A DNA stretch of 53,081 nucleotides, from NCBI GenBank assembly GCA_947385955.1, contig CANDNA010000023.1:1-53081 (forward strand), read 5' to 3'. Below are positions 1 through 53,081 of this stretch, piece by piece; position 1 is the stretch's first letter; each line of letters starts with the position of its first letter. Below the pieces are notes generated by a model. The model saw nothing but the letters and a program-made list of their open reading frames with translations, ran no database searches and was not told the DNA's origin. This stretch comes from an uncultured Clostridia bacterium (lineage in GTDB: Bacteria > Bacillota > Clostridia > Lachnospirales > Lachnospiraceae). A program made the translations under genes and the position numbers.

Positions 1-74
1 TCAGGGTGGTTTCGTTCGTGTAATTATGTGCAATAATTTGTTGGATTGCTATAATAATAGCAGTACTTACCTTT

Positions 75-1373
75 TTGGGAGTGCTTTTTTCTGAAAATAA
101 AGTATTTGCAGGGTTTTGCGGAGCTATTGCTGCAGTATTATCTCTACTATGGCCAGAGGAGATAGAAAATAATATTCCGACTAATGTTTCATATGTGGTG
201 GAAAGTGAAGAAAATGTATTGATAAGTGAGGAGTACATGGCAGAAGGTGAAAACAATGAACCAGAAGTTGAAAAGAATATATCAGAAAATAAAGAGAATG
301 GATCAGAAAATGAAAACAATGAATTAAAAGATGTAGAAGATAATTCTGACAATATAGAGACCAAAGCAGAAAGCGAAGAAACAGAAGCAGAAAGCGAAGA
401 AACAGAAGCAGAAAGCGAAGAAACAGAAGCAGAAGTTTTAGATAATAATAAAGGAGGTGACATTACAAATAAATATGAGGTAGAGGGTAATATTACATAT
501 GAAAAGCAAAGTATTAAATATAAGTTTGTACCACCTGTCAGCGGTTTATATAGATTTGATATATCAGAATTAAGAGATAATGCCAAAGTATATATCAACA
601 TATATAATGAGCTTAATGAAATAGTGAAAGAAAAAAGAGTTGGAAATGACGAAGGTGTTACTGTCAGTGGAATGAATGCAGGAGAAAAATATACAATAGA
701 GGTGGAACAATGGGATGGAAAAAGTAATTATAGTATGAAAATAGGATATCAGAATCCAACAATTGATGTTAGTGGTGTACAAATTATAATAGGAGCGATA
801 TCATATGTTGATCAGGTGAACGTTTATGAGTTTGTACCACCTGTCAGCGGACTGTATAGATTTGATATGTCAGAATTATATGATAATGCTAAAGTGGTGA
901 TTTGTGTCTATAATAGACTTAATGAAACTGTAAAGAAAGGAACAGTAGGGAATGGAGAAGGCATAACGGTTGAAGAAATGAATGCAGGAGAAAAGTATAC
1001 TGTAGAGGTGGAGCAATGGAGCGGGATAAGTAGTTATAATGTAATTGTAGGATATCAGAATCCTGAGGTAGATATTAGTAATACACAAAGTATAAGTGGA
1101 AATATAAGTTATCTGGATCAGGAAAATAATTATATGTTTATACCATTAAACAATGGAACATATAAATTTGAAGTATCAGAATTACAGGATGGTGCCACAG
1201 TAAAAGTTAAATTTTTTAATCGCCTCCATGAAAAAATAAAAGAAAGAGTAGTAGAAAATGGAGAAAGCATAGAGATAGAAAATATAAATGCAGGTGAACA
1301 ATATATGATAAAAGTAATGCAATGGCATGGAAAGAGCGATTATATTTTAAAATATGAATTATCAGAAGAATAA
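75..1373 (+). CDS. AT-rich acidic repeat protein with three ~102-residue beta-sandwich-like repeats
   Basis: I do not recognise a named family. The N-terminus is hydrophobic. It is followed by a Glu/Asn-rich acidic linker (about residues 50-135, with an ESEETEA tandem) and three homologous repeats of about 102 residues. Repeats 1 and 2 share FVPPVSGLYRFD and MNAGEKYT; repeat 3 is more diverged. The pattern suggests repeated beta-sandwich modules like pre-peptidase C-terminal domains, exposed outside the cell; that is inference. The frame is open from position 24, and codons 24-74 encode a further strongly hydrophobic stretch, but there is no ATG or GTG there and no ribosome site before the TTG at 75. 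The true 5' end is therefore probably broken or noncanonical. Base composition is far more AT-rich than all later genes, which suggests acquisition by transfer. Confidence 0.6.
   Translation: MGVLFSENKVFAGFCGAIAAVLSLLWPEEIENNIPTNVSYVVESEENVLISEEYMAEGENNEPEVEKNISENKENGSENENNELKDVEDNSDNIETKAESEETEAESEETEAESEETEAEVLDNNKGGDITNKYEVEGNITYEKQSIKYKFVPPVSGLYRFDISELRDNAKVYINIYNELNEIVKEKRVGNDEGVTVSGMNAGEKYTIEVEQWDGKSNYSMKIGYQNPTIDVSGVQIIIGAISYVDQVNVYEFVPPVSGLYRFDMSELYDNAKVVICVYNRLNETVKKGTVGNGEGITVEEMNAGEKYTVEVEQWSGISSYNVIVGYQNPEVDISNTQSISGNISYLDQENNYMFIPLNNGTYKFEVSELQDGATVKVKFFNRLHEKIKERVVENGESIEIENINAGEQYMIKVMQWHGKSDYILKYELSEE
366..434 (+). repeat. 21-bp in-frame tandem repeat, about 3.3 copies
   Basis: The unit gcagaaagcgaagaaacagaa occurs three times exactly (366-386, 387-407, 408-428) plus six further bases. 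It encodes AESEETE units in the acidic linker. Perfect copies suggest recent slippage and likely length variation between strains. Confidence 0.9.
484..1373 (+). repeat. Three diverged ~306-bp coding repeats
   Basis: The 20-base string starting at 525 recurs at 831, a spacing of 306 bp (102 codons). A third, more diverged unit runs from about 1090 to the stop. They form the C-terminal two thirds of the acidic repeat protein. Confidence 0.8.
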
Positions 1374-1382
1374 TTATTATAA

Positions 1383-1856
1383 AACAAATGTCAATATTAT
1401 ATCCATATCGGTACGCCGATCATAGCCATCGAATCCGGCTATATAGAAGCGCTGGGATGGAACCGGTATGGCGGATGGCGGATCGGCATCCGCAGCTTTG
1501 ACCGGAAACGGTATTACTATTATGCCCATCTGCGCCAGAATTTTCCTTACAATCAGGCTCTGGAGGAAGGCAGTGTGGTGACGGCCGGGGATGTGATCGG
1601 TTATATGGGGCATACGGGCTACAGCGATACGGAAAATGTCAATAACATCAAAGTGGTGCACCTTCACTGGGGGATGCAGTTGATCTTTGATGAATCTCAG
1701 AAGGACAGCAATCATGAAATCTGGATTGACTGTTATCAGCTTACAAAATTCCTGTATCAGAACCGGTGTGAAACCGAAAAAGACGAAGAGACAAAAGAAT
1801 GGCACAGAATTTGCGATATGAAGGATCCGTCTGTTGACAAATATTTGAAGAACTGA
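1383..1856 (+). pseudogene. 5'-truncated M23-family peptidase (LytM/lysostaphin type)
   Basis: From about 1404 the frame reads HIGTPIIAIESGYIEALGW, then RYYYYAHL and VVHLHWGMQL. These match the second half of an M23 metallopeptidase domain: the YAHL strand and the HxHxG zinc/catalytic motif. The beginning of the domain, including the first zinc His and Asp and any signal peptide, is missing. The frame is closed by a stop at 1380-1382, next to the preceding AT-rich gene. About 150 residues remain, and the only in-frame ATG/GTG is deep inside. GC content changes abruptly at the junction (about 1383-1405). I read it as a gene remnant truncated by insertion or recombination, unlikely to be active. 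Confidence 0.75.
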
Positions 1857-1901
1857 TAAAGTAATACTATTACAATAATTGCGAAATGAGAGGGAGAAGC
1901 G

Positions 1902-2447
1902 ATGGAACAAAAGAAAACAATGAGAGCAAGAAAATGGTCCGTATTGATTGCAGTAATGCTGATTGTGACGATGCTGGCAGGCTGTGGTTCCGCAGCACAG
2001 GCAGAGTTTGTGGCGCCCAATGGCAGCTACAGCATTATGATGGATGAAACCTGGAGTGCGGAGGATATGTATGACGACAGCATTCTTGCTATTTTCAGCA
2101 AGGATGAGACCAGGGGCATTGTTGTGATGCAGTTCCCCAAAGAAGGCTTTGAGGACTATTACTCCGGTATTGATGATATCAAAATGGCTGTAGAGCTTAC
2201 TTTTGATATGAACGCAGTGACGAGTGCAGATGCACCGGCCAGCGTTCCGGGCATGTCAAATGTATGTGCGGATACCAGCAGTGTGACTATGGAAGGTCAG
2301 ACAGAAGAGTGCTACACGGTTTATGGTGAGACAGATTATGCATATTATTCCATCCTTTATATGGCAAAGAAGGTAACAGACAAGAGACTGGAGAAATTCC
2401 ATACAGTATGTGCAAGTTTTTCTGAAAAGGCATCAGGGGCCGAATAA
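1902..2447 (+). CDS. Small lipoprotein, paralogue of the next gene's N-terminal half
   Basis: This is a 181-residue predicted lipoprotein. It has a basic start, a hydrophobic segment and the lipobox LAGC with the lipidated Cys at 28. The ribosome site gagggagaa lies upstream. The mature part (about 150 residues) begins with APNGSYSIMMDETW. It shares a layout with the following gene: a Trp near the start, RGI(V/M)V(M/L)QFPK, PGM, CYxVYGETxYA and a terminal VCASF. The fold may be PsbP-like, but that is inference and no function can be assigned. It sits 45 bp after the peptidase remnant and is followed by a terminator at 2525. Confidence 0.8.
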   Translation: MEQKKTMRARKWSVLIAVMLIVTMLAGCGSAAQAEFVAPNGSYSIMMDETWSAEDMYDDSILAIFSKDETRGIVVMQFPKEGFEDYYSGIDDIKMAVELTFDMNAVTSADAPASVPGMSNVCADTSSVTMEGQTEECYTVYGETDYAYYSILYMAKKVTDKRLEKFHTVCASFSEKASGAE

Positions 2448-2524
2448 GATAAGCCGGCGGAAACGGACTGAGGATTCAGGCCGGGTACTGATATGAGAAA
2501 AACGGACTGTTGCAGAGTGAAGGA

Positions 2525-2564
2525 AAGCAGTATCAGGCATTGGGCCGGATACTGCTTCTTTTTT
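2525..2564 (+). terminator. Rho-independent terminator
   Basis: A perfect 10-bp stem (2525-2534 with 2548-2557) is followed by a T-run at 2559-2564. It separates the two lipoprotein genes. Confidence 0.85.
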
Positions 2565-2648
2565 CATAACAATAGAAAGTTCCTGCAGAATGCTTTCTGT
2601 TGTCTGTGGCAGAGGCGTTCTGTCACCGGGAGAAAGGCGGGGAGGTAA

Positions 2649-3950
2649 ATGAAGCGAAGAATACGACAGAGAAGTATAGCGTGGGTATGTCTGGCATGCC
2701 TGCTGTCAGCAGTGCTGCTGACAGGCTGCGGGTCGAAAAAAGAAAAGAAAGTTTATACCGTGGAAAATGAAACTTTCAGCATTGAGATGGACGGTGACTG
2801 GGTGCAGGAGGACGGGGCGATTGATGAATTCCTGTGTCTGGTCAGCCAAAACGGCCATAGAGGTATTATGGTACTGCAGTTTCCGAAGGCAGAAGGCTAT
2901 GATATGGACATTGTGAGAGAAAAACTGGAAAGGATGCTGCAGATTGATTTTCTGGAAAACGAAAGGACGCCGGAAGAGATTCCGGGCATGCAGAATCTGG
3001 AGGCATATACGGGGACTGTAATGGAAGCAGAGGATATGACAGGGGAGGAGGAAGCGCCCTGCTATATCGTATATGGGGAAACAGAGTATGCATCGTATGC
3101 ATTTCTCTATGTGACGGATGAGATCACACCCAAACGGATCCGGCTGTTCGGAGAGGTATGCGCCAGCTTTGCCGAGAATGCGCCAAAAGGGGAAAGCCCT
3201 GAAGAGAAAGAGATCCTGAGAGAAGAAGGTTCTGCAGGACAGGAAGAATCCGGGAATGAAATCTGGGAAGAAATTCCTGAAGAAGTGAGCGGTTCTTCCA
3301 CGGTGATGTGGTTCAATGCGGTCAGTGCGGTTCCGGCCTGCCGTCTGGGTCTTGATTACAGGCAGTTTGGCGGATTTATGTTAACAGAGAAAGACAGAGC
3401 TTTGCTGCGGGAGCTTTTAGAGGAAACCTGGGATGTTACGGATAAAGAAAGTGCGGATGAAGCGCTGGAATGGCTGCTTTCAGAAGGAAACCAGGAAGAA
3501 TTTGCCGAAGTTATGGAAGAGTTTGGGGAAACGCTGGAAGGGATAAAAGAAGTAGAGCCAAAGGACCGGGGAGCGTGGATCTATGAAAACTATGAAGTGG
3601 AAGAGGAAAACGCGCATCTGTGGGCAGAGTGGTACAATCTCTATGAGGAACAGGGAAAACTGGCGATAGCGGCATGGGATTACAGCCGCGCTATGTCATT
3701 TCTTGGATTTTTCTATGTTGCCGGTTATTATACCCGGGAAGAGGCGCTGGATAAGGCGCTGGAGACAGCGGAAAAGATACAGGGTTCCTGGGATTCCTGG
3801 GATGCATTTATGGCCAGCTACTTTGTGGGAAGTGAATGGAGCTCCGAAGAGGACAGCAGTGATCTGCAGGAGATTTATAATGAACTGAAAGAGGAAGAGG
3901 ACAGTCTGTACGGGCTGGACTGGAATCTGGAGTTTGAAAAGAACTGGTAG
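2649..3950 (+). CDS. Lipoprotein with C-terminal DUF1266-like domain
   Basis: A 433-residue lipoprotein with lipobox LTGC (Cys 27) and the ribosome site ggggagg. Residues about 35-175 are homologous to the preceding 181-residue lipoprotein. An acidic linker follows. The region from about 220 to 410 resembles DUF1266: AWDYSRAMSFLGFFYVAGYY, then TREEALDKALETAEKIQ and SWDSWDAFMASYFVGSEW, a layout known from DUF1266 proteins (Asp/Trp pair, EEA helix, SW motif). The role of DUF1266 is not established. The domain is usually cytoplasmic, so its display behind a lipobox is odd. No terminator is apparent before the next promoter at 4028. Confidence 0.75.
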   Translation: MKRRIRQRSIAWVCLACLLSAVLLTGCGSKKEKKVYTVENETFSIEMDGDWVQEDGAIDEFLCLVSQNGHRGIMVLQFPKAEGYDMDIVREKLERMLQIDFLENERTPEEIPGMQNLEAYTGTVMEAEDMTGEEEAPCYIVYGETEYASYAFLYVTDEITPKRIRLFGEVCASFAENAPKGESPEEKEILREEGSAGQEESGNEIWEEIPEEVSGSSTVMWFNAVSAVPACRLGLDYRQFGGFMLTEKDRALLRELLEETWDVTDKESADEALEWLLSEGNQEEFAEVMEEFGETLEGIKEVEPKDRGAWIYENYEVEEENAHLWAEWYNLYEEQGKLAIAAWDYSRAMSFLGFFYVAGYYTREEALDKALETAEKIQGSWDSWDAFMASYFVGSEWSSEEDSSDLQEIYNELKEEEDSLYGLDWNLEFEKNW

Positions 3951-4027
3951 GGGAAGGGATAGCGGATTTTGGGCACGGGAAACGGGAAAAATTCTAAATA
4001 TTTATCCGTTTGCAGGGCTTAAAATCG

Positions 4028-4056
4028 TTGCAAAATAGGGTACCCTATGATACAAT
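4028..4056 (+). promoter_or_regulatory. Sigma-A promoter of the butyryl-CoA operon
   Basis: A TTGCAA -35 box (4028-4033) and a TACAAT -10 box (4051-4056) are separated by 17 bp. It lies 85 bp upstream of thlA. Confidence 0.8.
4035..4048. promoter_or_regulatory. 14-bp perfect palindrome in the promoter spacer (candidate operator)
   Basis: The sequence atagggtaccctat is its own reverse complement. It lies wholly between the -35 and -10 boxes, so a bound protein would block RNA polymerase. It does not match the Rex consensus (TTGTTAA-type arms). The cognate regulator is unknown. Confidence 0.5.
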
Positions 4057-4140
4057 AACAACGACGGACAATGATAAAAAAATAACAATCAAACAGCGTC
4101 CGAAAAACAGGCAGTATATTGAAAATGGAGGAAATCGTAA

Positions 4141-5319
4141 ATGGCAAAAAAGATTGTATTAGCAGGTGCATGCCGTACCGCAATCGGAACTATGGGTGGT
4201 TCTTTAAGTACGACTCCGGCAGTTGAGCTGGGAGCTATTGTAATCAAGGAGGCGCTGCAGAGGGCAGGGGTTGCTCCGGATCAGGTGGATCATGTATATA
4301 TGGGGTGCGTGATTCAGGCAGGACTGGGACAGAATGTGGCACGCCAGTCAGCTGTAAAAGCAGGACTTCCTATCGAAGTACCGGCAGTGACCACGAATGT
4401 GGTATGCGGTTCCGGTCTGAACAGTGTCAATATGGCTGCACAGATGATTCTGGCAGGAGATGCCGATGTGGTGGTTGCAGGCGGTATGGAAAATATGTCT
4501 ATGGCTCCTTATGCAGTTCCTCAGGGCCGTTACGGATACAGAATGAACAATGGCGTTTTGGTGGATACCATGATCAAGGATGCATTGTGGGACGCTTTCA
4601 ATGATTATCATATGATTACCACCGCAGACAATATCTGCAGAGAATGGGGACTGACCAGAGAAGAGTTGGACGAGTTTGCATTAAAGAGCCAGTTAAAGGC
4701 AGAAGAAGCACAGAAAACGGGCGCTTTCGAAAAAGAGATCGTTCCGGTTATGGTAAAGAAGAAAAAAGAAATGGTGGAATTCAAAGTGGACGAGGGTCCT
4801 CGTGCCGGCTCTACCATTGAAGGCCTTCAGAAACTGCGTGCCATCAATAAGGACGGCTTTGTGACAGCAGGCAATGCTTCCGGTATCAATGACGGTGCGG
4901 CAGCCATTGTTGTCATGAGCGAAGAGAAGGCAAAAGAACTGGGCGTAACACCGATGGCTACCTGGGTGGCAGGCGCACTGGCAGGCGTAAGGCCCGAAGT
5001 GATGGGGATTGGCCCTGTTGCCGCAACCAGAAAGGTTATGGCCAAGACAGGTTATAAGATTGAGGACTTTGATATTATTGAAGCAAATGAAGCATTTGCG
5101 GCACAGTCCGTTGCAGTGGGCAAAGACCTGGGCATTGACGTAGACAGACAGCTCAATCCGAACGGCGGCGCAATTGCACTGGGACATCCGGTAGGCGCAT
5201 CAGGCTGCCGTATCCTTGTGACACTGCTTTACGGTATGCAGGCAAGAGGAGCCAAGAAAGGTCTTGCTACGCTTTGCATCGGCGGCGGCATGGGCTGCTC
5301 CACAATCGTAGAAATGTAA
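4141..5319 (+). CDS. thlA: Acetyl-CoA acetyltransferase (thiolase)
   Basis: Condenses two acetyl-CoA to acetoacetyl-CoA, the first step of butyryl-CoA synthesis, in the cytoplasm. The 392-residue length is normal for biosynthetic thiolases. Nucleophile Cys89 lies in [10 protein letters not shown], His349 in [14 protein letters not shown] and the second catalytic Cys379 in CIGGGMG. The start is set by the ribosome site ggaggaaatcgta directly before the ATG. It is the first gene of the operon, and a 135-bp gap with two hairpins follows before crt. Confidence 0.97.
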
Positions 5320-5330
5320 CAGACTGATAT

Positions 5331-5397
5331 AGCCGGGGAAATGCGAGTTTTCCCGGCTCTGTCCGTGATAGTGACATAAGCGGCCGGTTCCCGGCCG
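5331..5397 (+). other. Two GC-rich hairpins between thlA and crt
   Basis: One imperfect stem pairs about 5331-5341 with 5348-5358. A second is a perfect 7-bp stem (5381-5387 with 5391-5397) around a 3-base loop. Neither is followed by a U-run, so RNA processing, 3'-end protection or partial attenuation is more likely than full termination. Confidence 0.5.
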
Positions 5398-5454
5398 GCT
5401 GTAGGCGGTTATCCTATACCGCAAAAGAGAAAGAGTCAAAAAGGAGATAATATC

Positions 5455-6240
5455 ATGGAATTTATTTTATATGAGCAGAAGGGTGCCATCGGCATTCTTA
5501 CCATCAATCGTGAGAAGGCGCTGAATGCATTGAATTCCACAGTTCTGGAAGAGCTTTCCGAGGCGCTGGACAATGTGAATCTGGATGAGGTAAGATGCCT
5601 GATCCTCACAGGCGCAGGGCAGAAATCTTTTGTGGCAGGCGCTGACATCGGGGAAATGAGCACACTGACAAAAGCAGAGGGAGAAGCCTTCGGAAAGAAG
5701 GGAAATGATGTATTCCGTAAGCTGGAAACCTTCCCGATTCCGGTGATTGCTGCCATCAATGGTTTTGCGCTGGGCGGTGGCTGCGAGATTTCCATGAGCT
5801 GTGACATCAGAATCTGTTCTGACAATGCTGTGTTCGGCCAGCCTGAAGTGGGACTGGGCATTACTCCCGGTTTTGGCGGCACACAGAGGCTTGCGCGTCT
5901 GGTAGGTGCAGGTATGGCAAAACAGATGATTTATACGGCAAGAAACATCAAGGCGGAGGAAGCGCTCAGGATCGGTCTTGTCAATGCGGTTTATTCTCAG
6001 GAAGAGCTGATGCCGGCGGCAGAGAAGATGGCAAACGGCATTGCAAAGAATGCACCCATCGCAGTGCGCAACTGCAAAAAGGCGATCAACGAAGGCCTTG
6101 ATGTAGATATGGATCAGGCGATTGTGATCGAAGAAAAGCTGTTTGGCGACTGTTTTGAAACAGAAGATCAGAAATACGGGATGGCATTTTTCCTTGACAA
6201 AAATAAAGAAAAGGTAAAAGAGCCGTTTAAAAACTGCTAA
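5455..6240 (+). CDS. crt: Enoyl-CoA hydratase / crotonase
   Basis: Dehydrates 3-hydroxybutyryl-CoA to crotonyl-CoA. This is a 261-residue crotonase-fold protein with the oxyanion-hole segment FVAGADIGEM and the catalytic glutamates Glu111 (GFALGGGCE) and Glu131 (GQPEVGLGITPGFGG). The ribosome site is aaggag, 9 bases before the ATG. It lies between thlA and hbd, as in clostridial bcs operons. Confidence 0.96.
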   Translation: MEFILYEQKGAIGILTINREKALNALNSTVLEELSEALDNVNLDEVRCLILTGAGQKSFVAGADIGEMSTLTKAEGEAFGKKGNDVFRKLETFPIPVIAAINGFALGGGCEISMSCDIRICSDNAVFGQPEVGLGITPGFGGTQRLARLVGAGMAKQMIYTARNIKAEEALRIGLVNAVYSQEELMPAAEKMANGIAKNAPIAVRNCKKAINEGLDVDMDQAIVIEEKLFGDCFETEDQKYGMAFFLDKNKEKVKEPFKNC

Positions 6241-6315
6241 GTTATGTGACAGGTGCGGGAAGCTGCACTGGAGTGCGGCTTCGTCGCATACTATAAAATT
6301 TCAGGAGGAGAGACC

Positions 6316-7155
6316 ATGAAAGTAGGTATTATCGGTGCAGGAACTATGGGTTCTGGAATCGCGCAGGCATTTGCGCAGACAGAAGGATACGAAGTATTCT
6401 TATGCGATATCAATGAAGAATTCGCAGCAAACGGAAAGAACAAGATTGCAAAGGGGTTTGAAAAAAGAGTTGCCAAAGGTAAAATGGCACAGGAAGATGC
6501 AGACAAGATTCTGGCAAAGATCACAACCGGCGTAAAGACCATCTGCACAGACTGCGATCTGATCGTAGAGGCTGCTCTGGAAGTTATGGATATTAAGAAA
6601 CAGACATTTAAAGAGCTGGAAGACATCTGCAAGGATGACTGTATTTTTGCTACCAATACTTCTTCTCTGTCTATTACGGAGATCGGTTCCGGCATTAACC
6701 GTCCTGTTATCGGTATGCATTTCTTCAATCCTGCTCCGGTTATGAAACTGGTGGAAGTGATTGCAGGTCTGAATACACCGGCAGAGACTGTTGATACAAT
6801 TAAGAAGATTTCCGAAGAAATCGGTAAGACTCCCGTACAGGTTGAGGAAGCTGCCGGATTCGTTGTAAACAGGATTCTGATTCCCATGATTAATGAAGCT
6901 GTCAGCATTTACGCAGACGGCGTTGCCAGCGTGGAAGGTATTGACACGGCAATGAAGCTGGGTGCCAACCATCCTATGGGCCCCCTTGAGCTGGGTGATC
7001 TGGTAGGTCTGGATATCTGCCTTGCTATTATGGAAGTTCTCTACAATGAGACAGGCGATTCCAAATATCGTCCTCATCCGCTTCTGAGAAAGATGGTCCG
7101 CGGCGGCCTGCTTGGACGTAAGACAGGCAAGGGCTTCTATGATTACAGTAAATAA
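6316..7155 (+). CDS. hbd: 3-hydroxybutyryl-CoA dehydrogenase
   Basis: Reduces acetoacetyl-CoA to 3-hydroxybutyryl-CoA with NAD(P)H. The N-terminal Rossmann motif is [18 protein letters not shown]. The catalytic His-containing segment [17 protein letters not shown] and the C-terminal helical domain ([12 protein letters not shown]) are both present. The start at 6316 is chosen because aggaggaga precedes this ATG and the glycine-rich loop then begins at residue 4; an in-frame ATG at 6253 would add 21 unrelated residues. The resulting 279 residues is typical of the family. Confidence 0.96.
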
Positions 7156-7181
7156 ACGAAAATGATGGAGGAATAAGAATC

Positions 7182-8333
7182 ATGGATTTTACTTTGAGCA
7201 AAGAACATGAAATGGCGAGGACGTTATTCAGAGAGTTCGCCGAAAAAGAAGTAAAGCCTCTGGCTCAGGAGGTGGATGAAACAGAAGTGTTCCCCAGAGG
7301 AACGGTTGATAAAATGGCCAAATACGGTTTCCTGGGAATTCCGGTTCCCAAGGAATACGGCGGACAGGGCTGTGATCCCCTGACCTATGCTATGTGTGTG
7401 GAAGAGCTTTCCAAAGTATGCGGTACCACAGGTGTTATCGTTTCCGCACATACTTCTCTGTGCATTGACCCGATCATGACCTATGGTACGGAAGAGCAGA
7501 AGCAGAAATACGTAGTGCCGCTGGCAAAGGGTGAGAAGCTGGGCGCTTTCGGCCTGACAGAACCCGGTGCAGGTACGGATGCCCAGGGACAGCAGACAAA
7601 GGCTGTTCTGGATGGTGACGAATGGGTATTGAACGGCAGCAAATGCTTCATTACCAATGGCAAAGAAGCGGATGTGTACATTGTCATTGCCGTAACAGGC
7701 AAGGTGGAAAAGCGCGGCAGAATCCAGAAAGAAATTTCCGCATTTATCGTAGAAAAAGGAACACCGGGATTCTCCTTTGGTACCAAGGAAAACAAAATGG
7801 GTATCCGCGGTTCCTCCACATATGAACTGATTTTCACAGACTGCAGAATCCCCAAGGAAAATCTTCTTGGACAGAAGGGCAAGGGCTTTGCTATTGCAAT
7901 GCATACACTGGACGGCGGACGTATCGGTATCGCTGCACAGGCTCTGGGTATTGCAGAAGGCGCTCTGGAAACTACCATTGCCTATGTAAAAGAAAGAAAG
8001 CAGTTTGGCAGATCCATCGCACAGTTCCAGAATACACAGTTCCAGTTAGCTGACATGGCTACCAAGGTAGAGGCTGCTCAGCTCCTGGTATACAAGGCAG
8101 CGATGGCAAAAGCAACACAGAAGGTATATTCCGTAGAAGCAGCCAAGGCAAAATTATATGCGGCAGAGGTTGCTATGGAAGTGACCACCAAGTGCGTACA
8201 GCTCCACGGTGGATATGGCTACATCAGAGAATACGATGTAGAGCGTATGATGCGCGATGCCAAGATTACAGAAATCTATGAAGGCACCAGCGAAGTACAG
8301 CGTATGGTTATCAGCGGTGCACTGCTGAAATAG
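7182..8333 (+). CDS. bcd: Butyryl-CoA dehydrogenase (short-chain acyl-CoA dehydrogenase)
   Basis: Reduces crotonyl-CoA to butyryl-CoA. In clostridia this is coupled through EtfAB flavin-based electron bifurcation to ferredoxin reduction. The 383-residue FAD protein has FGLTEPGAGTDA, the ACAD signature GIRGSSTYEL, the C-terminal QLHGGYGYIREYDVER and the catalytic base Glu367 in IYEGTSEVQ. The ribosome site is ggagga. It lies 26 bp after hbd and 60 bp before etfB, so a Bcd-Etf complex is very likely. Confidence 0.96.
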   Translation: MDFTLSKEHEMARTLFREFAEKEVKPLAQEVDETEVFPRGTVDKMAKYGFLGIPVPKEYGGQGCDPLTYAMCVEELSKVCGTTGVIVSAHTSLCIDPIMTYGTEEQKQKYVVPLAKGEKLGAFGLTEPGAGTDAQGQQTKAVLDGDEWVLNGSKCFITNGKEADVYIVIAVTGKVEKRGRIQKEISAFIVEKGTPGFSFGTKENKMGIRGSSTYELIFTDCRIPKENLLGQKGKGFAIAMHTLDGGRIGIAAQALGIAEGALETTIAYVKERKQFGRSIAQFQNTQFQLADMATKVEAAQLLVYKAAMAKATQKVYSVEAAKAKLYAAEVAMEVTTKCVQLHGGYGYIREYDVERMMRDAKITEIYEGTSEVQRMVISGALLK

Positions 8334-8393
8334 GCAGGAGCTGACATTTGCGTTGGAAAGGATAGAAAGAAAAATATAAGGAGAGAAAATACA

Positions 8394-9179
8394 ATGAAAA
8401 TCGTTGTTTGTATTAAACAGGTGCCTGATACAAAGGGTGGCGTGAAGTTTAACCCGGATGGTACACTTGACAGAGCGGCAATGCTTGCAATCATGAATCC
8501 GGATGACAAAGCCGGACTGGAGGCTGCACTGAGATTAAAAGATCAGTATGGCGCAGAAGTAACAGTACTGACAATGGGACTTCCCAAAGCAACAGATGTT
8601 CTCCGTGAAGCGATTGCTATGGGTGCAGACAAGGGAATCCTTGTTACCGACAGGGTGCTGGGCGGTGCAGATACATGGGCGACTTCCACCACAATCGCCG
8701 GTGCTATCAGAAATCTGGAGTATGATCTGATCATCACAGGACGTCAGGCAATCGACGGTGATACTGCACAGGTAGGTCCTCAGATCGCAGAGCATCTGCA
8801 GATCCCCGTGATCTCTTATGCACAGGATATCAAAGTAGACGGCAATACGGTGACTGTACAGCGTCAGTATGATGACAGATATCATGTACTGGAAGTACAG
8901 ATGCCCTGCCTGATTACAGCTCTTTCCGAATTGAATGAGCCCAGATATATGACACCCGGCGGTATCTTTGATGCCTGCAGGTCAGAGATTACCACATGGG
9001 GCAGAGCAGATCTGAAGGATGTGGATGACAGCAATCTGGGTCTGGCAGGTTCTCCTACCAAGATCGCAAAGGCATCCGATAAGGTGCGCAAAGGCGCAGG
9101 CGAGAAGGTTGTACCGGATTCTCCCGAAGATGCAGTTGCATACATTGTTGGTAAATTCAAAGAGAAACATGTCATTTAA
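8394..9179 (+). CDS. etfB: Electron transfer flavoprotein beta subunit
   Basis: Small Etf subunit, 261 residues, that carries electrons for Bcd. It has the family start MKIVVCIKQVPDT, an adenine-nucleotide/FAD-binding segment GADKGILVTD, and the recognition-loop region around ALSELNEPRYMTP. The ribosome site is aaggagag. It is followed after 20 bp by etfA. Clustering with bcd, hbd and crt supports the bifurcating type found in butyrate producers. Confidence 0.95.
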   Translation: MKIVVCIKQVPDTKGGVKFNPDGTLDRAAMLAIMNPDDKAGLEAALRLKDQYGAEVTVLTMGLPKATDVLREAIAMGADKGILVTDRVLGGADTWATSTTIAGAIRNLEYDLIITGRQAIDGDTAQVGPQIAEHLQIPVISYAQDIKVDGNTVTVQRQYDDRYHVLEVQMPCLITALSELNEPRYMTPGGIFDACRSEITTWGRADLKDVDDSNLGLAGSPTKIAKASDKVRKGAGEKVVPDSPEDAVAYIVGKFKEKHVI

Positions 9180-9199
9180 TAAATAAGGTGGTGAACAAG

Positions 9200-10249
9200 A
9201 TGAACTTAGAAGAATATAAAGGCGTATATGTGTATGCACAGCAGGTTGACAATGAGATCAGCGGCATTGCATACGAATTACTTGGAAAGGCAAAAGAGCT
9301 GGCTGCTCCTCTGAATACAGATGTAACAGCAGTGCTGATTGGTTCTGATGTAAAGGGACTTGCAGATTCTCTGGCAGAGTACGGCGCTGATAAAGTGATC
9401 GTTGTGGATGATCCGGAGCTGAAAGATTACAGAACCGAACCCTATGCGCATGCATTGGCTTCTGTTATCAATAAATACAAACCCGAAATCATGCTGGTAG
9501 GCGCTACTGCAATCGGACGTGATCTCGGTCCTACTGTATCCGCAAGAGTGGCAACCGGTCTGACGGCTGACTGTACCGTACTGGAGATCGGTGATTTCCC
9601 GCTGGTAGCAGTTCCCGGTAAAGAAGATGAGCAGAAGCACAATCAGCTTCTGATGACCCGTCCTGCATTCGGCGGCAATACCATTGCTACCATTGCATGC
9701 CCCAACAACCGTCCTCAGATGGCAACCGTCCGTCCCGGTGTTATGCAGAAGATCGAGCCGATCAAAGGGGCAAAGGCCAATGTTGAAGAGTACAACCCTG
9801 GCTTTACACCGGATAAGAGATATGTGACCATTAAAGAAGTGGTAAAGGCTGTTTCCGATACCGTGGATATTATGGATGCCAAGATTCTGGTATCCGGCGG
9901 CCGCGGCGTAGGCACTCCTGAGAACTTTAAGATTCTGGAAGATCTGGCTGCAGTTCTGGGCGGTACAGTAAGCTGTTCCCGTGCAGTAGTGGATTCCGGC
10001 TGGAAGCCGAAAGACCTGCAGGTTGGACAGACCGGCAAAACCGTTCGCCCGAATGTATATTTTGCAATCGGTATTTCCGGTGCGATTCAGCATGTGGCAG
10101 GTATGGAAGAATCTGATATTATCGTTGCCATCAACAAAGATGAGGATGCACCGATCTTTGACGTGGCAGATTACGGTATCGTAGGCGATTTGAATAAGAT
10201 TGTTCCGGCATTGACAGAGAGCCTGAAAGCGGAACTTGCTGCGAAATAA
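9200..10249 (+). CDS. etfA: Electron transfer flavoprotein alpha subunit
   Basis: Large Etf subunit. The C-terminal FAD-binding domain is clear: ILVSGGRGVGTPENF, SRAVVDSGW, QVGQTGKTVRPNVYFAIGIS, GAIQHVAGM and AINKDEDAPIFDVADYGIVG. The start at 9200 (MNLEEY) is preferred over the GTG at 9188, because the GTG lies inside the ribosome site aggtgg. This gives 349 residues. It is the last gene of the operon, followed by a strong terminator. Confidence 0.95.
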   Translation: MNLEEYKGVYVYAQQVDNEISGIAYELLGKAKELAAPLNTDVTAVLIGSDVKGLADSLAEYGADKVIVVDDPELKDYRTEPYAHALASVINKYKPEIMLVGATAIGRDLGPTVSARVATGLTADCTVLEIGDFPLVAVPGKEDEQKHNQLLMTRPAFGGNTIATIACPNNRPQMATVRPGVMQKIEPIKGAKANVEEYNPGFTPDKRYVTIKEVVKAVSDTVDIMDAKILVSGGRGVGTPENFKILEDLAAVLGGTVSCSRAVVDSGWKPKDLQVGQTGKTVRPNVYFAIGISGAIQHVAGMEESDIIVAINKDEDAPIFDVADYGIVGDLNKIVPALTESLKAELAAK

Positions 10250-10283
10250 ACGGCACAGTTTGATTTTATAAGCGTAAACACAT

Positions 10284-10328
10284 AAAAAGTGACCAGATTT
10301 TCCCGGAAAATCTGGTCACTTTTTATGT
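10284..10328. terminator. Strong rho-independent terminator after etfA
   Basis: A perfect 18-bp stem (10284-10301 with 10307-10324) surrounds a 5-base loop. It starts in an A-run and ends in a T-run, so it can act in both directions. Confidence 0.93.
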
Positions 10329-10343
10329 TAAATGGAATGGGAC

Positions 10344-10372
10344 TTGCAGAAATTTTTGTTTTACTGTATGAT
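10344..10372 (+). promoter_or_regulatory. Promoter of the BMP-family lipoprotein gene
   Basis: TTGCAG (10344-10349) and TATGAT (10367-10372) are separated by 17 bp, 36 bp upstream of the start codon. Confidence 0.65.
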
Positions 10373-10408
10373 AAAGAGGATAATAGTTCATTTGCACAGG
10401 AGGTAAAT

Positions 10409-11578
10409 ATGAAAAGCAAAATTTTAAGTGCATTATTGTGTGTGAGCATGGTTGCAGTGATGCTGACAGGATGCGGCAGCAGCAGTGACTCACAGGAAGC
10501 GGCCCCGGCGCCGGAGACAGAAAACTCCGCAGAGGAAGCAGCGCCTGCAGAGGAACAGGAGCAGGTGACAGCGTCGGAAGCATCCGCAGACGGCGGTTAT
10601 GAGCTGGCTCTTGTAACAGACCTGGGAACAATTGATGACAAATCCTTTAACCAGGGTGCATGGGAAGGCATGGAGAAATATGCGAAGGAAAACAATATTT
10701 CCTATAAATATTATCAGCCTCAGGAGGGTACCACCGATGCCTATATCGAAACCATCGGACTTGCCATCGAAGGCGGCGCCAAACTGGTAGTATGTCCCGG
10801 TTTCCTGTTTGAAGAGCCGGTGTACATTGTACAGGATCAGTATCCGGATACCAGCTTTATCCTGCTGGACGGCGAACCCCACGATGCAGATTACAATTAT
10901 AAAACAAACAGCAATGTTATGCCGATCCTGTTCCAGGAAGATCAGGCAGGATATCTGGCAGGATATGCATGTGTAAAAGACGGCTATACCAAACTGGGCT
11001 TTATGGGCGGTATGGCAGTACCTGCAGTGATCCGTTACGGCTATGGTTTCGTACAGGGTGCTGATGCGGCAGCCGAGGAAATGGGTGTGGATGTGGAGAT
11101 TATGTACAACTACACAGGCGCATTTGCAGCAACTCCCGAAGCACAGGCTATGGCAGCAAGCTGGTATCAGAACGGTACAGAAATCGTATTCGGCTGCGGC
11201 GGTGCAGTAGGGAACTCTGTTATGGCAGCAGCAGAAGAGGCCGGTGCGAAGGTAGTGGGCGTTGATGTTGATCAGTCCAGCGAATCCGATACAGTCATCA
11301 CTTCTGCAATGAAAGAGCTGAGCAACTCTGTATACGAAGGTGTAAAAGAATTTTATGCAGGATCCTTCCCTGGCGGAAGTACCAGCGTGTTTACGGCAGC
11401 CAATGATGGTGTGGGACTTCCTATGGAAACTTCCAAGTTCGAGACTTTTGCACAGGCTGACTATGACGCACTGTTTGCGAAGCTGTCAGGCGGTGAAATC
11501 ACAATTCAGAATGGTACGGAAGACAGCACAACAGCAGATCTGACCCTGGCAAAAACAAAAGTGAATTTTGTAGAGTAA
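10409..11578 (+). CDS. bmpA: BMP-family nucleoside-binding lipoprotein
   Basis: Predicted lipid-anchored substrate-binding protein of a nucleoside ABC importer, the Med/BMP (PnrA/TmpC) family. The signal peptide ends in lipobox LTGC (Cys 22). An Ala/Glu/Pro-rich linker follows to about residue 60, then ELALVTDLGTIDDKSFNQGA, which is the family start. Further family features are the VVCPGF and ILLDGE strands. The start at 10409 is chosen because it follows aggaggtaa and gives a normal signal peptide. Upstream in-frame codons from 10289 belong to the preceding terminator and promoter. The importer's ATPase and permeases lie 406 bp downstream, after a terminator. Confidence 0.93.
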   Translation: MKSKILSALLCVSMVAVMLTGCGSSSDSQEAAPAPETENSAEEAAPAEEQEQVTASEASADGGYELALVTDLGTIDDKSFNQGAWEGMEKYAKENNISYKYYQPQEGTTDAYIETIGLAIEGGAKLVVCPGFLFEEPVYIVQDQYPDTSFILLDGEPHDADYNYKTNSNVMPILFQEDQAGYLAGYACVKDGYTKLGFMGGMAVPAVIRYGYGFVQGADAAAEEMGVDVEIMYNYTGAFAATPEAQAMAASWYQNGTEIVFGCGGAVGNSVMAAAEEAGAKVVGVDVDQSSESDTVITSAMKELSNSVYEGVKEFYAGSFPGGSTSVFTAANDGVGLPMETSKFETFAQADYDALFAKLSGGEITIQNGTEDSTTADLTLAKTKVNFVE

Positions 11579-11606
11579 TTTAACTTACAGGTTTCAGAAA
11601 CAGATA

Positions 11607-11633
11607 AGGGGTGCCAAAGGGCACCCCTGTTTT
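11607..11633 (+). terminator. Terminator between bmpA and its transporter genes
   Basis: A 9-bp stem (11607-11615 with 11620-11628) around the loop aaag is followed by gtttt. It would lower transporter expression relative to the binding protein. Confidence 0.75.
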
Positions 11634-11636
11634 CAT

Positions 11637-11668
11637 GATATAGGAAATTCCTCCGGATTTCCTATATC
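11637..11668. repeat. 12-bp inverted repeat immediately before structured repeat copy 1
   Basis: Arm gatataggaaat (11637-11648) pairs perfectly with atttcctatatc (11657-11668) around an 8-base loop. It ends 4 bp before repeat copy 1. Confidence 0.85.
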
Positions 11669-11672
11669 ACAA

Positions 11673-11770
11673 AAAGCCCTCCGGGTGGGATCGCACTGCG
11701 GCGGAGAGGAAATATATCGCTGAAGCGATCCGCCGCAGGCGGGAATCCTGCAAGCAGGATTCTTTTTCAT
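11673..11770. repeat. Structured intergenic repeat, copy 1
   Basis: About 98 bp from aaagccctccggg to ttctttttcat. It contains an inner inverted repeat (11696-11705 with 11729-11738) and a terminator-like hairpin, gaatcctg-caag-caggattc followed by ttttt. It is about 90 percent identical by eye to copy 2 at 11829. No protein coding is evident. Confidence 0.85.
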
Positions 11771-11828
11771 TTCACAGGAAAGTCTTTGTTGTCATAAAGC
11801 GTTAAAGTAAATTATTTTCCTGTGAAAT
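11769..11828. repeat. 13-bp inverted repeat spacer before structured repeat copy 2
   Basis: Arm atttcacaggaaa (11769-11781) pairs perfectly with tttcctgtgaaat (11816-11828). The right arm abuts copy 2. Its sequence is unrelated in detail to the inverted repeat before copy 1, but its placement relative to the core is the same. Confidence 0.8.
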
Positions 11829-11929
11829 AAAGCCCTCCGGGGAGGGATCGCACTGCGTCGGAGAGGAAATATATCGCTGAAGCAATCCGCCGCAGGCGGG
11901 GAATCCTGTAAAGCAGGATTCTTTTTCAT
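11829..11929. repeat. Structured intergenic repeat, copy 2
   Basis: About 101 bp matching copy 1, with a few substitutions and single-base insertions. It again ends in a caggattc hairpin plus T-run, 55 bp upstream of the ABC ATPase start. It may act as a second terminator or attenuator for the transporter genes. Confidence 0.85.
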
Positions 11930-11984
11930 AATATAATCGCATGATACAGGGCGGGCACGGTACTATGACGCAAGGGGGTAAAGA

Positions 11985-13526
11985 ATGGACTATGTAATAG
12001 AAATGCTGAACATTACAAAAGAATTTCCCGGAATCATTGCAAATGACGATATTACACTTCGGGTAAAACAGGGAGAAATCCATGCACTTCTGGGAGAGAA
12101 CGGGGCCGGAAAATCCACGCTGATGAGTGTGCTGTTCGGGCTGTATCAGCCGGAAAAGGGCACAATCAGGGTAAAAGGAAAAGAGGCGGTGATCAAAGGC
12201 CCTCTGGATGCCAATGCGCTGGGTATCGGTATGGTGCACCAGCATTTTAAACTGGTACACAATTTTACCGTGCTGCAGAATATCGTATTGGGCATGGAGA
12301 CCGTAAAAGGCGGTATGATCCAGATGGCGGATGCCAGAGCCAAGGTAATGGCATTGAGTGAAAAATACAATCTTCTGGTAGACCCGGATGCCCTGATTTC
12401 CGATATTACTGTGGGGATGCAGCAGAGGGTGGAGATTCTGAAAATGCTGTATCGGGATAATGATATCCTCATTTTTGATGAACCTACGGCGGTTCTGACA
12501 CCGCAGGAAATTGATGAGCTGATGCGGATTATGAAGGATCTGGTGGCAGAGGGGAAATCCATTCTGTTCATCACTCATAAACTGAATGAGATCAAGGCGG
12601 TGGCGGATCAGTGTACCGTACTGCGCCGTGGCAAATACATCGGTACGATCCAGGTGGCAGATACGGATAAGGAAACGATGTCGGAAATGATGGTGGGCCG
12701 TAAGGTCAATCTGACCGTGGAAAAAGCACAGGCAAAGCCGGGTGAGGTGGTATTGGAAGTAAAGGATGTGTGTGTGAAATCCGTGCGGGAAGGGCATGAG
12801 CAGAATGTGGTGGATCATGTGAGCTTTCAGGTACGCAAAGGAGAGATTGTCTGCATAGCCGGTATCGACGGCAATGGCCAGACCGAACTGGTACAGGCGA
12901 TTACCGGGCTGAGCGGCATGAGCCAGGGCAGCATCCTGGTGAACGGAGAGGATATGACCCACAAATCGATCCGGTATAAAAATACCCACGGCGTATCTCA
13001 TATACCGGAGGACCGGCATAAGCACGGGCTGGTACTGGATTATAATCTGGCTTATAATCTGGTGCTGCAGCAGTACTTTGAGCCTTCTTTCAGCAAAGCC
13101 GGTTTCCTGAAAAAGGATAAGGTGAACGCCTATGCGGATATGTTGATTGAAAAATACGATATCCGCAGCGGGCAGGGCAGAGAAACCATAACCAGGAGCA
13201 TGTCGGGAGGCAATCAGCAGAAAGCGATTGTGGCCAGAGAGATTATGAAAGATCCGGATATCCTTCTGGCAGTACAGCCTACCAGAGGACTGGATGTGGG
13301 AGCCATCGAATACATCCACAAACAGCTGGTGGCTCAGCGGGATTCGGGAAGCGCTATTTTACTGGTATCCCTGGAGTTGGATGAGGTCATGAATCTGAGT
13401 GACCGGATTCTTGTGATCTATGAAGGGGCTATTGTGGCAGAGCTGGATCCGAAAGAGACTACAGTGCAGGAACTGGGGCTTTATATGGCCGGTTCCAAGA
13501 GGAAGGAGGCAAAGCAGGATGCGTAA
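11985..13526 (+). CDS. Nucleoside-type ABC importer ATPase (two ABC domains)
   Basis: A 513-residue tandem-ABC ATPase of the RbsA/YufO type that energises carbohydrate- or nucleoside-class uptake. Domain 1 has Walker A GENGAGKST, the signature region TVGMQQRVEILK and Walker B ILIFDEPTAVLTP. Domain 2 has GIDGNGQTEL, the signature MSGGNQQKAIVAREIMKDPD and LLAVQPTRGLDVGAIE. In domain 2 the Walker B Glu is replaced by Gln, which I recall as typical of BMP-linked ATPases, so one functional site is expected. The ribosome site aaggggg precedes the ATG. The 3' end overlaps the first permease by 8 bp. Confidence 0.93.
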   Translation: MDYVIEMLNITKEFPGIIANDDITLRVKQGEIHALLGENGAGKSTLMSVLFGLYQPEKGTIRVKGKEAVIKGPLDANALGIGMVHQHFKLVHNFTVLQNIVLGMETVKGGMIQMADARAKVMALSEKYNLLVDPDALISDITVGMQQRVEILKMLYRDNDILIFDEPTAVLTPQEIDELMRIMKDLVAEGKSILFITHKLNEIKAVADQCTVLRRGKYIGTIQVADTDKETMSEMMVGRKVNLTVEKAQAKPGEVVLEVKDVCVKSVREGHEQNVVDHVSFQVRKGEIVCIAGIDGNGQTELVQAITGLSGMSQGSILVNGEDMTHKSIRYKNTHGVSHIPEDRHKHGLVLDYNLAYNLVLQQYFEPSFSKAGFLKKDKVNAYADMLIEKYDIRSGQGRETITRSMSGGNQQKAIVAREIMKDPDILLAVQPTRGLDVGAIEYIHKQLVAQRDSGSAILLVSLELDEVMNLSDRILVIYEGAIVAELDPKETTVQELGLYMAGSKRKEAKQDA

Positions 13527-14652
13527 AAAGAAATTTGACTATACAGGTGTATTGTCCTCTGTCTTTGCCATTGTCATCGGTCTGTTAATGGGGCTGGTGA
13601 TTCTGATTATCTGCAATCCGAGCCAGGCATTTCCGGGATTTATCACCATTTTGACAGGTGCATTTACACATGGTGCAAAAGGGGTGGGGCAGGTATTTTA
13701 TTATTCCACTACGATTATACTGACCGGCCTTTCCGTAGGGTTTGCGTTTAAGACCGGGCTGTTTAACATCGGCGCCAGCGGACAGTTCATCGTGGGAGGC
13801 TTCGGCGCCGTGTATGTGGGTATTATGTGTGAAAACCTGGGAAGCATGCACTGGATTGTGGCGCTGCTGGCAGGAGTATGCCTGGGCGCCGTCTGGGGTG
13901 CGGTTCCCGGCCTGCTGAAGGCATTTTTCAATGTAAACGAAGTAATTTCCGCGATTATGATGAACTATATCGGCATGTATGCGGTGAACTGGTTTGTAAA
14001 AAGTTATAAACCGATCTTTAACAACATTCGTAATGAGAGTAAGCCGGTACTGAGCAGCGCCAACATTCCCAAAATGGGACTGGACAAGCTGTTTCCGGAG
14101 TCCAGTATCAACGGCGGTTTTATCATAGCGGTACTGGCGGTGATCGTGATTTATCTGGTACTGGATAAAACCACCTTCGGATATGAGCTGAAAGCAGTGG
14201 GATATAACCGGGATGCCAGCCGGTATGCAGGCATCAACGAAAAGAAGAGCATTATTCTTTCTATGGTAATTGCGGGAGCCATTGCCGGACTGGCCGGCGC
14301 ATGTCTTTATCTGGCAGGGACAGGCAAGCACATTGAAATCGTGGATGTCATTGCGGACGAAGGCTTTACCGGTATTTCGGTAGCGCTGCTGGGACTGTGT
14401 CATCCCATTGGGATTCTGTTTTCCGGTATTTTCATTGCCTATCTGACCGCAGGCGGTTTTTACCTGCAGTTGTTTGAGTTTTCTACAGAAATTATTGATA
14501 TTATTGTGGCGATTATTATTTATTTCAGTGCGTTTGCACTGATTGTAAAGATGCTGATGCAGAAGTTTGGCAAAAACCGTCAGGCTGCAAAGAAGCAGGA
14601 GAGCGGGCCGGGGGCTGAGGAGGCATCTCAGAAAGGAGGAAACAGGGCATGA
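13519..14652 (+). CDS. Nucleoside-type ABC importer permease 1
   Basis: A 377-residue BPD_transp_2 family inner-membrane permease with many hydrophobic helices and the family segment FKTGLFNIGASGQFIVGG near residue 80. The start at 13519 follows the ribosome site ggaggc and overlaps the ATPase stop by 8 bp; an upstream in-frame ATG at 13420 lies deep in the ATPase gene. The C-terminus is a Lys/Glu-rich cytoplasmic tail of about 35 residues. It should pair with the next gene as a heterodimeric channel for nucleosides bound by the BMP lipoprotein. Confidence 0.93.
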   Translation: MRKKKFDYTGVLSSVFAIVIGLLMGLVILIICNPSQAFPGFITILTGAFTHGAKGVGQVFYYSTTIILTGLSVGFAFKTGLFNIGASGQFIVGGFGAVYVGIMCENLGSMHWIVALLAGVCLGAVWGAVPGLLKAFFNVNEVISAIMMNYIGMYAVNWFVKSYKPIFNNIRNESKPVLSSANIPKMGLDKLFPESSINGGFIIAVLAVIVIYLVLDKTTFGYELKAVGYNRDASRYAGINEKKSIILSMVIAGAIAGLAGACLYLAGTGKHIEIVDVIADEGFTGISVALLGLCHPIGILFSGIFIAYLTAGGFYLQLFEFSTEIIDIIVAIIIYFSAFALIVKMLMQKFGKNRQAAKKQESGPGAEEASQKGGNRA

Positions 14653-15602
14653 GCGTGATTTATTTTATTTTTCAGCAGACAATGTTTTTTTCGATTCCTC
14701 TTTTGATTGTAGCGCTGGGCGGTATGTATTCCGAGCGGAGCGGTGTTGTGAACATCGCGCTGGAAGGGATTATGACGATGGGGGCGTTTACCAGCATCCT
14801 TTTTCTGAATCTGACCGGAAAGAGTATGAGCGGCCAGTTCCAGCTTTTGATCGCCATTGTGATTGCGATGGCAACAGGAGTTGTATTTTCCCTGTTCCAT
14901 GCCTATGCGGCAATTAATATGAAGGCGGATCAGACCATCAGCGGTACGGCTCTGAATATGTTTGCCCCTGCCTTTGCCATATTTGTGGCCAGAATCATCC
15001 AGGGAGTACAGCAGATTCAGTTTTCCAATACCTTCCGGATTGAATCGGTACCGGTGCTGGGTAGCATTCCGGTGATCGGTGATCTGTTTTTCAAAAATAC
15101 CTATATTACCACGTACCTGGGAATCGGGATTCTGATTCTGTCGGTGATCGTACTGTACCGGACCAGATTCGGCCTGCGGCTTCGGGCGTGTGGCGAGCAT
15201 CCCCATGCGGCAGACGCTGCCGGTGTGAATGTATATCGGATGCAGTATGCGGGCGTAATGATTTCGGGAGCGCTGGGCGGCCTGGGCGGCCTGGTATTTG
15301 TGGTTCCGACTTCTACCAACTTCAACGCAACCGTTTCCGGTTATGGTTTCCTGGCACTGGCGGTATTGATATTCGGCCAGTGGAAGCCGGTGAGGATTAT
15401 GTGGGCTTCCCTGTTTTTCGGACTGACCAAAGCCATTGCGGCGGCATATTCCGGGATTCCGTTTTTGAGCAATCTGGGGATTCCCAGTTATCTGTATAAA
15501 ATGATCCCTTATATAGCGACACTGATCGTACTCATTTTTACTTCCAGAAATTCGCAGGCACCCCGCGCAAGCGGTGTTCCTTACGACAAGAGCGCAAGAT
15601 AA
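14649..15602 (+). CDS. Nucleoside-type ABC importer permease 2
   Basis: A 317-residue BPD_transp_2 permease with GGMYSERSGVVNIALEGIM near the N-terminus, the diagnostic segment of the second permease in BMP/Nup importers. Its ATG overlaps the previous stop in an ATGA arrangement, so translation is coupled. A hairpin at 15606-15646 follows. Substrate range (purine nucleosides as in B. subtilis NupNOPQ) is inferred from family, not seen. Confidence 0.93.
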   Translation: MSVIYFIFQQTMFFSIPLLIVALGGMYSERSGVVNIALEGIMTMGAFTSILFLNLTGKSMSGQFQLLIAIVIAMATGVVFSLFHAYAAINMKADQTISGTALNMFAPAFAIFVARIIQGVQQIQFSNTFRIESVPVLGSIPVIGDLFFKNTYITTYLGIGILILSVIVLYRTRFGLRLRACGEHPHAADAAGVNVYRMQYAGVMISGALGGLGGLVFVVPTSTNFNATVSGYGFLALAVLIFGQWKPVRIMWASLFFGLTKAIAAAYSGIPFLSNLGIPSYLYKMIPYIATLIVLIFTSRNSQAPRASGVPYDKSAR

Positions 15603-15605
15603 AGC

Positions 15606-15646
15606 CAGACGGGGCAGCATTTATTGATTAAATGCTGCTTTGTCTG
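15606..15646 (+). terminator. Hairpin terminator after the importer operon
   Basis: A perfect 10-bp stem (15614-15623 with 15629-15638) lies inside an outer cagac/gtctg pair. The T-run is short and imperfect, so some readthrough is possible. Confidence 0.6.
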
Positions 15647-15724
15647 ATCAAAGGGGAGTAGAGAGCAAAACGGGGAAACCATCTTAAAGCAAAATCAAGG
15701 AACCGAAAAGAAAGGAAGAAGTGC

Positions 15725-17356
15725 ATGGAACAGACAAAATGGTGGAAACATTCGGTTGTGTATCAAATTTATCCCAGGAGCTTTCAGGACTCCAATGGAG
15801 ACGGGATCGGAGATATTCCGGGTATCATCAGCAGGCTGGATTACCTCAGAGAGCTTGGCATCGATGTGATCTGGCTGTCCCCGGTGTACAAATCCCCTCA
15901 GGATGACAATGGGTATGACATCAGCGATTATTATGATATTCATGAAGAGTTCGGTACGCTGGCGGATATGGAACTGCTGATTGCAGAAGCAGGCAAGCGG
16001 GGGATTAAAATCGTGATGGATATGGTGGTCAACCATTCTTCCGACGAGCATCCCTGGTTTCTGGAGGCAAAAAAGGACAGAAACAGTAAATACCGGGATT
16101 ATTATATCTGGAGGGAAGGAGAGCCGGGACAGCTTCCCAATGAAACCAAAGCATCCTTCGGCGGTTCGGCCTGGGAATGGGACGAGGAAGCAGGCGCTTA
16201 TTATTTTCATCTGTTTTCCAGGAGGCAGCCTGACCTGAACTGGGAAAATCCTCAGATGCGTCAGGACATTTACCGGATGATGAACTGGTGGCTGGAAAAA
16301 GGGCTGGGCGGTTTCAGGCTGGATGTGATTGATAATATCGGTAAGATACCGGATGAGATGATCCGGGAAAACGGACCGAAGCTCCATGATTACATCAAAG
16401 AAATGAGCAGAGAGGCATTTCAGAAGTATGATGTTGTAACGGTGGGAGAAACCTGGGGCGCCAATACGGAAAACGCAAAGCTCTACAGCAATCCGGACGG
16501 ATCGGAACTTTCCATGATCTTTCAGTTTGAGCATATCTGTGCCAGCCATTCGCAGGAGTATGGAAAGTGGAAACAGGAGAAAAAGGATTTTGTCAGATTG
16601 AAAAAGATCTTTTCCGGCTGGCAGCAGGCGCTGCATGGCTGCGGCTGGAACAGCCTGTTCTGGGATAACCATGATCTTCCCAGAGCGGTTTCCGCCTTTG
16701 GCGATGACGGAAAATACAGAGTGGAATCGGCCAAAGCACTTGCCACATTCCTGCATGGTATGCAGGGGACACCTTATATTTATGAGGGAGAAGAGCTGGG
16801 GATGACCAACATCCATATGGATGATCTTTCCCAGGTACGGGATATCGAAGCCAGAAATATCTATGCGGAGCTGGAGGAAAAGGGATGGAGCCATGATGAG
16901 ATCATGGAGGCGATCAACAGCACAGGCCGGGACAATGCCAGGACGCCGATGCAGTGGGACAATTCGGAACATGCCGGTTTTACCACCGGCACACCGTGGA
17001 TCGAGATCAATCCCAATTACCGGGAAATCAATGCCAAACTGGAGCTGGGGGATAAACATTCCGTATTCCATTATTATAAAAAGCTGATTGCTCTGAGAAA
17101 GAGCCCGGAATGGGGCGATGTCCTGGCAGAAGGGGATTACACGCCCTTTATGGAGGAGGATGAAGATATCTTTCTGTATATCCGCAGCCTGGGAGAAAAA
17201 CGACTGTTGGTGCTGGGAAATTTCCATGATACAGAACGAACGGTGTCACTGCCTGCAGAAATCAAAGAGGTCATACTGTCCAATTATCCGGAAGCGCATA
17301 AGTGGGACGGCTGGATTGTCCTGCGGCCCTATGAAGCCATGATGGCAGAAATCTGA
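15725..17356 (+). CDS. GH13 alpha-glucosidase (oligo-1,6-glucosidase type)
   Basis: A cytoplasmic (no signal peptide) 543-residue GH13 enzyme that cleaves alpha-glucosidic links in short oligosaccharides. It starts WWKHSVVYQIYPRSFQDSNG. Catalytic residues are Asp200 in GGFRLDVID (nucleophile), Glu242 in VGETWG (acid/base) and Asp317 in WDNHDLPR. The length and the region-II sequence favour oligo-1,6-glucosidase, but trehalose-6-phosphate hydrolase or dextran glucosidase cannot be excluded. The ribosome site is aaaggaaga. No clear promoter is seen in the 120 bp upstream. It ends 15 bp before the first Ter-island gene, so the two may be co-transcribed. Confidence 0.9.
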   Translation: MEQTKWWKHSVVYQIYPRSFQDSNGDGIGDIPGIISRLDYLRELGIDVIWLSPVYKSPQDDNGYDISDYYDIHEEFGTLADMELLIAEAGKRGIKIVMDMVVNHSSDEHPWFLEAKKDRNSKYRDYYIWREGEPGQLPNETKASFGGSAWEWDEEAGAYYFHLFSRRQPDLNWENPQMRQDIYRMMNWWLEKGLGGFRLDVIDNIGKIPDEMIRENGPKLHDYIKEMSREAFQKYDVVTVGETWGANTENAKLYSNPDGSELSMIFQFEHICASHSQEYGKWKQEKKDFVRLKKIFSGWQQALHGCGWNSLFWDNHDLPRAVSAFGDDGKYRVESAKALATFLHGMQGTPYIYEGEELGMTNIHMDDLSQVRDIEARNIYAELEEKGWSHDEIMEAINSTGRDNARTPMQWDNSEHAGFTTGTPWIEINPNYREINAKLELGDKHSVFHYYKKLIALRKSPEWGDVLAEGDYTPFMEEDEDIFLYIRSLGEKRLLVLGNFHDTERTVSLPAEIKEVILSNYPEAHKWDGWIVLRPYEAMMAEI

Positions 17357-17371
17357 CAGGAATGGAGAAGG

Positions 17372-18502
17372 ATGGAGCACAGAGAGGAAGACAGTGCATA
17401 CCGGGAGAGTGATCTGGTCTGCATTGCAAAAAGAGAAAACAATCCGAAAAGAAAGTATCTGGTGGTCAATCGGAAACAGGGCAAGCATATTCCGGTTTCT
17501 CCGGGGGAGGCTCTTGCCATGTTCCGTGCACTGGCGGCAAAGCTGGAGGAACCTTACCGGGGAGAGAGGCTGCTGCTGATCGGTTTTGCGGAGACAGCCA
17601 CTGCCATCGGCGCCTGCCTGGCTCTCTGCCTGCATTGCCGTCTGATGCAGACGACCAGAGAAGAAATACCGGGGGTCACATACCTGCATTTTTCCGAAAG
17701 CCACAGCCATGCCACGCAGCAGAAGCTGGTGAAGGAAGATCTGGATATTGTGATGGGGCAGACTGACCGGGTGATTTTTGCAGAGGATGAAGTGACCACC
17801 GGCAATACGATTCTGTCTGCGATAGATGCCATAGGGCGGGTGTATGGCAAGTGCCCTGCCTTTTCTGTGGCATCTCTGCTGAACGGAATGGACCGGGAAG
17901 CTGAAACGGAATATAAAAAAAGAGGGATCCGGCTTCACTATCTGGTCAAAACAGAGCATAGCGGCTATGAAGCGCTGGCAGAACAGTACCGGGGAGATGG
18001 TATCTGTCGGAAAAACCGGGGATGGGACGAACCGCTGCCGGTCCGTATGCTGTACCCTTCCGGCTATCTGGATGCCAGACGGCTGCAGACAGCAGATGTA
18101 TATGGGAGAGCCTGTCAGGCACTGTGCCGTCAGGTGCTGGCCGGGCTGAACCCGGATCCGTCCAGGCGTTATCTGGTGCTGGGAACAGAGGAGTTTATGT
18201 TCCCCGGGCTTTTGCTGGCGTGGGAAATGGAACGGCAGGGGTGCCGGGTCCGGTTCCATGCCACCACCAGAAGCCCCATTGCCGTAAGCAGTGAGCCGGA
18301 ATATCCGCTGCATGTCAGATATGAACTTTGCAGCATGTATGAAAAAGACCGCCCTGTTTTTGTGTATGATCTGGCTCCCTGCGAGGAAGCAGTGGTGGTA
18401 TGTGATGCACAGGAGATGACAGAGGAGGGCACGGAAGGTCTGCTGTCTGCGCTTTCCCAAAGCGGCAGCAGACAGGTGACACTGGTGAGGTGGCAGGGAT
18501 GA
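17372..18502 (+). CDS. Ter-island phosphoribosyltransferase with TRSP domain
   Basis: A 376-residue protein. The N-terminal half is a PRTase fold with the PRPP-loop VIFAEDEVTTGNTI at residues 134-147. The C-terminal half contains TTRSPI (298-303), the signature that names the TRSP domain paired with PRTase_2 in tellurite-resistance gene neighbourhoods. Published comparative genomics of Ter systems predicts such proteins act in making a nucleoside-like metabolite; the substrate is unknown. The gene is coupled by ATGA overlap to the StiP/PELOTA gene. A ribosome site (aggaatggagaagg) precedes the ATG. Confidence 0.85.
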   Translation: MEHREEDSAYRESDLVCIAKRENNPKRKYLVVNRKQGKHIPVSPGEALAMFRALAAKLEEPYRGERLLLIGFAETATAIGACLALCLHCRLMQTTREEIPGVTYLHFSESHSHATQQKLVKEDLDIVMGQTDRVIFAEDEVTTGNTILSAIDAIGRVYGKCPAFSVASLLNGMDREAETEYKKRGIRLHYLVKTEHSGYEALAEQYRGDGICRKNRGWDEPLPVRMLYPSGYLDARRLQTADVYGRACQALCRQVLAGLNPDPSRRYLVLGTEEFMFPGLLLAWEMERQGCRVRFHATTRSPIAVSSEPEYPLHVRYELCSMYEKDRPVFVYDLAPCEEAVVVCDAQEMTEEGTEGLLSALSQSGSRQVTLVRWQG

Positions 18503-19575
18503 GAAGCTCATACCGGGAAGAGGACGTAAAGATCCTTTTAAAAGATATTACCGGGATTGTACGGCCCCAGCCTACAGAGGAACGGGAACGGTTGATCCAG
18601 TCCGGCAGACATTACAGTGAGATGCTGCCTGTAGAATATGTGCCCAGCCCGGCGTACATGGAAGCCTACCGGGAAGCGCTTGCCGCATATGCGGGAGCAA
18701 CGGCGGAGGCAGTGGCGGCTTTGGCAGACCGGGTGAGAGAGCGGCGTGGCAGGGAAGTAACACTGGTTTCTCTGGCACGTGCCGGGATTCCCATTGGGAT
18801 TTTATTAAAACGGCGCCTGAAGCAGTGCTTTTCCATGCAGGTCCCTCATTATGCGGTTTCCATTATCCGGGACAGGGGAATGGATGACAATGCCATGCGG
18901 TACATTCTGGACAGGCATCCGGCAGGGACGCTGTTGTTTGTGGATGGCTGGATCGGAAAAGGTGCGATTGCAGAGGAACTTAAACGATGTGTCAGGGCGT
19001 ATCCGGGAGTGTCGCCGGAACTGGCCGTGGCGGCTGACCCGGCAGGGATTACAGAGCTGTGTGGGACCCATGAGGATATTCTGATTCCCAGTTCCTGCTT
19101 AAACAGTACCGTATCCGGGCTGATCAGCCGGACTTTCCTGAGAGAAGATGTGATAGGGCCAGAGGATTTTCACGGAGCCGTGTATTATGGGGAGCTGTCG
19201 GAGGCCGATTTATCCTATGAGTTTATCCATACGATTGAAAGAGAGTTTCCGAAAAAGCAGGAAACAGGAAAAAAAGAGGGCGGTAACATACCGGAGGCAG
19301 AAAAACAGGTATGGAAGGATAGGGGAATGGATGAGGTGAGGGAAATCGCGGCCCGGTTTGGTATTTCCAATCTGCATTTTGTAAAGCCCGGTATCGGAGA
19401 AACCACCAGAGTGCTGCTGCGCCGGGTTCCGTGGAAAGTCCTGATCGGAGCGGGACGGGAACAGGAGCTTGCGCATATCCGCAGGCTGGCACAGGAACGG
19501 GGTGTGGACATTGTCAGGTATCCTCTGCGGCATTATAAGGCCTGCGGCATCATCAGAAAAATGGATGATCTGTAA
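18499..19575 (+). CDS. StiP-family PRTase-like protein with C-terminal PELOTA RNA-binding domain
   Basis: A 358-residue protein matching the StiP-family layout of Ter islands. The N-terminal region has SLARAGIPIG (91-100) and a PRTase-like loop FVDGWIGKGAI (147-157). After a charged linker (about 250-275), a C-terminal PELOTA-like domain (about 290-355) has RVPWKVLIGAG and ends in YKACGIIRK. StiP was named as a putative cysteine protease, but the sequence looks like a phosphoribosyltransferase fold. The ATG at 18499 overlaps the previous stop (ATGA) with ggtgagg upstream; the GTG at 18490 is less likely. The PELOTA domain suggests RNA or nucleotide recognition. Confidence 0.82.
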   Translation: MRSSYREEDVKILLKDITGIVRPQPTEERERLIQSGRHYSEMLPVEYVPSPAYMEAYREALAAYAGATAEAVAALADRVRERRGREVTLVSLARAGIPIGILLKRRLKQCFSMQVPHYAVSIIRDRGMDDNAMRYILDRHPAGTLLFVDGWIGKGAIAEELKRCVRAYPGVSPELAVAADPAGITELCGTHEDILIPSSCLNSTVSGLISRTFLREDVIGPEDFHGAVYYGELSEADLSYEFIHTIEREFPKKQETGKKEGGNIPEAEKQVWKDRGMDEVREIAARFGISNLHFVKPGIGETTRVLLRRVPWKVLIGAGREQELAHIRRLAQERGVDIVRYPLRHYKACGIIRKMDDL

Positions 19576-19602
19576 GGTAAGGCCGGGCATGAAAAGGCCA
19601 GG

Positions 19603-20562
19603 CTATTCGATGCCGTAAGCCTGAGCCAGCAGCAGGGTTCTGGCTGCCCAGTTGGCATGGGTTTTGCATTCGTTCATCCTCTCTCCTCCAGGGCTGCCCG
19701 CTACAAAAAAGGGACTGTTCTGGTCCCAGTTGAGGATGGCGGCGGCATCTTCCCAGTCTGTCCGGCTGACCCGGAAGGCTTCATTGACCAGTGGGATCTG
19801 TCTGGGGTGGATCACGGTTTTACCGATAAAACCGCACAGCCGGTCCTCCTGCAGTTCCCGCCGCAGGCCGGTGTCCCATCCGCTGCCGCCGTAATATTCC
19901 CATACAGGGCCGGAAATGATATAGTCAGTCCCGAATACGGCAATCACATCGGCAAAGATGTTGGCGATGGTATGAATCTGGTGGATGGATTCTCCGCAGC
20001 GGCGGCGGAAGCCAAACACATTGCACAGATCGTTGCCTCCCACACGAATGTTCAGAACAAGGGGAGAGACTGTATCCAGTTTATCTTTCAGTGTGGACAG
20101 GATAGCTGCTCTGTGGGAAGGGCTGACCAGAGAAGGGCTCTCCATAATGGGCATCATATAATAATGGCAGTGACTTTGGCTGTTTACCTGCAGGATGGTT
20201 TCCAGATAGCCGTCTGCATTGTCGGGAGAAAACTTGGGCAGGATAAAGCCTTTGACCAGCTCCCCGGCAGACTCCATGCGCTCGGTCAGGCTGCAGATCT
20301 GTGCGGCGCTGCGGACACGGATGTAGAGATCAGGCAGATAGAAGTCCGACTTTGCCCGGGCACACCGGAGGCTGTGCAGAGTTTGCAGCAGCATTTCCTC
20401 GGCCTGTGCCACGCAGGTATCGCCGATGGTGTCCTCCAGACAGAGCGCCAGAGAATAATGAGTCCCGAACCTGTCTGTGGTCAGGGAATGTACGATGGTG
20501 GGGTTGTTGGCGGGACAGTACAGCAGCGGTCCCACGTTATAATATGGCAATGCGTCTTTCAT
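19603..20562 (-). CDS. CitE-like (HpcH/HpaI) C-C bond lyase of the Ter island
   Basis: A 319-residue TIM-barrel lyase of the CitE/HpcH-HpaI superfamily, found in Ter-linked biosynthetic modules. Visible features are ALCLEDTIGD (acidic active-site strand), GFILPKFS, MMPIMESPS (a metal-ligand Glu on a barrel strand) and NIRVGGNDLCNVFGFRR. Likely reaction: aldol-type cleavage or condensation; substrate unknown. The start at 20562 has aggaaagg 8 bases upstream on the minus strand; an in-frame ATG 48 bases earlier would put this site inside the gene. It is the only island gene on the minus strand. A TATAAT on that strand (20591-20596) suggests its own promoter. Confidence 0.82.
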   Translation of the reverse strand: MKDALPYYNVGPLLYCPANNPTIVHSLTTDRFGTHYSLALCLEDTIGDTCVAQAEEMLLQTLHSLRCARAKSDFYLPDLYIRVRSAAQICSLTERMESAGELVKGFILPKFSPDNADGYLETILQVNSQSHCHYYMMPIMESPSLVSPSHRAAILSTLKDKLDTVSPLVLNIRVGGNDLCNVFGFRRRCGESIHQIHTIANIFADVIAVFGTDYIISGPVWEYYGGSGWDTGLRRELQEDRLCGFIGKTVIHPRQIPLVNEAFRVSRTDWEDAAAILNWDQNSPFFVAGSPGGERMNECKTHANWAARTLLLAQAYGIE

Positions 20563-20715
20563 AAGCGTTTCCTTTCCTGTCATGAGATTCATTATAGCAT
20601 CACAGCCCAAAAATGAATAGCATATCTTGTCTTTTTATGGTAATATGAAACAAAGGCTGCCGCAGTGTATGCAAAGCGGCAGATCTGGGTTGGCAGGATT
20701 CAGAGGTGGCGTGAA

Positions 20716-22158
20716 ATGGAGCATTCTTATCTTGAAAAAAGGTACAACGTGATGGAGATTACTTCCGTTGCGGGTTTTGCTCATATTAAGGGCGGTATGA
20801 ACGGGAGCTGCAAGGATGTATATTTTCTCAGAGCGATTGGAGCCAATGCCTCTTTTGCCGGTGACATAGCCAGAATGGACAGGGAACTGACAGGGCGGAT
20901 GGCGCAGGGCGGGGGAATCTATCACAGGACGGGCCCTTTTCCCAGGAGCATTCCTCCGGATGAGGTCCAGGTTTATGCGGCCTGTTACGAAGCCTGGGCG
21001 AGGACAGGAAGAAGGCGTCTTTTTACCAGAGCGCTGCCTGAGGCATCGGGCATGGGAGAGCTGCTTGGCACAGCCTGTCTGAAAACACTGGAGGCTTATC
21101 ATAAGAGCAATGAAAACATAAGCCAGTCCATTGAAAAAAATTTTATCATCAAGCTGTTATACTGGACGGACACACTGGCGCTTTCCTGTCTGAAACACTG
21201 GGATCCCAGAGCGTCCATGAAATTTATTGCCCAGGGGATTGTGAAGGAACAGGAATACCTGTTCTGCTACTATCTGACTCTGCTGGGGATTGATGTGCTC
21301 CTTCTGCAGAATGAAAAAGATATAGACGGAAAGCTGGACGGGCTGCATCTGTCCGGTACCTTTATTTTGGGCGAAAAAAAGGCGGTATATCTGGAAGCCT
21401 ATGACAGGACAAAGTATGAAAAGGAGAGCAGGCCGCAGCCGGTTCCGGCAGTGGCGGCGCACCCGCAGGCAGTGGACCTGAGGCGTCCTCATCCTCCCGG
21501 GAACCGGAAAAGCGTACCGGCCCGGACGGCAGCCACGGGAGCGGGCAGTACACCTGCACTGTCAGGAGCAGGCAGAGCTTTGGGCAGGGAGCTGACCTTT
21601 GAAGAGCTGGCTCTGAAAGCGGCTTCTGTTGTGATGATTGCCCTGCACGGGAGCGACGGCGCGGTGGTAGGCAGCGGTTCCGGCATTATGATCGGCAGGA
21701 ACGGTTACATACTGACCAATGACCATGTGGCAAGACATGGCCGCTTTTATTCGGTCAGGATCGAAAATGATGAAACGGTCTATCAGACAGATGAGATCAT
21801 CAAATACAATCAGTTTCTGGATCTGGCGGTGATCCGCATCAAACGCACCCTGGAGCCTTTGCCGGTCTATCAGGGAGGCAGCCCGCTGGTAAGGGGACAG
21901 AAGGTGGTGGCCATCGGCAGTCCGCTGGGGCTGTTCAATTCGGTATCCGACGGCATTATTTCAGGCTTCCGGAATGTAAGGGATGTGGATATGATACAGT
22001 TCACGGCGCCGATTTCCAACGGCAGTTCCGGCGGCGCCGTTCTGAATATGTACGGTGAGGTGATCGGCGTAACCACTTCCGGGTATGACGCAGGCCAGAA
22101 TATCAATCTTGCCGTGGGGTATGAGTTTATCAATTCTTTTGTCAGAGGCTTTCGTTAA
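20716..22158 (+). CDS. YceG-like domain fused to a trypsin-like (HtrA-type) serine protease
   Basis: A 480-residue fusion. Residues about 30-210 align with the N-terminus of the YceG protein two genes downstream (22795): VYFLRAIG here at 35-42 with VYFYRICG there at 25-32, KNFIIK at 141 with KNAYIK at 126, and an Asp at 193 with 178, so spacing is conserved. A Pro/Ala-rich linker (about 239-286) leads to an S1C/DegP-like protease domain with His337 (ILTNDHVARHG), Asp369 (FLDLAVIRI) and Ser438 (ISNGSSGGAVLN). There is no signal peptide, membrane segment or PDZ domain, so it should act in the cytoplasm. The start at 20716 follows agaggtgg. The YceG-like region probably anchors or senses within the Ter complex. 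Confidence 0.85.
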   Translation: MEHSYLEKRYNVMEITSVAGFAHIKGGMNGSCKDVYFLRAIGANASFAGDIARMDRELTGRMAQGGGIYHRTGPFPRSIPPDEVQVYAACYEAWARTGRRRLFTRALPEASGMGELLGTACLKTLEAYHKSNENISQSIEKNFIIKLLYWTDTLALSCLKHWDPRASMKFIAQGIVKEQEYLFCYYLTLLGIDVLLLQNEKDIDGKLDGLHLSGTFILGEKKAVYLEAYDRTKYEKESRPQPVPAVAAHPQAVDLRRPHPPGNRKSVPARTAATGAGSTPALSGAGRALGRELTFEELALKAASVVMIALHGSDGAVVGSGSGIMIGRNGYILTNDHVARHGRFYSVRIENDETVYQTDEIIKYNQFLDLAVIRIKRTLEPLPVYQGGSPLVRGQKVVAIGSPLGLFNSVSDGIISGFRNVRDVDMIQFTAPISNGSSGGAVLNMYGEVIGVTTSGYDAGQNINLAVGYEFINSFVRGFR

Positions 22159-22192
22159 AAAGGCCAAAGCAGAGAGTATGGGAGAGTATGGT

Positions 22193-22783
22193 ATGGCAGA
22201 AAGTAAAAGAAAACTGAAAATAGCATTTAATTCACCGGTGGTACTGGGATTTACCGGACTGTGCCTGCTGGCGCTGGCTTTGAACTATATCACCAAAGGG
22301 GCTTCGAATACAGGGTTTTTCAGTGTGTATCGTTCTTCCCTGCTCAGTCCTCTTACCTATGTGCGCCTGTTCGGCCATGTGGCAGGACATGCAGGAATGG
22401 ATCATTTTCTGGGGAACAGTATGCTGATTCTGGTGGTAGGCCCTTTGCTGGAGGAAAAGTACGGCTCTTCCAATATCCTTTTTGTTATCCTGGCCACGGC
22501 ACTGGGGACGGGGATTGTCCATATGGTGTTTTTTCCCCACAGTGCGCTGCTGGGTGCCAGCGGCGTGGTGTTTGCGTTTATCATGCTGTCCTCCTTTACC
22601 TGTGTGCGGGAGGGAGAAATACCACTGACCTTTATTCTGGTGGCGCTGCTGTACATCGGCGGACAGGTATATGAGGGGCTGTTTGTAAAAAGCAATATTT
22701 CCAATCTGACTCATATTCTGGGCGGACTTATGGGGGCAGGACTGGGATATATTATGCATAAGGGCAAAATGAACCGTTATTGA
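22193..22783 (+). CDS. Rhomboid-family intramembrane serine protease
   Basis: A 196-residue polytopic membrane protein. Rhomboid hallmarks are intact: the HxxxxHxxxN helix (His66, His71, Asn75 in GHAGMDHFLGN), the catalytic Ser123 in GASGVVFAFI and the catalytic His174 in NLTHILGGLMG. The start at 22193 (MAESKRKLK) is chosen for gggagag six bases upstream and a basic cytoplasmic end; an ATG at 22178 is an alternative. It is flanked by the YceG-protease fusion (35 bp gap) and yceG (12 bp gap), so it is probably part of the same operon. Its substrate is unknown. Confidence 0.88.
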   Translation: MAESKRKLKIAFNSPVVLGFTGLCLLALALNYITKGASNTGFFSVYRSSLLSPLTYVRLFGHVAGHAGMDHFLGNSMLILVVGPLLEEKYGSSNILFVILATALGTGIVHMVFFPHSALLGASGVVFAFIMLSSFTCVREGEIPLTFILVALLYIGGQVYEGLFVKSNISNLTHILGGLMGAGLGYIMHKGKMNRY

Positions 22784-22794
22784 GGGCAGATTTT

Positions 22795-25074
22795 ATGTTT
22801 ATGCATCGGAAACTGGATGATTTAAATGATTATTTTTTAAAAAGCACGGACCGGATGGACGGGAGCGTATATTTTTACAGGATTTGCGGTTACAATGACA
22901 GCATCGGTCAGTTTCTGCTCCGGTATTATCAGGAAGCGGCCAGGTCAGGCGTGGTCATAGACGGGAGGATTCCCAATCCGGATGAACGGAATCTGGACTA
23001 TTATGAAGAAGTGATGGGACTGGCGTTTATGCTGGACCGGGAATGGATCGATACCAGCCTGTCAAAATGGCTGCCCAGAGTAAAGGAAAGCAGCAGGAAA
23101 CTGCTGGCGGAAGCTCTGTGTGATACGCTGGAGGGGATACGGAGAGAGGGAAAAAATGATAATATGCTGAAAAATGCATATATCAAATTTATGTGCTGGC
23201 TCTATTACCGGTTTGAACGGGTGGTAAACCGGCTGGGAGATACACAGGTACCCAAGATTCTGTATGAAGGAGCAGGCAGCTATTATGAGGTGAAAATGCT
23301 TCATATCCTGTCCGGCGGCGGCTGTGATACGGTCATGCTCCTGTGTCAGGGGGAAGAGGCTTACCGGAAGGCAGATGCTTCCATGACCTGTTCCGACCGG
23401 CTGGAATTGCCGGGAATGGAGGCATTTCCGGAAGGATTTGGCGTCAAATGGCTGAGAAAGGAAATCGAAGAGGCCGGAAAACGGGAACAGGTATGCGGCA
23501 CACCTCCCGCCCTGCAGGTGCGTACCAATACATGGATAGAAGGGAAGGGCCTTTCGGACTTCTTAAAACCGGTATCGCTGCGCGGAGGGGATGCCGGATT
23601 TTATTATAATTGTTTTATGCGTATGACAGGCGTGGAAGATAAGCTGACTTATCAGAGTGATCTGTACCGTTTCTGGACGGAGCTTTCCGGGAGCGGGCGG
23701 AAAACCGTCCTGGTGGAGGAGGAGATTACCCCGCCCTCCAATGAAGAAATCTCTATGGTCAGGAGAAAGCCCTGTGACAGCATTGACAGGCTGGTATTGG
23801 AGCTTTCCGGCAATATTGTGTTTGCCGGCAGTATGGAGCTGCAAAAGCTGCTGCGGGGTGCGTTTATAGACACCATACAGGAAGAGGGGACGGGAGAAAA
23901 CTTAAACAGACTGACAGGCAGGGCAGTCTGTCTGCTGTGCTGGCTGAAACGGTATCAGGAGCAGCTTTTTAGCGGCTGGGAACCGTCCCGGATCGCCTGC
24001 TTTATCTATCTGGGCGGCTGCAGAAATGACAATGAAGCCATGTTTCTCCGGTTTCTCCGAAGGCTTCCGGTGGATGTGCTGATACTGGCGCCTGATCTGA
24101 ACAGAAAATGCTGCCTGCAGTCAAAGTGGCTGTACGAGCTTTCGTATGAGACTTCTATGGATGTCCGCAGGTTTCCCCGTCAGAATGCGGGAGTGCATAT
24201 GCCTACGGCCGCCTATCATGCCGAGCGGGAGCTGGATACTCTGTTGTATCAGGATACCGGCATGTATCGGGACGAGCAGTATCAGAAGGCGGTGTCGCTG
24301 ACACTCCAGTCTATTTATGAGGAGATTTCCATTCTGTGGAATGCGGATTTAAAATACAGGCCCGGTTTTGATGTGACGGATTCTACAGTGACCATGCCGG
24401 TGATTTTTGCCAAGGTATCCGGTGTCAAGGAAGGGCCGCTGAGAGAATACTGGAGCGAAGTGGATAAGCTGTTGTCGCCGGAAGCCATACTGGTACAGGG
24501 CGGGCCGTGCCTGCGGCCGGAGGAGCCAAATCCGATCAGGCCATATGTGATCCATTTTTTAAAGAAGGGCAGGCTGCTGCGGGATAAGATCAGGGAGCAT
24601 CCGGCATATGCCTACGGGGTTTTGCGGGAAGAGATGCAGGAGCATATTCTGGATAAGCTCCAGTTGCTGCTGGATCAGAGGACGATCCGGGGAACCTATG
24701 AAAACGGCACCGAATATACGATTCTGGCAACGGTGCTGAATCTGAGTAAAAATATGGTACGGATCCTGCAGCGGTTTGATTTTACCAAGCGGAACCCCAA
24801 GCTGGTGTATATCCATACATCGGATACATTGATTCCGCTGGAGGACAGTATTCTGGCCGCATTTTTAAATCTGGTCGGCTTTGATATTGTGTTTTTCATA
24901 CCCACCGGTTATCAGTGTGTGGAAAACTATTACAACAGAAAGGTAATGGAGGAGTATCGGATCGGGAACTATATGTATGATATGGGGATTCCCGGTTTTG
25001 ACAATGCTTCGATCAACGCCCGCCGCTCATGGCGTGATAAAGTGTTTAGGAGAGGAGACAGAAGATGGGATTAG
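22795..25074 (+). CDS. YceG-like Ter-system protein
   Basis: A large (759-residue) cytoplasmic protein resembling B. subtilis YceG, which lies in the yceCDEFGH stress operon next to the TelA-like YceH, as here. No catalytic motif is recognised. The N-terminal ~190 residues are homologous to the N-terminus of the protease fusion at 20716, which points to a separable N-terminal module. The remainder is mixed alpha/beta with many Tyr and Arg residues. The ATG at 22795 follows gagggc; a TTG at 22780 and an ATG at 22801 are alternatives. Its end overlaps telA by 10 bp, indicating coupled expression. Confidence 0.8.
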   Translation: MFMHRKLDDLNDYFLKSTDRMDGSVYFYRICGYNDSIGQFLLRYYQEAARSGVVIDGRIPNPDERNLDYYEEVMGLAFMLDREWIDTSLSKWLPRVKESSRKLLAEALCDTLEGIRREGKNDNMLKNAYIKFMCWLYYRFERVVNRLGDTQVPKILYEGAGSYYEVKMLHILSGGGCDTVMLLCQGEEAYRKADASMTCSDRLELPGMEAFPEGFGVKWLRKEIEEAGKREQVCGTPPALQVRTNTWIEGKGLSDFLKPVSLRGGDAGFYYNCFMRMTGVEDKLTYQSDLYRFWTELSGSGRKTVLVEEEITPPSNEEISMVRRKPCDSIDRLVLELSGNIVFAGSMELQKLLRGAFIDTIQEEGTGENLNRLTGRAVCLLCWLKRYQEQLFSGWEPSRIACFIYLGGCRNDNEAMFLRFLRRLPVDVLILAPDLNRKCCLQSKWLYELSYETSMDVRRFPRQNAGVHMPTAAYHAERELDTLLYQDTGMYRDEQYQKAVSLTLQSIYEEISILWNADLKYRPGFDVTDSTVTMPVIFAKVSGVKEGPLREYWSEVDKLLSPEAILVQGGPCLRPEEPNPIRPYVIHFLKKGRLLRDKIREHPAYAYGVLREEMQEHILDKLQLLLDQRTIRGTYENGTEYTILATVLNLSKNMVRILQRFDFTKRNPKLVYIHTSDTLIPLEDSILAAFLNLVGFDIVFFIPTGYQCVENYYNRKVMEEYRIGNYMYDMGIPGFDNASINARRSWRDKVFRRGDRRWD

Positions 25075-26222
25075 ATTTCAGCAGATCAAAGCAGCTCATC
25101 GGAGGGGCAGCCGCTTCCGTACCGGAAGAAAAGTATGAAGTGGAAGTGGTGGAAAGCTATGACATCGTTTCGGACAGGCAGTCCATGAATGCGCAGTTGG
25201 TAGGTTCTCAGGAAGTGGATGACATTGTCAGTACGATTGAGATTGACAATCTGGAAACCATTGTTTCCTTTGGCGCCAAAGCGGCAGAGGAAATTTCCAA
25301 AGCATCGGATGTGGTGCTGAACGGGATGAATATGTCTCAGCTTGACGATTCCAGTGCGATGCTTGGTACGCTGGCCAGGATTATGAACCGGTTTGATATT
25401 GAGGAGATCAAGGACAATCCGGGTCTGTTTGACAAGCTGTTTGGAAATCTGAGAAAACAGCTTGATAAAATCCTGGCCAAATATCACAGCATGGGACAGG
25501 AAGTGGACAAGATCTATGTACAGCTTAAGCAGTATGAGTCGGAGATCAAACAGTCCAACCGGAAGCTGGATCAGATGTTTGAGGCCAACGTGGGATATTA
25601 TCATCAGCTTGTCAAATATATTCTGGCCGGAGAACAGGGCTGCCGGGAAATTGAAGCATATATTGCCCAGAGACAGAAGGACATGGAAGAAACAGGGGAC
25701 AATTCCATTCAGTTTGAAATACAGAGTCTGCAGCAGGCACTGATGATGCTGGAGCAGCGGACCCAGGATCTGCGCACGGCGGAAAATGTGGCCATGCAGT
25801 CCATTCCCATGATTAAGACAATGGAATTCAGCAATATGAATCTGGTGCGTAAGATCAACTCTGCTTTTATCATTACGCTGCCGGTATTTAAGCAGGCGCT
25901 GGCCCAGGCCATTATGCTGAAGCGTCAGCGGATCCAGGCCCAGGCGATGGAAGCGCTGGATGAAAAGACCAATGAGATGCTGATGAAAAATGCACGCAAT
26001 ACTGTGGAACAGTCCAAGATGACGGCACGCATGGCATCCGGCAGTTCCATTCAGATCGAAACGCTGGAAAATACCTGGCGCACCATCTGCAACGGGATTG
26101 ACGAAACCAGACAGATTCAGGAAAATGCCAGAAAGAAACGCCTTGATGACCAGAAAAGACTGGAGGCTATCAAAACAGAATTTAATCAGAGGTACCATAT
26201 GCCCGAAGCAGGGCAATCATAA
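25065..26222 (+). CDS. telA: TelA/KlaA-family toxic anion resistance protein
   Basis: A 385-residue protein of the TelA family (YceH in B. subtilis), rich in long charged helices and probable coiled coil. It contains the family-like stretch KILAKYHSMGQEVDKIYVQL and a long C-terminal helix ending in RLDDQKRLEAIK. TelA proteins are linked to tellurite, phage and antibiotic stress tolerance, with an unproven mechanism. The start overlaps yceG by 10 bp and has aggagaggag upstream. Directly followed by three terD-type genes. Confidence 0.9.
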   Translation: MGLDFSRSKQLIGGAAASVPEEKYEVEVVESYDIVSDRQSMNAQLVGSQEVDDIVSTIEIDNLETIVSFGAKAAEEISKASDVVLNGMNMSQLDDSSAMLGTLARIMNRFDIEEIKDNPGLFDKLFGNLRKQLDKILAKYHSMGQEVDKIYVQLKQYESEIKQSNRKLDQMFEANVGYYHQLVKYILAGEQGCREIEAYIAQRQKDMEETGDNSIQFEIQSLQQALMMLEQRTQDLRTAENVAMQSIPMIKTMEFSNMNLVRKINSAFIITLPVFKQALAQAIMLKRQRIQAQAMEALDEKTNEMLMKNARNTVEQSKMTARMASGSSIQIETLENTWRTICNGIDETRQIQENARKKRLDDQKRLEAIKTEFNQRYHMPEAGQS

Positions 26223-26240
26223 GGCAAGGAGGGTAAAAGT

Positions 26241-26822
26241 ATGCCAATTAGTTTGACAAAGGGACAGAAAGTGGATTTGACCAAAGGCAATCCGGGACTG
26301 AAAAAGATTATGGTCGGCCTGGGCTGGGATGTAAACCAGTACGATTCCGGTGCGGACTTTGACCTGGATGCAGCGGCGTTTATGCTGGGTGAGAACGGAA
26401 AATGTCCTACCGAGAAAGAGTTTGTGTTCTATGGGAATCTGGAGCATGGCAGCAAATCGGTCAAGCATATGGGAGACAATCTGACCGGTGAGGGAGAAGG
26501 CGATGATGAGCAGATTGAAGTGGACCTGTCCAAAATCCCTGCCAATGTGGCGAAAGTGGCGTTTACGGTAACCATCTATGAGGCAGAGGCCAGAAGGCAG
26601 AATTTCGGCCAGGTTTCCAATGCTTTTATCCGGATCGTGGATGAGACAACAGGACAGGAACTGATCCGCTATGATCTGGGAGAGGATTTTTCCATTGAAA
26701 CGGCGGTTGTGGTAGGAGAACTGTACCGAAATAATGGCGCATGGAAATTCAATGCCATTGGCAGCGGCTTCCAGGGCGGCCTGGCAGCGCTGTGCGCACA
26801 TTATGGAATAGAAGTGGCATAA
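26241..26822 (+). CDS. terD: TerD-family Ca-binding stress protein, paralogue 1
   Basis: A 193-residue TerD domain. Starts [19 protein letters not shown], with the calcium-site motifs DFDLDA (39-44) and [13 protein letters not shown] (78-90), then NAFIRI and RYDLGEDF. TerD-type domains bind Ca2+ in paired sites and are thought to scaffold complexes at the inner membrane face. The ribosome site is aaggaggg. Very similar to the next gene, indicating a recent tandem duplication. Confidence 0.95.
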
Positions 26823-26836
26823 AGGGGGAAAATAAA

Positions 26837-27418
26837 ATGCCGGTTTGTTTGACAAAAGGACAGAAGATCAGTCTGACCAAAGGAAATCCGGGGCTGAAAA
26901 ATGTGGTGATCGGTCTGGGCTGGGATGTGAACCAGTATGATACAGGCGGTGATTTTGATCTGGATGCGGCTGCGTTTCTTTTAACGGAAGGGGGCAGAGT
27001 TTCCAGACAGGAGGACTTTGTATTTTATGGTAATCTGACACATCCGTCAGAAAGTGTGAAGCATCTGGGGGATAATCTGACCGGCGCCGGAGACGGGGAT
27101 GACGAACAGATTAAGGTGGATCTGACAAAGGTGCCCGATTCGATTACCAAAATCGCATTTACAGCAACCATCTATGAAGCGGAGGCCAGAAGGCAGAATT
27201 TCGGCCAGGTGAACAATGCTTTTATCCGTATCTATAATGAAGCAAATGGGGAAGAACTGCTGCGCTATGATCTGGGAGAGGATTTTTCCATTGAAACAGC
27301 GGTTGTATTCGGTGAACTCTATAAAAACGGAGCCGAATGGAAATTCAATGCGGTAGGCAATGGCTTCCAGGGCGGACTGGCAGCACTGTGCGCCAATTAT
27401 GGAGTAGAGGTGGAATAA
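26837..27418 (+). CDS. terD: TerD-family Ca-binding stress protein, paralogue 2
   Basis: A 193-residue TerD domain nearly collinear with paralogue 1: [24 protein letters not shown] and the shared ending [20 protein letters not shown]. The start at 26837 follows aaaggggg and aligns with paralogue 1; an upstream in-frame ATG at 26741 lies inside the preceding gene. Differences from paralogue 1 are conservative and mostly on the surface-like segments. Confidence 0.95.
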
Positions 27419-27434
27419 AGGAGGAACCTGAGAA

Positions 27435-28022
27435 ATGTCAATCAGTTTACAAAAGGGACAAAAGGTCAGCCTGACCAAAGACAATGCGGGCCTTTCCAGA
27501 GTGGTAGTGGGTCTGGGCTGGGATGAAGTAAAACAGAAAAAAGGATTTTTTGCACCGAAACCGCAGCCTATTGACTGTGATGCATCGGCGCTGCTGCTGG
27601 TAAACGGAAAGCTGGTGGACAACAGAGATGTGGTCTATTACGGGAATCTGCGGCATATGACCGGTACGATACAGCATATGGGAGACAACCTGACCGGCGC
27701 CGGGGACGGGGATGATGAACAGATCGTGGTGGATCTTGCCAATGTTCCCCAGCAGTATGACAGGATCGTGATTGTGGTAACGATCTATCAGGCGCCCCAG
27801 AGAGGGCAGCATTTCGGCCTGATTGAAAATGCGTTTATCCGTCTTGTCAATGCGGCTAACAATACGGAAATGTGTAAATACAATCTGAGTGAAAATTATG
27901 CCGGTATGACAGCCATGATTTTTGGTGAGATTTACCGGCATGGCGGAGAATGGAAATTCAATGCCATCGGTCAGGGGACCAATGATCCCGGCCTGGGAGA
28001 ACTGACCAGAAGATATATCTGA
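27435..28022 (+). CDS. Divergent TerD-family protein, paralogue 3
   Basis: A 195-residue TerD-family domain more distant from the first two. The first Ca motif is changed to PIDCDASALL, and an insertion EVKQKKGFFAPKPQP precedes it. The second site [15 protein letters not shown] is kept. It ends GLGELTRRYI instead of the FQGGLAALC tail. This pattern resembles the TerE/TerZ-like partner subunits found with TerD. The ribosome site is aaaggagg. 16 bp after paralogue 2, same operon. Confidence 0.9.
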   Translation: MSISLQKGQKVSLTKDNAGLSRVVVGLGWDEVKQKKGFFAPKPQPIDCDASALLLVNGKLVDNRDVVYYGNLRHMTGTIQHMGDNLTGAGDGDDEQIVVDLANVPQQYDRIVIVVTIYQAPQRGQHFGLIENAFIRLVNAANNTEMCKYNLSENYAGMTAMIFGEIYRHGGEWKFNAIGQGTNDPGLGELTRRYI

Positions 28023-28078
28023 TACAGAGTGTGGCGGAGGGATTCCCTTCGCCATACGGACAATTTGGAGGATTGCAT

Positions 28079-30733
28079 ATGAAATGGACTGGACTGAATG
28101 ATCAGGAGGTGCTGGCTTCCCGGGAGAAATATGGCTCCAATGCCATACCCGAATCTGAGCCGACCACTTTTCTGGAAGCATTCAAGGAGACATTCACAGA
28201 CCCGATGATCAGGATTCTGCTGGTGATCGCGGCCATTATGATCGGTATGTTCTTTGTGGGCTATGCGGAGATCTACGAGCCTGCGGGAACGATTGTGGCA
28301 GTGCTGATTGTGGCTTTTGTTTCGGCCAAGACAAGTGTGGCCAGCGATACCAAATACCGGCAGTTGAAAGACAGTACAAAGAAGGATACCTGCAAGGCAT
28401 ACCGGAACGGACAGGTCACTGTCATAGAAGTGGATGATGTGGTTGTGGGAGACCGTGTGCTGCTGCAGTCAGGAGATAAGATACCCGCGGACGGTATCCT
28501 GGTGGACGGCGACCTGCGTGTGGACAATTCCGCGCTGAACGGGGAAGCCGAAGAGTGCAAGAAGTTTGCCGCAAAGGACGGAGCAGAGCTTCCGGAGCAG
28601 ATTACCGGGGAAACGTTTGTGGACCGGCATTCCCTGTTTCGGGGAGCGGTGGTCTTTGACGGTGAGGGTGTGCTGGATGTCCGTAAGGTGGGAACCGGGA
28701 CCATGATGGGGAAAATGGCCGAGGAAATGCAGGAAGATGAGCCGGATTCTCCGCTGAAGGTGAAGCTGGCCAGACTGGCGGGACAGATTTCCACCTTTGG
28801 CTATATCGGTGCAGCGGTCATTGCAGTTCTTTATCTTGTCTTTTTCGTGCTGCATGCCGGGGGCGTATCCGCTTATCTGGCGCTGGGATGGAGTCAGATA
28901 CTGAAGGATGTGGTGGAGGCGGTTTCGCTGGCCATTGTCATTATCGTCTGCGCGGTACCGGAAGGGCTGCCGCTGATGATTTCCCTGGTGCTGATGCAGA
29001 ATACCAGCAAGATGCTGGATCACAATGTGCTGGTGCGTAAGGCGGAAGGAATTGAAACGGCAGGCTCTCTGAACATTCTGTTCAGCGATAAGACCGGGAC
29101 GATTACCAAAGGCTCATTGGAGGTGGTGGAATTTTTCACTGCCCGGGGAGAGACGATCACGATAGCAGAGCTGGGGAGCCATAAGAAGATCAAAGAACTG
29201 GTAGACATTGCCATTGGTAAGAACACGGCGTCCATGTTTGACGCTTCGCATAAAGTAATCGGCGGAAATGCCACTGACCAGGCGCTGATGAAGTTTATCG
29301 GAGAGGACACCTGGCAGGCGCTTTCGGGGAAAGAGCTGGTGGTCAATGCATCTCAGGGATTTAATTCGGCCAATAAGTTCAGTCAGGCCAGAATAGACAG
29401 CATGGGTATGACGTTTTATAAGGGAGCGCCGGAACGGCTGCTTGCCGTAGCGGGAAAAGCGCTGGATCAGGACGGAAACGAAACAGAGCTGCCTTTGGAT
29501 GCGCTCAATAACAGAATCAATGAACTGGCTTCCAGAGCCATGCGTGTACTGGCCTTCGGATATTCCCGGAAGGGCCTGACAGCGGATCAGATCAACGAGG
29601 ATACTGTGCTGATCGGGCTGGTGGCCATCCGGGATGATGTAAGACCGGAAGCCAGAGATGCCATCCGGGAGGTGCAGGAGGCGGGGATCCAGGTGGTGAT
29701 GATCACAGGAGACCGTCTGGAAACCGCAGTTTCCATTGCCAGGGATGCAGGGCTGGTGCAGAGTGAAAACGACAGGGCACTGACCTCTGCGGAATTAAAC
29801 GGTATGAGCGATGAAGAAGTAAAGAAGATCATAAAAGACATCCGGGTGATTGCAAGAGCCCTGCCCACTGACAAGTCCCGTATGGTCAGACTCTGTCAGG
29901 AAATGAATCTGGTGGTGGGTATGACCGGCGACGGTGTCAACGATTCTCCGGCATTGAAGCGGGCCGATGTGGGCTTTGCTATGGGCAGCGGCACGGAGGC
30001 TGCCAAAGAGGCAGGTAAAATTGTCATACTGGATGACAATTTCAAATCCATCAAAGACGCTATCTGGTATGGCAGGACCATTTATCACAATATATTGAAG
30101 TTCTGCAAATTCCAGTTAGTCATCAATGTGGCGGCGGTTGTGGTAAGCGCCATTGCCCCTTTCTTTGGTGTGGAAGAGCCGCTGAAGGTAACCCATCTTT
30201 TGTTTGTCAATCTGGTAATGGACGGCCTGGGCGCGATTATGCTGGGCAATGAGCCGGCGCTGGCGGAATATATGCGGGAGAAGCCCAGACGAAGGGATGA
30301 AAGCATTGTCAGCAGGAAGATGATGACACAGATTCTGACAATGGGAGGCTGGCTGACCATTCTCAGCTTTGTCTACCTGAAGCATCCGTTTTTTGCCGGG
30401 CTGTTTGAAAATGAAGCCCAGCACATGACCGGTTATTTTGTATTATTTATTGTCAGTGCGCTGTTTAACGGCTTTAATGTCAGGGATGAGCGGTTTGGTA
30501 TTTTCAGAGGTCTGGATGAGAACAAAGGCTTTTTACAGGTGCTGTGTATCATTGTGCTGGTACAGGCGGCGATTGTCAATGCACCGCTGATTCCCCTGTC
30601 GGTATTTGCCTGGATCGGCAATATGTTCAGCTGCGTACCCTTTGGCATAACCGGCTGGGCAGTGATTATTCTGCTGGCATTTACCATGATTCCGGTGGAT
30701 ATGCTGCGTAAGTGTGTGGCAAACAGAGGATAA
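28079..30733 (+). CDS. P-type cation ATPase (Ca2+-type, P2)
   Basis: An 884-residue membrane pump. It has the actuator-domain motif SALNGEAEE, the M4 motif AVPEGLPLMISL, the phosphorylation site Asp337 in SDKTGTITKG, a nucleotide-binding region and the hinge TGDGVNDSPALKRADVGFAMG, then six C-terminal helices. The PEGLP motif and overall layout match Ca2+ pumps of the PMCA/SERCA group. The actuator loop is NGEA rather than the usual TGES, but the catalytic Glu is kept. The start at 28079 follows ggaggattgcat; an upstream ATG at 28031 lacks a site. Placement after three Ca-binding TerD genes supports a calcium role. Confidence 0.9.
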   Translation: MKWTGLNDQEVLASREKYGSNAIPESEPTTFLEAFKETFTDPMIRILLVIAAIMIGMFFVGYAEIYEPAGTIVAVLIVAFVSAKTSVASDTKYRQLKDSTKKDTCKAYRNGQVTVIEVDDVVVGDRVLLQSGDKIPADGILVDGDLRVDNSALNGEAEECKKFAAKDGAELPEQITGETFVDRHSLFRGAVVFDGEGVLDVRKVGTGTMMGKMAEEMQEDEPDSPLKVKLARLAGQISTFGYIGAAVIAVLYLVFFVLHAGGVSAYLALGWSQILKDVVEAVSLAIVIIVCAVPEGLPLMISLVLMQNTSKMLDHNVLVRKAEGIETAGSLNILFSDKTGTITKGSLEVVEFFTARGETITIAELGSHKKIKELVDIAIGKNTASMFDASHKVIGGNATDQALMKFIGEDTWQALSGKELVVNASQGFNSANKFSQARIDSMGMTFYKGAPERLLAVAGKALDQDGNETELPLDALNNRINELASRAMRVLAFGYSRKGLTADQINEDTVLIGLVAIRDDVRPEARDAIREVQEAGIQVVMITGDRLETAVSIARDAGLVQSENDRALTSAELNGMSDEEVKKIIKDIRVIARALPTDKSRMVRLCQEMNLVVGMTGDGVNDSPALKRADVGFAMGSGTEAAKEAGKIVILDDNFKSIKDAIWYGRTIYHNILKFCKFQLVINVAAVVVSAIAPFFGVEEPLKVTHLLFVNLVMDGLGAIMLGNEPALAEYMREKPRRRDESIVSRKMMTQILTMGGWLTILSFVYLKHPFFAGLFENEAQHMTGYFVLFIVSALFNGFNVRDERFGIFRGLDENKGFLQVLCIIVLVQAAIVNAPLIPLSVFAWIGNMFSCVPFGITGWAVIILLAFTMIPVDMLRKCVANRG

Positions 30734-30745
30734 AAGGGATGGCAG

Positions 30746-30774
30746 GGCGGCACATGCATCCGGTATGTGCCGCC
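30746..30774 (+). other. Hairpin between the P-type ATPase and HAD genes
   Basis: A perfect 10-bp stem, ggcggcacat (30746-30755) with atgtgccgcc (30765-30774), and no following T-run. It sits just upstream of the HAD start, where it could tune translation or protect the upstream mRNA. Confidence 0.6.
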
Positions 30775-30789
30775 TGCTGTTACAGGACT

Positions 30790-31602
30790 ATGAAAAACAG
30801 GGTTGTTTTTTTCACGGATTTGGACAATACACTGATTTACTCCTATAAACAGGAGCTGGGAGCGGACAGAATCGGTGTGGAAATTTATCAGGACAGGACG
30901 ATTTCGTATATGACACCGGCGACGGTCAGGATGCTGGAAGAGATCAGAGAACATCTCCTGGTAGTGCCGGTGACGACACGGACGAGAGAGCAGTATGAAA
31001 GGATTGATCTGGGATTTGTGCCGGAGTATGCCCTTGTATGCAATGGGGGAATCCTGTTGGAGAAGGGTGTGGAAGTCAGGAGCTGGCGGGAGGATTCCCT
31101 GAAGCTGACGGAGGGGAGCCGGGATGCGCTCAGCCGGGGACGGGAATGCCTGGAATCTGACGAAAGCAGATGTTTTCCGGTGCGCAGTGTGGGAGGCCTG
31201 TTTTTGTTTACCAAAAGCCGGCGCCCCGGGGAAAGTGCAGAGAGGGTGCGGCAGACACTGTGCAGTGACCGGGCGGAGGTATTTCAAAACGGACAGAAAC
31301 TGTATGTGGTACCCAAGGAAATCAACAAGGGTATGGCATGTAAAAGACTGAAAAAGAGGCTGAAAGTGTCCGGCGTGTTTCCCTGCCGTACGATAGCGGC
31401 AGGCGACAGCGCTTTTGATGTACCGATGCTGGAGGAAGCAGACTTTTCCATATTTCCGGACGGGCTGTATCAGGTAAGTGAGGAGGGCAGCGGGGCCGTG
31501 TGGAAGGGCGGTAAGGGTACCTTTTCCGAATTTATGCTGGAGCAGGCCAGGTTATTCATGGGGAGTATAGAGCCGTATCCGGTGCGGGATACTATGCTGT
31601 AA
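30790..31602 (+). CDS. HAD-superfamily phosphatase of the Ter island
   Basis: A 270-residue HAD hydrolase with motif I FFTDLDNTLI (nucleophile Asp10, Asp12), motif II around VPVTTRTREQY, and motif IV GDSAFDVPML (205-214). The cap inserted between them places it in the type IIB (Cof-like) group. HAD phosphatases accompany the PRTase and CitE-like lyase in published Ter metabolite modules, which fits here. The start at 30790 gives the HAD motif at residue 8 and leaves the upstream hairpin untranslated; an ATG at 30739 is possible. The ribosome site (acagga) is weak. Confidence 0.85.
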   Translation: MKNRVVFFTDLDNTLIYSYKQELGADRIGVEIYQDRTISYMTPATVRMLEEIREHLLVVPVTTRTREQYERIDLGFVPEYALVCNGGILLEKGVEVRSWREDSLKLTEGSRDALSRGRECLESDESRCFPVRSVGGLFLFTKSRRPGESAERVRQTLCSDRAEVFQNGQKLYVVPKEINKGMACKRLKKRLKVSGVFPCRTIAAGDSAFDVPMLEEADFSIFPDGLYQVSEEGSGAVWKGGKGTFSEFMLEQARLFMGSIEPYPVRDTML

Positions 31603-31657
31603 GGAAGGAACAGAAAATAAAACAGGCGGGAAAAGAGCCGCAGAAAGCAGGTGTGTC

Positions 31658-32581
31658 ATGGCAAAAAGAATGTTGGAGAGCAATGCGTCGGATTTTAAGG
31701 GATTTACCAAAAGGGATCTTCTGGAGTCTATGGCCAAAAGCGAAGGAAGGGTGCTGATGTGTGAAACGATCGGTAACATACGTCCTATGCTGGGAGATGT
31801 GACCAACGCGGAATTTGTATCGGCGATGGGAGCGGATTTTGTGCTGCTGAATATATTTGATGTGAGAAATCCGGAGATACAGGGACTTCCGAAAGAAGCG
31901 CCCTATGATACGGTGCAGATGATAAAGCGTCTGACCGGAAGGCCGGTGGGCATCAATCTGGAGCCGGCAGAAGATGACAGGATGGAAAAGACCGATGAGC
32001 TCTGGCGGATGTCAGAAGGCAGGCGGGCCACACTGGAGAATGCGCAGCGGGCCTGTGAGATGGGAGTGGATCTGATCCTGCTCACCGGCAATCCGGGTAT
32101 GGGCGTGAGCAATGAGGCCATAGAGCGGACGCTGCGTCTGTATCGGGAAAATCTGGGAGACAAGATTATACTGGCAGCAGGCAAGATGCATGCAGCCGGG
32201 ATTCTGGAGGAAGCAGCCGAACAGATTATTACAAAAGAGGATGTGCGGCGTTTCCGGGAAGCGGGAGCGGATATCCTGCTGTTCCCTGCACCGGGCAGTG
32301 TACCGGGCATAACCGTTTCCTATGTAAAGGAACTGGTAAGCTATGCCCACAGCCTGGGGGCACTGACCATTACCGCAATCGGCACTTCCCAGGAAGGGGC
32401 AGATGTGGCAACCATCCGGCAGATGGCTCTGATGTGTAAAATGACAGGCACCGATATTCATCATCTGGGAGATGCAGGATATGCAGGGATGCCTCTGCCG
32501 GAAAATATACAGGCGTATTCGGTGGCGATACGGGGCGTCCGGCATACGTACCACCGTATGGCGGCATCCATTCTGCGGTAA
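31658..32581 (+). CDS. DUF7916-like predicted TIM-barrel protein
   Basis: A 307-residue protein that resembles the family I know as DUF7916 (often mislabelled haloacid dehalogenase-like); I am only moderately sure. Alternating strand-helix pattern with conserved-looking strand ends: MCETIGNIRP, ADFVLLNIFD, GINLEPAED, LILLTGNPGMG, ADILLFPAPGSVPGI, ITAIGTSQEGADV and IHHLGDAGYAGM. This suggests a (beta/alpha)8 barrel acting on a phosphorylated small molecule; that is inference. It lies 55 bp after the HAD gene and 173 bp before pfp. It could therefore close the Ter operon or belong to sugar metabolism. Confidence 0.6.
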   Translation: MAKRMLESNASDFKGFTKRDLLESMAKSEGRVLMCETIGNIRPMLGDVTNAEFVSAMGADFVLLNIFDVRNPEIQGLPKEAPYDTVQMIKRLTGRPVGINLEPAEDDRMEKTDELWRMSEGRRATLENAQRACEMGVDLILLTGNPGMGVSNEAIERTLRLYRENLGDKIILAAGKMHAAGILEEAAEQIITKEDVRRFREAGADILLFPAPGSVPGITVSYVKELVSYAHSLGALTITAIGTSQEGADVATIRQMALMCKMTGTDIHHLGDAGYAGMPLPENIQAYSVAIRGVRHTYHRMAASILR

Positions 32582-32633
32582 GCAGCGTCGGTTTTACCAT
32601 AACAAAAGAGTGGTTTATTTTGGGTACATGCCC

Positions 32634-32662
32634 TTGTATTGCCATTTTTTTTCTGTTATAAT
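32634..32662 (+). promoter_or_regulatory. Promoter of pfp
   Basis: TTGTAT (32634-32639) and TATAAT (32657-32662) are spaced by 17 bp, with an extended -10 TG at 32654-32655. It lies 92 bp before the start codon. Confidence 0.8.
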
Positions 32663-32754
32663 CGTGGGGAATGCAGGAACGGCAATGGGGTTTTGCAGGC
32701 CGGCTGCATACATTTGGATAAACTATTATTGATTCAGCAAAAGGAGAAAGAAGC

Positions 32755-33984
32755 ATGAAGGGAAATATTGTAGTTGGACAGTCCGGCGGACCTACCGCAG
32801 TGATCAATTCTTCCGTAGCAGGCGTATATGCCGCTGCCAAGAAGATCGGCGTCAAGAAAGTATATGGTATGGTACATGGCATCCAGGGATTTCTGGCAGA
32901 TAATCTGTGTGATCTGGATGACTATCTGGACAATGAGACCGGCGTGGAACTGTTGAAGAGGACACCGTCTGCGTTCCTTGGGTCCTGCAGATTTAAAATG
33001 CCCAAGATCGAAGGAAACGAAGAAGTATACGAAAAAGTATTCGAGATCATGGAAAAGCATGATATTGAATGTCTGTTCTATGCAGGCGGAAATGATTCTA
33101 TGGATACCGTGAAGATGCTGTCTGATTATGCTGCAGCACATAACAAACCGCAGCGCTTTATGGGAGTACCCAAGACCATTGACAACGATCTTCCGATTAC
33201 GGATCACTGCCCCGGCTATGGCTCTGCGGCAAAATACATTGCCACATCCATGAAAGAGGTCATTCGTGACAATTCTTCTTTTGGTGTTGAGAAGCCCACC
33301 GTACTGATCGTGGAAATCATGGGACGGAATGCAGGCTGGCTGACAGCAGCGGCAGCACTGGCAAAAGATGTGGACTGCGAAGGTGCGGATGCCATCTATC
33401 TGCCTGAGAGAACCTTTGATGTGGATGCTTTTATGGCAAAGGTAAAAGACCTGGCAGCACGGAAATCTTCTGTTGTAATCGCTGTTTCCGAAGGGATCAA
33501 GGTAGCAGACGGACGTTATGTATGTGAGCTTGCCAACGGGGATGTGGCAGTGGATGCATTCGGACACAAGCAGATGTCCGGTACGGCAGCTTACCTGGCA
33601 CAGGCAGTTGCAGCAGAGACCGGTTTAAAGACCAGAGCCATTGAGTTCTCCACCTTACAGCGTGCGGCAACCCATCTGGCATCCCTGACAGACATCAACG
33701 AAGCCTTCCAGGTAGGACATGACGCAGTGCTTGCAGCAGAGGACGGCAAGACCGGAATGATGATTACCCTTGACAGAAACGGCAGCGATCCTTATCAGTG
33801 CGGTACCAGCGCTTATGATATTCACGCAATCGCCAATGTGGAAAGAGCGGTTCCGGATGAGTGGATCACAGAAGATGGCTGCGGCCTGAATGAAGGCTAT
33901 GAAGCCTATGCAAGACCGTTGATCATGGGTGAATTACAGCCCCTGTTTGTAAACGGAACACCGAGACATCTGGTACGCAAATAA
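32755..33984 (+). CDS. pfp: Diphosphate-dependent 6-phosphofructokinase
   Basis: Phosphorylates fructose-6-phosphate to fructose-1,6-bisphosphate in glycolysis. 409 residues, PFK fold. The start VGQSGGPTAVINSS is typical. The donor-site motif reads GGNDS (111-115) and the substrate motif PKTIDND (139-145). Lys in place of Gly in PKTIDND is the classic mark of pyrophosphate-using enzymes, so PPi rather than ATP is the likely phosphoryl donor and the reaction may be reversible. MGRNAGWL is also present. Its own promoter and a following terminator make it monocistronic. The ribosome site is aaggagaaag. Confidence 0.92.
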   Translation: MKGNIVVGQSGGPTAVINSSVAGVYAAAKKIGVKKVYGMVHGIQGFLADNLCDLDDYLDNETGVELLKRTPSAFLGSCRFKMPKIEGNEEVYEKVFEIMEKHDIECLFYAGGNDSMDTVKMLSDYAAAHNKPQRFMGVPKTIDNDLPITDHCPGYGSAAKYIATSMKEVIRDNSSFGVEKPTVLIVEIMGRNAGWLTAAAALAKDVDCEGADAIYLPERTFDVDAFMAKVKDLAARKSSVVIAVSEGIKVADGRYVCELANGDVAVDAFGHKQMSGTAAYLAQAVAAETGLKTRAIEFSTLQRAATHLASLTDINEAFQVGHDAVLAAEDGKTGMMITLDRNGSDPYQCGTSAYDIHAIANVERAVPDEWITEDGCGLNEGYEAYARPLIMGELQPLFVNGTPRHLVRK

Positions 33985-34000
33985 TTTCAGACAGTTCAGG

Positions 34001-34032
34001 AGGGGATGATCTCAGGGTCATCCTCTTTCTGT
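34001..34032 (+). terminator. Terminator after pfp
   Basis: A 9-bp stem (34001-34009 with 34018-34026, one G-U pair) is followed by ttctgttgtt. It ends 20 bp before the next start codon. Confidence 0.7.
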
Positions 34033-34051
34033 TGTTGTGGCAGGAAAAAAT

Positions 34052-35041
34052 ATGGTTTCAATAAAAGATGTGGCCAGACATGCAGGTGTGGCAATTTCCA
34101 CTGTTTCCAAAGTATTGAATGATTACCCCAATGTAAGCAGGGAAACAAGAGAAAAAGTAAACAGGGCGATCCGGGAGCTGAATTTTGTTCCCAATGCGGT
34201 GGCTGCCGCTCTGTCCTCCAAACAGGCAGGACGGGTGGCGCTGTTGTTGAATCTGAATCTGAGAATGCAGGCCATCGACGAGGTTGACATGCAGTATCTT
34301 TCCGGCGCCATCAACCGGGCAATGGAGCTGAATCTGGATGTGATTACAGTATTTTTTTCCATGCTTCGGGGAAAAACTGTGGAAGAGATGATCCGTTATT
34401 TTGAGTCCCAGAGTATTACCGGAATCATCATCTATGGACTGACCAGAGAGGAAAAGGTGCTGCATGAGCTGATTGCAACAGGGTGCTTTAAAATCGTAGT
34501 TGTGGATGCGCCGGTGTTCAATGAAACGACATCTTCCCTGTGGATTGACCAGAGTCAGGCCCAGTATGATGTGGCCCGGAAAACCATTGAGGAAAACAAC
34601 GGAAAGCGGATCTTTTATATTGCCGGAAAGAAAAACCAGTATGTAACAGAAGAACGGCTGCAGGGCATCCGGCGTCTGAAAGCAGAGATGGGATTTTCCC
34701 TGTATGTCCGGAGCGGAAACTTTTCCGAGCTGCAGGCCAGAAATCTGACATTCCGGTATGCCAGAAATCAGGATGTGCTGGTATGCGCTTCCGATATTAT
34801 GGCGATCGGAGCCATGAAAGCATTGATGGAAATGGATATTTTCCGTCCGGTCTGCGGATTTGACGGAATTATGCTGATGGGCTATGCGGGCAAGCAGATG
34901 AATACAATACGGCAGGACTTTGCACGCATTTCTGCTGAGGCAGTCACAGAGCTGCATCGTCTGTTGGAAGGCGGAGAAGGCAGAAACCTTAAGATGGGCT
35001 ATGAGATTGTACGGTTGCAATATCTGGATATCATAAGCTAG
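34052..35041 (+). CDS. LacI-family regulator, probable controller of glgP
   Basis: A 329-residue LacI/GalR repressor. The N-terminal HTH is SIKDVARHAGVAISTVSKVL, followed by the hinge NAVAAALSSKQ. The C-terminal sugar-binding periplasmic-like domain ends with VCGFDGIM and TIRQDF. The start at 34052 follows gcagga and gives the usual VSIKDVA beginning; a GTG at 34037 would add five residues. It is divergent in sequence from the second LacI gene at 47242. The two operator-like palindromes at 35083 and 35123, directly downstream and upstream of glgP, are the obvious targets. Confidence 0.9.
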   Translation: MVSIKDVARHAGVAISTVSKVLNDYPNVSRETREKVNRAIRELNFVPNAVAAALSSKQAGRVALLLNLNLRMQAIDEVDMQYLSGAINRAMELNLDVITVFFSMLRGKTVEEMIRYFESQSITGIIIYGLTREEKVLHELIATGCFKIVVVDAPVFNETTSSLWIDQSQAQYDVARKTIEENNGKRIFYIAGKKNQYVTEERLQGIRRLKAEMGFSLYVRSGNFSELQARNLTFRYARNQDVLVCASDIMAIGAMKALMEMDIFRPVCGFDGIMLMGYAGKQMNTIRQDFARISAEAVTELHRLLEGGEGRNLKMGYEIVRLQYLDIIS

Positions 35042-35078
35042 AGGAAGGGATTCGGATATGATAAAAGGGAATTCGTAC

Positions 35079-35107
35079 TTGCGGAAAACGTTTTCCTGTG
35101 CTATACT
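35079..35107 (+). promoter_or_regulatory. Promoter of glgP
   Basis: TTGCGG (35079-35084) and TATACT (35102-35107) are spaced by 17 bp. The spacer is almost filled by operator 1. Confidence 0.7.
35083..35096. promoter_or_regulatory. LacI-type operator 1 (glgP)
   Basis: The perfect palindrome ggaaaacgttttcc with a central CG is typical of LacI-family sites. It overlaps the -35 box and spacer. Confidence 0.8.
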
Positions 35108-35122
35108 CATGAAAAACAAATT

Positions 35123-35136
35123 AGAAAACGTTTTCT
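35123..35136. promoter_or_regulatory. LacI-type operator 2 (glgP)
   Basis: The perfect palindrome agaaaacgttttct has the same 12-bp core as operator 1, centred 40 bp downstream of it. This spacing could allow cooperative or looped binding. Confidence 0.8.
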
Positions 35137-35214
35137 TGCCGAGGGGCAATCAGGCAGTAGTGGGTGTATTCAGTAAAAACCTGTTATCAGGACAGTAAAA
35201 AGGAGGTAGCTTTT

Positions 35215-37530
35215 ATGCCTATGGAGCGTGAAATGAAGCAGGAAGTGATTCAAATGAATCTGGAAGAGACACTTTCCGATCTTGTCAGGGAGAAATTCGG
35301 GAAAACCATACGGGAAGCCGAGTATGAGGAGCTGTATATTTCTCTGCTGTATCTTTGCAAAAATATTCTGGGGACCACACCGGAAATTTCCGGAGAAAAA
35401 AAGGTCTATTATATTTCGGCAGAATTTCTGATCGGAAAGCTGCTGTCCAATAACCTGATCAATCTGAAGATTTATGATAAACTGGAAGAAATTCTGAAAG
35501 CCAACGGAAAAGAGATGTCCCTGGTGGAAGAGGCAGAGCCGGAACCGTCTTTGGGAAATGGCGGCCTGGGCCGTCTGGCGGCCTGTTTTCTGGACTCCAT
35601 TGCTTCTCTTGGACTGCCGGGAGAGGGTATCGGCCTGAATTATCATTTCGGACTGTTCAAACAGGTATTCCGGGATAAACTGCAGACAGCCGAGAAAAAT
35701 GACTGGATCGAAAAGGATTCCTGGCTGACTAAGACAGATACCAGATTTGAAGTCCGTTTCGGAGATCAGAAGGTAATCTCCCGCCTGTACGATATTGATA
35801 TTGCCGGTTATGAAAACGGCATCAATAAGCTGCGCCTGTTTGATCTGGAGTCTGTGGACGAAGGACTGGTGAAAAAGGGCATCAGCTTTGATAAAGAGGA
35901 TATTGAAAAGAATCTGACTTTATTTTTATATCCGGATGATTCGGATGAGGCCGGCAATCTGCTCCGTATCTATCAGCAGTACTTTATGGTCAGCAATGCA
36001 GCGCAGTTGATTCTGCAGGAAATGAAAGAGAATCAGTATGACCTGCGGAAACTGTATGAGCATGCCGTCATTCAGATCAACGATACCCACCCCACGATGA
36101 TTATACCGGAGCTGATCCGCATTCTGGTAGAGGATAAAGCCTTTACGATGGATGAGGCAATTTCGGTGGTCAGCAGGACATGTGCCTATACCAATCATAC
36201 CATATTGGCAGAAGCGCTGGAGAAGTGGCCTCTTTCCTATCTGGAACAGGTGGTTCCCCAGCTTGTGCCTGTGATTCTGGAACTGGATAAGCGGGTGGCT
36301 GCAAAATACAAGGATAAAAAAGTACAGATTATTGATGAGGATAAAAAGGTGCATATGGCCCATATCGACATCCACTATGGATTCAGTGTGAACGGTGTGG
36401 CGGCGATCCATACGGATATTCTGAAGAATACGGAACTGAAGCCTTTTTATGACATTTATCCTGAAAAATTCAACAATAAAACCAATGGTATTACCTTCCG
36501 CAGATGGCTGCTTTCCTGTAACAGAGAGTTGACAGCGTGGATTGACAGTCTGATCGGCGAAGGCTATAAAAAGGATGCGAAGGAGTTGGAGAAGCTGCTT
36601 TCCTGGGCAGAGGACGAAGAAGCGCTGGATCGTCTGGTGCAGATCAAGCGGCAGAAGAAGGATGCGCTGGCTGCCTGGGTGGAAGAAAAGGAAGGGGTAA
36701 AGCTGAATCCGGATTCCATTTTTGACATCCAGATTAAGCGGCTCCATGAGTACAAACGCCAGCAGATGAACGCGCTTTATATCATTCATAAATATCTGGA
36801 AATCAAAAAAGGAAAGAAACCAACCACACCGCTGACTTTTATTTTTGGAGCCAAAGCAGCGCCGGCCTATGTGATTGCACAGGATATTATCCATCTGTTG
36901 CTGGTTCTGCAGGATATCATTGACAATGATCCGGATGTAAGCCCGTATATGAAAGTGGTGATGGTGGAAAACTATAACGTAAGCTATGCGGAAAAACTGA
37001 TTCCGGCCTGCGATATTTCGGAACAGATTTCCCTTGCATCCAAAGAGGCATCCGGAACAGGCAATATGAAGTTTATGCTGAACGGGGCTGTCACTCTGGG
37101 AACAGACGACGGCGCCAATGTGGAAATCCATGAGCTGGTGGGAGATGACAACATCTACATTTTCGGTGAGGATTCCGATTCGGTGATTGCGCATTATGAA
37201 AATGCCGATTATAAACCCAAGGCCCTGTATGAGAAGAGCGCCGTGATCAAAGAGGCAGTGGATTTTATCGTCGGGAAACAGGCGCTTGCCTGTGGCCATA
37301 AGGAAAATCTGGAGCGGCTCTATAAAGAACTGTTGGGCAAAGACTGGTTTATGACCCTGCTGGATCTGGAGGACTATATCAGGGTGAAAGACAAAGCCTT
37401 TGCCGATTATGAGAACCGGGCAAAATGGAAACGGATGATGCTTGTAAATATTGCAAAAGCAGGATTTTTCTCTTCCGACAGGACGATTGCAGAATACAAT
37501 CAGGATATCTGGAAACTGAACAGAATATAG
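35215..37530 (+). CDS. glgP: Glycogen/maltodextrin phosphorylase
   Basis: Phosphorolyses alpha-1,4-glucan to glucose-1-phosphate using pyridoxal phosphate. A 771-residue GT35 enzyme. Diagnostic segments are [17 protein letters not shown], the glucose-site [26 protein letters not shown] and the PLP-lysine motif [14 protein letters not shown] with [10 protein letters not shown]. The start at 35215 follows aaaaggaggtagc; an in-frame ATG at 35164 lacks a site. Expected to be repressed by the upstream LacI regulator. It works with the MalQ enzymes at 45660 and 48335 on imported maltodextrin or stored glycogen; its length does not tell which substrate is preferred. Confidence 0.95.
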
Positions 37531-37544
37531 AAAACGGATACACA

Positions 37545-37575
37545 ACAGAGGAGCGCCCGAAAGACGCTCCTCTGT
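37545..37575. terminator. Bidirectional hairpin between convergent genes
   Basis: A perfect 11-bp stem (37545-37555 with 37565-37575) lies between glgP (+) and the iron alcohol dehydrogenase (-). There is no clear T-run on the + side. Confidence 0.6.
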
Positions 37576-37686
37576 GTCGTTCCACTTAGTTACAAAATTT
37601 TTTCATATTTTTCTGAGATGATCTATTCATGCGGAAACAACAGGCACTGCCTGTAGACAGTTTTTTGCAGAGTATGCGCCCTCTCT

Positions 37687-38874
37687 TTAGCCGCGGGCAT
37701 TTTGATAAATACGGATTGCATCCTCCCGATTCAGTCTTTTCGCAGATCCTGTTCCCGTTCCTGCCGCAATCATACACCGTTTTGCCATATCCTCTATCTG
37801 AGCATCCGTCGGGTGTATTCCAAGCTCATTCAGGTTCGTAGGCATCCCGATACTGCGGTAAAACTCCTCCATTGCACATATACCAGCCTCAGCAACTTCT
37901 TCGTCTGTACCGTCCAGAGTAACGCCCATAACATTCCTTGCATAGCGGACAAAGCGGTGCAGACATTCCCCGCAGACGTATCTTGCCCAGCTTGACCATA
38001 CAGCCGCAAGCCCCGCACCATGAGTCACATCAAACATACCGCCCAGTTCGTGTTCCAGTTTGTGGGTCATAAAATCCCCTCCGTCATTTCCGCAGCCGGT
38101 AAGGTCATTATGGGCAATGCTCCCTGCCCACATAATTTCCGCACGGGCATCATAATCTCCCGGATTCTGATGCAGGATAACTGCATTTTTCATAACGGTG
38201 CGCAGTAACCCCTCTGCAATGGCATCCGTAATCTCCATATTTCCCCCATTGGTAAAATACCGTTCCATCGTGTGCATCATGATATCCGTACATCCTGACT
38301 CCGTCTGGTAATCCGGAAGAGATTTCGTGTATTCCGGATTCATAATGGCAAACTTCGGGCGGGCAAGATTATCATCATAAGCACGCTTTTCTCCGGTTTT
38401 TTCATTTGTGATTACGCATCCTTTCGATGTTTCACTTCCTGCCGCAGCAATGGATAATACACTGGCAACCGGAATGCACTTTTCTGCCATGCGTGTATGG
38501 TCAAACAGCTCCCATACATCTTTTTCGGGTTCCGCCAGCCCATACGCAATTGCTTTTGCCGTATCAATCACGCTGCCGCCTCCGACGGCAAGAAGAAAAT
38601 CAACGTTTTTTGATTTGCCGATACGGATTCCCTCATAAACCTTATCCAAATGAGGATTGGGAACCACACATTCCAGTTCGCAAAACATAATCTGCGCATT
38701 ACGGAGCGAATTTTCCACTTTTTCCAGCAATCCCAAACGTTTCACGCTCCCGCCGCCATATACAATCAGAACACTGGTTGCCCCAAATTCTTTTATCTGG
38801 TTTCCTGTTTCATTTTCTGCTCCCTTTCCAAAAATCACTTTTGCCGGTGCATAAAATTCAAAATTGTTTGCCAT
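37687..38874 (-). CDS. Iron-containing alcohol dehydrogenase (butanol dehydrogenase type)
   Basis: NAD(P)H-dependent reduction of an aldehyde such as butyraldehyde or acetaldehyde to alcohol; the true substrate is unknown. A 395-residue Fe-ADH with the nucleotide motif AVGGGSVIDTAK (GGGS at 98-101), and the metal-site segments ESGCTDIMMHTMERY, MTHKLEHELGG and DVTHGAGLAAV. The start at 38874 has aaaggaggaaa on the minus strand; an ATG 27 bases upstream overlaps that site. It is transcribed divergently from the AraC regulator at 39053, which probably controls it. Confidence 0.92.
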   Translation of the reverse strand: MANNFEFYAPAKVIFGKGAENETGNQIKEFGATSVLIVYGGGSVKRLGLLEKVENSLRNAQIMFCELECVVPNPHLDKVYEGIRIGKSKNVDFLLAVGGGSVIDTAKAIAYGLAEPEKDVWELFDHTRMAEKCIPVASVLSIAAAGSETSKGCVITNEKTGEKRAYDDNLARPKFAIMNPEYTKSLPDYQTESGCTDIMMHTMERYFTNGGNMEITDAIAEGLLRTVMKNAVILHQNPGDYDARAEIMWAGSIAHNDLTGCGNDGGDFMTHKLEHELGGMFDVTHGAGLAAVWSSWARYVCGECLHRFVRYARNVMGVTLDGTDEEVAEAGICAMEEFYRSIGMPTNLNELGIHPTDAQIEDMAKRCMIAAGTGTGSAKRLNREDAIRIYQNARG

Positions 38875-38937
38875 GATAGTTTCCTCCTTTTCTTCTTTCA
38901 CAGCATCCCCCGTATTAAATTTTAAGTACGTTTTATG

Positions 38938-38966
38938 ATTATATGATACACAAAATATGTCCGTAA
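38938..38966 (-). promoter_or_regulatory. Probable promoter of the iron alcohol dehydrogenase
   Basis: On the minus strand TATAAT (38938-38943) lies 17 bp from a weak TTACGG (38961-38966). A weak -35 fits activator-dependent expression by the divergent AraC protein. Confidence 0.5.
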
Positions 38967-39010
38967 AAATATAATTATTGGGTCAGAATATAGGATTATA
39001 AAGACAGATA

Positions 39011-39019
39011 TGTTATAAT
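39011..39019 (+). promoter_or_regulatory. Extended -10 promoter of the AraC regulator
   Basis: TG-N-TATAAT at 39011-39019 lies 33 bp before the start codon. No good -35 box is visible. Confidence 0.55.
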
Positions 39020-39052
39020 TATACGAACAGCAAAGACGGGAAAGGAGAACGT

Positions 39053-39931
39053 ATGAAAGATTTTGAAACAGACAGAAATCAGGTTGAAATTATTGAAGGT
39101 ATGACAATAGAGTATCCTTATTGCCTCCATAAGCGTAACCTGACTGATTTTGTGATTCCGTGGCATTGGCATGAAGAATTAGAGCTGGGATATATACAGG
39201 AAGGTACCAGCAAAATAGCAACCATCGGCGCCGAATACACAATCTGTCAAGGTGACGGATTCTTTGTCAACAGCAATGTAATGTGCATGAAACAGAATGC
39301 TTCTTCGGGTGTGAAAACAATAGAAATAAATCATATTTTTCATCCGGTTTTTTTAGGCGGGCATTTTAAGAGCCGTTTTGAAACAAAATATCTGAATCCA
39401 GTCATTAACAACAGGCAGATTGAAGTGCATATCATTCGCAGAGGACATTCAACAGCGAATCTGATACTGAAAAACCTGTATCACTTAAAAGAATTGCAAA
39501 ACGAAACAGATTCGGAATTCCAAACCCGAAATATCCTTTCGGAAACATGGAACCTTCTTATTCGGGAGCTTCAGGAGAATCCTGACCACCAAAACATTAT
39601 AGGAACAGAGCAGGAGAATCGTATGCGCAATATGATAGCATATATCAACCAGCATTATGCTGAAAAAATTGCTTTAGCAGAAATAGCAAAAGCAGCCGGT
39701 GTCAGTGAAAGGGAAGCCACTCGCTGCTTTAAGAAAAACATAGGACAAAGCCCTATGGAATATCTGATTAAATACCGTTTGAACCAATCAAAAAAATTAC
39801 TTTCAGAAACCGGTATGACCATTACCGACATCTGCCAGCAGTGCGGTTTCTCGGATAGTGCTTACTTTGGAAAAGTTTTCCGAAAGTCTTATGGCATGAC
39901 GCCAGGCGAATATCGTTCCGGCAGTATATGA
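39053..39931 (+). CDS. AraC-family transcriptional regulator
   Basis: A 292-residue regulator. The N-terminal cupin-like sensing domain contains IPWHWHEELELGYIQEG. The C-terminal double HTH (about 190-290) contains IALAEIAKAAGVSEREATRCF and ends TDICQQCGFSDSAYFGKVFR, KSYGMTPGEYR. The ribosome site aaaggagaac precedes the ATG. It is divergent from, and separated by 178 bp from, the iron alcohol dehydrogenase, its likely target. The inducer is not predictable. Confidence 0.9.
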   Translation: MKDFETDRNQVEIIEGMTIEYPYCLHKRNLTDFVIPWHWHEELELGYIQEGTSKIATIGAEYTICQGDGFFVNSNVMCMKQNASSGVKTIEINHIFHPVFLGGHFKSRFETKYLNPVINNRQIEVHIIRRGHSTANLILKNLYHLKELQNETDSEFQTRNILSETWNLLIRELQENPDHQNIIGTEQENRMRNMIAYINQHYAEKIALAEIAKAAGVSEREATRCFKKNIGQSPMEYLIKYRLNQSKKLLSETGMTITDICQQCGFSDSAYFGKVFRKSYGMTPGEYRSGSI

Positions 39932-40011
39932 CTGTATTCCGAAAACCGGAATGTGACAGTACTGAGTATCGTCATACGGAATCCCCCTCATTCCTGCCTG
40001 TAACGATGCCA

Positions 40012-42039
40012 TTATCTGATACGGAACTGGCTGATCAGATTGTTCAGGGTCTGTGCATGGCTGGACAATTCATTGGAGATGACGGCGCTCTTTTCGGCAG
40101 CATCGGAATTTGTCTGTATGACTCTGGAAACTTCTTTGATTCTGTTTTCCACTGAGACAATCATCTCCGACTGCTGGAGGCTGGCAAGTGCGATCTCATC
40201 CATCAGGGTTTTGATGGACTGGATACATTCCCCGATTACCCGCATTGCAGAAATGGCCAGGTTTGTGGATTCGGTACCTGTCCTGACATCATGGATTGAG
40301 CGGCCGATCAATGTACTGGTGTCGCTTGCAGCCTCTGCCGATCTGGCCGCAAGGCTTCTGACTTCTTCTGCCACCACTGAGAACCCTTTTCCGGCCTCAC
40401 CGGCGCGGGCGGCTTCCACGGAAGCGTTCAGGGCCAGCAGATTGGTCTGGAAGGCAATGTCCTCAATGGTTTTAATGATGCTGACAATTTTTGCAGAGGA
40501 CTGGTCTATATTTCTGGTGGCAGTCACCAACTGTTCCATCTTTGTATCGGCTTCTGATGCATAACCGGTAGCTCTGTCAACCAGCTCGCTGGCGTTGCCG
40601 CAGCGGGTGGTGCTGCTCCGAATCTGTGCGGTGATGTCAGTAATATTGGATACCAGGCCGTCAATAGAGGCTTTCTGTTGTGTGGTGCCCTGGGACAGTG
40701 CCTGTGCTCCTGCGGATACCAGATTGGCGTCTTTATTTACCTGATTTGCGATGTAGGTAATATCACGCATAACCTCTGTCAGATGACTGCGGATACTTTT
40801 CAGGCTTTGGGAGAGTACTTTAAAATCGCCTATGTAATATGCTTCATTTTTCGCAACATCCACTGCAATGTTGCCGTCTGCCATTTCTCCCAGGATGCGG
40901 CCGATGTCCTGTATGGTTTTTCTCAGACAGCCGCAGACATGATGGATGGTCTGTGCAATCATACCGATTTCATCATTCCGGCCGTAAAAGGGTTCCAGCC
41001 CCTGATCGGCAGAAAGCTCCAGATTGCCAAGACGGTGGATGGCCCGTTCCATGATCATCAGTTCCCTGCCTTCCCGGTGCAGGATCCATAATGTCATCAG
41101 TATAATCACTGCCGCTACGCCGGCACATAAAATACCAACGGATATACGCACTGTTTCAACGTTGCCATAGACCTCTGCTGCGCTGTCACGGACCATGAAT
41201 ACCCAGTTGCGGTCTTTCAGATATTTGTAGACAACCAGTTGATCCACGCCGTTTTCATCCTGATAGGAATAGGTACCTGCCTGTGTGTTTCCTTCTGTCT
41301 GAATCTGCCGGATGATTTCCTGGTAACCTTTGTCGGTTGTCTGGGTATTCAGCAAAGAATCGTCAGGATGATAGAGATAAGTGCCGGTTTCCACATTCAA
41401 AAATACGTATTCACAGTTGGGAAGCCCTTCTATATTCAGATCCAGCAGGGCATCCATCAATCGGCTGGCATAGACGCCGGCGCCTACGAAACCGATGCAT
41501 TCCTGCCCTTCAAAAATGGGATAGTACATGGAAAGGATCATACTTCCGGTTCCGGGAGACTTCATGATACCCAGATTGGTCAGTTCCGGGCCGGCCAGAA
41601 TCGTATTGTGAAATTCTTCCAGGGATTCTCCGGTCCGGGTGGTGATGCCGATGGCGTCCTGGGAAGTATGTGTCAGGACATAGGTTTCAGGGGTACCGAT
41701 GTAGAGTCCCTCAAAGATCCCCTTAACCCCGGCAAACGCTTCCGTATACTGCTGGGCTTTCTGCAGGAGGACAGGGTCCTCCGGATCCGCAAGAAGTTCG
41801 TGTACTTCGCTGCCCAGTGCAAAAGCGGTCATATATTCCTCTGCAGAAGCTACATAATCATTGATAATGGAAGCCCTGGATTCTACCGCATCAATCATCT
41901 GGTTGGTAATGTTGTGCTCAACCATAGAAGCGACGCGGCCTGATACGATAAACCAGAGCAGCAGCATGCCTGTAACAGTGATTGTGGTGGTAATAATACC
42001 GATGCGCGTGGCAAGTTTTCGATTCGTCAGAAATTTCAT
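40012..42039 (-). CDS. Methyl-accepting chemotaxis protein with dCache-type sensor
   Basis: A 675-residue transmembrane chemoreceptor. TM1 is at about 11-33 and TM2 at about 298-320. Between them is an extracellular Cache-like sensor (features LYIGTPETYVLTH and SMYYPIFEGQECIGFVGAGV). A HAMP-like linker and the methyl-accepting signalling domain follow, with the hairpin tip IAFQTNLLALNASVEAARAG. The start at 42039 has gggggaaag on the minus strand; an ATG 15 bases upstream is less likely. No che or flagellar genes are nearby. Adjacency to a sugar importer suggests sugar or amino-acid taxis, which is inference. Confidence 0.93.
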   Translation of the reverse strand: MKFLTNRKLATRIGIITTTITVTGMLLLWFIVSGRVASMVEHNITNQMIDAVESRASIINDYVASAEEYMTAFALGSEVHELLADPEDPVLLQKAQQYTEAFAGVKGIFEGLYIGTPETYVLTHTSQDAIGITTRTGESLEEFHNTILAGPELTNLGIMKSPGTGSMILSMYYPIFEGQECIGFVGAGVYASRLMDALLDLNIEGLPNCEYVFLNVETGTYLYHPDDSLLNTQTTDKGYQEIIRQIQTEGNTQAGTYSYQDENGVDQLVVYKYLKDRNWVFMVRDSAAEVYGNVETVRISVGILCAGVAAVIILMTLWILHREGRELMIMERAIHRLGNLELSADQGLEPFYGRNDEIGMIAQTIHHVCGCLRKTIQDIGRILGEMADGNIAVDVAKNEAYYIGDFKVLSQSLKSIRSHLTEVMRDITYIANQVNKDANLVSAGAQALSQGTTQQKASIDGLVSNITDITAQIRSSTTRCGNASELVDRATGYASEADTKMEQLVTATRNIDQSSAKIVSIIKTIEDIAFQTNLLALNASVEAARAGEAGKGFSVVAEEVRSLAARSAEAASDTSTLIGRSIHDVRTGTESTNLAISAMRVIGECIQSIKTLMDEIALASLQQSEMIVSVENRIKEVSRVIQTNSDAAEKSAVISNELSSHAQTLNNLISQFRIR

Positions 42040-42233
42040 AAGACTTTCCCCCAAGATAAGAATTAAAAATGTAAAATGTACAGCTTTCAGTTTTTTCTGC
42101 TGTGAGAATTATTTTAACACTGTCCACAGGGTTTTTCAAGGCAGGCTGACGGTGTCTGTTTAGGGAAACTGCATAATTTTGCAGAACCAAAATTGGTTGG
42201 TTTTTACAAGATTTCAAAAAAATCCAAAATCTG

Positions 42234-42265
42234 TTGCACAGTGTTGGACAATGTGCTACTATAAT
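42234..42265 (+). promoter_or_regulatory. Promoter of the maltodextrin-type ABC operon
   Basis: TTGCAC (42234-42239) with TACTAT (42257-42262) at 17-bp spacing, or the overlapping TATAAT (42260-42265) with a longer spacer. The operator array begins 5-8 bp downstream, over the start site. The remaining bases of the 325-bp gap from 42040 show nothing else recognisable. Confidence 0.6.
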
Positions 42266-42269
42266 AATC

Positions 42270-42305
42270 GGTAACGTTACCGCGAACGTTACCGACAACG
42301 TTTTC
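42270..42305. promoter_or_regulatory. Three tandem 12-bp LacI-type operators
   Basis: Three contiguous 12-mers: ggtaacgttacc (42270-42281, a perfect palindrome), gcgaacgttacc (42282-42293) and gacaacgttttc (42294-42305). Each has the core aacgtt at exactly 12-bp intervals. The third differs at one base from the glgP operator core. Confidence 0.8.
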
Positions 42306-42364
42306 ATATTTATTGTGGCTGTATTTTAAAAGCGATAAAAATTAAAAACAGGAGGGAAAAAACT

Positions 42365-43717
42365 ATGAGAAGAAGTAACAAAGTAATTGCAGTAGTGTCC
42401 GCTGCTGTCATGGCAGCAGGACTGCTGGCAGGATGCGGTTCGGGAGATTCTGCGGGCGGCGGTTCCGGAGATGCAGCAGGCGGCGCGGCGGCTGGTGCAG
42501 GCAGCGGAAGTGTTTATTATCTGAACTACAAGCCGGAAGTGGATGCACAGTGGCAGGAACTGGCGGCCAGGTATACGGAAGAGACAGGCGTGCCTGTTAC
42601 CGTTGTTACCGCAGCATCCGGTACGTATGAACAGACTCTGACATCCGAGATTGCCAAGACAGAAGCCCCCACACTGTTCCAGGTGGAGAATCAGTCCTGG
42701 CTGGATAACTGGGGACAGTACTGCTATGATCTGTCCGGCAGCTTTATCGCAGAGCATTCCACCGCCAATACACTTTCTATGGAAGGTGTGGAAGTGGCAG
42801 CAGTACCTTTTGCAATGGAGAGCTATGGCATTATTTACAATGTGGATTTGCTGAATGAATACTGCCAGCTTGAGAATGCAGTGATTTCCAGCGCAGCAGA
42901 TATTGTGGATTTTGATTCCCTGAAAGCAGTGGCAGATGATATTCAGGCAAGAAAAGACGAACTGGGCGTGGAAGGTGCGTTTACTTCTGCAGGTCTGGAC
43001 GGTTCTTCCAACTGGAGATTTACGACTCACCTTGCCAATGTGCCGATTTACTGGGAGTATACCAAAAAGGGTATTACCACAGCCACATCTCTGGACGGCA
43101 CATATGTAGCTAACTATAAGAATCTGATTGACCTGTACTTTACAGATTCTACCTGTGATCCGGCTCTGCTCAGCGGTAAGACCGGTGACGATGCACTGGC
43201 TGAGTTCTGCGACGGTATGGCAGTATTTTATCAGAATGGTACATGGGCATGGACAGCAGACAATGAAATGGCTGAGATGAACATCGCATTCCTGCCTCTG
43301 TATACAGGTGTTCCGGAAGAAAAGGACAGCATTGGTGTCTGCACAGGTACCGGCAACTTCTGGTGTGTCAATAAAAATTCCACAGAAGAAGATATCCAGG
43401 CAACTCTGGATTTCCTGGAGTGGGTGATCTCTTCCGAAGCAGGTATTGAGACATTGTCCGGCGCTATGGCATTTAACTGCCCGTTTGATACATTTGCAGA
43501 TGTGGTACTGGAGAACCCGCTGTTCACAAGTGCAAATGAGTATGAAGCAGCAGGAAAAACAGCAATTTCCTGGATTGGTACGGAAAGCCTTCCTACAGAA
43601 AACTGGAAAGCCAATCTTTCTTCCGCATTGATTGAGTATTCTCAGGGAACCGGTGACTGGTCCAACGTGGAAAAAGTATTTACCGAAGATTTCGCTACAG
43701 AATGGGAAAACAGGTAG
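42365..43717 (+). CDS. Sugar ABC importer substrate-binding lipoprotein (maltodextrin type)
   Basis: A 450-residue family-1 extracellular solute-binding protein. Lipobox LAGC has lipidated Cys24, followed by a Gly/Ala/Ser-rich linker to about residue 48. The mature domain has ETGVPVTVVTAASGTYEQTL, APTLFQVENQ and PFAMESYGIIYNVDL, a layout typical of MalE-like proteins. Maltodextrin is inferred from the two malQ genes and glgP nearby. The ribosome site is aggaggg. It is the first gene after the triple operator. A hairpin downstream probably raises its level relative to the permeases. Confidence 0.92.
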   Translation: MRRSNKVIAVVSAAVMAAGLLAGCGSGDSAGGGSGDAAGGAAAGAGSGSVYYLNYKPEVDAQWQELAARYTEETGVPVTVVTAASGTYEQTLTSEIAKTEAPTLFQVENQSWLDNWGQYCYDLSGSFIAEHSTANTLSMEGVEVAAVPFAMESYGIIYNVDLLNEYCQLENAVISSAADIVDFDSLKAVADDIQARKDELGVEGAFTSAGLDGSSNWRFTTHLANVPIYWEYTKKGITTATSLDGTYVANYKNLIDLYFTDSTCDPALLSGKTGDDALAEFCDGMAVFYQNGTWAWTADNEMAEMNIAFLPLYTGVPEEKDSIGVCTGTGNFWCVNKNSTEEDIQATLDFLEWVISSEAGIETLSGAMAFNCPFDTFADVVLENPLFTSANEYEAAGKTAISWIGTESLPTENWKANLSSALIEYSQGTGDWSNVEKVFTEDFATEWENR

Positions 43718-43759
43718 TGAAACGCAGCTTTATAAAAGCAGTTTTGGAGTGATAAAATG

Positions 43760-43791
43760 GACGGGATAGGCCGGCAGCGGCCTGTCCCGTC
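43760..43791 (+). other. Stable hairpin between binding protein and permease genes
   Basis: A perfect 14-bp stem (43760-43773 with 43778-43791) around gcag and no T-run. It is the usual arrangement for 3' protection of the binding-protein message in ABC operons. Confidence 0.75.
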
Positions 43792-43812
43792 TGGCAAAGA
43801 GGAGAGTGTTTC

Positions 43813-44655
43813 ATGGAAAAAGCGTTAAAAAAATATTTTCCGGTGTTCGTTCTGCCTACGGCGGCAGCCTTTGTCATCGGATTTATCGTACCTTTTATCA
43901 TGGCGGTTTATCTGAGCTTCTGCTCTTTTACAACGGTCAGTGACGCTACTTTTGTTGGAATTAAAAATTATATCGAAGCCTTCAAAGATACCACATTTCT
44001 TCACTCGGTATTGTTTTCGGCACTGTTTACCATTGTTACAGTGATTCTGATCAATGTACTGGCTTTTACCGTGGCAATGTGTCTGACGAAAAAGATAAAG
44101 GGCACCAATATTTTCAGAACCATATTCTTTATGCCGAATCTGATCGGCGGTATCGTTCTGGGTTATGTGTGGCAGCTTCTGTTCAACGGCCTGCTGTCTT
44201 ACATTAACCGTACATTAACATTCAGCTCTGTGTATGGATTCTGGGGATTGGTGATTCTGCTGAGCTGGCAGCAGATCGGTTACATGATGATTATTTACAT
44301 TGCAGGGATTCAGAATATTGCCGGCGATATGCTGGAGGCAGCGGAAGTTGACGGCGCTACCGGAAGTCAGCGGCTGTTCAAGATTATCATTCCGTCCGTC
44401 AGCCCGTCCATCGTAATCTGTACCTTTTTATCCCTGACAAACGGTTTCAAACTGTTTGACCAGAACCTTGCTTTGACAGCAGGTGAACCGTCCCGCTCCA
44501 CAGAAATGGTGGCTCTGAATATTTATAATACCTTCTATGGCAGTACAGCCGCATACAGAGGTGTGGGGCAGGCGAAAGCCGTGATCTTTGCCATTGCACT
44601 GGCAGCCATCGGTGTGATTCAGATGAGACTGACTGCAGGAAAGGGGGATAAGTAG
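43813..44655 (+). CDS. Sugar ABC importer permease 1 (MalF type)
   Basis: A 280-residue inner-membrane permease with about six hydrophobic helices. The EAA cytoplasmic loop reads MLEAAEVDGATGSQRLFKII, which contacts the ATPase. The ribosome site gaggaga precedes the ATG. No ATPase gene is present in this operon, so a shared MsmK-type ATPase encoded elsewhere is expected, as in other clostridial sugar importers. It ends 1 bp before the frameshifted second permease. Confidence 0.92.
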   Translation: MEKALKKYFPVFVLPTAAAFVIGFIVPFIMAVYLSFCSFTTVSDATFVGIKNYIEAFKDTTFLHSVLFSALFTIVTVILINVLAFTVAMCLTKKIKGTNIFRTIFFMPNLIGGIVLGYVWQLLFNGLLSYINRTLTFSSVYGFWGLVILLSWQQIGYMMIIYIAGIQNIAGDMLEAAEVDGATGSQRLFKIIIPSVSPSIVICTFLSLTNGFKLFDQNLALTAGEPSRSTEMVALNIYNTFYGSTAAYRGVGQAKAVIFAIALAAIGVIQMRLTAGKGDK

Positions 44656-44656
44656 G

Positions 44657-45495
44657 ATGAGAAGTAAAAAGAAAGCTATAAAAATATTTTAACGGTGATA
44701 TTCAGCGTGATTTCCCTGGTATATGTGTTTCCTGTTGTGCTGGTTTTAATCAATTCCTTTAAGAAAAAGACGAGTATCAATCTGAATCCTTTTGCATTCC
44801 CTAACAACAAATCCTTTGTGGGATTTGACAACTATGTCAATGGCATTCAGAAAATAGAATTTTTCAAATATTTCGGTTACAGTTTATTTATTACTGCGGC
44901 TTCTGTCCTGGCGATCCTGATCCTTTGCTCCATGTGCGGATGGTATGTGACCCGTGTACAGAATCCGGTTACGAAAGCATTGAAGTTCGGTTTTATTTTC
45001 TCTATGGTAGTACCTTTCCAGATGCTGATGTTTACCCTGGCGAAAACGGCAGATACGCTCCGTTTGAATACGCCGGTGGGCATCGTGGTGGTATATCTGG
45101 GATTCGGAGCCGGTATGGCCGTGTTTATGTTTTCCAATTTTGCCCAGAGTATGCCCCTGGAGATCGAAGAGGCAGCCAGCATTGACGGATGCAATCCGCT
45201 GCAAATGTATTTTAAAGTGATTTTCCCGATTATGAAACCGACTTTTGTCTCGGTGGGAATCCTGGAAATCATGTGGGTATGGAATGACTATCTGCTTCCG
45301 TATCTGGTACTGGATATTAAGAAATACAAGACGATCCCGATCGTCATCCAGTATCTGAAGGGCGGCTTTGGTTCTGTGGATATGGGAACCATTATGGCCT
45401 GCATCGTACTTGCAATTCTTCCTGTTATTGTTTTCTATATTATCTGCCAGAGGTATATTATCGAAGGCGTGGTTGCCGGTGCAGTAAAGGGTTAA
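44657..45495 (+). CDS. Sugar ABC importer permease 2 (MalG type), apparent frameshift near the N-terminus
   Basis: From 44695 onward the frame encodes a normal MalG-type permease, with the EAA loop EIEEAASIDGCNPLQMYFKV and a C-terminal VVAGAVKG. The expected start ATG at 44657 opens a different frame (MRSKKKAIKIF) that stops at 44690-44692. Codons 44668-44694 in the long frame read KESYKNILT and run into the permease, as family N-termini do. One extra A in the run 44666-44670 would join the two frames. The only in-frame start otherwise is a GTG at 44695 with no ribosome site. Real mutation, slippage or sequence error are all possible. Confidence 0.85.
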
Positions 45496-45562
45496 CTGCG
45501 GGGTAGACAGGGATGGATATTGCCTGTATGATAAATATATAAAAATCAGGATGCTTTTATAT

Positions 45563-45612
45563 GGCAGCCCCGGTCCGGTGCGGGTAGTGTACTGCGGTGG
45601 GCCGGGGCTGCC
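45563..45612 (+). other. GC-rich hairpin after the permease genes
   Basis: An 11-bp stem (45563-45573 with 45602-45612) with a long loop and no T-run, between permease 2 and malQ. Partial attenuation or RNA stability is likely. Confidence 0.55.
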
Positions 45613-45659
45613 GGAGTAGAAAAAAACAATCAAAGTAAAAGAGGAGGGGCAGGGGAATC

Positions 45660-47141
45660 ATGATGAAACGACAATGTGGTGTGCTGCTTCCTGTCTCCAG
45701 TCTGCCTTCCCCCTATGGCATCGGGGCATTTTCCAGAGAGGCGTATGACTTTGTGGATATGCTGCATGAAGCGGGGCAGAGCCTGTGGCAGATTTTGCCG
45801 CTTGGTCCTACCGGATACGGAGATTCTCCGTACCAGTCTTTTTCCACCTTTGCGGGAAATCCGTATTTTATCGATTTGCGGCAGTTGGTGAAAGAGGGGC
45901 TTTTGACAGAGGCGGAATGCGACAGCTATGACTGGGGAGATGAGGAAGAGACCGTTTCCTACGAAAAAATTTACAGGGGCAGATTTGAGATCTTAAAAAA
46001 GGCTTACAGACGGTATACCGACAGGGATGCGCTGGTGACATTTTATGAGAAAAACAGGTTCTGGCTGAAAGAGTATGCGTTGTATATGGCAATCAAGGAC
46101 AGTATGGGCGGCCTGTGCTGGACGGACTGGGAGGAAGGGCTGCGCCTGAGAGAGAAAGAGACGCTTGCGGCATACGAAGAAAAGCTGGAGGAAGAGATCC
46201 GGTTTTATGTATTTATCCAGTATATGTTCCGCAGACAGTGGATGGCGCTGAAAGCCTATGCCAATGAAAAAGGCGTTCAGATCATCGGGGATATCCCTAT
46301 TTATGTGTCTTTTGACAGTGTGGATGTATGGGCCAATCCGGAGCTGTTCCAACTGGATGAAAACCGGACGCCCACAGCAGTGTCCGGCTGTCCTCCGGAT
46401 GCATTTTCGGCAGACGGACAGCTCTGGGGCAATCCGCTGTATCACTGGGAATATCATAAAAAGACAGGGTACCGCTGGTGGATTGACAGACTGAAAGCAC
46501 AGTTTGAACTGTTTGACATCGTGCGTATCGACCATTTCCGGGGGTTTGACGCTTATTATTCCATTCCTTATGGCGATAAGACTGCCGTAAACGGCCATTG
46601 GGAAAAAGGCGTTGGGATTGACCTGTTTGTACAGATCAAAAAGGAACTGGGAGAAATGCCGATTATCGCAGAAGATCTGGGGTATGTGACAGATACGGTG
46701 AAGAAACTGCTGGAGGATACCGGCTATCCGGGAATGAAGGTTCTGCAGTTCGCTTTTGATTCCAGAGAAGAGGGCTGTTATATGCCTTACAAATATCCCA
46801 CCAATTCTGTGGTTTACACAGGTACGCATGACAATGATACGATTGTGGGCTGGTATCAGAATATCCGGGAAGAGGATCGGAAAATAGCGCAGGATTATCT
46901 GAACAATGCGGATGCACCGGGAGAAAAGATCCCGTGGGACTATATCTGCTGTGCTTTGTCCTGTGTGGCGGATACATGTATTATCCCGGCGCAGGACTAT
47001 CTGGGGCTGGGCAGCAGTGCGCGGATCAATACGCCTTCGGTGGCCTCAGGGAACTGGAAATGGAGAATGAAGCAGGATGCCTTTTCCGGAGAGCTTTGTA
47101 AAAGGATGCGGCGTCTGGCTGAAATCTATGGAAGATGTTGA
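45660..47141 (+). CDS. malQ: 4-alpha-glucanotransferase (amylomaltase), copy 1
   Basis: Transfers maltosyl and longer glucan segments between maltodextrins, giving longer chains for GlgP plus glucose. A 493-residue GH77 enzyme. N-terminal GVLLPVSSLPSPYGIG and LPLGPTGYGDSPYQ are present. The catalytic nucleophile is Asp291 (RIDHFRGF), acid/base Glu338 (IIAEDLGY) and the third acid Asp391 (GTHDNDT). The ribosome site is gaggagggg; the ATG at 45663 is an alternative. It probably belongs to the importer operon. Its stop codon overlaps the promoter of the next LacI gene. Confidence 0.95.
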   Translation: MMKRQCGVLLPVSSLPSPYGIGAFSREAYDFVDMLHEAGQSLWQILPLGPTGYGDSPYQSFSTFAGNPYFIDLRQLVKEGLLTEAECDSYDWGDEEETVSYEKIYRGRFEILKKAYRRYTDRDALVTFYEKNRFWLKEYALYMAIKDSMGGLCWTDWEEGLRLREKETLAAYEEKLEEEIRFYVFIQYMFRRQWMALKAYANEKGVQIIGDIPIYVSFDSVDVWANPELFQLDENRTPTAVSGCPPDAFSADGQLWGNPLYHWEYHKKTGYRWWIDRLKAQFELFDIVRIDHFRGFDAYYSIPYGDKTAVNGHWEKGVGIDLFVQIKKELGEMPIIAEDLGYVTDTVKKLLEDTGYPGMKVLQFAFDSREEGCYMPYKYPTNSVVYTGTHDNDTIVGWYQNIREEDRKIAQDYLNNADAPGEKIPWDYICCALSCVADTCIIPAQDYLGLGSSARINTPSVASGNWKWRMKQDAFSGELCKRMRRLAEIYGRC

Positions 47142-47165
47142 CTTTTAGCGGAAAAAGTTTATAAT
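47138..47165 (+). promoter_or_regulatory. Promoter of the second LacI regulator
   Basis: TTGACT (47138-47143) and TATAAT (47160-47165) are spaced by 16 bp. The -35 box overlaps the malQ stop codon. An imperfect dyad at about 47176-47203 lies downstream and may be autoregulatory. Confidence 0.75.
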
Positions 47166-47241
47166 GAAATGTAATCCGAACAAATGTATGCATTTTGTTT
47201 CGGGAGGAAACAGCGATTGAGATTTTGGAAGGACATCAGGT

Positions 47242-48273
47242 ATGGATAGTGTAACCATAAAAGATATAGCAAAAAAATGTGGTGTCAGTGTCAGTACTGT
47301 ATCAAGGGCAATCAATGATTATCCGGGAGTAAGCCAGAGCACGAAACATATGATTATGGAAGCGGTCCGTGAAAACCAGTTTATTCCCAATAACAGTGCG
47401 AGAAATCTCAAACGTCTGGAGAGCAATTCGATTGTTGTCCTGGTAAAGGGAATCGACAATCCTTTTTTCCAGCCCATGATCGGCATTCTGGAAAAGATCA
47501 TACGGCAGCATAAATATGCATTCATTCTGCAAAGTGTGAATGATGATGAAGACGAGCTTGAGGTGGCGCTGGAACTGATTCTGGAAAAAAAGCCCAAGGG
47601 AATCATTTTCCTGGGCGGATATTTCTACCATTCGGAAGAAAAGCTGAGACAGCTTACGATTCCGTGCGTGATTGCCGCAGTGGGCGGCATGGACCATACA
47701 AACAGTACTGTCTTTTCTTCGGTCCATGTGGACGATGTAAAAGAAAGTTATAAGATAGTGGATTATCTTTGCAGGGCAGGACATCAGCGCATCGCCATGT
47801 TTGGCGCATCCAGAGAGGATCGCAGCATCGGTGCGCTGCGCCTTGCAGGCTATAAAGCGGCATTGTCCGATCATGGACTGCCGGTTCTGGAAGAACTGGT
47901 CTGTTATGCCAGACCGGAGGAGGATGCCTATTCACTGGAACGGGGGTACCGGGGGGCCAGAGAGCTTCTGGAAAGCGGAACCCGGTGTACGGCGATTTAT
48001 GCCATATCCGATACGGTTGCTATCGGTATATGCAGAGCATTGAAAGAAGCAGGAAAAAAGATTCCGGGCGATTATTCTGTGGTGGGATTCGACGGACTGG
48101 AGATTGCTTCTTATTATATCCCTACGATTACAACAATCAGGCAGCCGGTGGAAGAGATGGCAAAGGATGTGGCCGGTATCCTGTTTGATACAATAGAGAA
48201 TGATGTACCCATACAGCATCGCATCTTTGAAGGCGAGCTGCTGATCCGGGAATCATCGGGAGCTATAACATAA
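47242..48273 (+). CDS. LacI-family regulator of the maltodextrin locus
   Basis: A 343-residue LacI/GalR repressor. HTH TIKDIAKKCGVSVSTVSRAI, hinge NNSARNLKRLE, then the ligand-binding domain with NPFFQPMIGILE, GYKAAL, AISDTVAIG, VVGFDGLEIASY and TTIRQP. It has its own strong promoter and lies between two malQ genes. The triple operator at 42270 is its most likely target, with a maltodextrin or its product as ligand; this is inference from context. The ribosome site is ggaagg nine bases before the ATG. Confidence 0.92.
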   Translation: MDSVTIKDIAKKCGVSVSTVSRAINDYPGVSQSTKHMIMEAVRENQFIPNNSARNLKRLESNSIVVLVKGIDNPFFQPMIGILEKIIRQHKYAFILQSVNDDEDELEVALELILEKKPKGIIFLGGYFYHSEEKLRQLTIPCVIAAVGGMDHTNSTVFSSVHVDDVKESYKIVDYLCRAGHQRIAMFGASREDRSIGALRLAGYKAALSDHGLPVLEELVCYARPEEDAYSLERGYRGARELLESGTRCTAIYAISDTVAIGICRALKEAGKKIPGDYSVVGFDGLEIASYYIPTITTIRQPVEEMAKDVAGILFDTIENDVPIQHRIFEGELLIRESSGAIT

Positions 48274-48334
48274 CGGATTTTCCTGCAGGTTTGCGGCAGT
48301 TGCCGGTGCGGGAGCGGTGAAAGGGGGATACACC

Positions 48335-49810
48335 ATGAGACAAAGTGGTATATTGATGGCGGTTTCCAGTATTCCGTCCCCATATGGAATCGGTTCATTT
48401 TCCAAAGAAGCCTATGCGTTTGTGGATTTTCTGGAACAGGCAGGGCAGAAGCTGTGGCAGATCCTGCCGTTAGGGCCTACCGGATACGGGGATTCCCCCT
48501 ATCAGTCTTTTTCCACATTTGCGGGGAATCCCTATTATATTGATCTGGAAACACTGATTCAGGAAGGATATCTGACGAAAGCGGATTGTGAAGCCTGTGA
48601 TTTTGGCAGTGAGGAAACCAGTGTGGACTATGAGAAGATCTATCAGTCCCGTTTTCAGGTTCTGCATACGGCATATCAAAACAGCCATATCGAAAAGGAT
48701 GCGGAGTTTCTGGCTTTTCGCCAGGAAAATGCCTGCTGGCTGGATGATTATGCCCTGTATATGGCGGTGAAAAATGCCTTTGGCGGTAAGAGCTGGTTAT
48801 TCTGGGATGAAAAGATCAAGCTGCGGGAGCCGGAAGAGATGGCCCGGTACCGGGAGCAGTATGCAGATGAGATCACATTTTATGCGTTTCTGCAATTCTT
48901 ATTTGTAAAACAGTGGCAGGCACTGAAAGCGTATGCCAATCAAAAGAAAATACAGATTGTGGGGGACATTCCCATTTATGTGGCGCTGGACAGTGCAGAT
49001 ACCTGGGCCAGTCCGGAGTTGTTTCAGTTGGATGAAACCTGTACGCCGGTAGCGGTGGCAGGCTGTCCCCCGGATGCATTTTCCAGCACAGGGCAGCTCT
49101 GGGGCAATCCGCTGTACCGGTGGGAGTACCATAAACAAACCGGATATCAGTGGTGGGTAAAACGGATTGCCTATTGTTATCAGCTCTATGATATTGTCCG
49201 TATTGACCATTTCCGGGGATTTGATGAATATTATGCCATTCCTTACGGGGATGAGACAGCGGAATACGGAAGATGGGAGCCGGGGCCGGGGTATGAAATA
49301 TTCCGTACACTTCGGGGAGAACTGGGCAGGATCAGGGTGATTGCGGAAGATTTGGGGTATCTGACGCCTTCCGTGCTCAGGCTTGTGAAAAAGACCGGCT
49401 ATCCGGGTATGAAGGTTTTGCAGTTTGCTTTTGATTCCGGGGAAGAGAATGCTTATCTGCCTCACAATTATACCAGAAACTGTGTGGTTTATACCGGGAC
49501 CCATGACAATGATACGACGCTTGGCTGGTATCGGTCGTTGAAACGGCGGGATCAGAGCTTTACAAAACGGTATCTGCAGATCAGAAACAGGAAAGGAATC
49601 CAATGGGGCCTGATTCGGGCAGCGCTTTCCAGTGTGGCGGATATGGCAGTGATTCCCATGCAGGATTATCTGGGGCTGGATGGAGAAGCACGGATGAATC
49701 TGCCTTCTACCCTGGGCGGTAACTGGAAATGGAGAATGAAAGCGGATGCCTGCACTGACGAACTGGCAGAGGAAATCCGCAGTATGGTGAAATTATATGG
49801 CAGACTCTGA
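48335..49810 (+). CDS. malQ: 4-alpha-glucanotransferase (amylomaltase), copy 2
   Basis: A 491-residue GH77 paralogue of the enzyme at 45660, with the same motifs: LPLGPTGYGDSPYQ, RIDHFRGFDEYY, VIAEDLGY and GTHDNDT, so catalytically complete. The two proteins are collinear and differ mainly in the middle and C-terminal thirds, so the duplication is not recent. The start at 48335 follows gaaaggggga; an in-frame ATG at 48317 precedes that site. Retention of two copies around one regulator suggests different chain-length preference or different expression. Confidence 0.95.
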   Translation: MRQSGILMAVSSIPSPYGIGSFSKEAYAFVDFLEQAGQKLWQILPLGPTGYGDSPYQSFSTFAGNPYYIDLETLIQEGYLTKADCEACDFGSEETSVDYEKIYQSRFQVLHTAYQNSHIEKDAEFLAFRQENACWLDDYALYMAVKNAFGGKSWLFWDEKIKLREPEEMARYREQYADEITFYAFLQFLFVKQWQALKAYANQKKIQIVGDIPIYVALDSADTWASPELFQLDETCTPVAVAGCPPDAFSSTGQLWGNPLYRWEYHKQTGYQWWVKRIAYCYQLYDIVRIDHFRGFDEYYAIPYGDETAEYGRWEPGPGYEIFRTLRGELGRIRVIAEDLGYLTPSVLRLVKKTGYPGMKVLQFAFDSGEENAYLPHNYTRNCVVYTGTHDNDTTLGWYRSLKRRDQSFTKRYLQIRNRKGIQWGLIRAALSSVADMAVIPMQDYLGLDGEARMNLPSTLGGNWKWRMKADACTDELAEEIRSMVKLYGRL

Positions 49811-49890
49811 GCAGAGGAAGGCATATAGTGATCATTGCGGACGGCAGATACAGAGCCGGGACAAAATTTCAGAAGAGGGAGAAGGTTTGA

Positions 49891-51330
49891 ATGAAGAACA
49901 TGGGAGTGAAACGTTTTTTGGTGTTTCTGATGGCGTCGCTGACTGTTTTTACTGTGTCCTGCGGCATTCCGGGGACTGGCGGCGGAAAAGAAGAGGAAGC
50001 TGTAAAAGGTAAGACAGAAGGCCAGAGCTTTGCAGAGGCGCATGACGCTTTTCAGACGAAGCTGACGACACAGGACAGTGACGACGATCCGATTCCGGAA
50101 CCTCCGGAAGGGGTGTTTGAACTGGTGAATTATCCTGCCAAAGCGGGGGATATGGCAGCTTATGTATCCAGTGATCCGGGTGACGGTCAGAAGCATCCGA
50201 TGATAATCTGGGTAGTAGGCGGCTGGGGCAATGGCATCAGCGATTTCCCCTGGACTTATCCGGAATGGGATAATGATCAGACCGCATCGGCCTTCTGGCG
50301 GTCAGGCGTGCTGACCATGTATCCGTCTTTCCGCGGCGGCAACGGCAATCCCGGCAGTTATGAGACACTGTTCGGCGAAGTGGACGATATTGTATCCGCT
50401 TATGAATATGCAGCATCCCTGCCTTATGTAGATCCGAACCGTATCTATCTGGGCGGACACAGTACAGGGGGCACCCGGGCATTGCTGGCATCGGAATATA
50501 CGGACAAGTTCCGGGCAGTGTTCTGCTTCGGTGCAGTGGACGATATCCGGTATCATAACAACAGCCAGTTTACCTTTGATACCAGTATCGAAGAAGAATA
50601 TACCATGCGCTCTCCGATTCACTGGCTGGAGGATGTGAAGTCCCCCACCTTCCTGATTGAGGGCAGCGAGGGCAATGGTCCCAATCTGAAGCGGATGCAG
50701 GAAGCAACCGAAAACGAAAACATCCACTGCTATATCCTGGAGGGATATGATCACTTTGCCCCGCTGGGCCCGATCACTCCGCTGCTGGCAGAGAAAATAC
50801 TGGCAGATACAGGAGCAGAACCGAATATTTCCATTACACAGGAAGAGCTGGAAAAAGCCATGACGGGAGAGCCGGAGATTCCGCTGCCGATCATGACAGA
50901 GTATGAGGAAGAAGGACTGGGGATGGTGTTCTCCTGCCCTTATCTCTGGGAAGCGGCTGATATTTCGGAAGCAGGCGAATTTTCCTTTGTTTTTGCATCT
51001 CCTTATGACGGGGACAATGTATGGGATATGGGCAATATGTATCTGGACATTTATGGCGCCTATGAGGGAGATTTTCTGAAAGACCTGACCGAAAGACTGG
51101 AAAGCGACGGTTATGAGGTGCAGCAGACCGAAATCGGCGGAAAGCCGGCGATAGATGCCTATGGCCTGACATCGGGAGACGAAAACGGAAATGTGTTCCG
51201 GAACCGTTATCTTATGATTCAGGTGGATGAGGAATTTGTCAGCTTTGACTTTTATATTTCTGAAATTTACGGCAGTGATGCAGACGAACTGTTCCAGAGC
51301 ATTGTGGACAGTATAGCGTTCAGACAATAA
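49891..51330 (+). CDS. Alpha/beta-hydrolase lipoprotein with extra C-terminal domain
   Basis: A 479-residue predicted lipoprotein with lipobox TVSC (Cys24) and the ribosome site gagggag. Residues about 75-315 form a dienelactone-hydrolase/prolyl-oligopeptidase-like domain. It has the nucleophile Ser191 in GGHSTGG, an oxyanion-type segment WVVGGWGNG and His288 in GYDHFAPLG. The acidic member of the triad is not obvious: LIEGSEGNG stands where GSxD is usual. Residues about 330-479 form an extra domain, possibly PsbP-like as in the lipoproteins at 1902 and 2649. Substrate unknown; an extracellular esterase or peptidase is inferred. Confidence 0.8.
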   Translation: MKNMGVKRFLVFLMASLTVFTVSCGIPGTGGGKEEEAVKGKTEGQSFAEAHDAFQTKLTTQDSDDDPIPEPPEGVFELVNYPAKAGDMAAYVSSDPGDGQKHPMIIWVVGGWGNGISDFPWTYPEWDNDQTASAFWRSGVLTMYPSFRGGNGNPGSYETLFGEVDDIVSAYEYAASLPYVDPNRIYLGGHSTGGTRALLASEYTDKFRAVFCFGAVDDIRYHNNSQFTFDTSIEEEYTMRSPIHWLEDVKSPTFLIEGSEGNGPNLKRMQEATENENIHCYILEGYDHFAPLGPITPLLAEKILADTGAEPNISITQEELEKAMTGEPEIPLPIMTEYEEEGLGMVFSCPYLWEAADISEAGEFSFVFASPYDGDNVWDMGNMYLDIYGAYEGDFLKDLTERLESDGYEVQQTEIGGKPAIDAYGLTSGDENGNVFRNRYLMIQVDEEFVSFDFYISEIYGSDADELFQSIVDSIAFRQ

Positions 51331-51382
51331 AAAACAGGGGCATTCCAAAAGTCGGAAAAGACCGGAGGGATGCCCTTGTTTT
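51331..51382. terminator. Bidirectional terminator
   Basis: A 13-bp stem (51331-51343 with 51370-51382, one G-U pair) starts in an A-run and ends in a T-run. It serves the hydrolase (+) and the DUF3795 gene (-). Confidence 0.8.
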
Positions 51383-51399
51383 ATGGTCAGAAGTTCCGT

Positions 51400-51837
51400 T
51401 TACTCCCTCCAGCGTTTCCATATTACGATTTCAGCATCCGTACCGTAATCGCCGTATTCGGATATCATAAGATATTTTTCGTCCGCAGCAATTCCGTAAC
51501 AGCGATGGCTTCCCTTTTTAGGAAGCTGATTTCCCAGATAGATCTTGTTATCATCCCAGAATTTTACGTTCTGTCCACTTGGCAGAGTATATTCGATGTT
51601 GATAAAAGAGCCTTTGAGAGCATGCAGGTCTGTGAATTCTCCCATATCCGGAATGTTCAGTTCCCGGATTGCTGTTATCAGATTTTCTTTTAATTCACTT
51701 AATGCATGTTCTCCTTTTTGGCAGCATAATGCAACGATACAGTCTGCTCCAAAGGGCCGGCCGTTTGTTTTCAGGCAGCCATGACAGGTGCTGTTTAATT
51801 CGCATTTCGTACAGTCAATTCCGCAGACAGATTTCAT
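51400..51837 (-). CDS. Small cysteine-rich DUF3795-type protein
   Basis: A 145-residue cytoplasmic protein. The N-terminus is cysteine-rich (CGIDCTKCELNSTCHGC, then another DCIVALCC), in the style of DUF3795 proteins, and may bind a metal. The C-terminal half carries IKRWRE-like aromatic/basic ends and strands such as YTLPSGQNVKFWDD. No function is known. It shares the minus strand with the CYTH gene 25 bp upstream, so the two may be co-transcribed. Confidence 0.75.
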   Translation of the reverse strand: MKSVCGIDCTKCELNSTCHGCLKTNGRPFGADCIVALCCQKGEHALSELKENLITAIRELNIPDMGEFTDLHALKGSFINIEYTLPSGQNVKFWDDNKIYLGNQLPKKGSHRCYGIAADEKYLMISEYGDYGTDAEIVIWKRWRE

Positions 51838-51862
51838 TGGTGTCCTCCGTTTTCAAATTTTA

Positions 51863-52330
51863 TCAATCAGATTGTTTTGGCTCTTTTGGTTCGTGGCCGG
51901 CCAGATATGAATTGTGATAAGCGGGATCATAAGTGACATCCTCCAGGAACCAGTCAGGAGGAAGAAAAGCATTGGCGGCTTCTTCGGTTTCAAACTCTAC
52001 CTCTGCAATGACCAGCGGCGTGAAGGGGGCATCAAAGACGTCCAGTTCGATGGTGTGGCCTTCAAACGGGATCAGATACCGTTTTTTGGATATGACGTTT
52101 CCGTCACATTTTGGAAGCAGATGAAGGTAACTTTCCTCATTCAAAGGCAGATTGTATTCTTCACGGGCCAGCATACCGCTTCCCTTATAGGTCAGATAAA
52201 ACCGGTCATCTTCCCTGCGGATGCGGATTACGGGTTCTGTATTCAGATAAGCCTGCTCCAGATGCCTGACCGGATATTGGGAAAGCTGGCCGGGCAGCCG
52301 GCGGATTGTAAATTTCCGTTCGATTTCCAT
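51863..52330 (-). CDS. CYTH-domain (triphosphate tunnel metalloenzyme) protein
   Basis: A 155-residue single-domain CYTH protein. It starts MEIERKF, the ExExK motif that binds divalent metal and triphosphate. Paired basic and acidic strands follow: VIRIRREDDRFYLTYKG, KKRYLIPFEGHTIELDVF and VIAEVEFETEE. The likely role is hydrolysis of inorganic tripolyphosphate or a nucleoside triphosphate. An aggagac site lies upstream on the minus strand. Confidence 0.9.
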   Translation of the reverse strand: MEIERKFTIRRLPGQLSQYPVRHLEQAYLNTEPVIRIRREDDRFYLTYKGSGMLAREEYNLPLNEESYLHLLPKCDGNVISKKRYLIPFEGHTIELDVFDAPFTPLVIAEVEFETEEAANAFLPPDWFLEDVTYDPAYHNSYLAGHEPKEPKQSD

Positions 52331-52511
52331 ATGCGCTGTCTCCTTTAGCGGGGGTTATTATTGTATTCTAGCAAATTCCGGAGTGTGTGACAAGTCCGGG
52401 AGCAGTGCGGTCCGGGCAGTATTTGCCCCGGCAGGATTTCTGGCCGAACATTCTCCTCCCCTCTGCATCCTGCTCAGCACTCCCGGCGCATCAGGCCGGA
52501 AAATCTGATAT

Positions 52512-52540
52512 TTTCAGGCTTCCGGAATTGTGGTAGAATG
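52512..52540 (+). promoter_or_regulatory. Probable promoter of the GNAT gene
   Basis: An extended -10 element (TG-N-TAGAAT, 52532-52540) with a weak TTTTCA at 52512-52517, 37 bp before the start codon. The 247-bp gap from 52331 holds nothing else I can identify. Confidence 0.45.
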
Positions 52541-52577
52541 GGAAAATCATACGATTAACGAAAATCAGGAGGCATGT

Positions 52578-53081
52578 ATGAATACACCGCAACTGGAAAC
52601 AGAAAGGCTGATATTAAGAAAATTTACGGAAAATGATATAGAAGCATTGTATTTGATATTGGCAGATAAAGAGGTCAATCTTTTTTTACCGTGGTTCCCC
52701 TTGAAAAGCATTGAGGAAGCACAGTCCTTTTTTGAGGCAAGGTATGCGGCAGAGTATGAAAAGCCCCAAGCCTATGCTTATGCGATCTGTTTGAAAGAGG
52801 ATAATTATCCCATTGGCTATATAAAGGTTGATATGGATGAAAGCCATGATTTTGGCTATGGGCTTCGGAAAGAGTTCTGGCACCGGGGGATTGTAACGGA
52901 AGCCGGGAAAGCTATGATAACGCAGGTAAAAAAAGATGGACTTCCCTATATCACAGCCACACACGACATTAACAATCCACGCAGCGGCGGGGTTATGAAA
53001 CAGATTGGGATGAAATATCAGTATTCCTATGAAGAACAGTGGCAGCCCAAAGATTTTCCGGTTACCTTTAGAATGTATCAG
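52578..53081 (+). CDS. GNAT-family N-acetyltransferase (partial, runs off the window)
   Basis: 168 codons without a stop to the window end. It is a RimJ/RimL-type GNAT: ETERLILRKFTENDIEALY at the start, GYGLRKEFWHRGIVTEAGKA for the acetyl-CoA loop region (variant of the usual Q/RxxGxG/A) and NNPRSGGVMKQIGMK near the end. The ribosome site aggaggcatgt precedes the ATG. The acceptor could be a protein N-terminus or a small amine. Only a few C-terminal residues are likely missing. Confidence 0.88.
   Translation, partial: MNTPQLETERLILRKFTENDIEALYLILADKEVNLFLPWFPLKSIEEAQSFFEARYAAEYEKPQAYAYAICLKEDNYPIGYIKVDMDESHDFGYGLRKEFWHRGIVTEAGKAMITQVKKDGLPYITATHDINNPRSGGVMKQIGMKYQYSYEEQWQPKDFPVTFRMYQ

Follow-up and report, generated by a model that had tools for sequence, protein, structure and literature searches.

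The island lies at positions 17372 to 31602 of the window, by which we mean the whole stretch of 53,081 nucleotides that was analyzed. Every gene that the first-pass annotation had placed there is present, as judged from a Pfam scan of ten island proteins and, for TerD 2 and TerD 3, which were identified separately, from homology to TerD 1. The features are as follows:

17372..18502, + strand: PRTase_2-TRSP protein of the nucleotide-like metabolite module (Pfam E 6.7e-40 and 3.6e-20)
18490..19575, + strand: StiP-PELOTA_1 protein (Pfam E 4.5e-101 and 2.2e-30)
19603..20610, - strand: CitE-like C-C_Bond_Lyase, transcribed away from the protease operon (Pfam E 1.9e-86)
20617..20646, + strand: candidate promoter of the protease operon, consisting of ATAGC, 16 bases and an extended -10, TGGTAATAT (exact search)
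20716..22158, + strand: HtrA-like serine protease, cytosolic, carrying one YceG-type repeat at its N-terminus (Trypsin_2 E 7.4e-24, YceG_bac E 9.4e-9)
22181..22783, + strand: rhomboid intramembrane protease, ORF opening at 22085 (Pfam Rhomboid E 8e-19)
22780..25074, + strand: YceG protein with three YceG_bac stretches (Pfam E 3.5e-111)
25065..26222, + strand: TelA (Pfam E 1.1e-101)
26241..26822, + strand: TerD 1 (Pfam E 2.3e-87)
26837..27418, + strand: TerD 2, ORF opening at 26741 (phmmer match to TerD 1)
27435..28022, + strand: TerD 3 (phmmer match to TerD 1)
28079..30733, + strand: PMCA-type Ca2+ P-ATPase, ORF opening at 28031 (TIGR01517 534 bits, NCBIfam cut-off 507)
30790..31602, + strand: HAD-family phosphatase, ORF opening at 30712 (Hydrolase_3 34.1 bits, cut-off 20.9, E 3.2e-8)

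From 20716 to 31602 every gene is on the + strand, and adjacent genes either overlap or are separated by at most about 60 bases; the protease ORF opens at 20665, and the start at 20716 is our choice. The CitE gene diverges from the protease gene in 45 of the 48 loci that have both. The island combines TerD and TelA with a PRTase/StiP-PELOTA/CitE/HAD metabolite module, the features by which we recognize a Ter-dependent stress system, and its initial description as a Ter-type stress island with a predicted nucleoside-like module is supported. The general Pfam scan of the ten island proteins returned no TerB, TerY or TerF/VWA domain, and tRNA and Rfam scans of the window gave zero matches. Outside the island as defined here, a nucleoside-type ABC transporter is encoded at 10289-15602; its genes were unmatched in seven relative stretches, one of which covers no more than 2.8 kb on the upstream side of the alpha-glucosidase gene that neighbors the island.

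The grouping of these genes exceeds chance. Loci were fetched with only YceG as bait, and the best 80 of the 454 that were confirmed, a set biased to close relatives and probably including some duplicates of genomes in our draw, contained TelA in 79, TerD in 77, the pump in 71, the protease in 64 and the rhomboid in 47, and all ten families of the count occurred together in 18. Gene labels at these loci come from profiles built in the analysis, with one representative per accessory family verified in Pfam. The genome counts given below are from samples of 397 and 299 genomes of the family and 341 of the class, in which assembly completeness varied.

The N-terminal part of the protease is a single YceG-type repeat (YceG_bac 35.8 bits against a Pfam cut-off of 25), so the protease is fused to a piece of the family to which neighboring YceG belongs. 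The same model matches 55 of 56 fusion sequences at E 0.01, and profile-profile comparison of the N-terminus with the first repeat of YceG gives a probability of 94.8 and an E of 5e-8 at 19% identity. For YceG itself, a fold search found nothing convincing (best UvrD, probability 0.51, TM-score about 0.1), and profile searches against solved chains found no relative (best E 0.24 in one search, none in another). The predicted catalytic triad of the protease is H337/D369/S438, with the Asp and Ser present in 56 of 56 fusions and the His called in 55, the residue in the remaining one being unread; the enzyme is probably active. Its AF2 model has a mean pLDDT of 85.3, and the linker between the YceG-type repeat and the protease domain is a low-confidence, probably disordered segment. 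The nearest folds include the HtrA enzymes DegS, HtrA1 and HtrA2, and the protein has an HtrA-type fold with a His/Asp/Ser triad. Pfam scans of the island protein and of its relatives found no PDZ domain, and we file the protease as HtrA-like only; none of the NCBIfam HtrA models scored above its curated cut-off. By simple hydropathy, the window protease has no membrane segment or export signal (highest 19-residue mean 1.37); 11 of 56 relatives exceed a mean of 1.6, at residues 163-206 among the peaks listed.

Many HtrA enzymes perform quality control, and the island protease might likewise serve in house-keeping quality control of stress-damaged YceG, TelA and TerD proteins, as neither a signaling nor an effector enzyme. 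Its nearest folds and its operon-like position alongside these presumed clients are in keeping with such a role, but the absence of a PDZ domain and of a visible export signal or anchor is unlike a typical HtrA, and the YceG-type domain suggests targeting, so that we consider this explanation unlikely.

The serine protease was borne out as a recurrent component. YceG_bac matches occurred in 41 of 397 family genomes (40 over the cut-off), and the fusion was found in 23 of the 397, all among the 40 YceG genomes and none among the 357 others (Fisher p 7e-27), adding to its presence in 64 of the 80 bait loci. The family count combined a single-sequence search with a profile applied to fetched loci, and the YceG_bac search would reveal most missed fusions. 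Twenty of the 23 copies are on the same stretch as YceG. Two genomes have the protease near CitE and the YceG island on a separate contig, and at locus L177 the protease has been relocated downstream of TerD while staying inside the island, which makes simple neighbor drag unlikely. The notion that the protease and rhomboid simply travel with a mobile block, linked by joint transfer only, would fit the different genomic positions that the island and its alpha-glucosidase neighbor have in two species of the genus, and would suit the rhomboid, which is mostly found elsewhere; it is already disfavored for the protease, since YceG is present in all 23 fusion genomes from the family draw, including the two with parts on separate contigs, the L177 copy switched position and was retained, and the enzyme is itself fused to a YceG-type repeat. 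We regard it as very improbable.

The protease is not essential, because 17 of the 40 YceG genomes have no fusion and no protease was seen in 16 of the 80 loci (7 of these 16 have less than 3 kb upstream). Docking through the YceG-type domain cannot be universal either, as 9 of the 80 loci encode a protease without that domain. The 20 kb that hold one fusion (G696, L224) contain no Ter gene. Among 53 loci with more than 8 kb upstream, PRTase/StiP was present in 39 of 46 with the protease and in 3 of 7 without (p 0.03). In the 18 of 80 loci with all ten families, pairwise identities correlated with those of YceG at r 0.85 for the protease and 0.82 for the rhomboid; CitE tracked YceG (r 0.85) and the protease (r 0.82) equally well, and these correlations are partly a matter of shared descent and not specific.

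The first-pass annotation had added both proteases to the Ter core, and a survey of gene neighborhoods separated them: the fusion is linked to YceG, and the rhomboid is a looser partner of the island. In the rhomboid domain S127 and H178 are invariant across 33 sequences, and on sequence these residues provide what we take to be its Ser-His dyad. Close relatives stood beside YceG in 13 of 97 cases and elsewhere in 84, of which 20 places were opened, so the proposal that linkage would be chance if the gene occurred in unrelated contexts as often as next to YceG/TelA, taken literally, tells against the rhomboid. The 13 adjacent copies are far above chance expectation, and rhomboids of this kind occur more often in genomes with YceG (26 of 41 vs 69 of 356). 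Island rhomboids do not form one clade, in a tree with 38 of its 68 inner branches unresolved and a bootstrap that had not converged, and with most relatives elsewhere we rejected the rhomboid as a fixed island component.

The absence of TerC, ATP-grasp and VWA genes had been proposed to mark a distinct subtype, an argument that is weakened for the first two. No TerC was detected in the 41 family genomes with a YceG_bac match, the island's own genome among them, or in 11 class genomes; a family-wide control found it in only 4 of 299 genomes, with a single match above the cut-off, and its rarity in nearly the whole family led us to drop it as a subtype mark. In our judgment, TerC is not essential to the Ter-dependent class. 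ATP-grasp is indeed absent from the island, where the StiP gene terminates at 19575 and CitE, on the opposite strand, at 19603, so that the gene held at this place by sister loci is missing; but 14 of the 80 sister loci have one, related to the copy in L123 confirmed by Pfam, and we dropped its absence as a mark in favor of local variation. Two matches to the ATP-grasp model in the island's own genome are ambiguous, since the same model also matches 13 of 14 control genomes. Some described Ter systems lack ATP-grasp.

A promoter-shaped pattern like the candidate at 20617..20646 precedes 21 of 65 protease genes against a shuffled mean of 0.5, an excess that is partly by construction because the pattern was written by eye from those same sequences. 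The candidate was not among the sites listed by a generic sigma-70 scan (25 sites vs 17.9 expected), and a shared CitE/protease regulatory box sought by k-mers was rejected as little above shuffles. In the linker of the fusions, the Val/Ile-rich motif VxVxIPxR occurred in 23 of 56 against 0.1 by shuffling, having been derived from the 9 proteases without a YceG domain, with the 56 fusions already seen and related rows not independent; the window protease itself does not match it.

When the window is compared with a second species of its genus, identity is only 64-68% for PRTase, StiP, CitE, the protease and YceG, against 80% for the rhomboid, 84% for TelA, 84-94% for TerD, 88% for the pump and 76-99% for ten neighboring genes. 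This divergence and the patchy distribution of the islands would fit a protease that is the killing or growth-arresting effector of an anti-phage conflict system, in which Ter/YceG would detect the invader, the nucleoside-like product would raise the alarm and host or phage proteins would be cleaved; the available text of PMC7824862 describes Ter systems as producing a nucleoside signal for incoming threats. A PADLOC scan of nine island proteins (all but the pump and two TerD proteins) may weigh against it, having matched the protease alone, with RT-Protease models and in its trypsin part only, as does the scarcity of YceG on mobile elements: none of 13 viral-contig stretches fitting a search pattern was confirmed as a relative, and plasmids yielded two distant ones, 22-26% identical. 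We find an effector of this kind somewhat unlikely. On these results, and with the 18 phage-collection records that match the protease doing so only in its generic trypsin part, a phage or plasmid origin of the island was rejected.

The island is best read as a Clostridia version of the known Ter/YceG system that includes a proteolytic arm of its own as well as a Ca-type pump. Specifically, we propose, with a probability of roughly 45%, that this Ter/YceG/TelA variant carries its own protease, docked via the YceG-type repeat, triggered by stress and cutting local targets. The repeat would dock the protease onto a YceG/TelA/TerD assembly at the inner membrane face. TerD is predicted to bind Ca2+, and stress (from metals, antibiotics, phage or a damaged envelope) may be sensed through TerD, through the nucleoside-like compound that the PRTase/StiP/CitE/HAD module would make, or both; sensing would alter the assembly, upon which the protease would cut local targets. 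Proteolysis could in this way be triggered at the membrane by metabolite and Ca2+ signals, as the first-pass annotation had suggested. The rhomboid, where present, may act on nearby membrane proteins and perhaps control a cation transporter, by analogy with YqgP and MgtE. A more elaborate version, which we hold doubtful, is a Ter subtype with a regulated proteolysis output, in which the YceG repeat holds the protease, the linker (VxVxIPxR in many relatives) unleashes it under stress and the rhomboid is the membrane-side partner acting on transporters; the linker as regulatory site could be a docking strand, a pseudo-substrate or a self-cleavage site. That some Lachnospiraceae-type bacteria have a Ter-type cluster with an intracellular protease, in most cases joined to a copy of a core cluster protein's domain, suggests that Ter systems may act by cutting proteins. 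Protection by Ter systems is poorly understood, and a protease that shares the YceG domain offers a concrete handle, as the targets it cuts would reveal the system's output, and gives YceG a testable role as a docking scaffold.

Ter-dependent stress response systems were reportedly described by Anantharaman, Iyer and Aravind in 2012. With the gene set reportedly assigned to them, the island shares TerD, TelA, YceG, PRTase-TRSP, StiP-PELOTA, the CitE-like lyase and HAD, to which 14 of the 80 sister loci add ATP-grasp, and differs in lacking TerC and in having the Ca-type P-ATPase and the YceG-protease fusion, to which 47 of the 80 loci (the best 80 of 454) add a rhomboid; the Ter component list in the available text of PMC7824862 contains no protease. 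HtrA/Deg proteases (S1C; e.g., DegS without PDZ, C. thermocellum RsgI9) share the fold and catalytic triad of the island protease, which differs from them in having neither a PDZ nor, in the case of the window protein, a membrane segment, and in carrying an N-terminal YceG-type repeat. YP_273108.1 of Pseudomonas syringae, a TerD-trypsin fusion listed in 2008 as uncharacterized, likewise joins a trypsin-like protease to a Ter-system domain, but with TerD instead of YceG and, in the excerpt of PMC2605481 available to us, as a single protein without an island survey. The B. subtilis rhomboid YqgP, described with FtsH and MgtE, controls MgtE and resembles the role proposed here for the island rhomboid in being tied to divalent-cation transport, although the accessible part of PMC7231995 does not place it in a Ter locus. 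Finally, the Jug phages, for which the portion of PMC12363816 available mentions neither YceG nor a protease fusion, differ in being phage genomes and resemble the island in carrying TerD genes and a Ca2+ P-ATPase in one genome.

As far as we could check, the protease arm of this island is a dedicated, recurrent component, usually built on a YceG-type repeat, and this detail is new. The first-pass annotation had described a Ter-type stress island with two added proteases, and every gene type it named is present:

17372-31602, CitE-like lyase on the minus strand: island with PRTase-TRSP, StiP-PELOTA, CitE-like lyase, serine protease, rhomboid, YceG, TelA, three TerD, PMCA-type Ca2+ ATPase and HAD phosphatase
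20716-22158, plus strand: HtrA-like serine protease with an N-terminal YceG-type repeat (the fusion)
20617-20646: candidate promoter-like pattern of the protease, absent from the list of a generic sigma-70 scan

As a Ter island it is ordinary. From the protease to the HAD gene all genes share one strand and either overlap or are separated by no more than about 60 bases, so that this run has the arrangement expected of an operon and is probably one. A DUF7916 protein (31658-32581), matched in all 10 genus members compared with one match partial, adjoins the island, and for a regulator 3′ of the island (34037-35041) PADLOC gives a weak mad1 hit (E 2.5e-4) confined to the N-terminal 28 residues. 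Directly upstream of the alpha-glucosidase gene and the island lies a transporter set (10289-15602; Bmp-type substrate-binding protein, ATPase and two permeases). In L234, a stretch from a sister species, the counterpart of the interval from 10249 to the DUF7916 gene spans only about 3 kb.

The fusion's N-terminal domain was found in 22 of 397 family genomes, and a profile added one more (G012) for a total of 23; the Pfam family YceG_bac matched 41, 40 of them above the cut-off. All 23 fusion genomes fall among these 40 (Fisher p 7e-27), and in 20 the fusion shares a stretch with YceG. In two (G398 and G109) it lies near CitE, on a contig separate from YceG and followed by other genes; the G194 contig is not long enough to place it relative to YceG. 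Among 80 loci fetched with YceG as bait (the best 80 of 454), 64 hold a protease, as the full fusion in 55 and without the YceG-type domain in nine (L129, L132, L133, L135, L141, L142, L150, L164 and L182), where a linker motif is kept and no rhomboid is labelled. The protease is on the same strand and at most 2 kb upstream of YceG in 63 of the 64, and elsewhere in the island in the remaining locus, L177. None was found in 16 loci, 7 of which have less than 3 kb of upstream sequence, and in a further locus, L181, the match to the N-terminal domain is interrupted by the contig end. The same best 80 of 454 contain TelA in 79, TerD in 77, the Ca-type pump in 71, HAD in 61, CitE in 52, StiP in 50, rhomboid in 47 and PRTase in 40, with all ten families together in 18. 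The serine protease is thus upheld as a linked island component, both by the confinement of the fusion to YceG genomes in the family sample and by the frequency of the protease at YceG-baited loci. At the level of the class, 12 of 341 genomes had a match in a profile search, including the window's own; nine of the other 11 were opened, seven showing YceG and two showing fusions, one inside a Ter island (L222) and one (L224:8208-9623) with a shortened YceG-type part and a C-terminal extension, in a 20-kb stretch where no Ter gene was labelled.

The C-terminal half of the protease is HtrA-like (Trypsin_2, E 7.4e-24), with RsgI9 S1C and DegS without its PDZ as best fold matches. Across 56 fusions the catalytic triad is kept, with Asp and Ser in 56 and His in 55, the remaining His position being an unread residue. 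Because Pfam scans found no PDZ domain and simple hydropathy no membrane segment, a cytosolic location is most likely for the window protease. One YceG-type repeat makes up the N-terminal half; YceG_bac matches it in 55 of the 56, and in a profile-profile comparison its counterpart is the first YceG repeat (probability 94.8, E 5e-8, 19% identity). The AF2 model has a mean pLDDT of 85.3 and a pTM of 0.59, with linker residues 248-288 below 50. Two patterns, both shaped after inspecting sequences, recur beyond shuffled expectation: a linker motif, [VI]x[VIL]x[VILM]Px[RKH], in 23 of 56 fusions versus 0.1, and a promoter-like pattern (ATAGC, spacer, extended -10) before 21 of 65 protease genes versus 0.5. 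The motif was derived from, and occurs in, all nine proteases without a YceG domain; it has no match in the window protease, and elsewhere appears in 4 of 80 YceG, 1 of 47 rhomboids and no PRTase, StiP, CitE, TelA, TerD, pump or HAD.

For the rhomboid, the proposed linkage looks looser, although genomes with a YceG_bac match carry one more commonly than those without (26/41 versus 69/356, p 1e-8). A search at E 1e-15 gave 97 places in 95 of the 397 family genomes, and coordinate comparison put 13 directly upstream of YceG; of 20 opened among the other 84, 17 were in stretches where no Ter-module gene was labelled, and three lay beside other Ter-module genes. In the rhomboid tree, island copies group beyond shuffling (11 changes versus 17.8 expected; 0 of 500 shuffles as low), and they do not form one clade, well-supported branches forcing at least four changes. 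Given this placement, enrichment and tree, the rhomboid looks to be an interchangeable partner that has been gained or lost on several occasions.

Absence of TerC and ATP-grasp had been taken to mark a distinct subtype. TerC was indeed not found in any YceG_bac-matching genome (0 of 41) or in 11 class genomes, in a search that was positive for 9 of 14 controls. It is, however, uncommon throughout the family (4 of 299 genomes, 1 above the cut-off), and the lack of it here is therefore not very informative about this island. For ATP-grasp, a relative of an ATPgrasp_Ter protein follows StiP in 14 of the 80 loci. That the pump substitutes for TerC is possible but unproven. Other neighbors recur too: an AIM24 gene lies near the HAD end in 19 loci (for example L182:19121-19852), with an extra TerD upstream in 17 of these, and a SHOCT-domain protein occurs in 10 (for example L138:2576-3148), directly between StiP and CitE in 4. 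In one locus a single 661-aa ORF (L095:13054-15039) matches both PRTase and HAD phosphatase and is apparently a fusion of the two.

Pairwise identities across the 18 loci holding all ten families suggest three co-varying blocks, PRTase/StiP/CitE/HAD (r 0.76-0.92), protease/rhomboid/YceG (0.72-0.85) and TelA/pump (0.86). The division is not clean, as CitE tracks YceG (0.85) and protease (0.82) equally well, and shared descent inflates all r values. Comparing the window with G008, which belongs to the genus but to another species, gives 64-68% identity for PRTase, StiP, CitE, protease and YceG, versus 80% for rhomboid, 84% for TelA, 84-94% for TerD, 88% for the pump and 86% for alpha-glucosidase; seven genes of the left flank are 76-99% identical (six at 95-99%) and three of the right 82-94%. 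In G008 the alpha-glucosidase gene and island occupy another genomic place.

Genes, gene order, domain sharing, conserved active sites and co-occurrence form the established part of this picture. The first-pass model, in which metabolite and Ca2+ signals at the membrane trigger proteolysis, is a hypothesis. In the mechanism proposed here the YceG-type repeat would dock the protease, Ca2+ and/or a metabolite may activate it, and the activated enzyme would cleave a target. One passage enumerating Ter components comprises a nucleoside signal, TerB/TerD sensors, membrane TerC and TelA/VWA structures and names no protease (PMC7824862); another source cites a TerC complex and, as a prediction, a nucleoside-like product (PMC8115787). 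Clostridioides difficile under metronidazole increases synthesis of two of five TerD (PMC6262375). Among papers retrieved on Ter genes with a rhomboid or serine protease, none describes this combination as judged by titles and abstract openings. A Pseudomonas TerD-trypsin fusion was already on record in 2008 (PMC2605481), which makes it one precedent for linking a Ter-system domain with a trypsin-like protease. The window protease shares the fold of HtrA/Deg enzymes such as DegS and RsgI9, and differs from that family in having no PDZ and in carrying an N-terminal YceG-type repeat.
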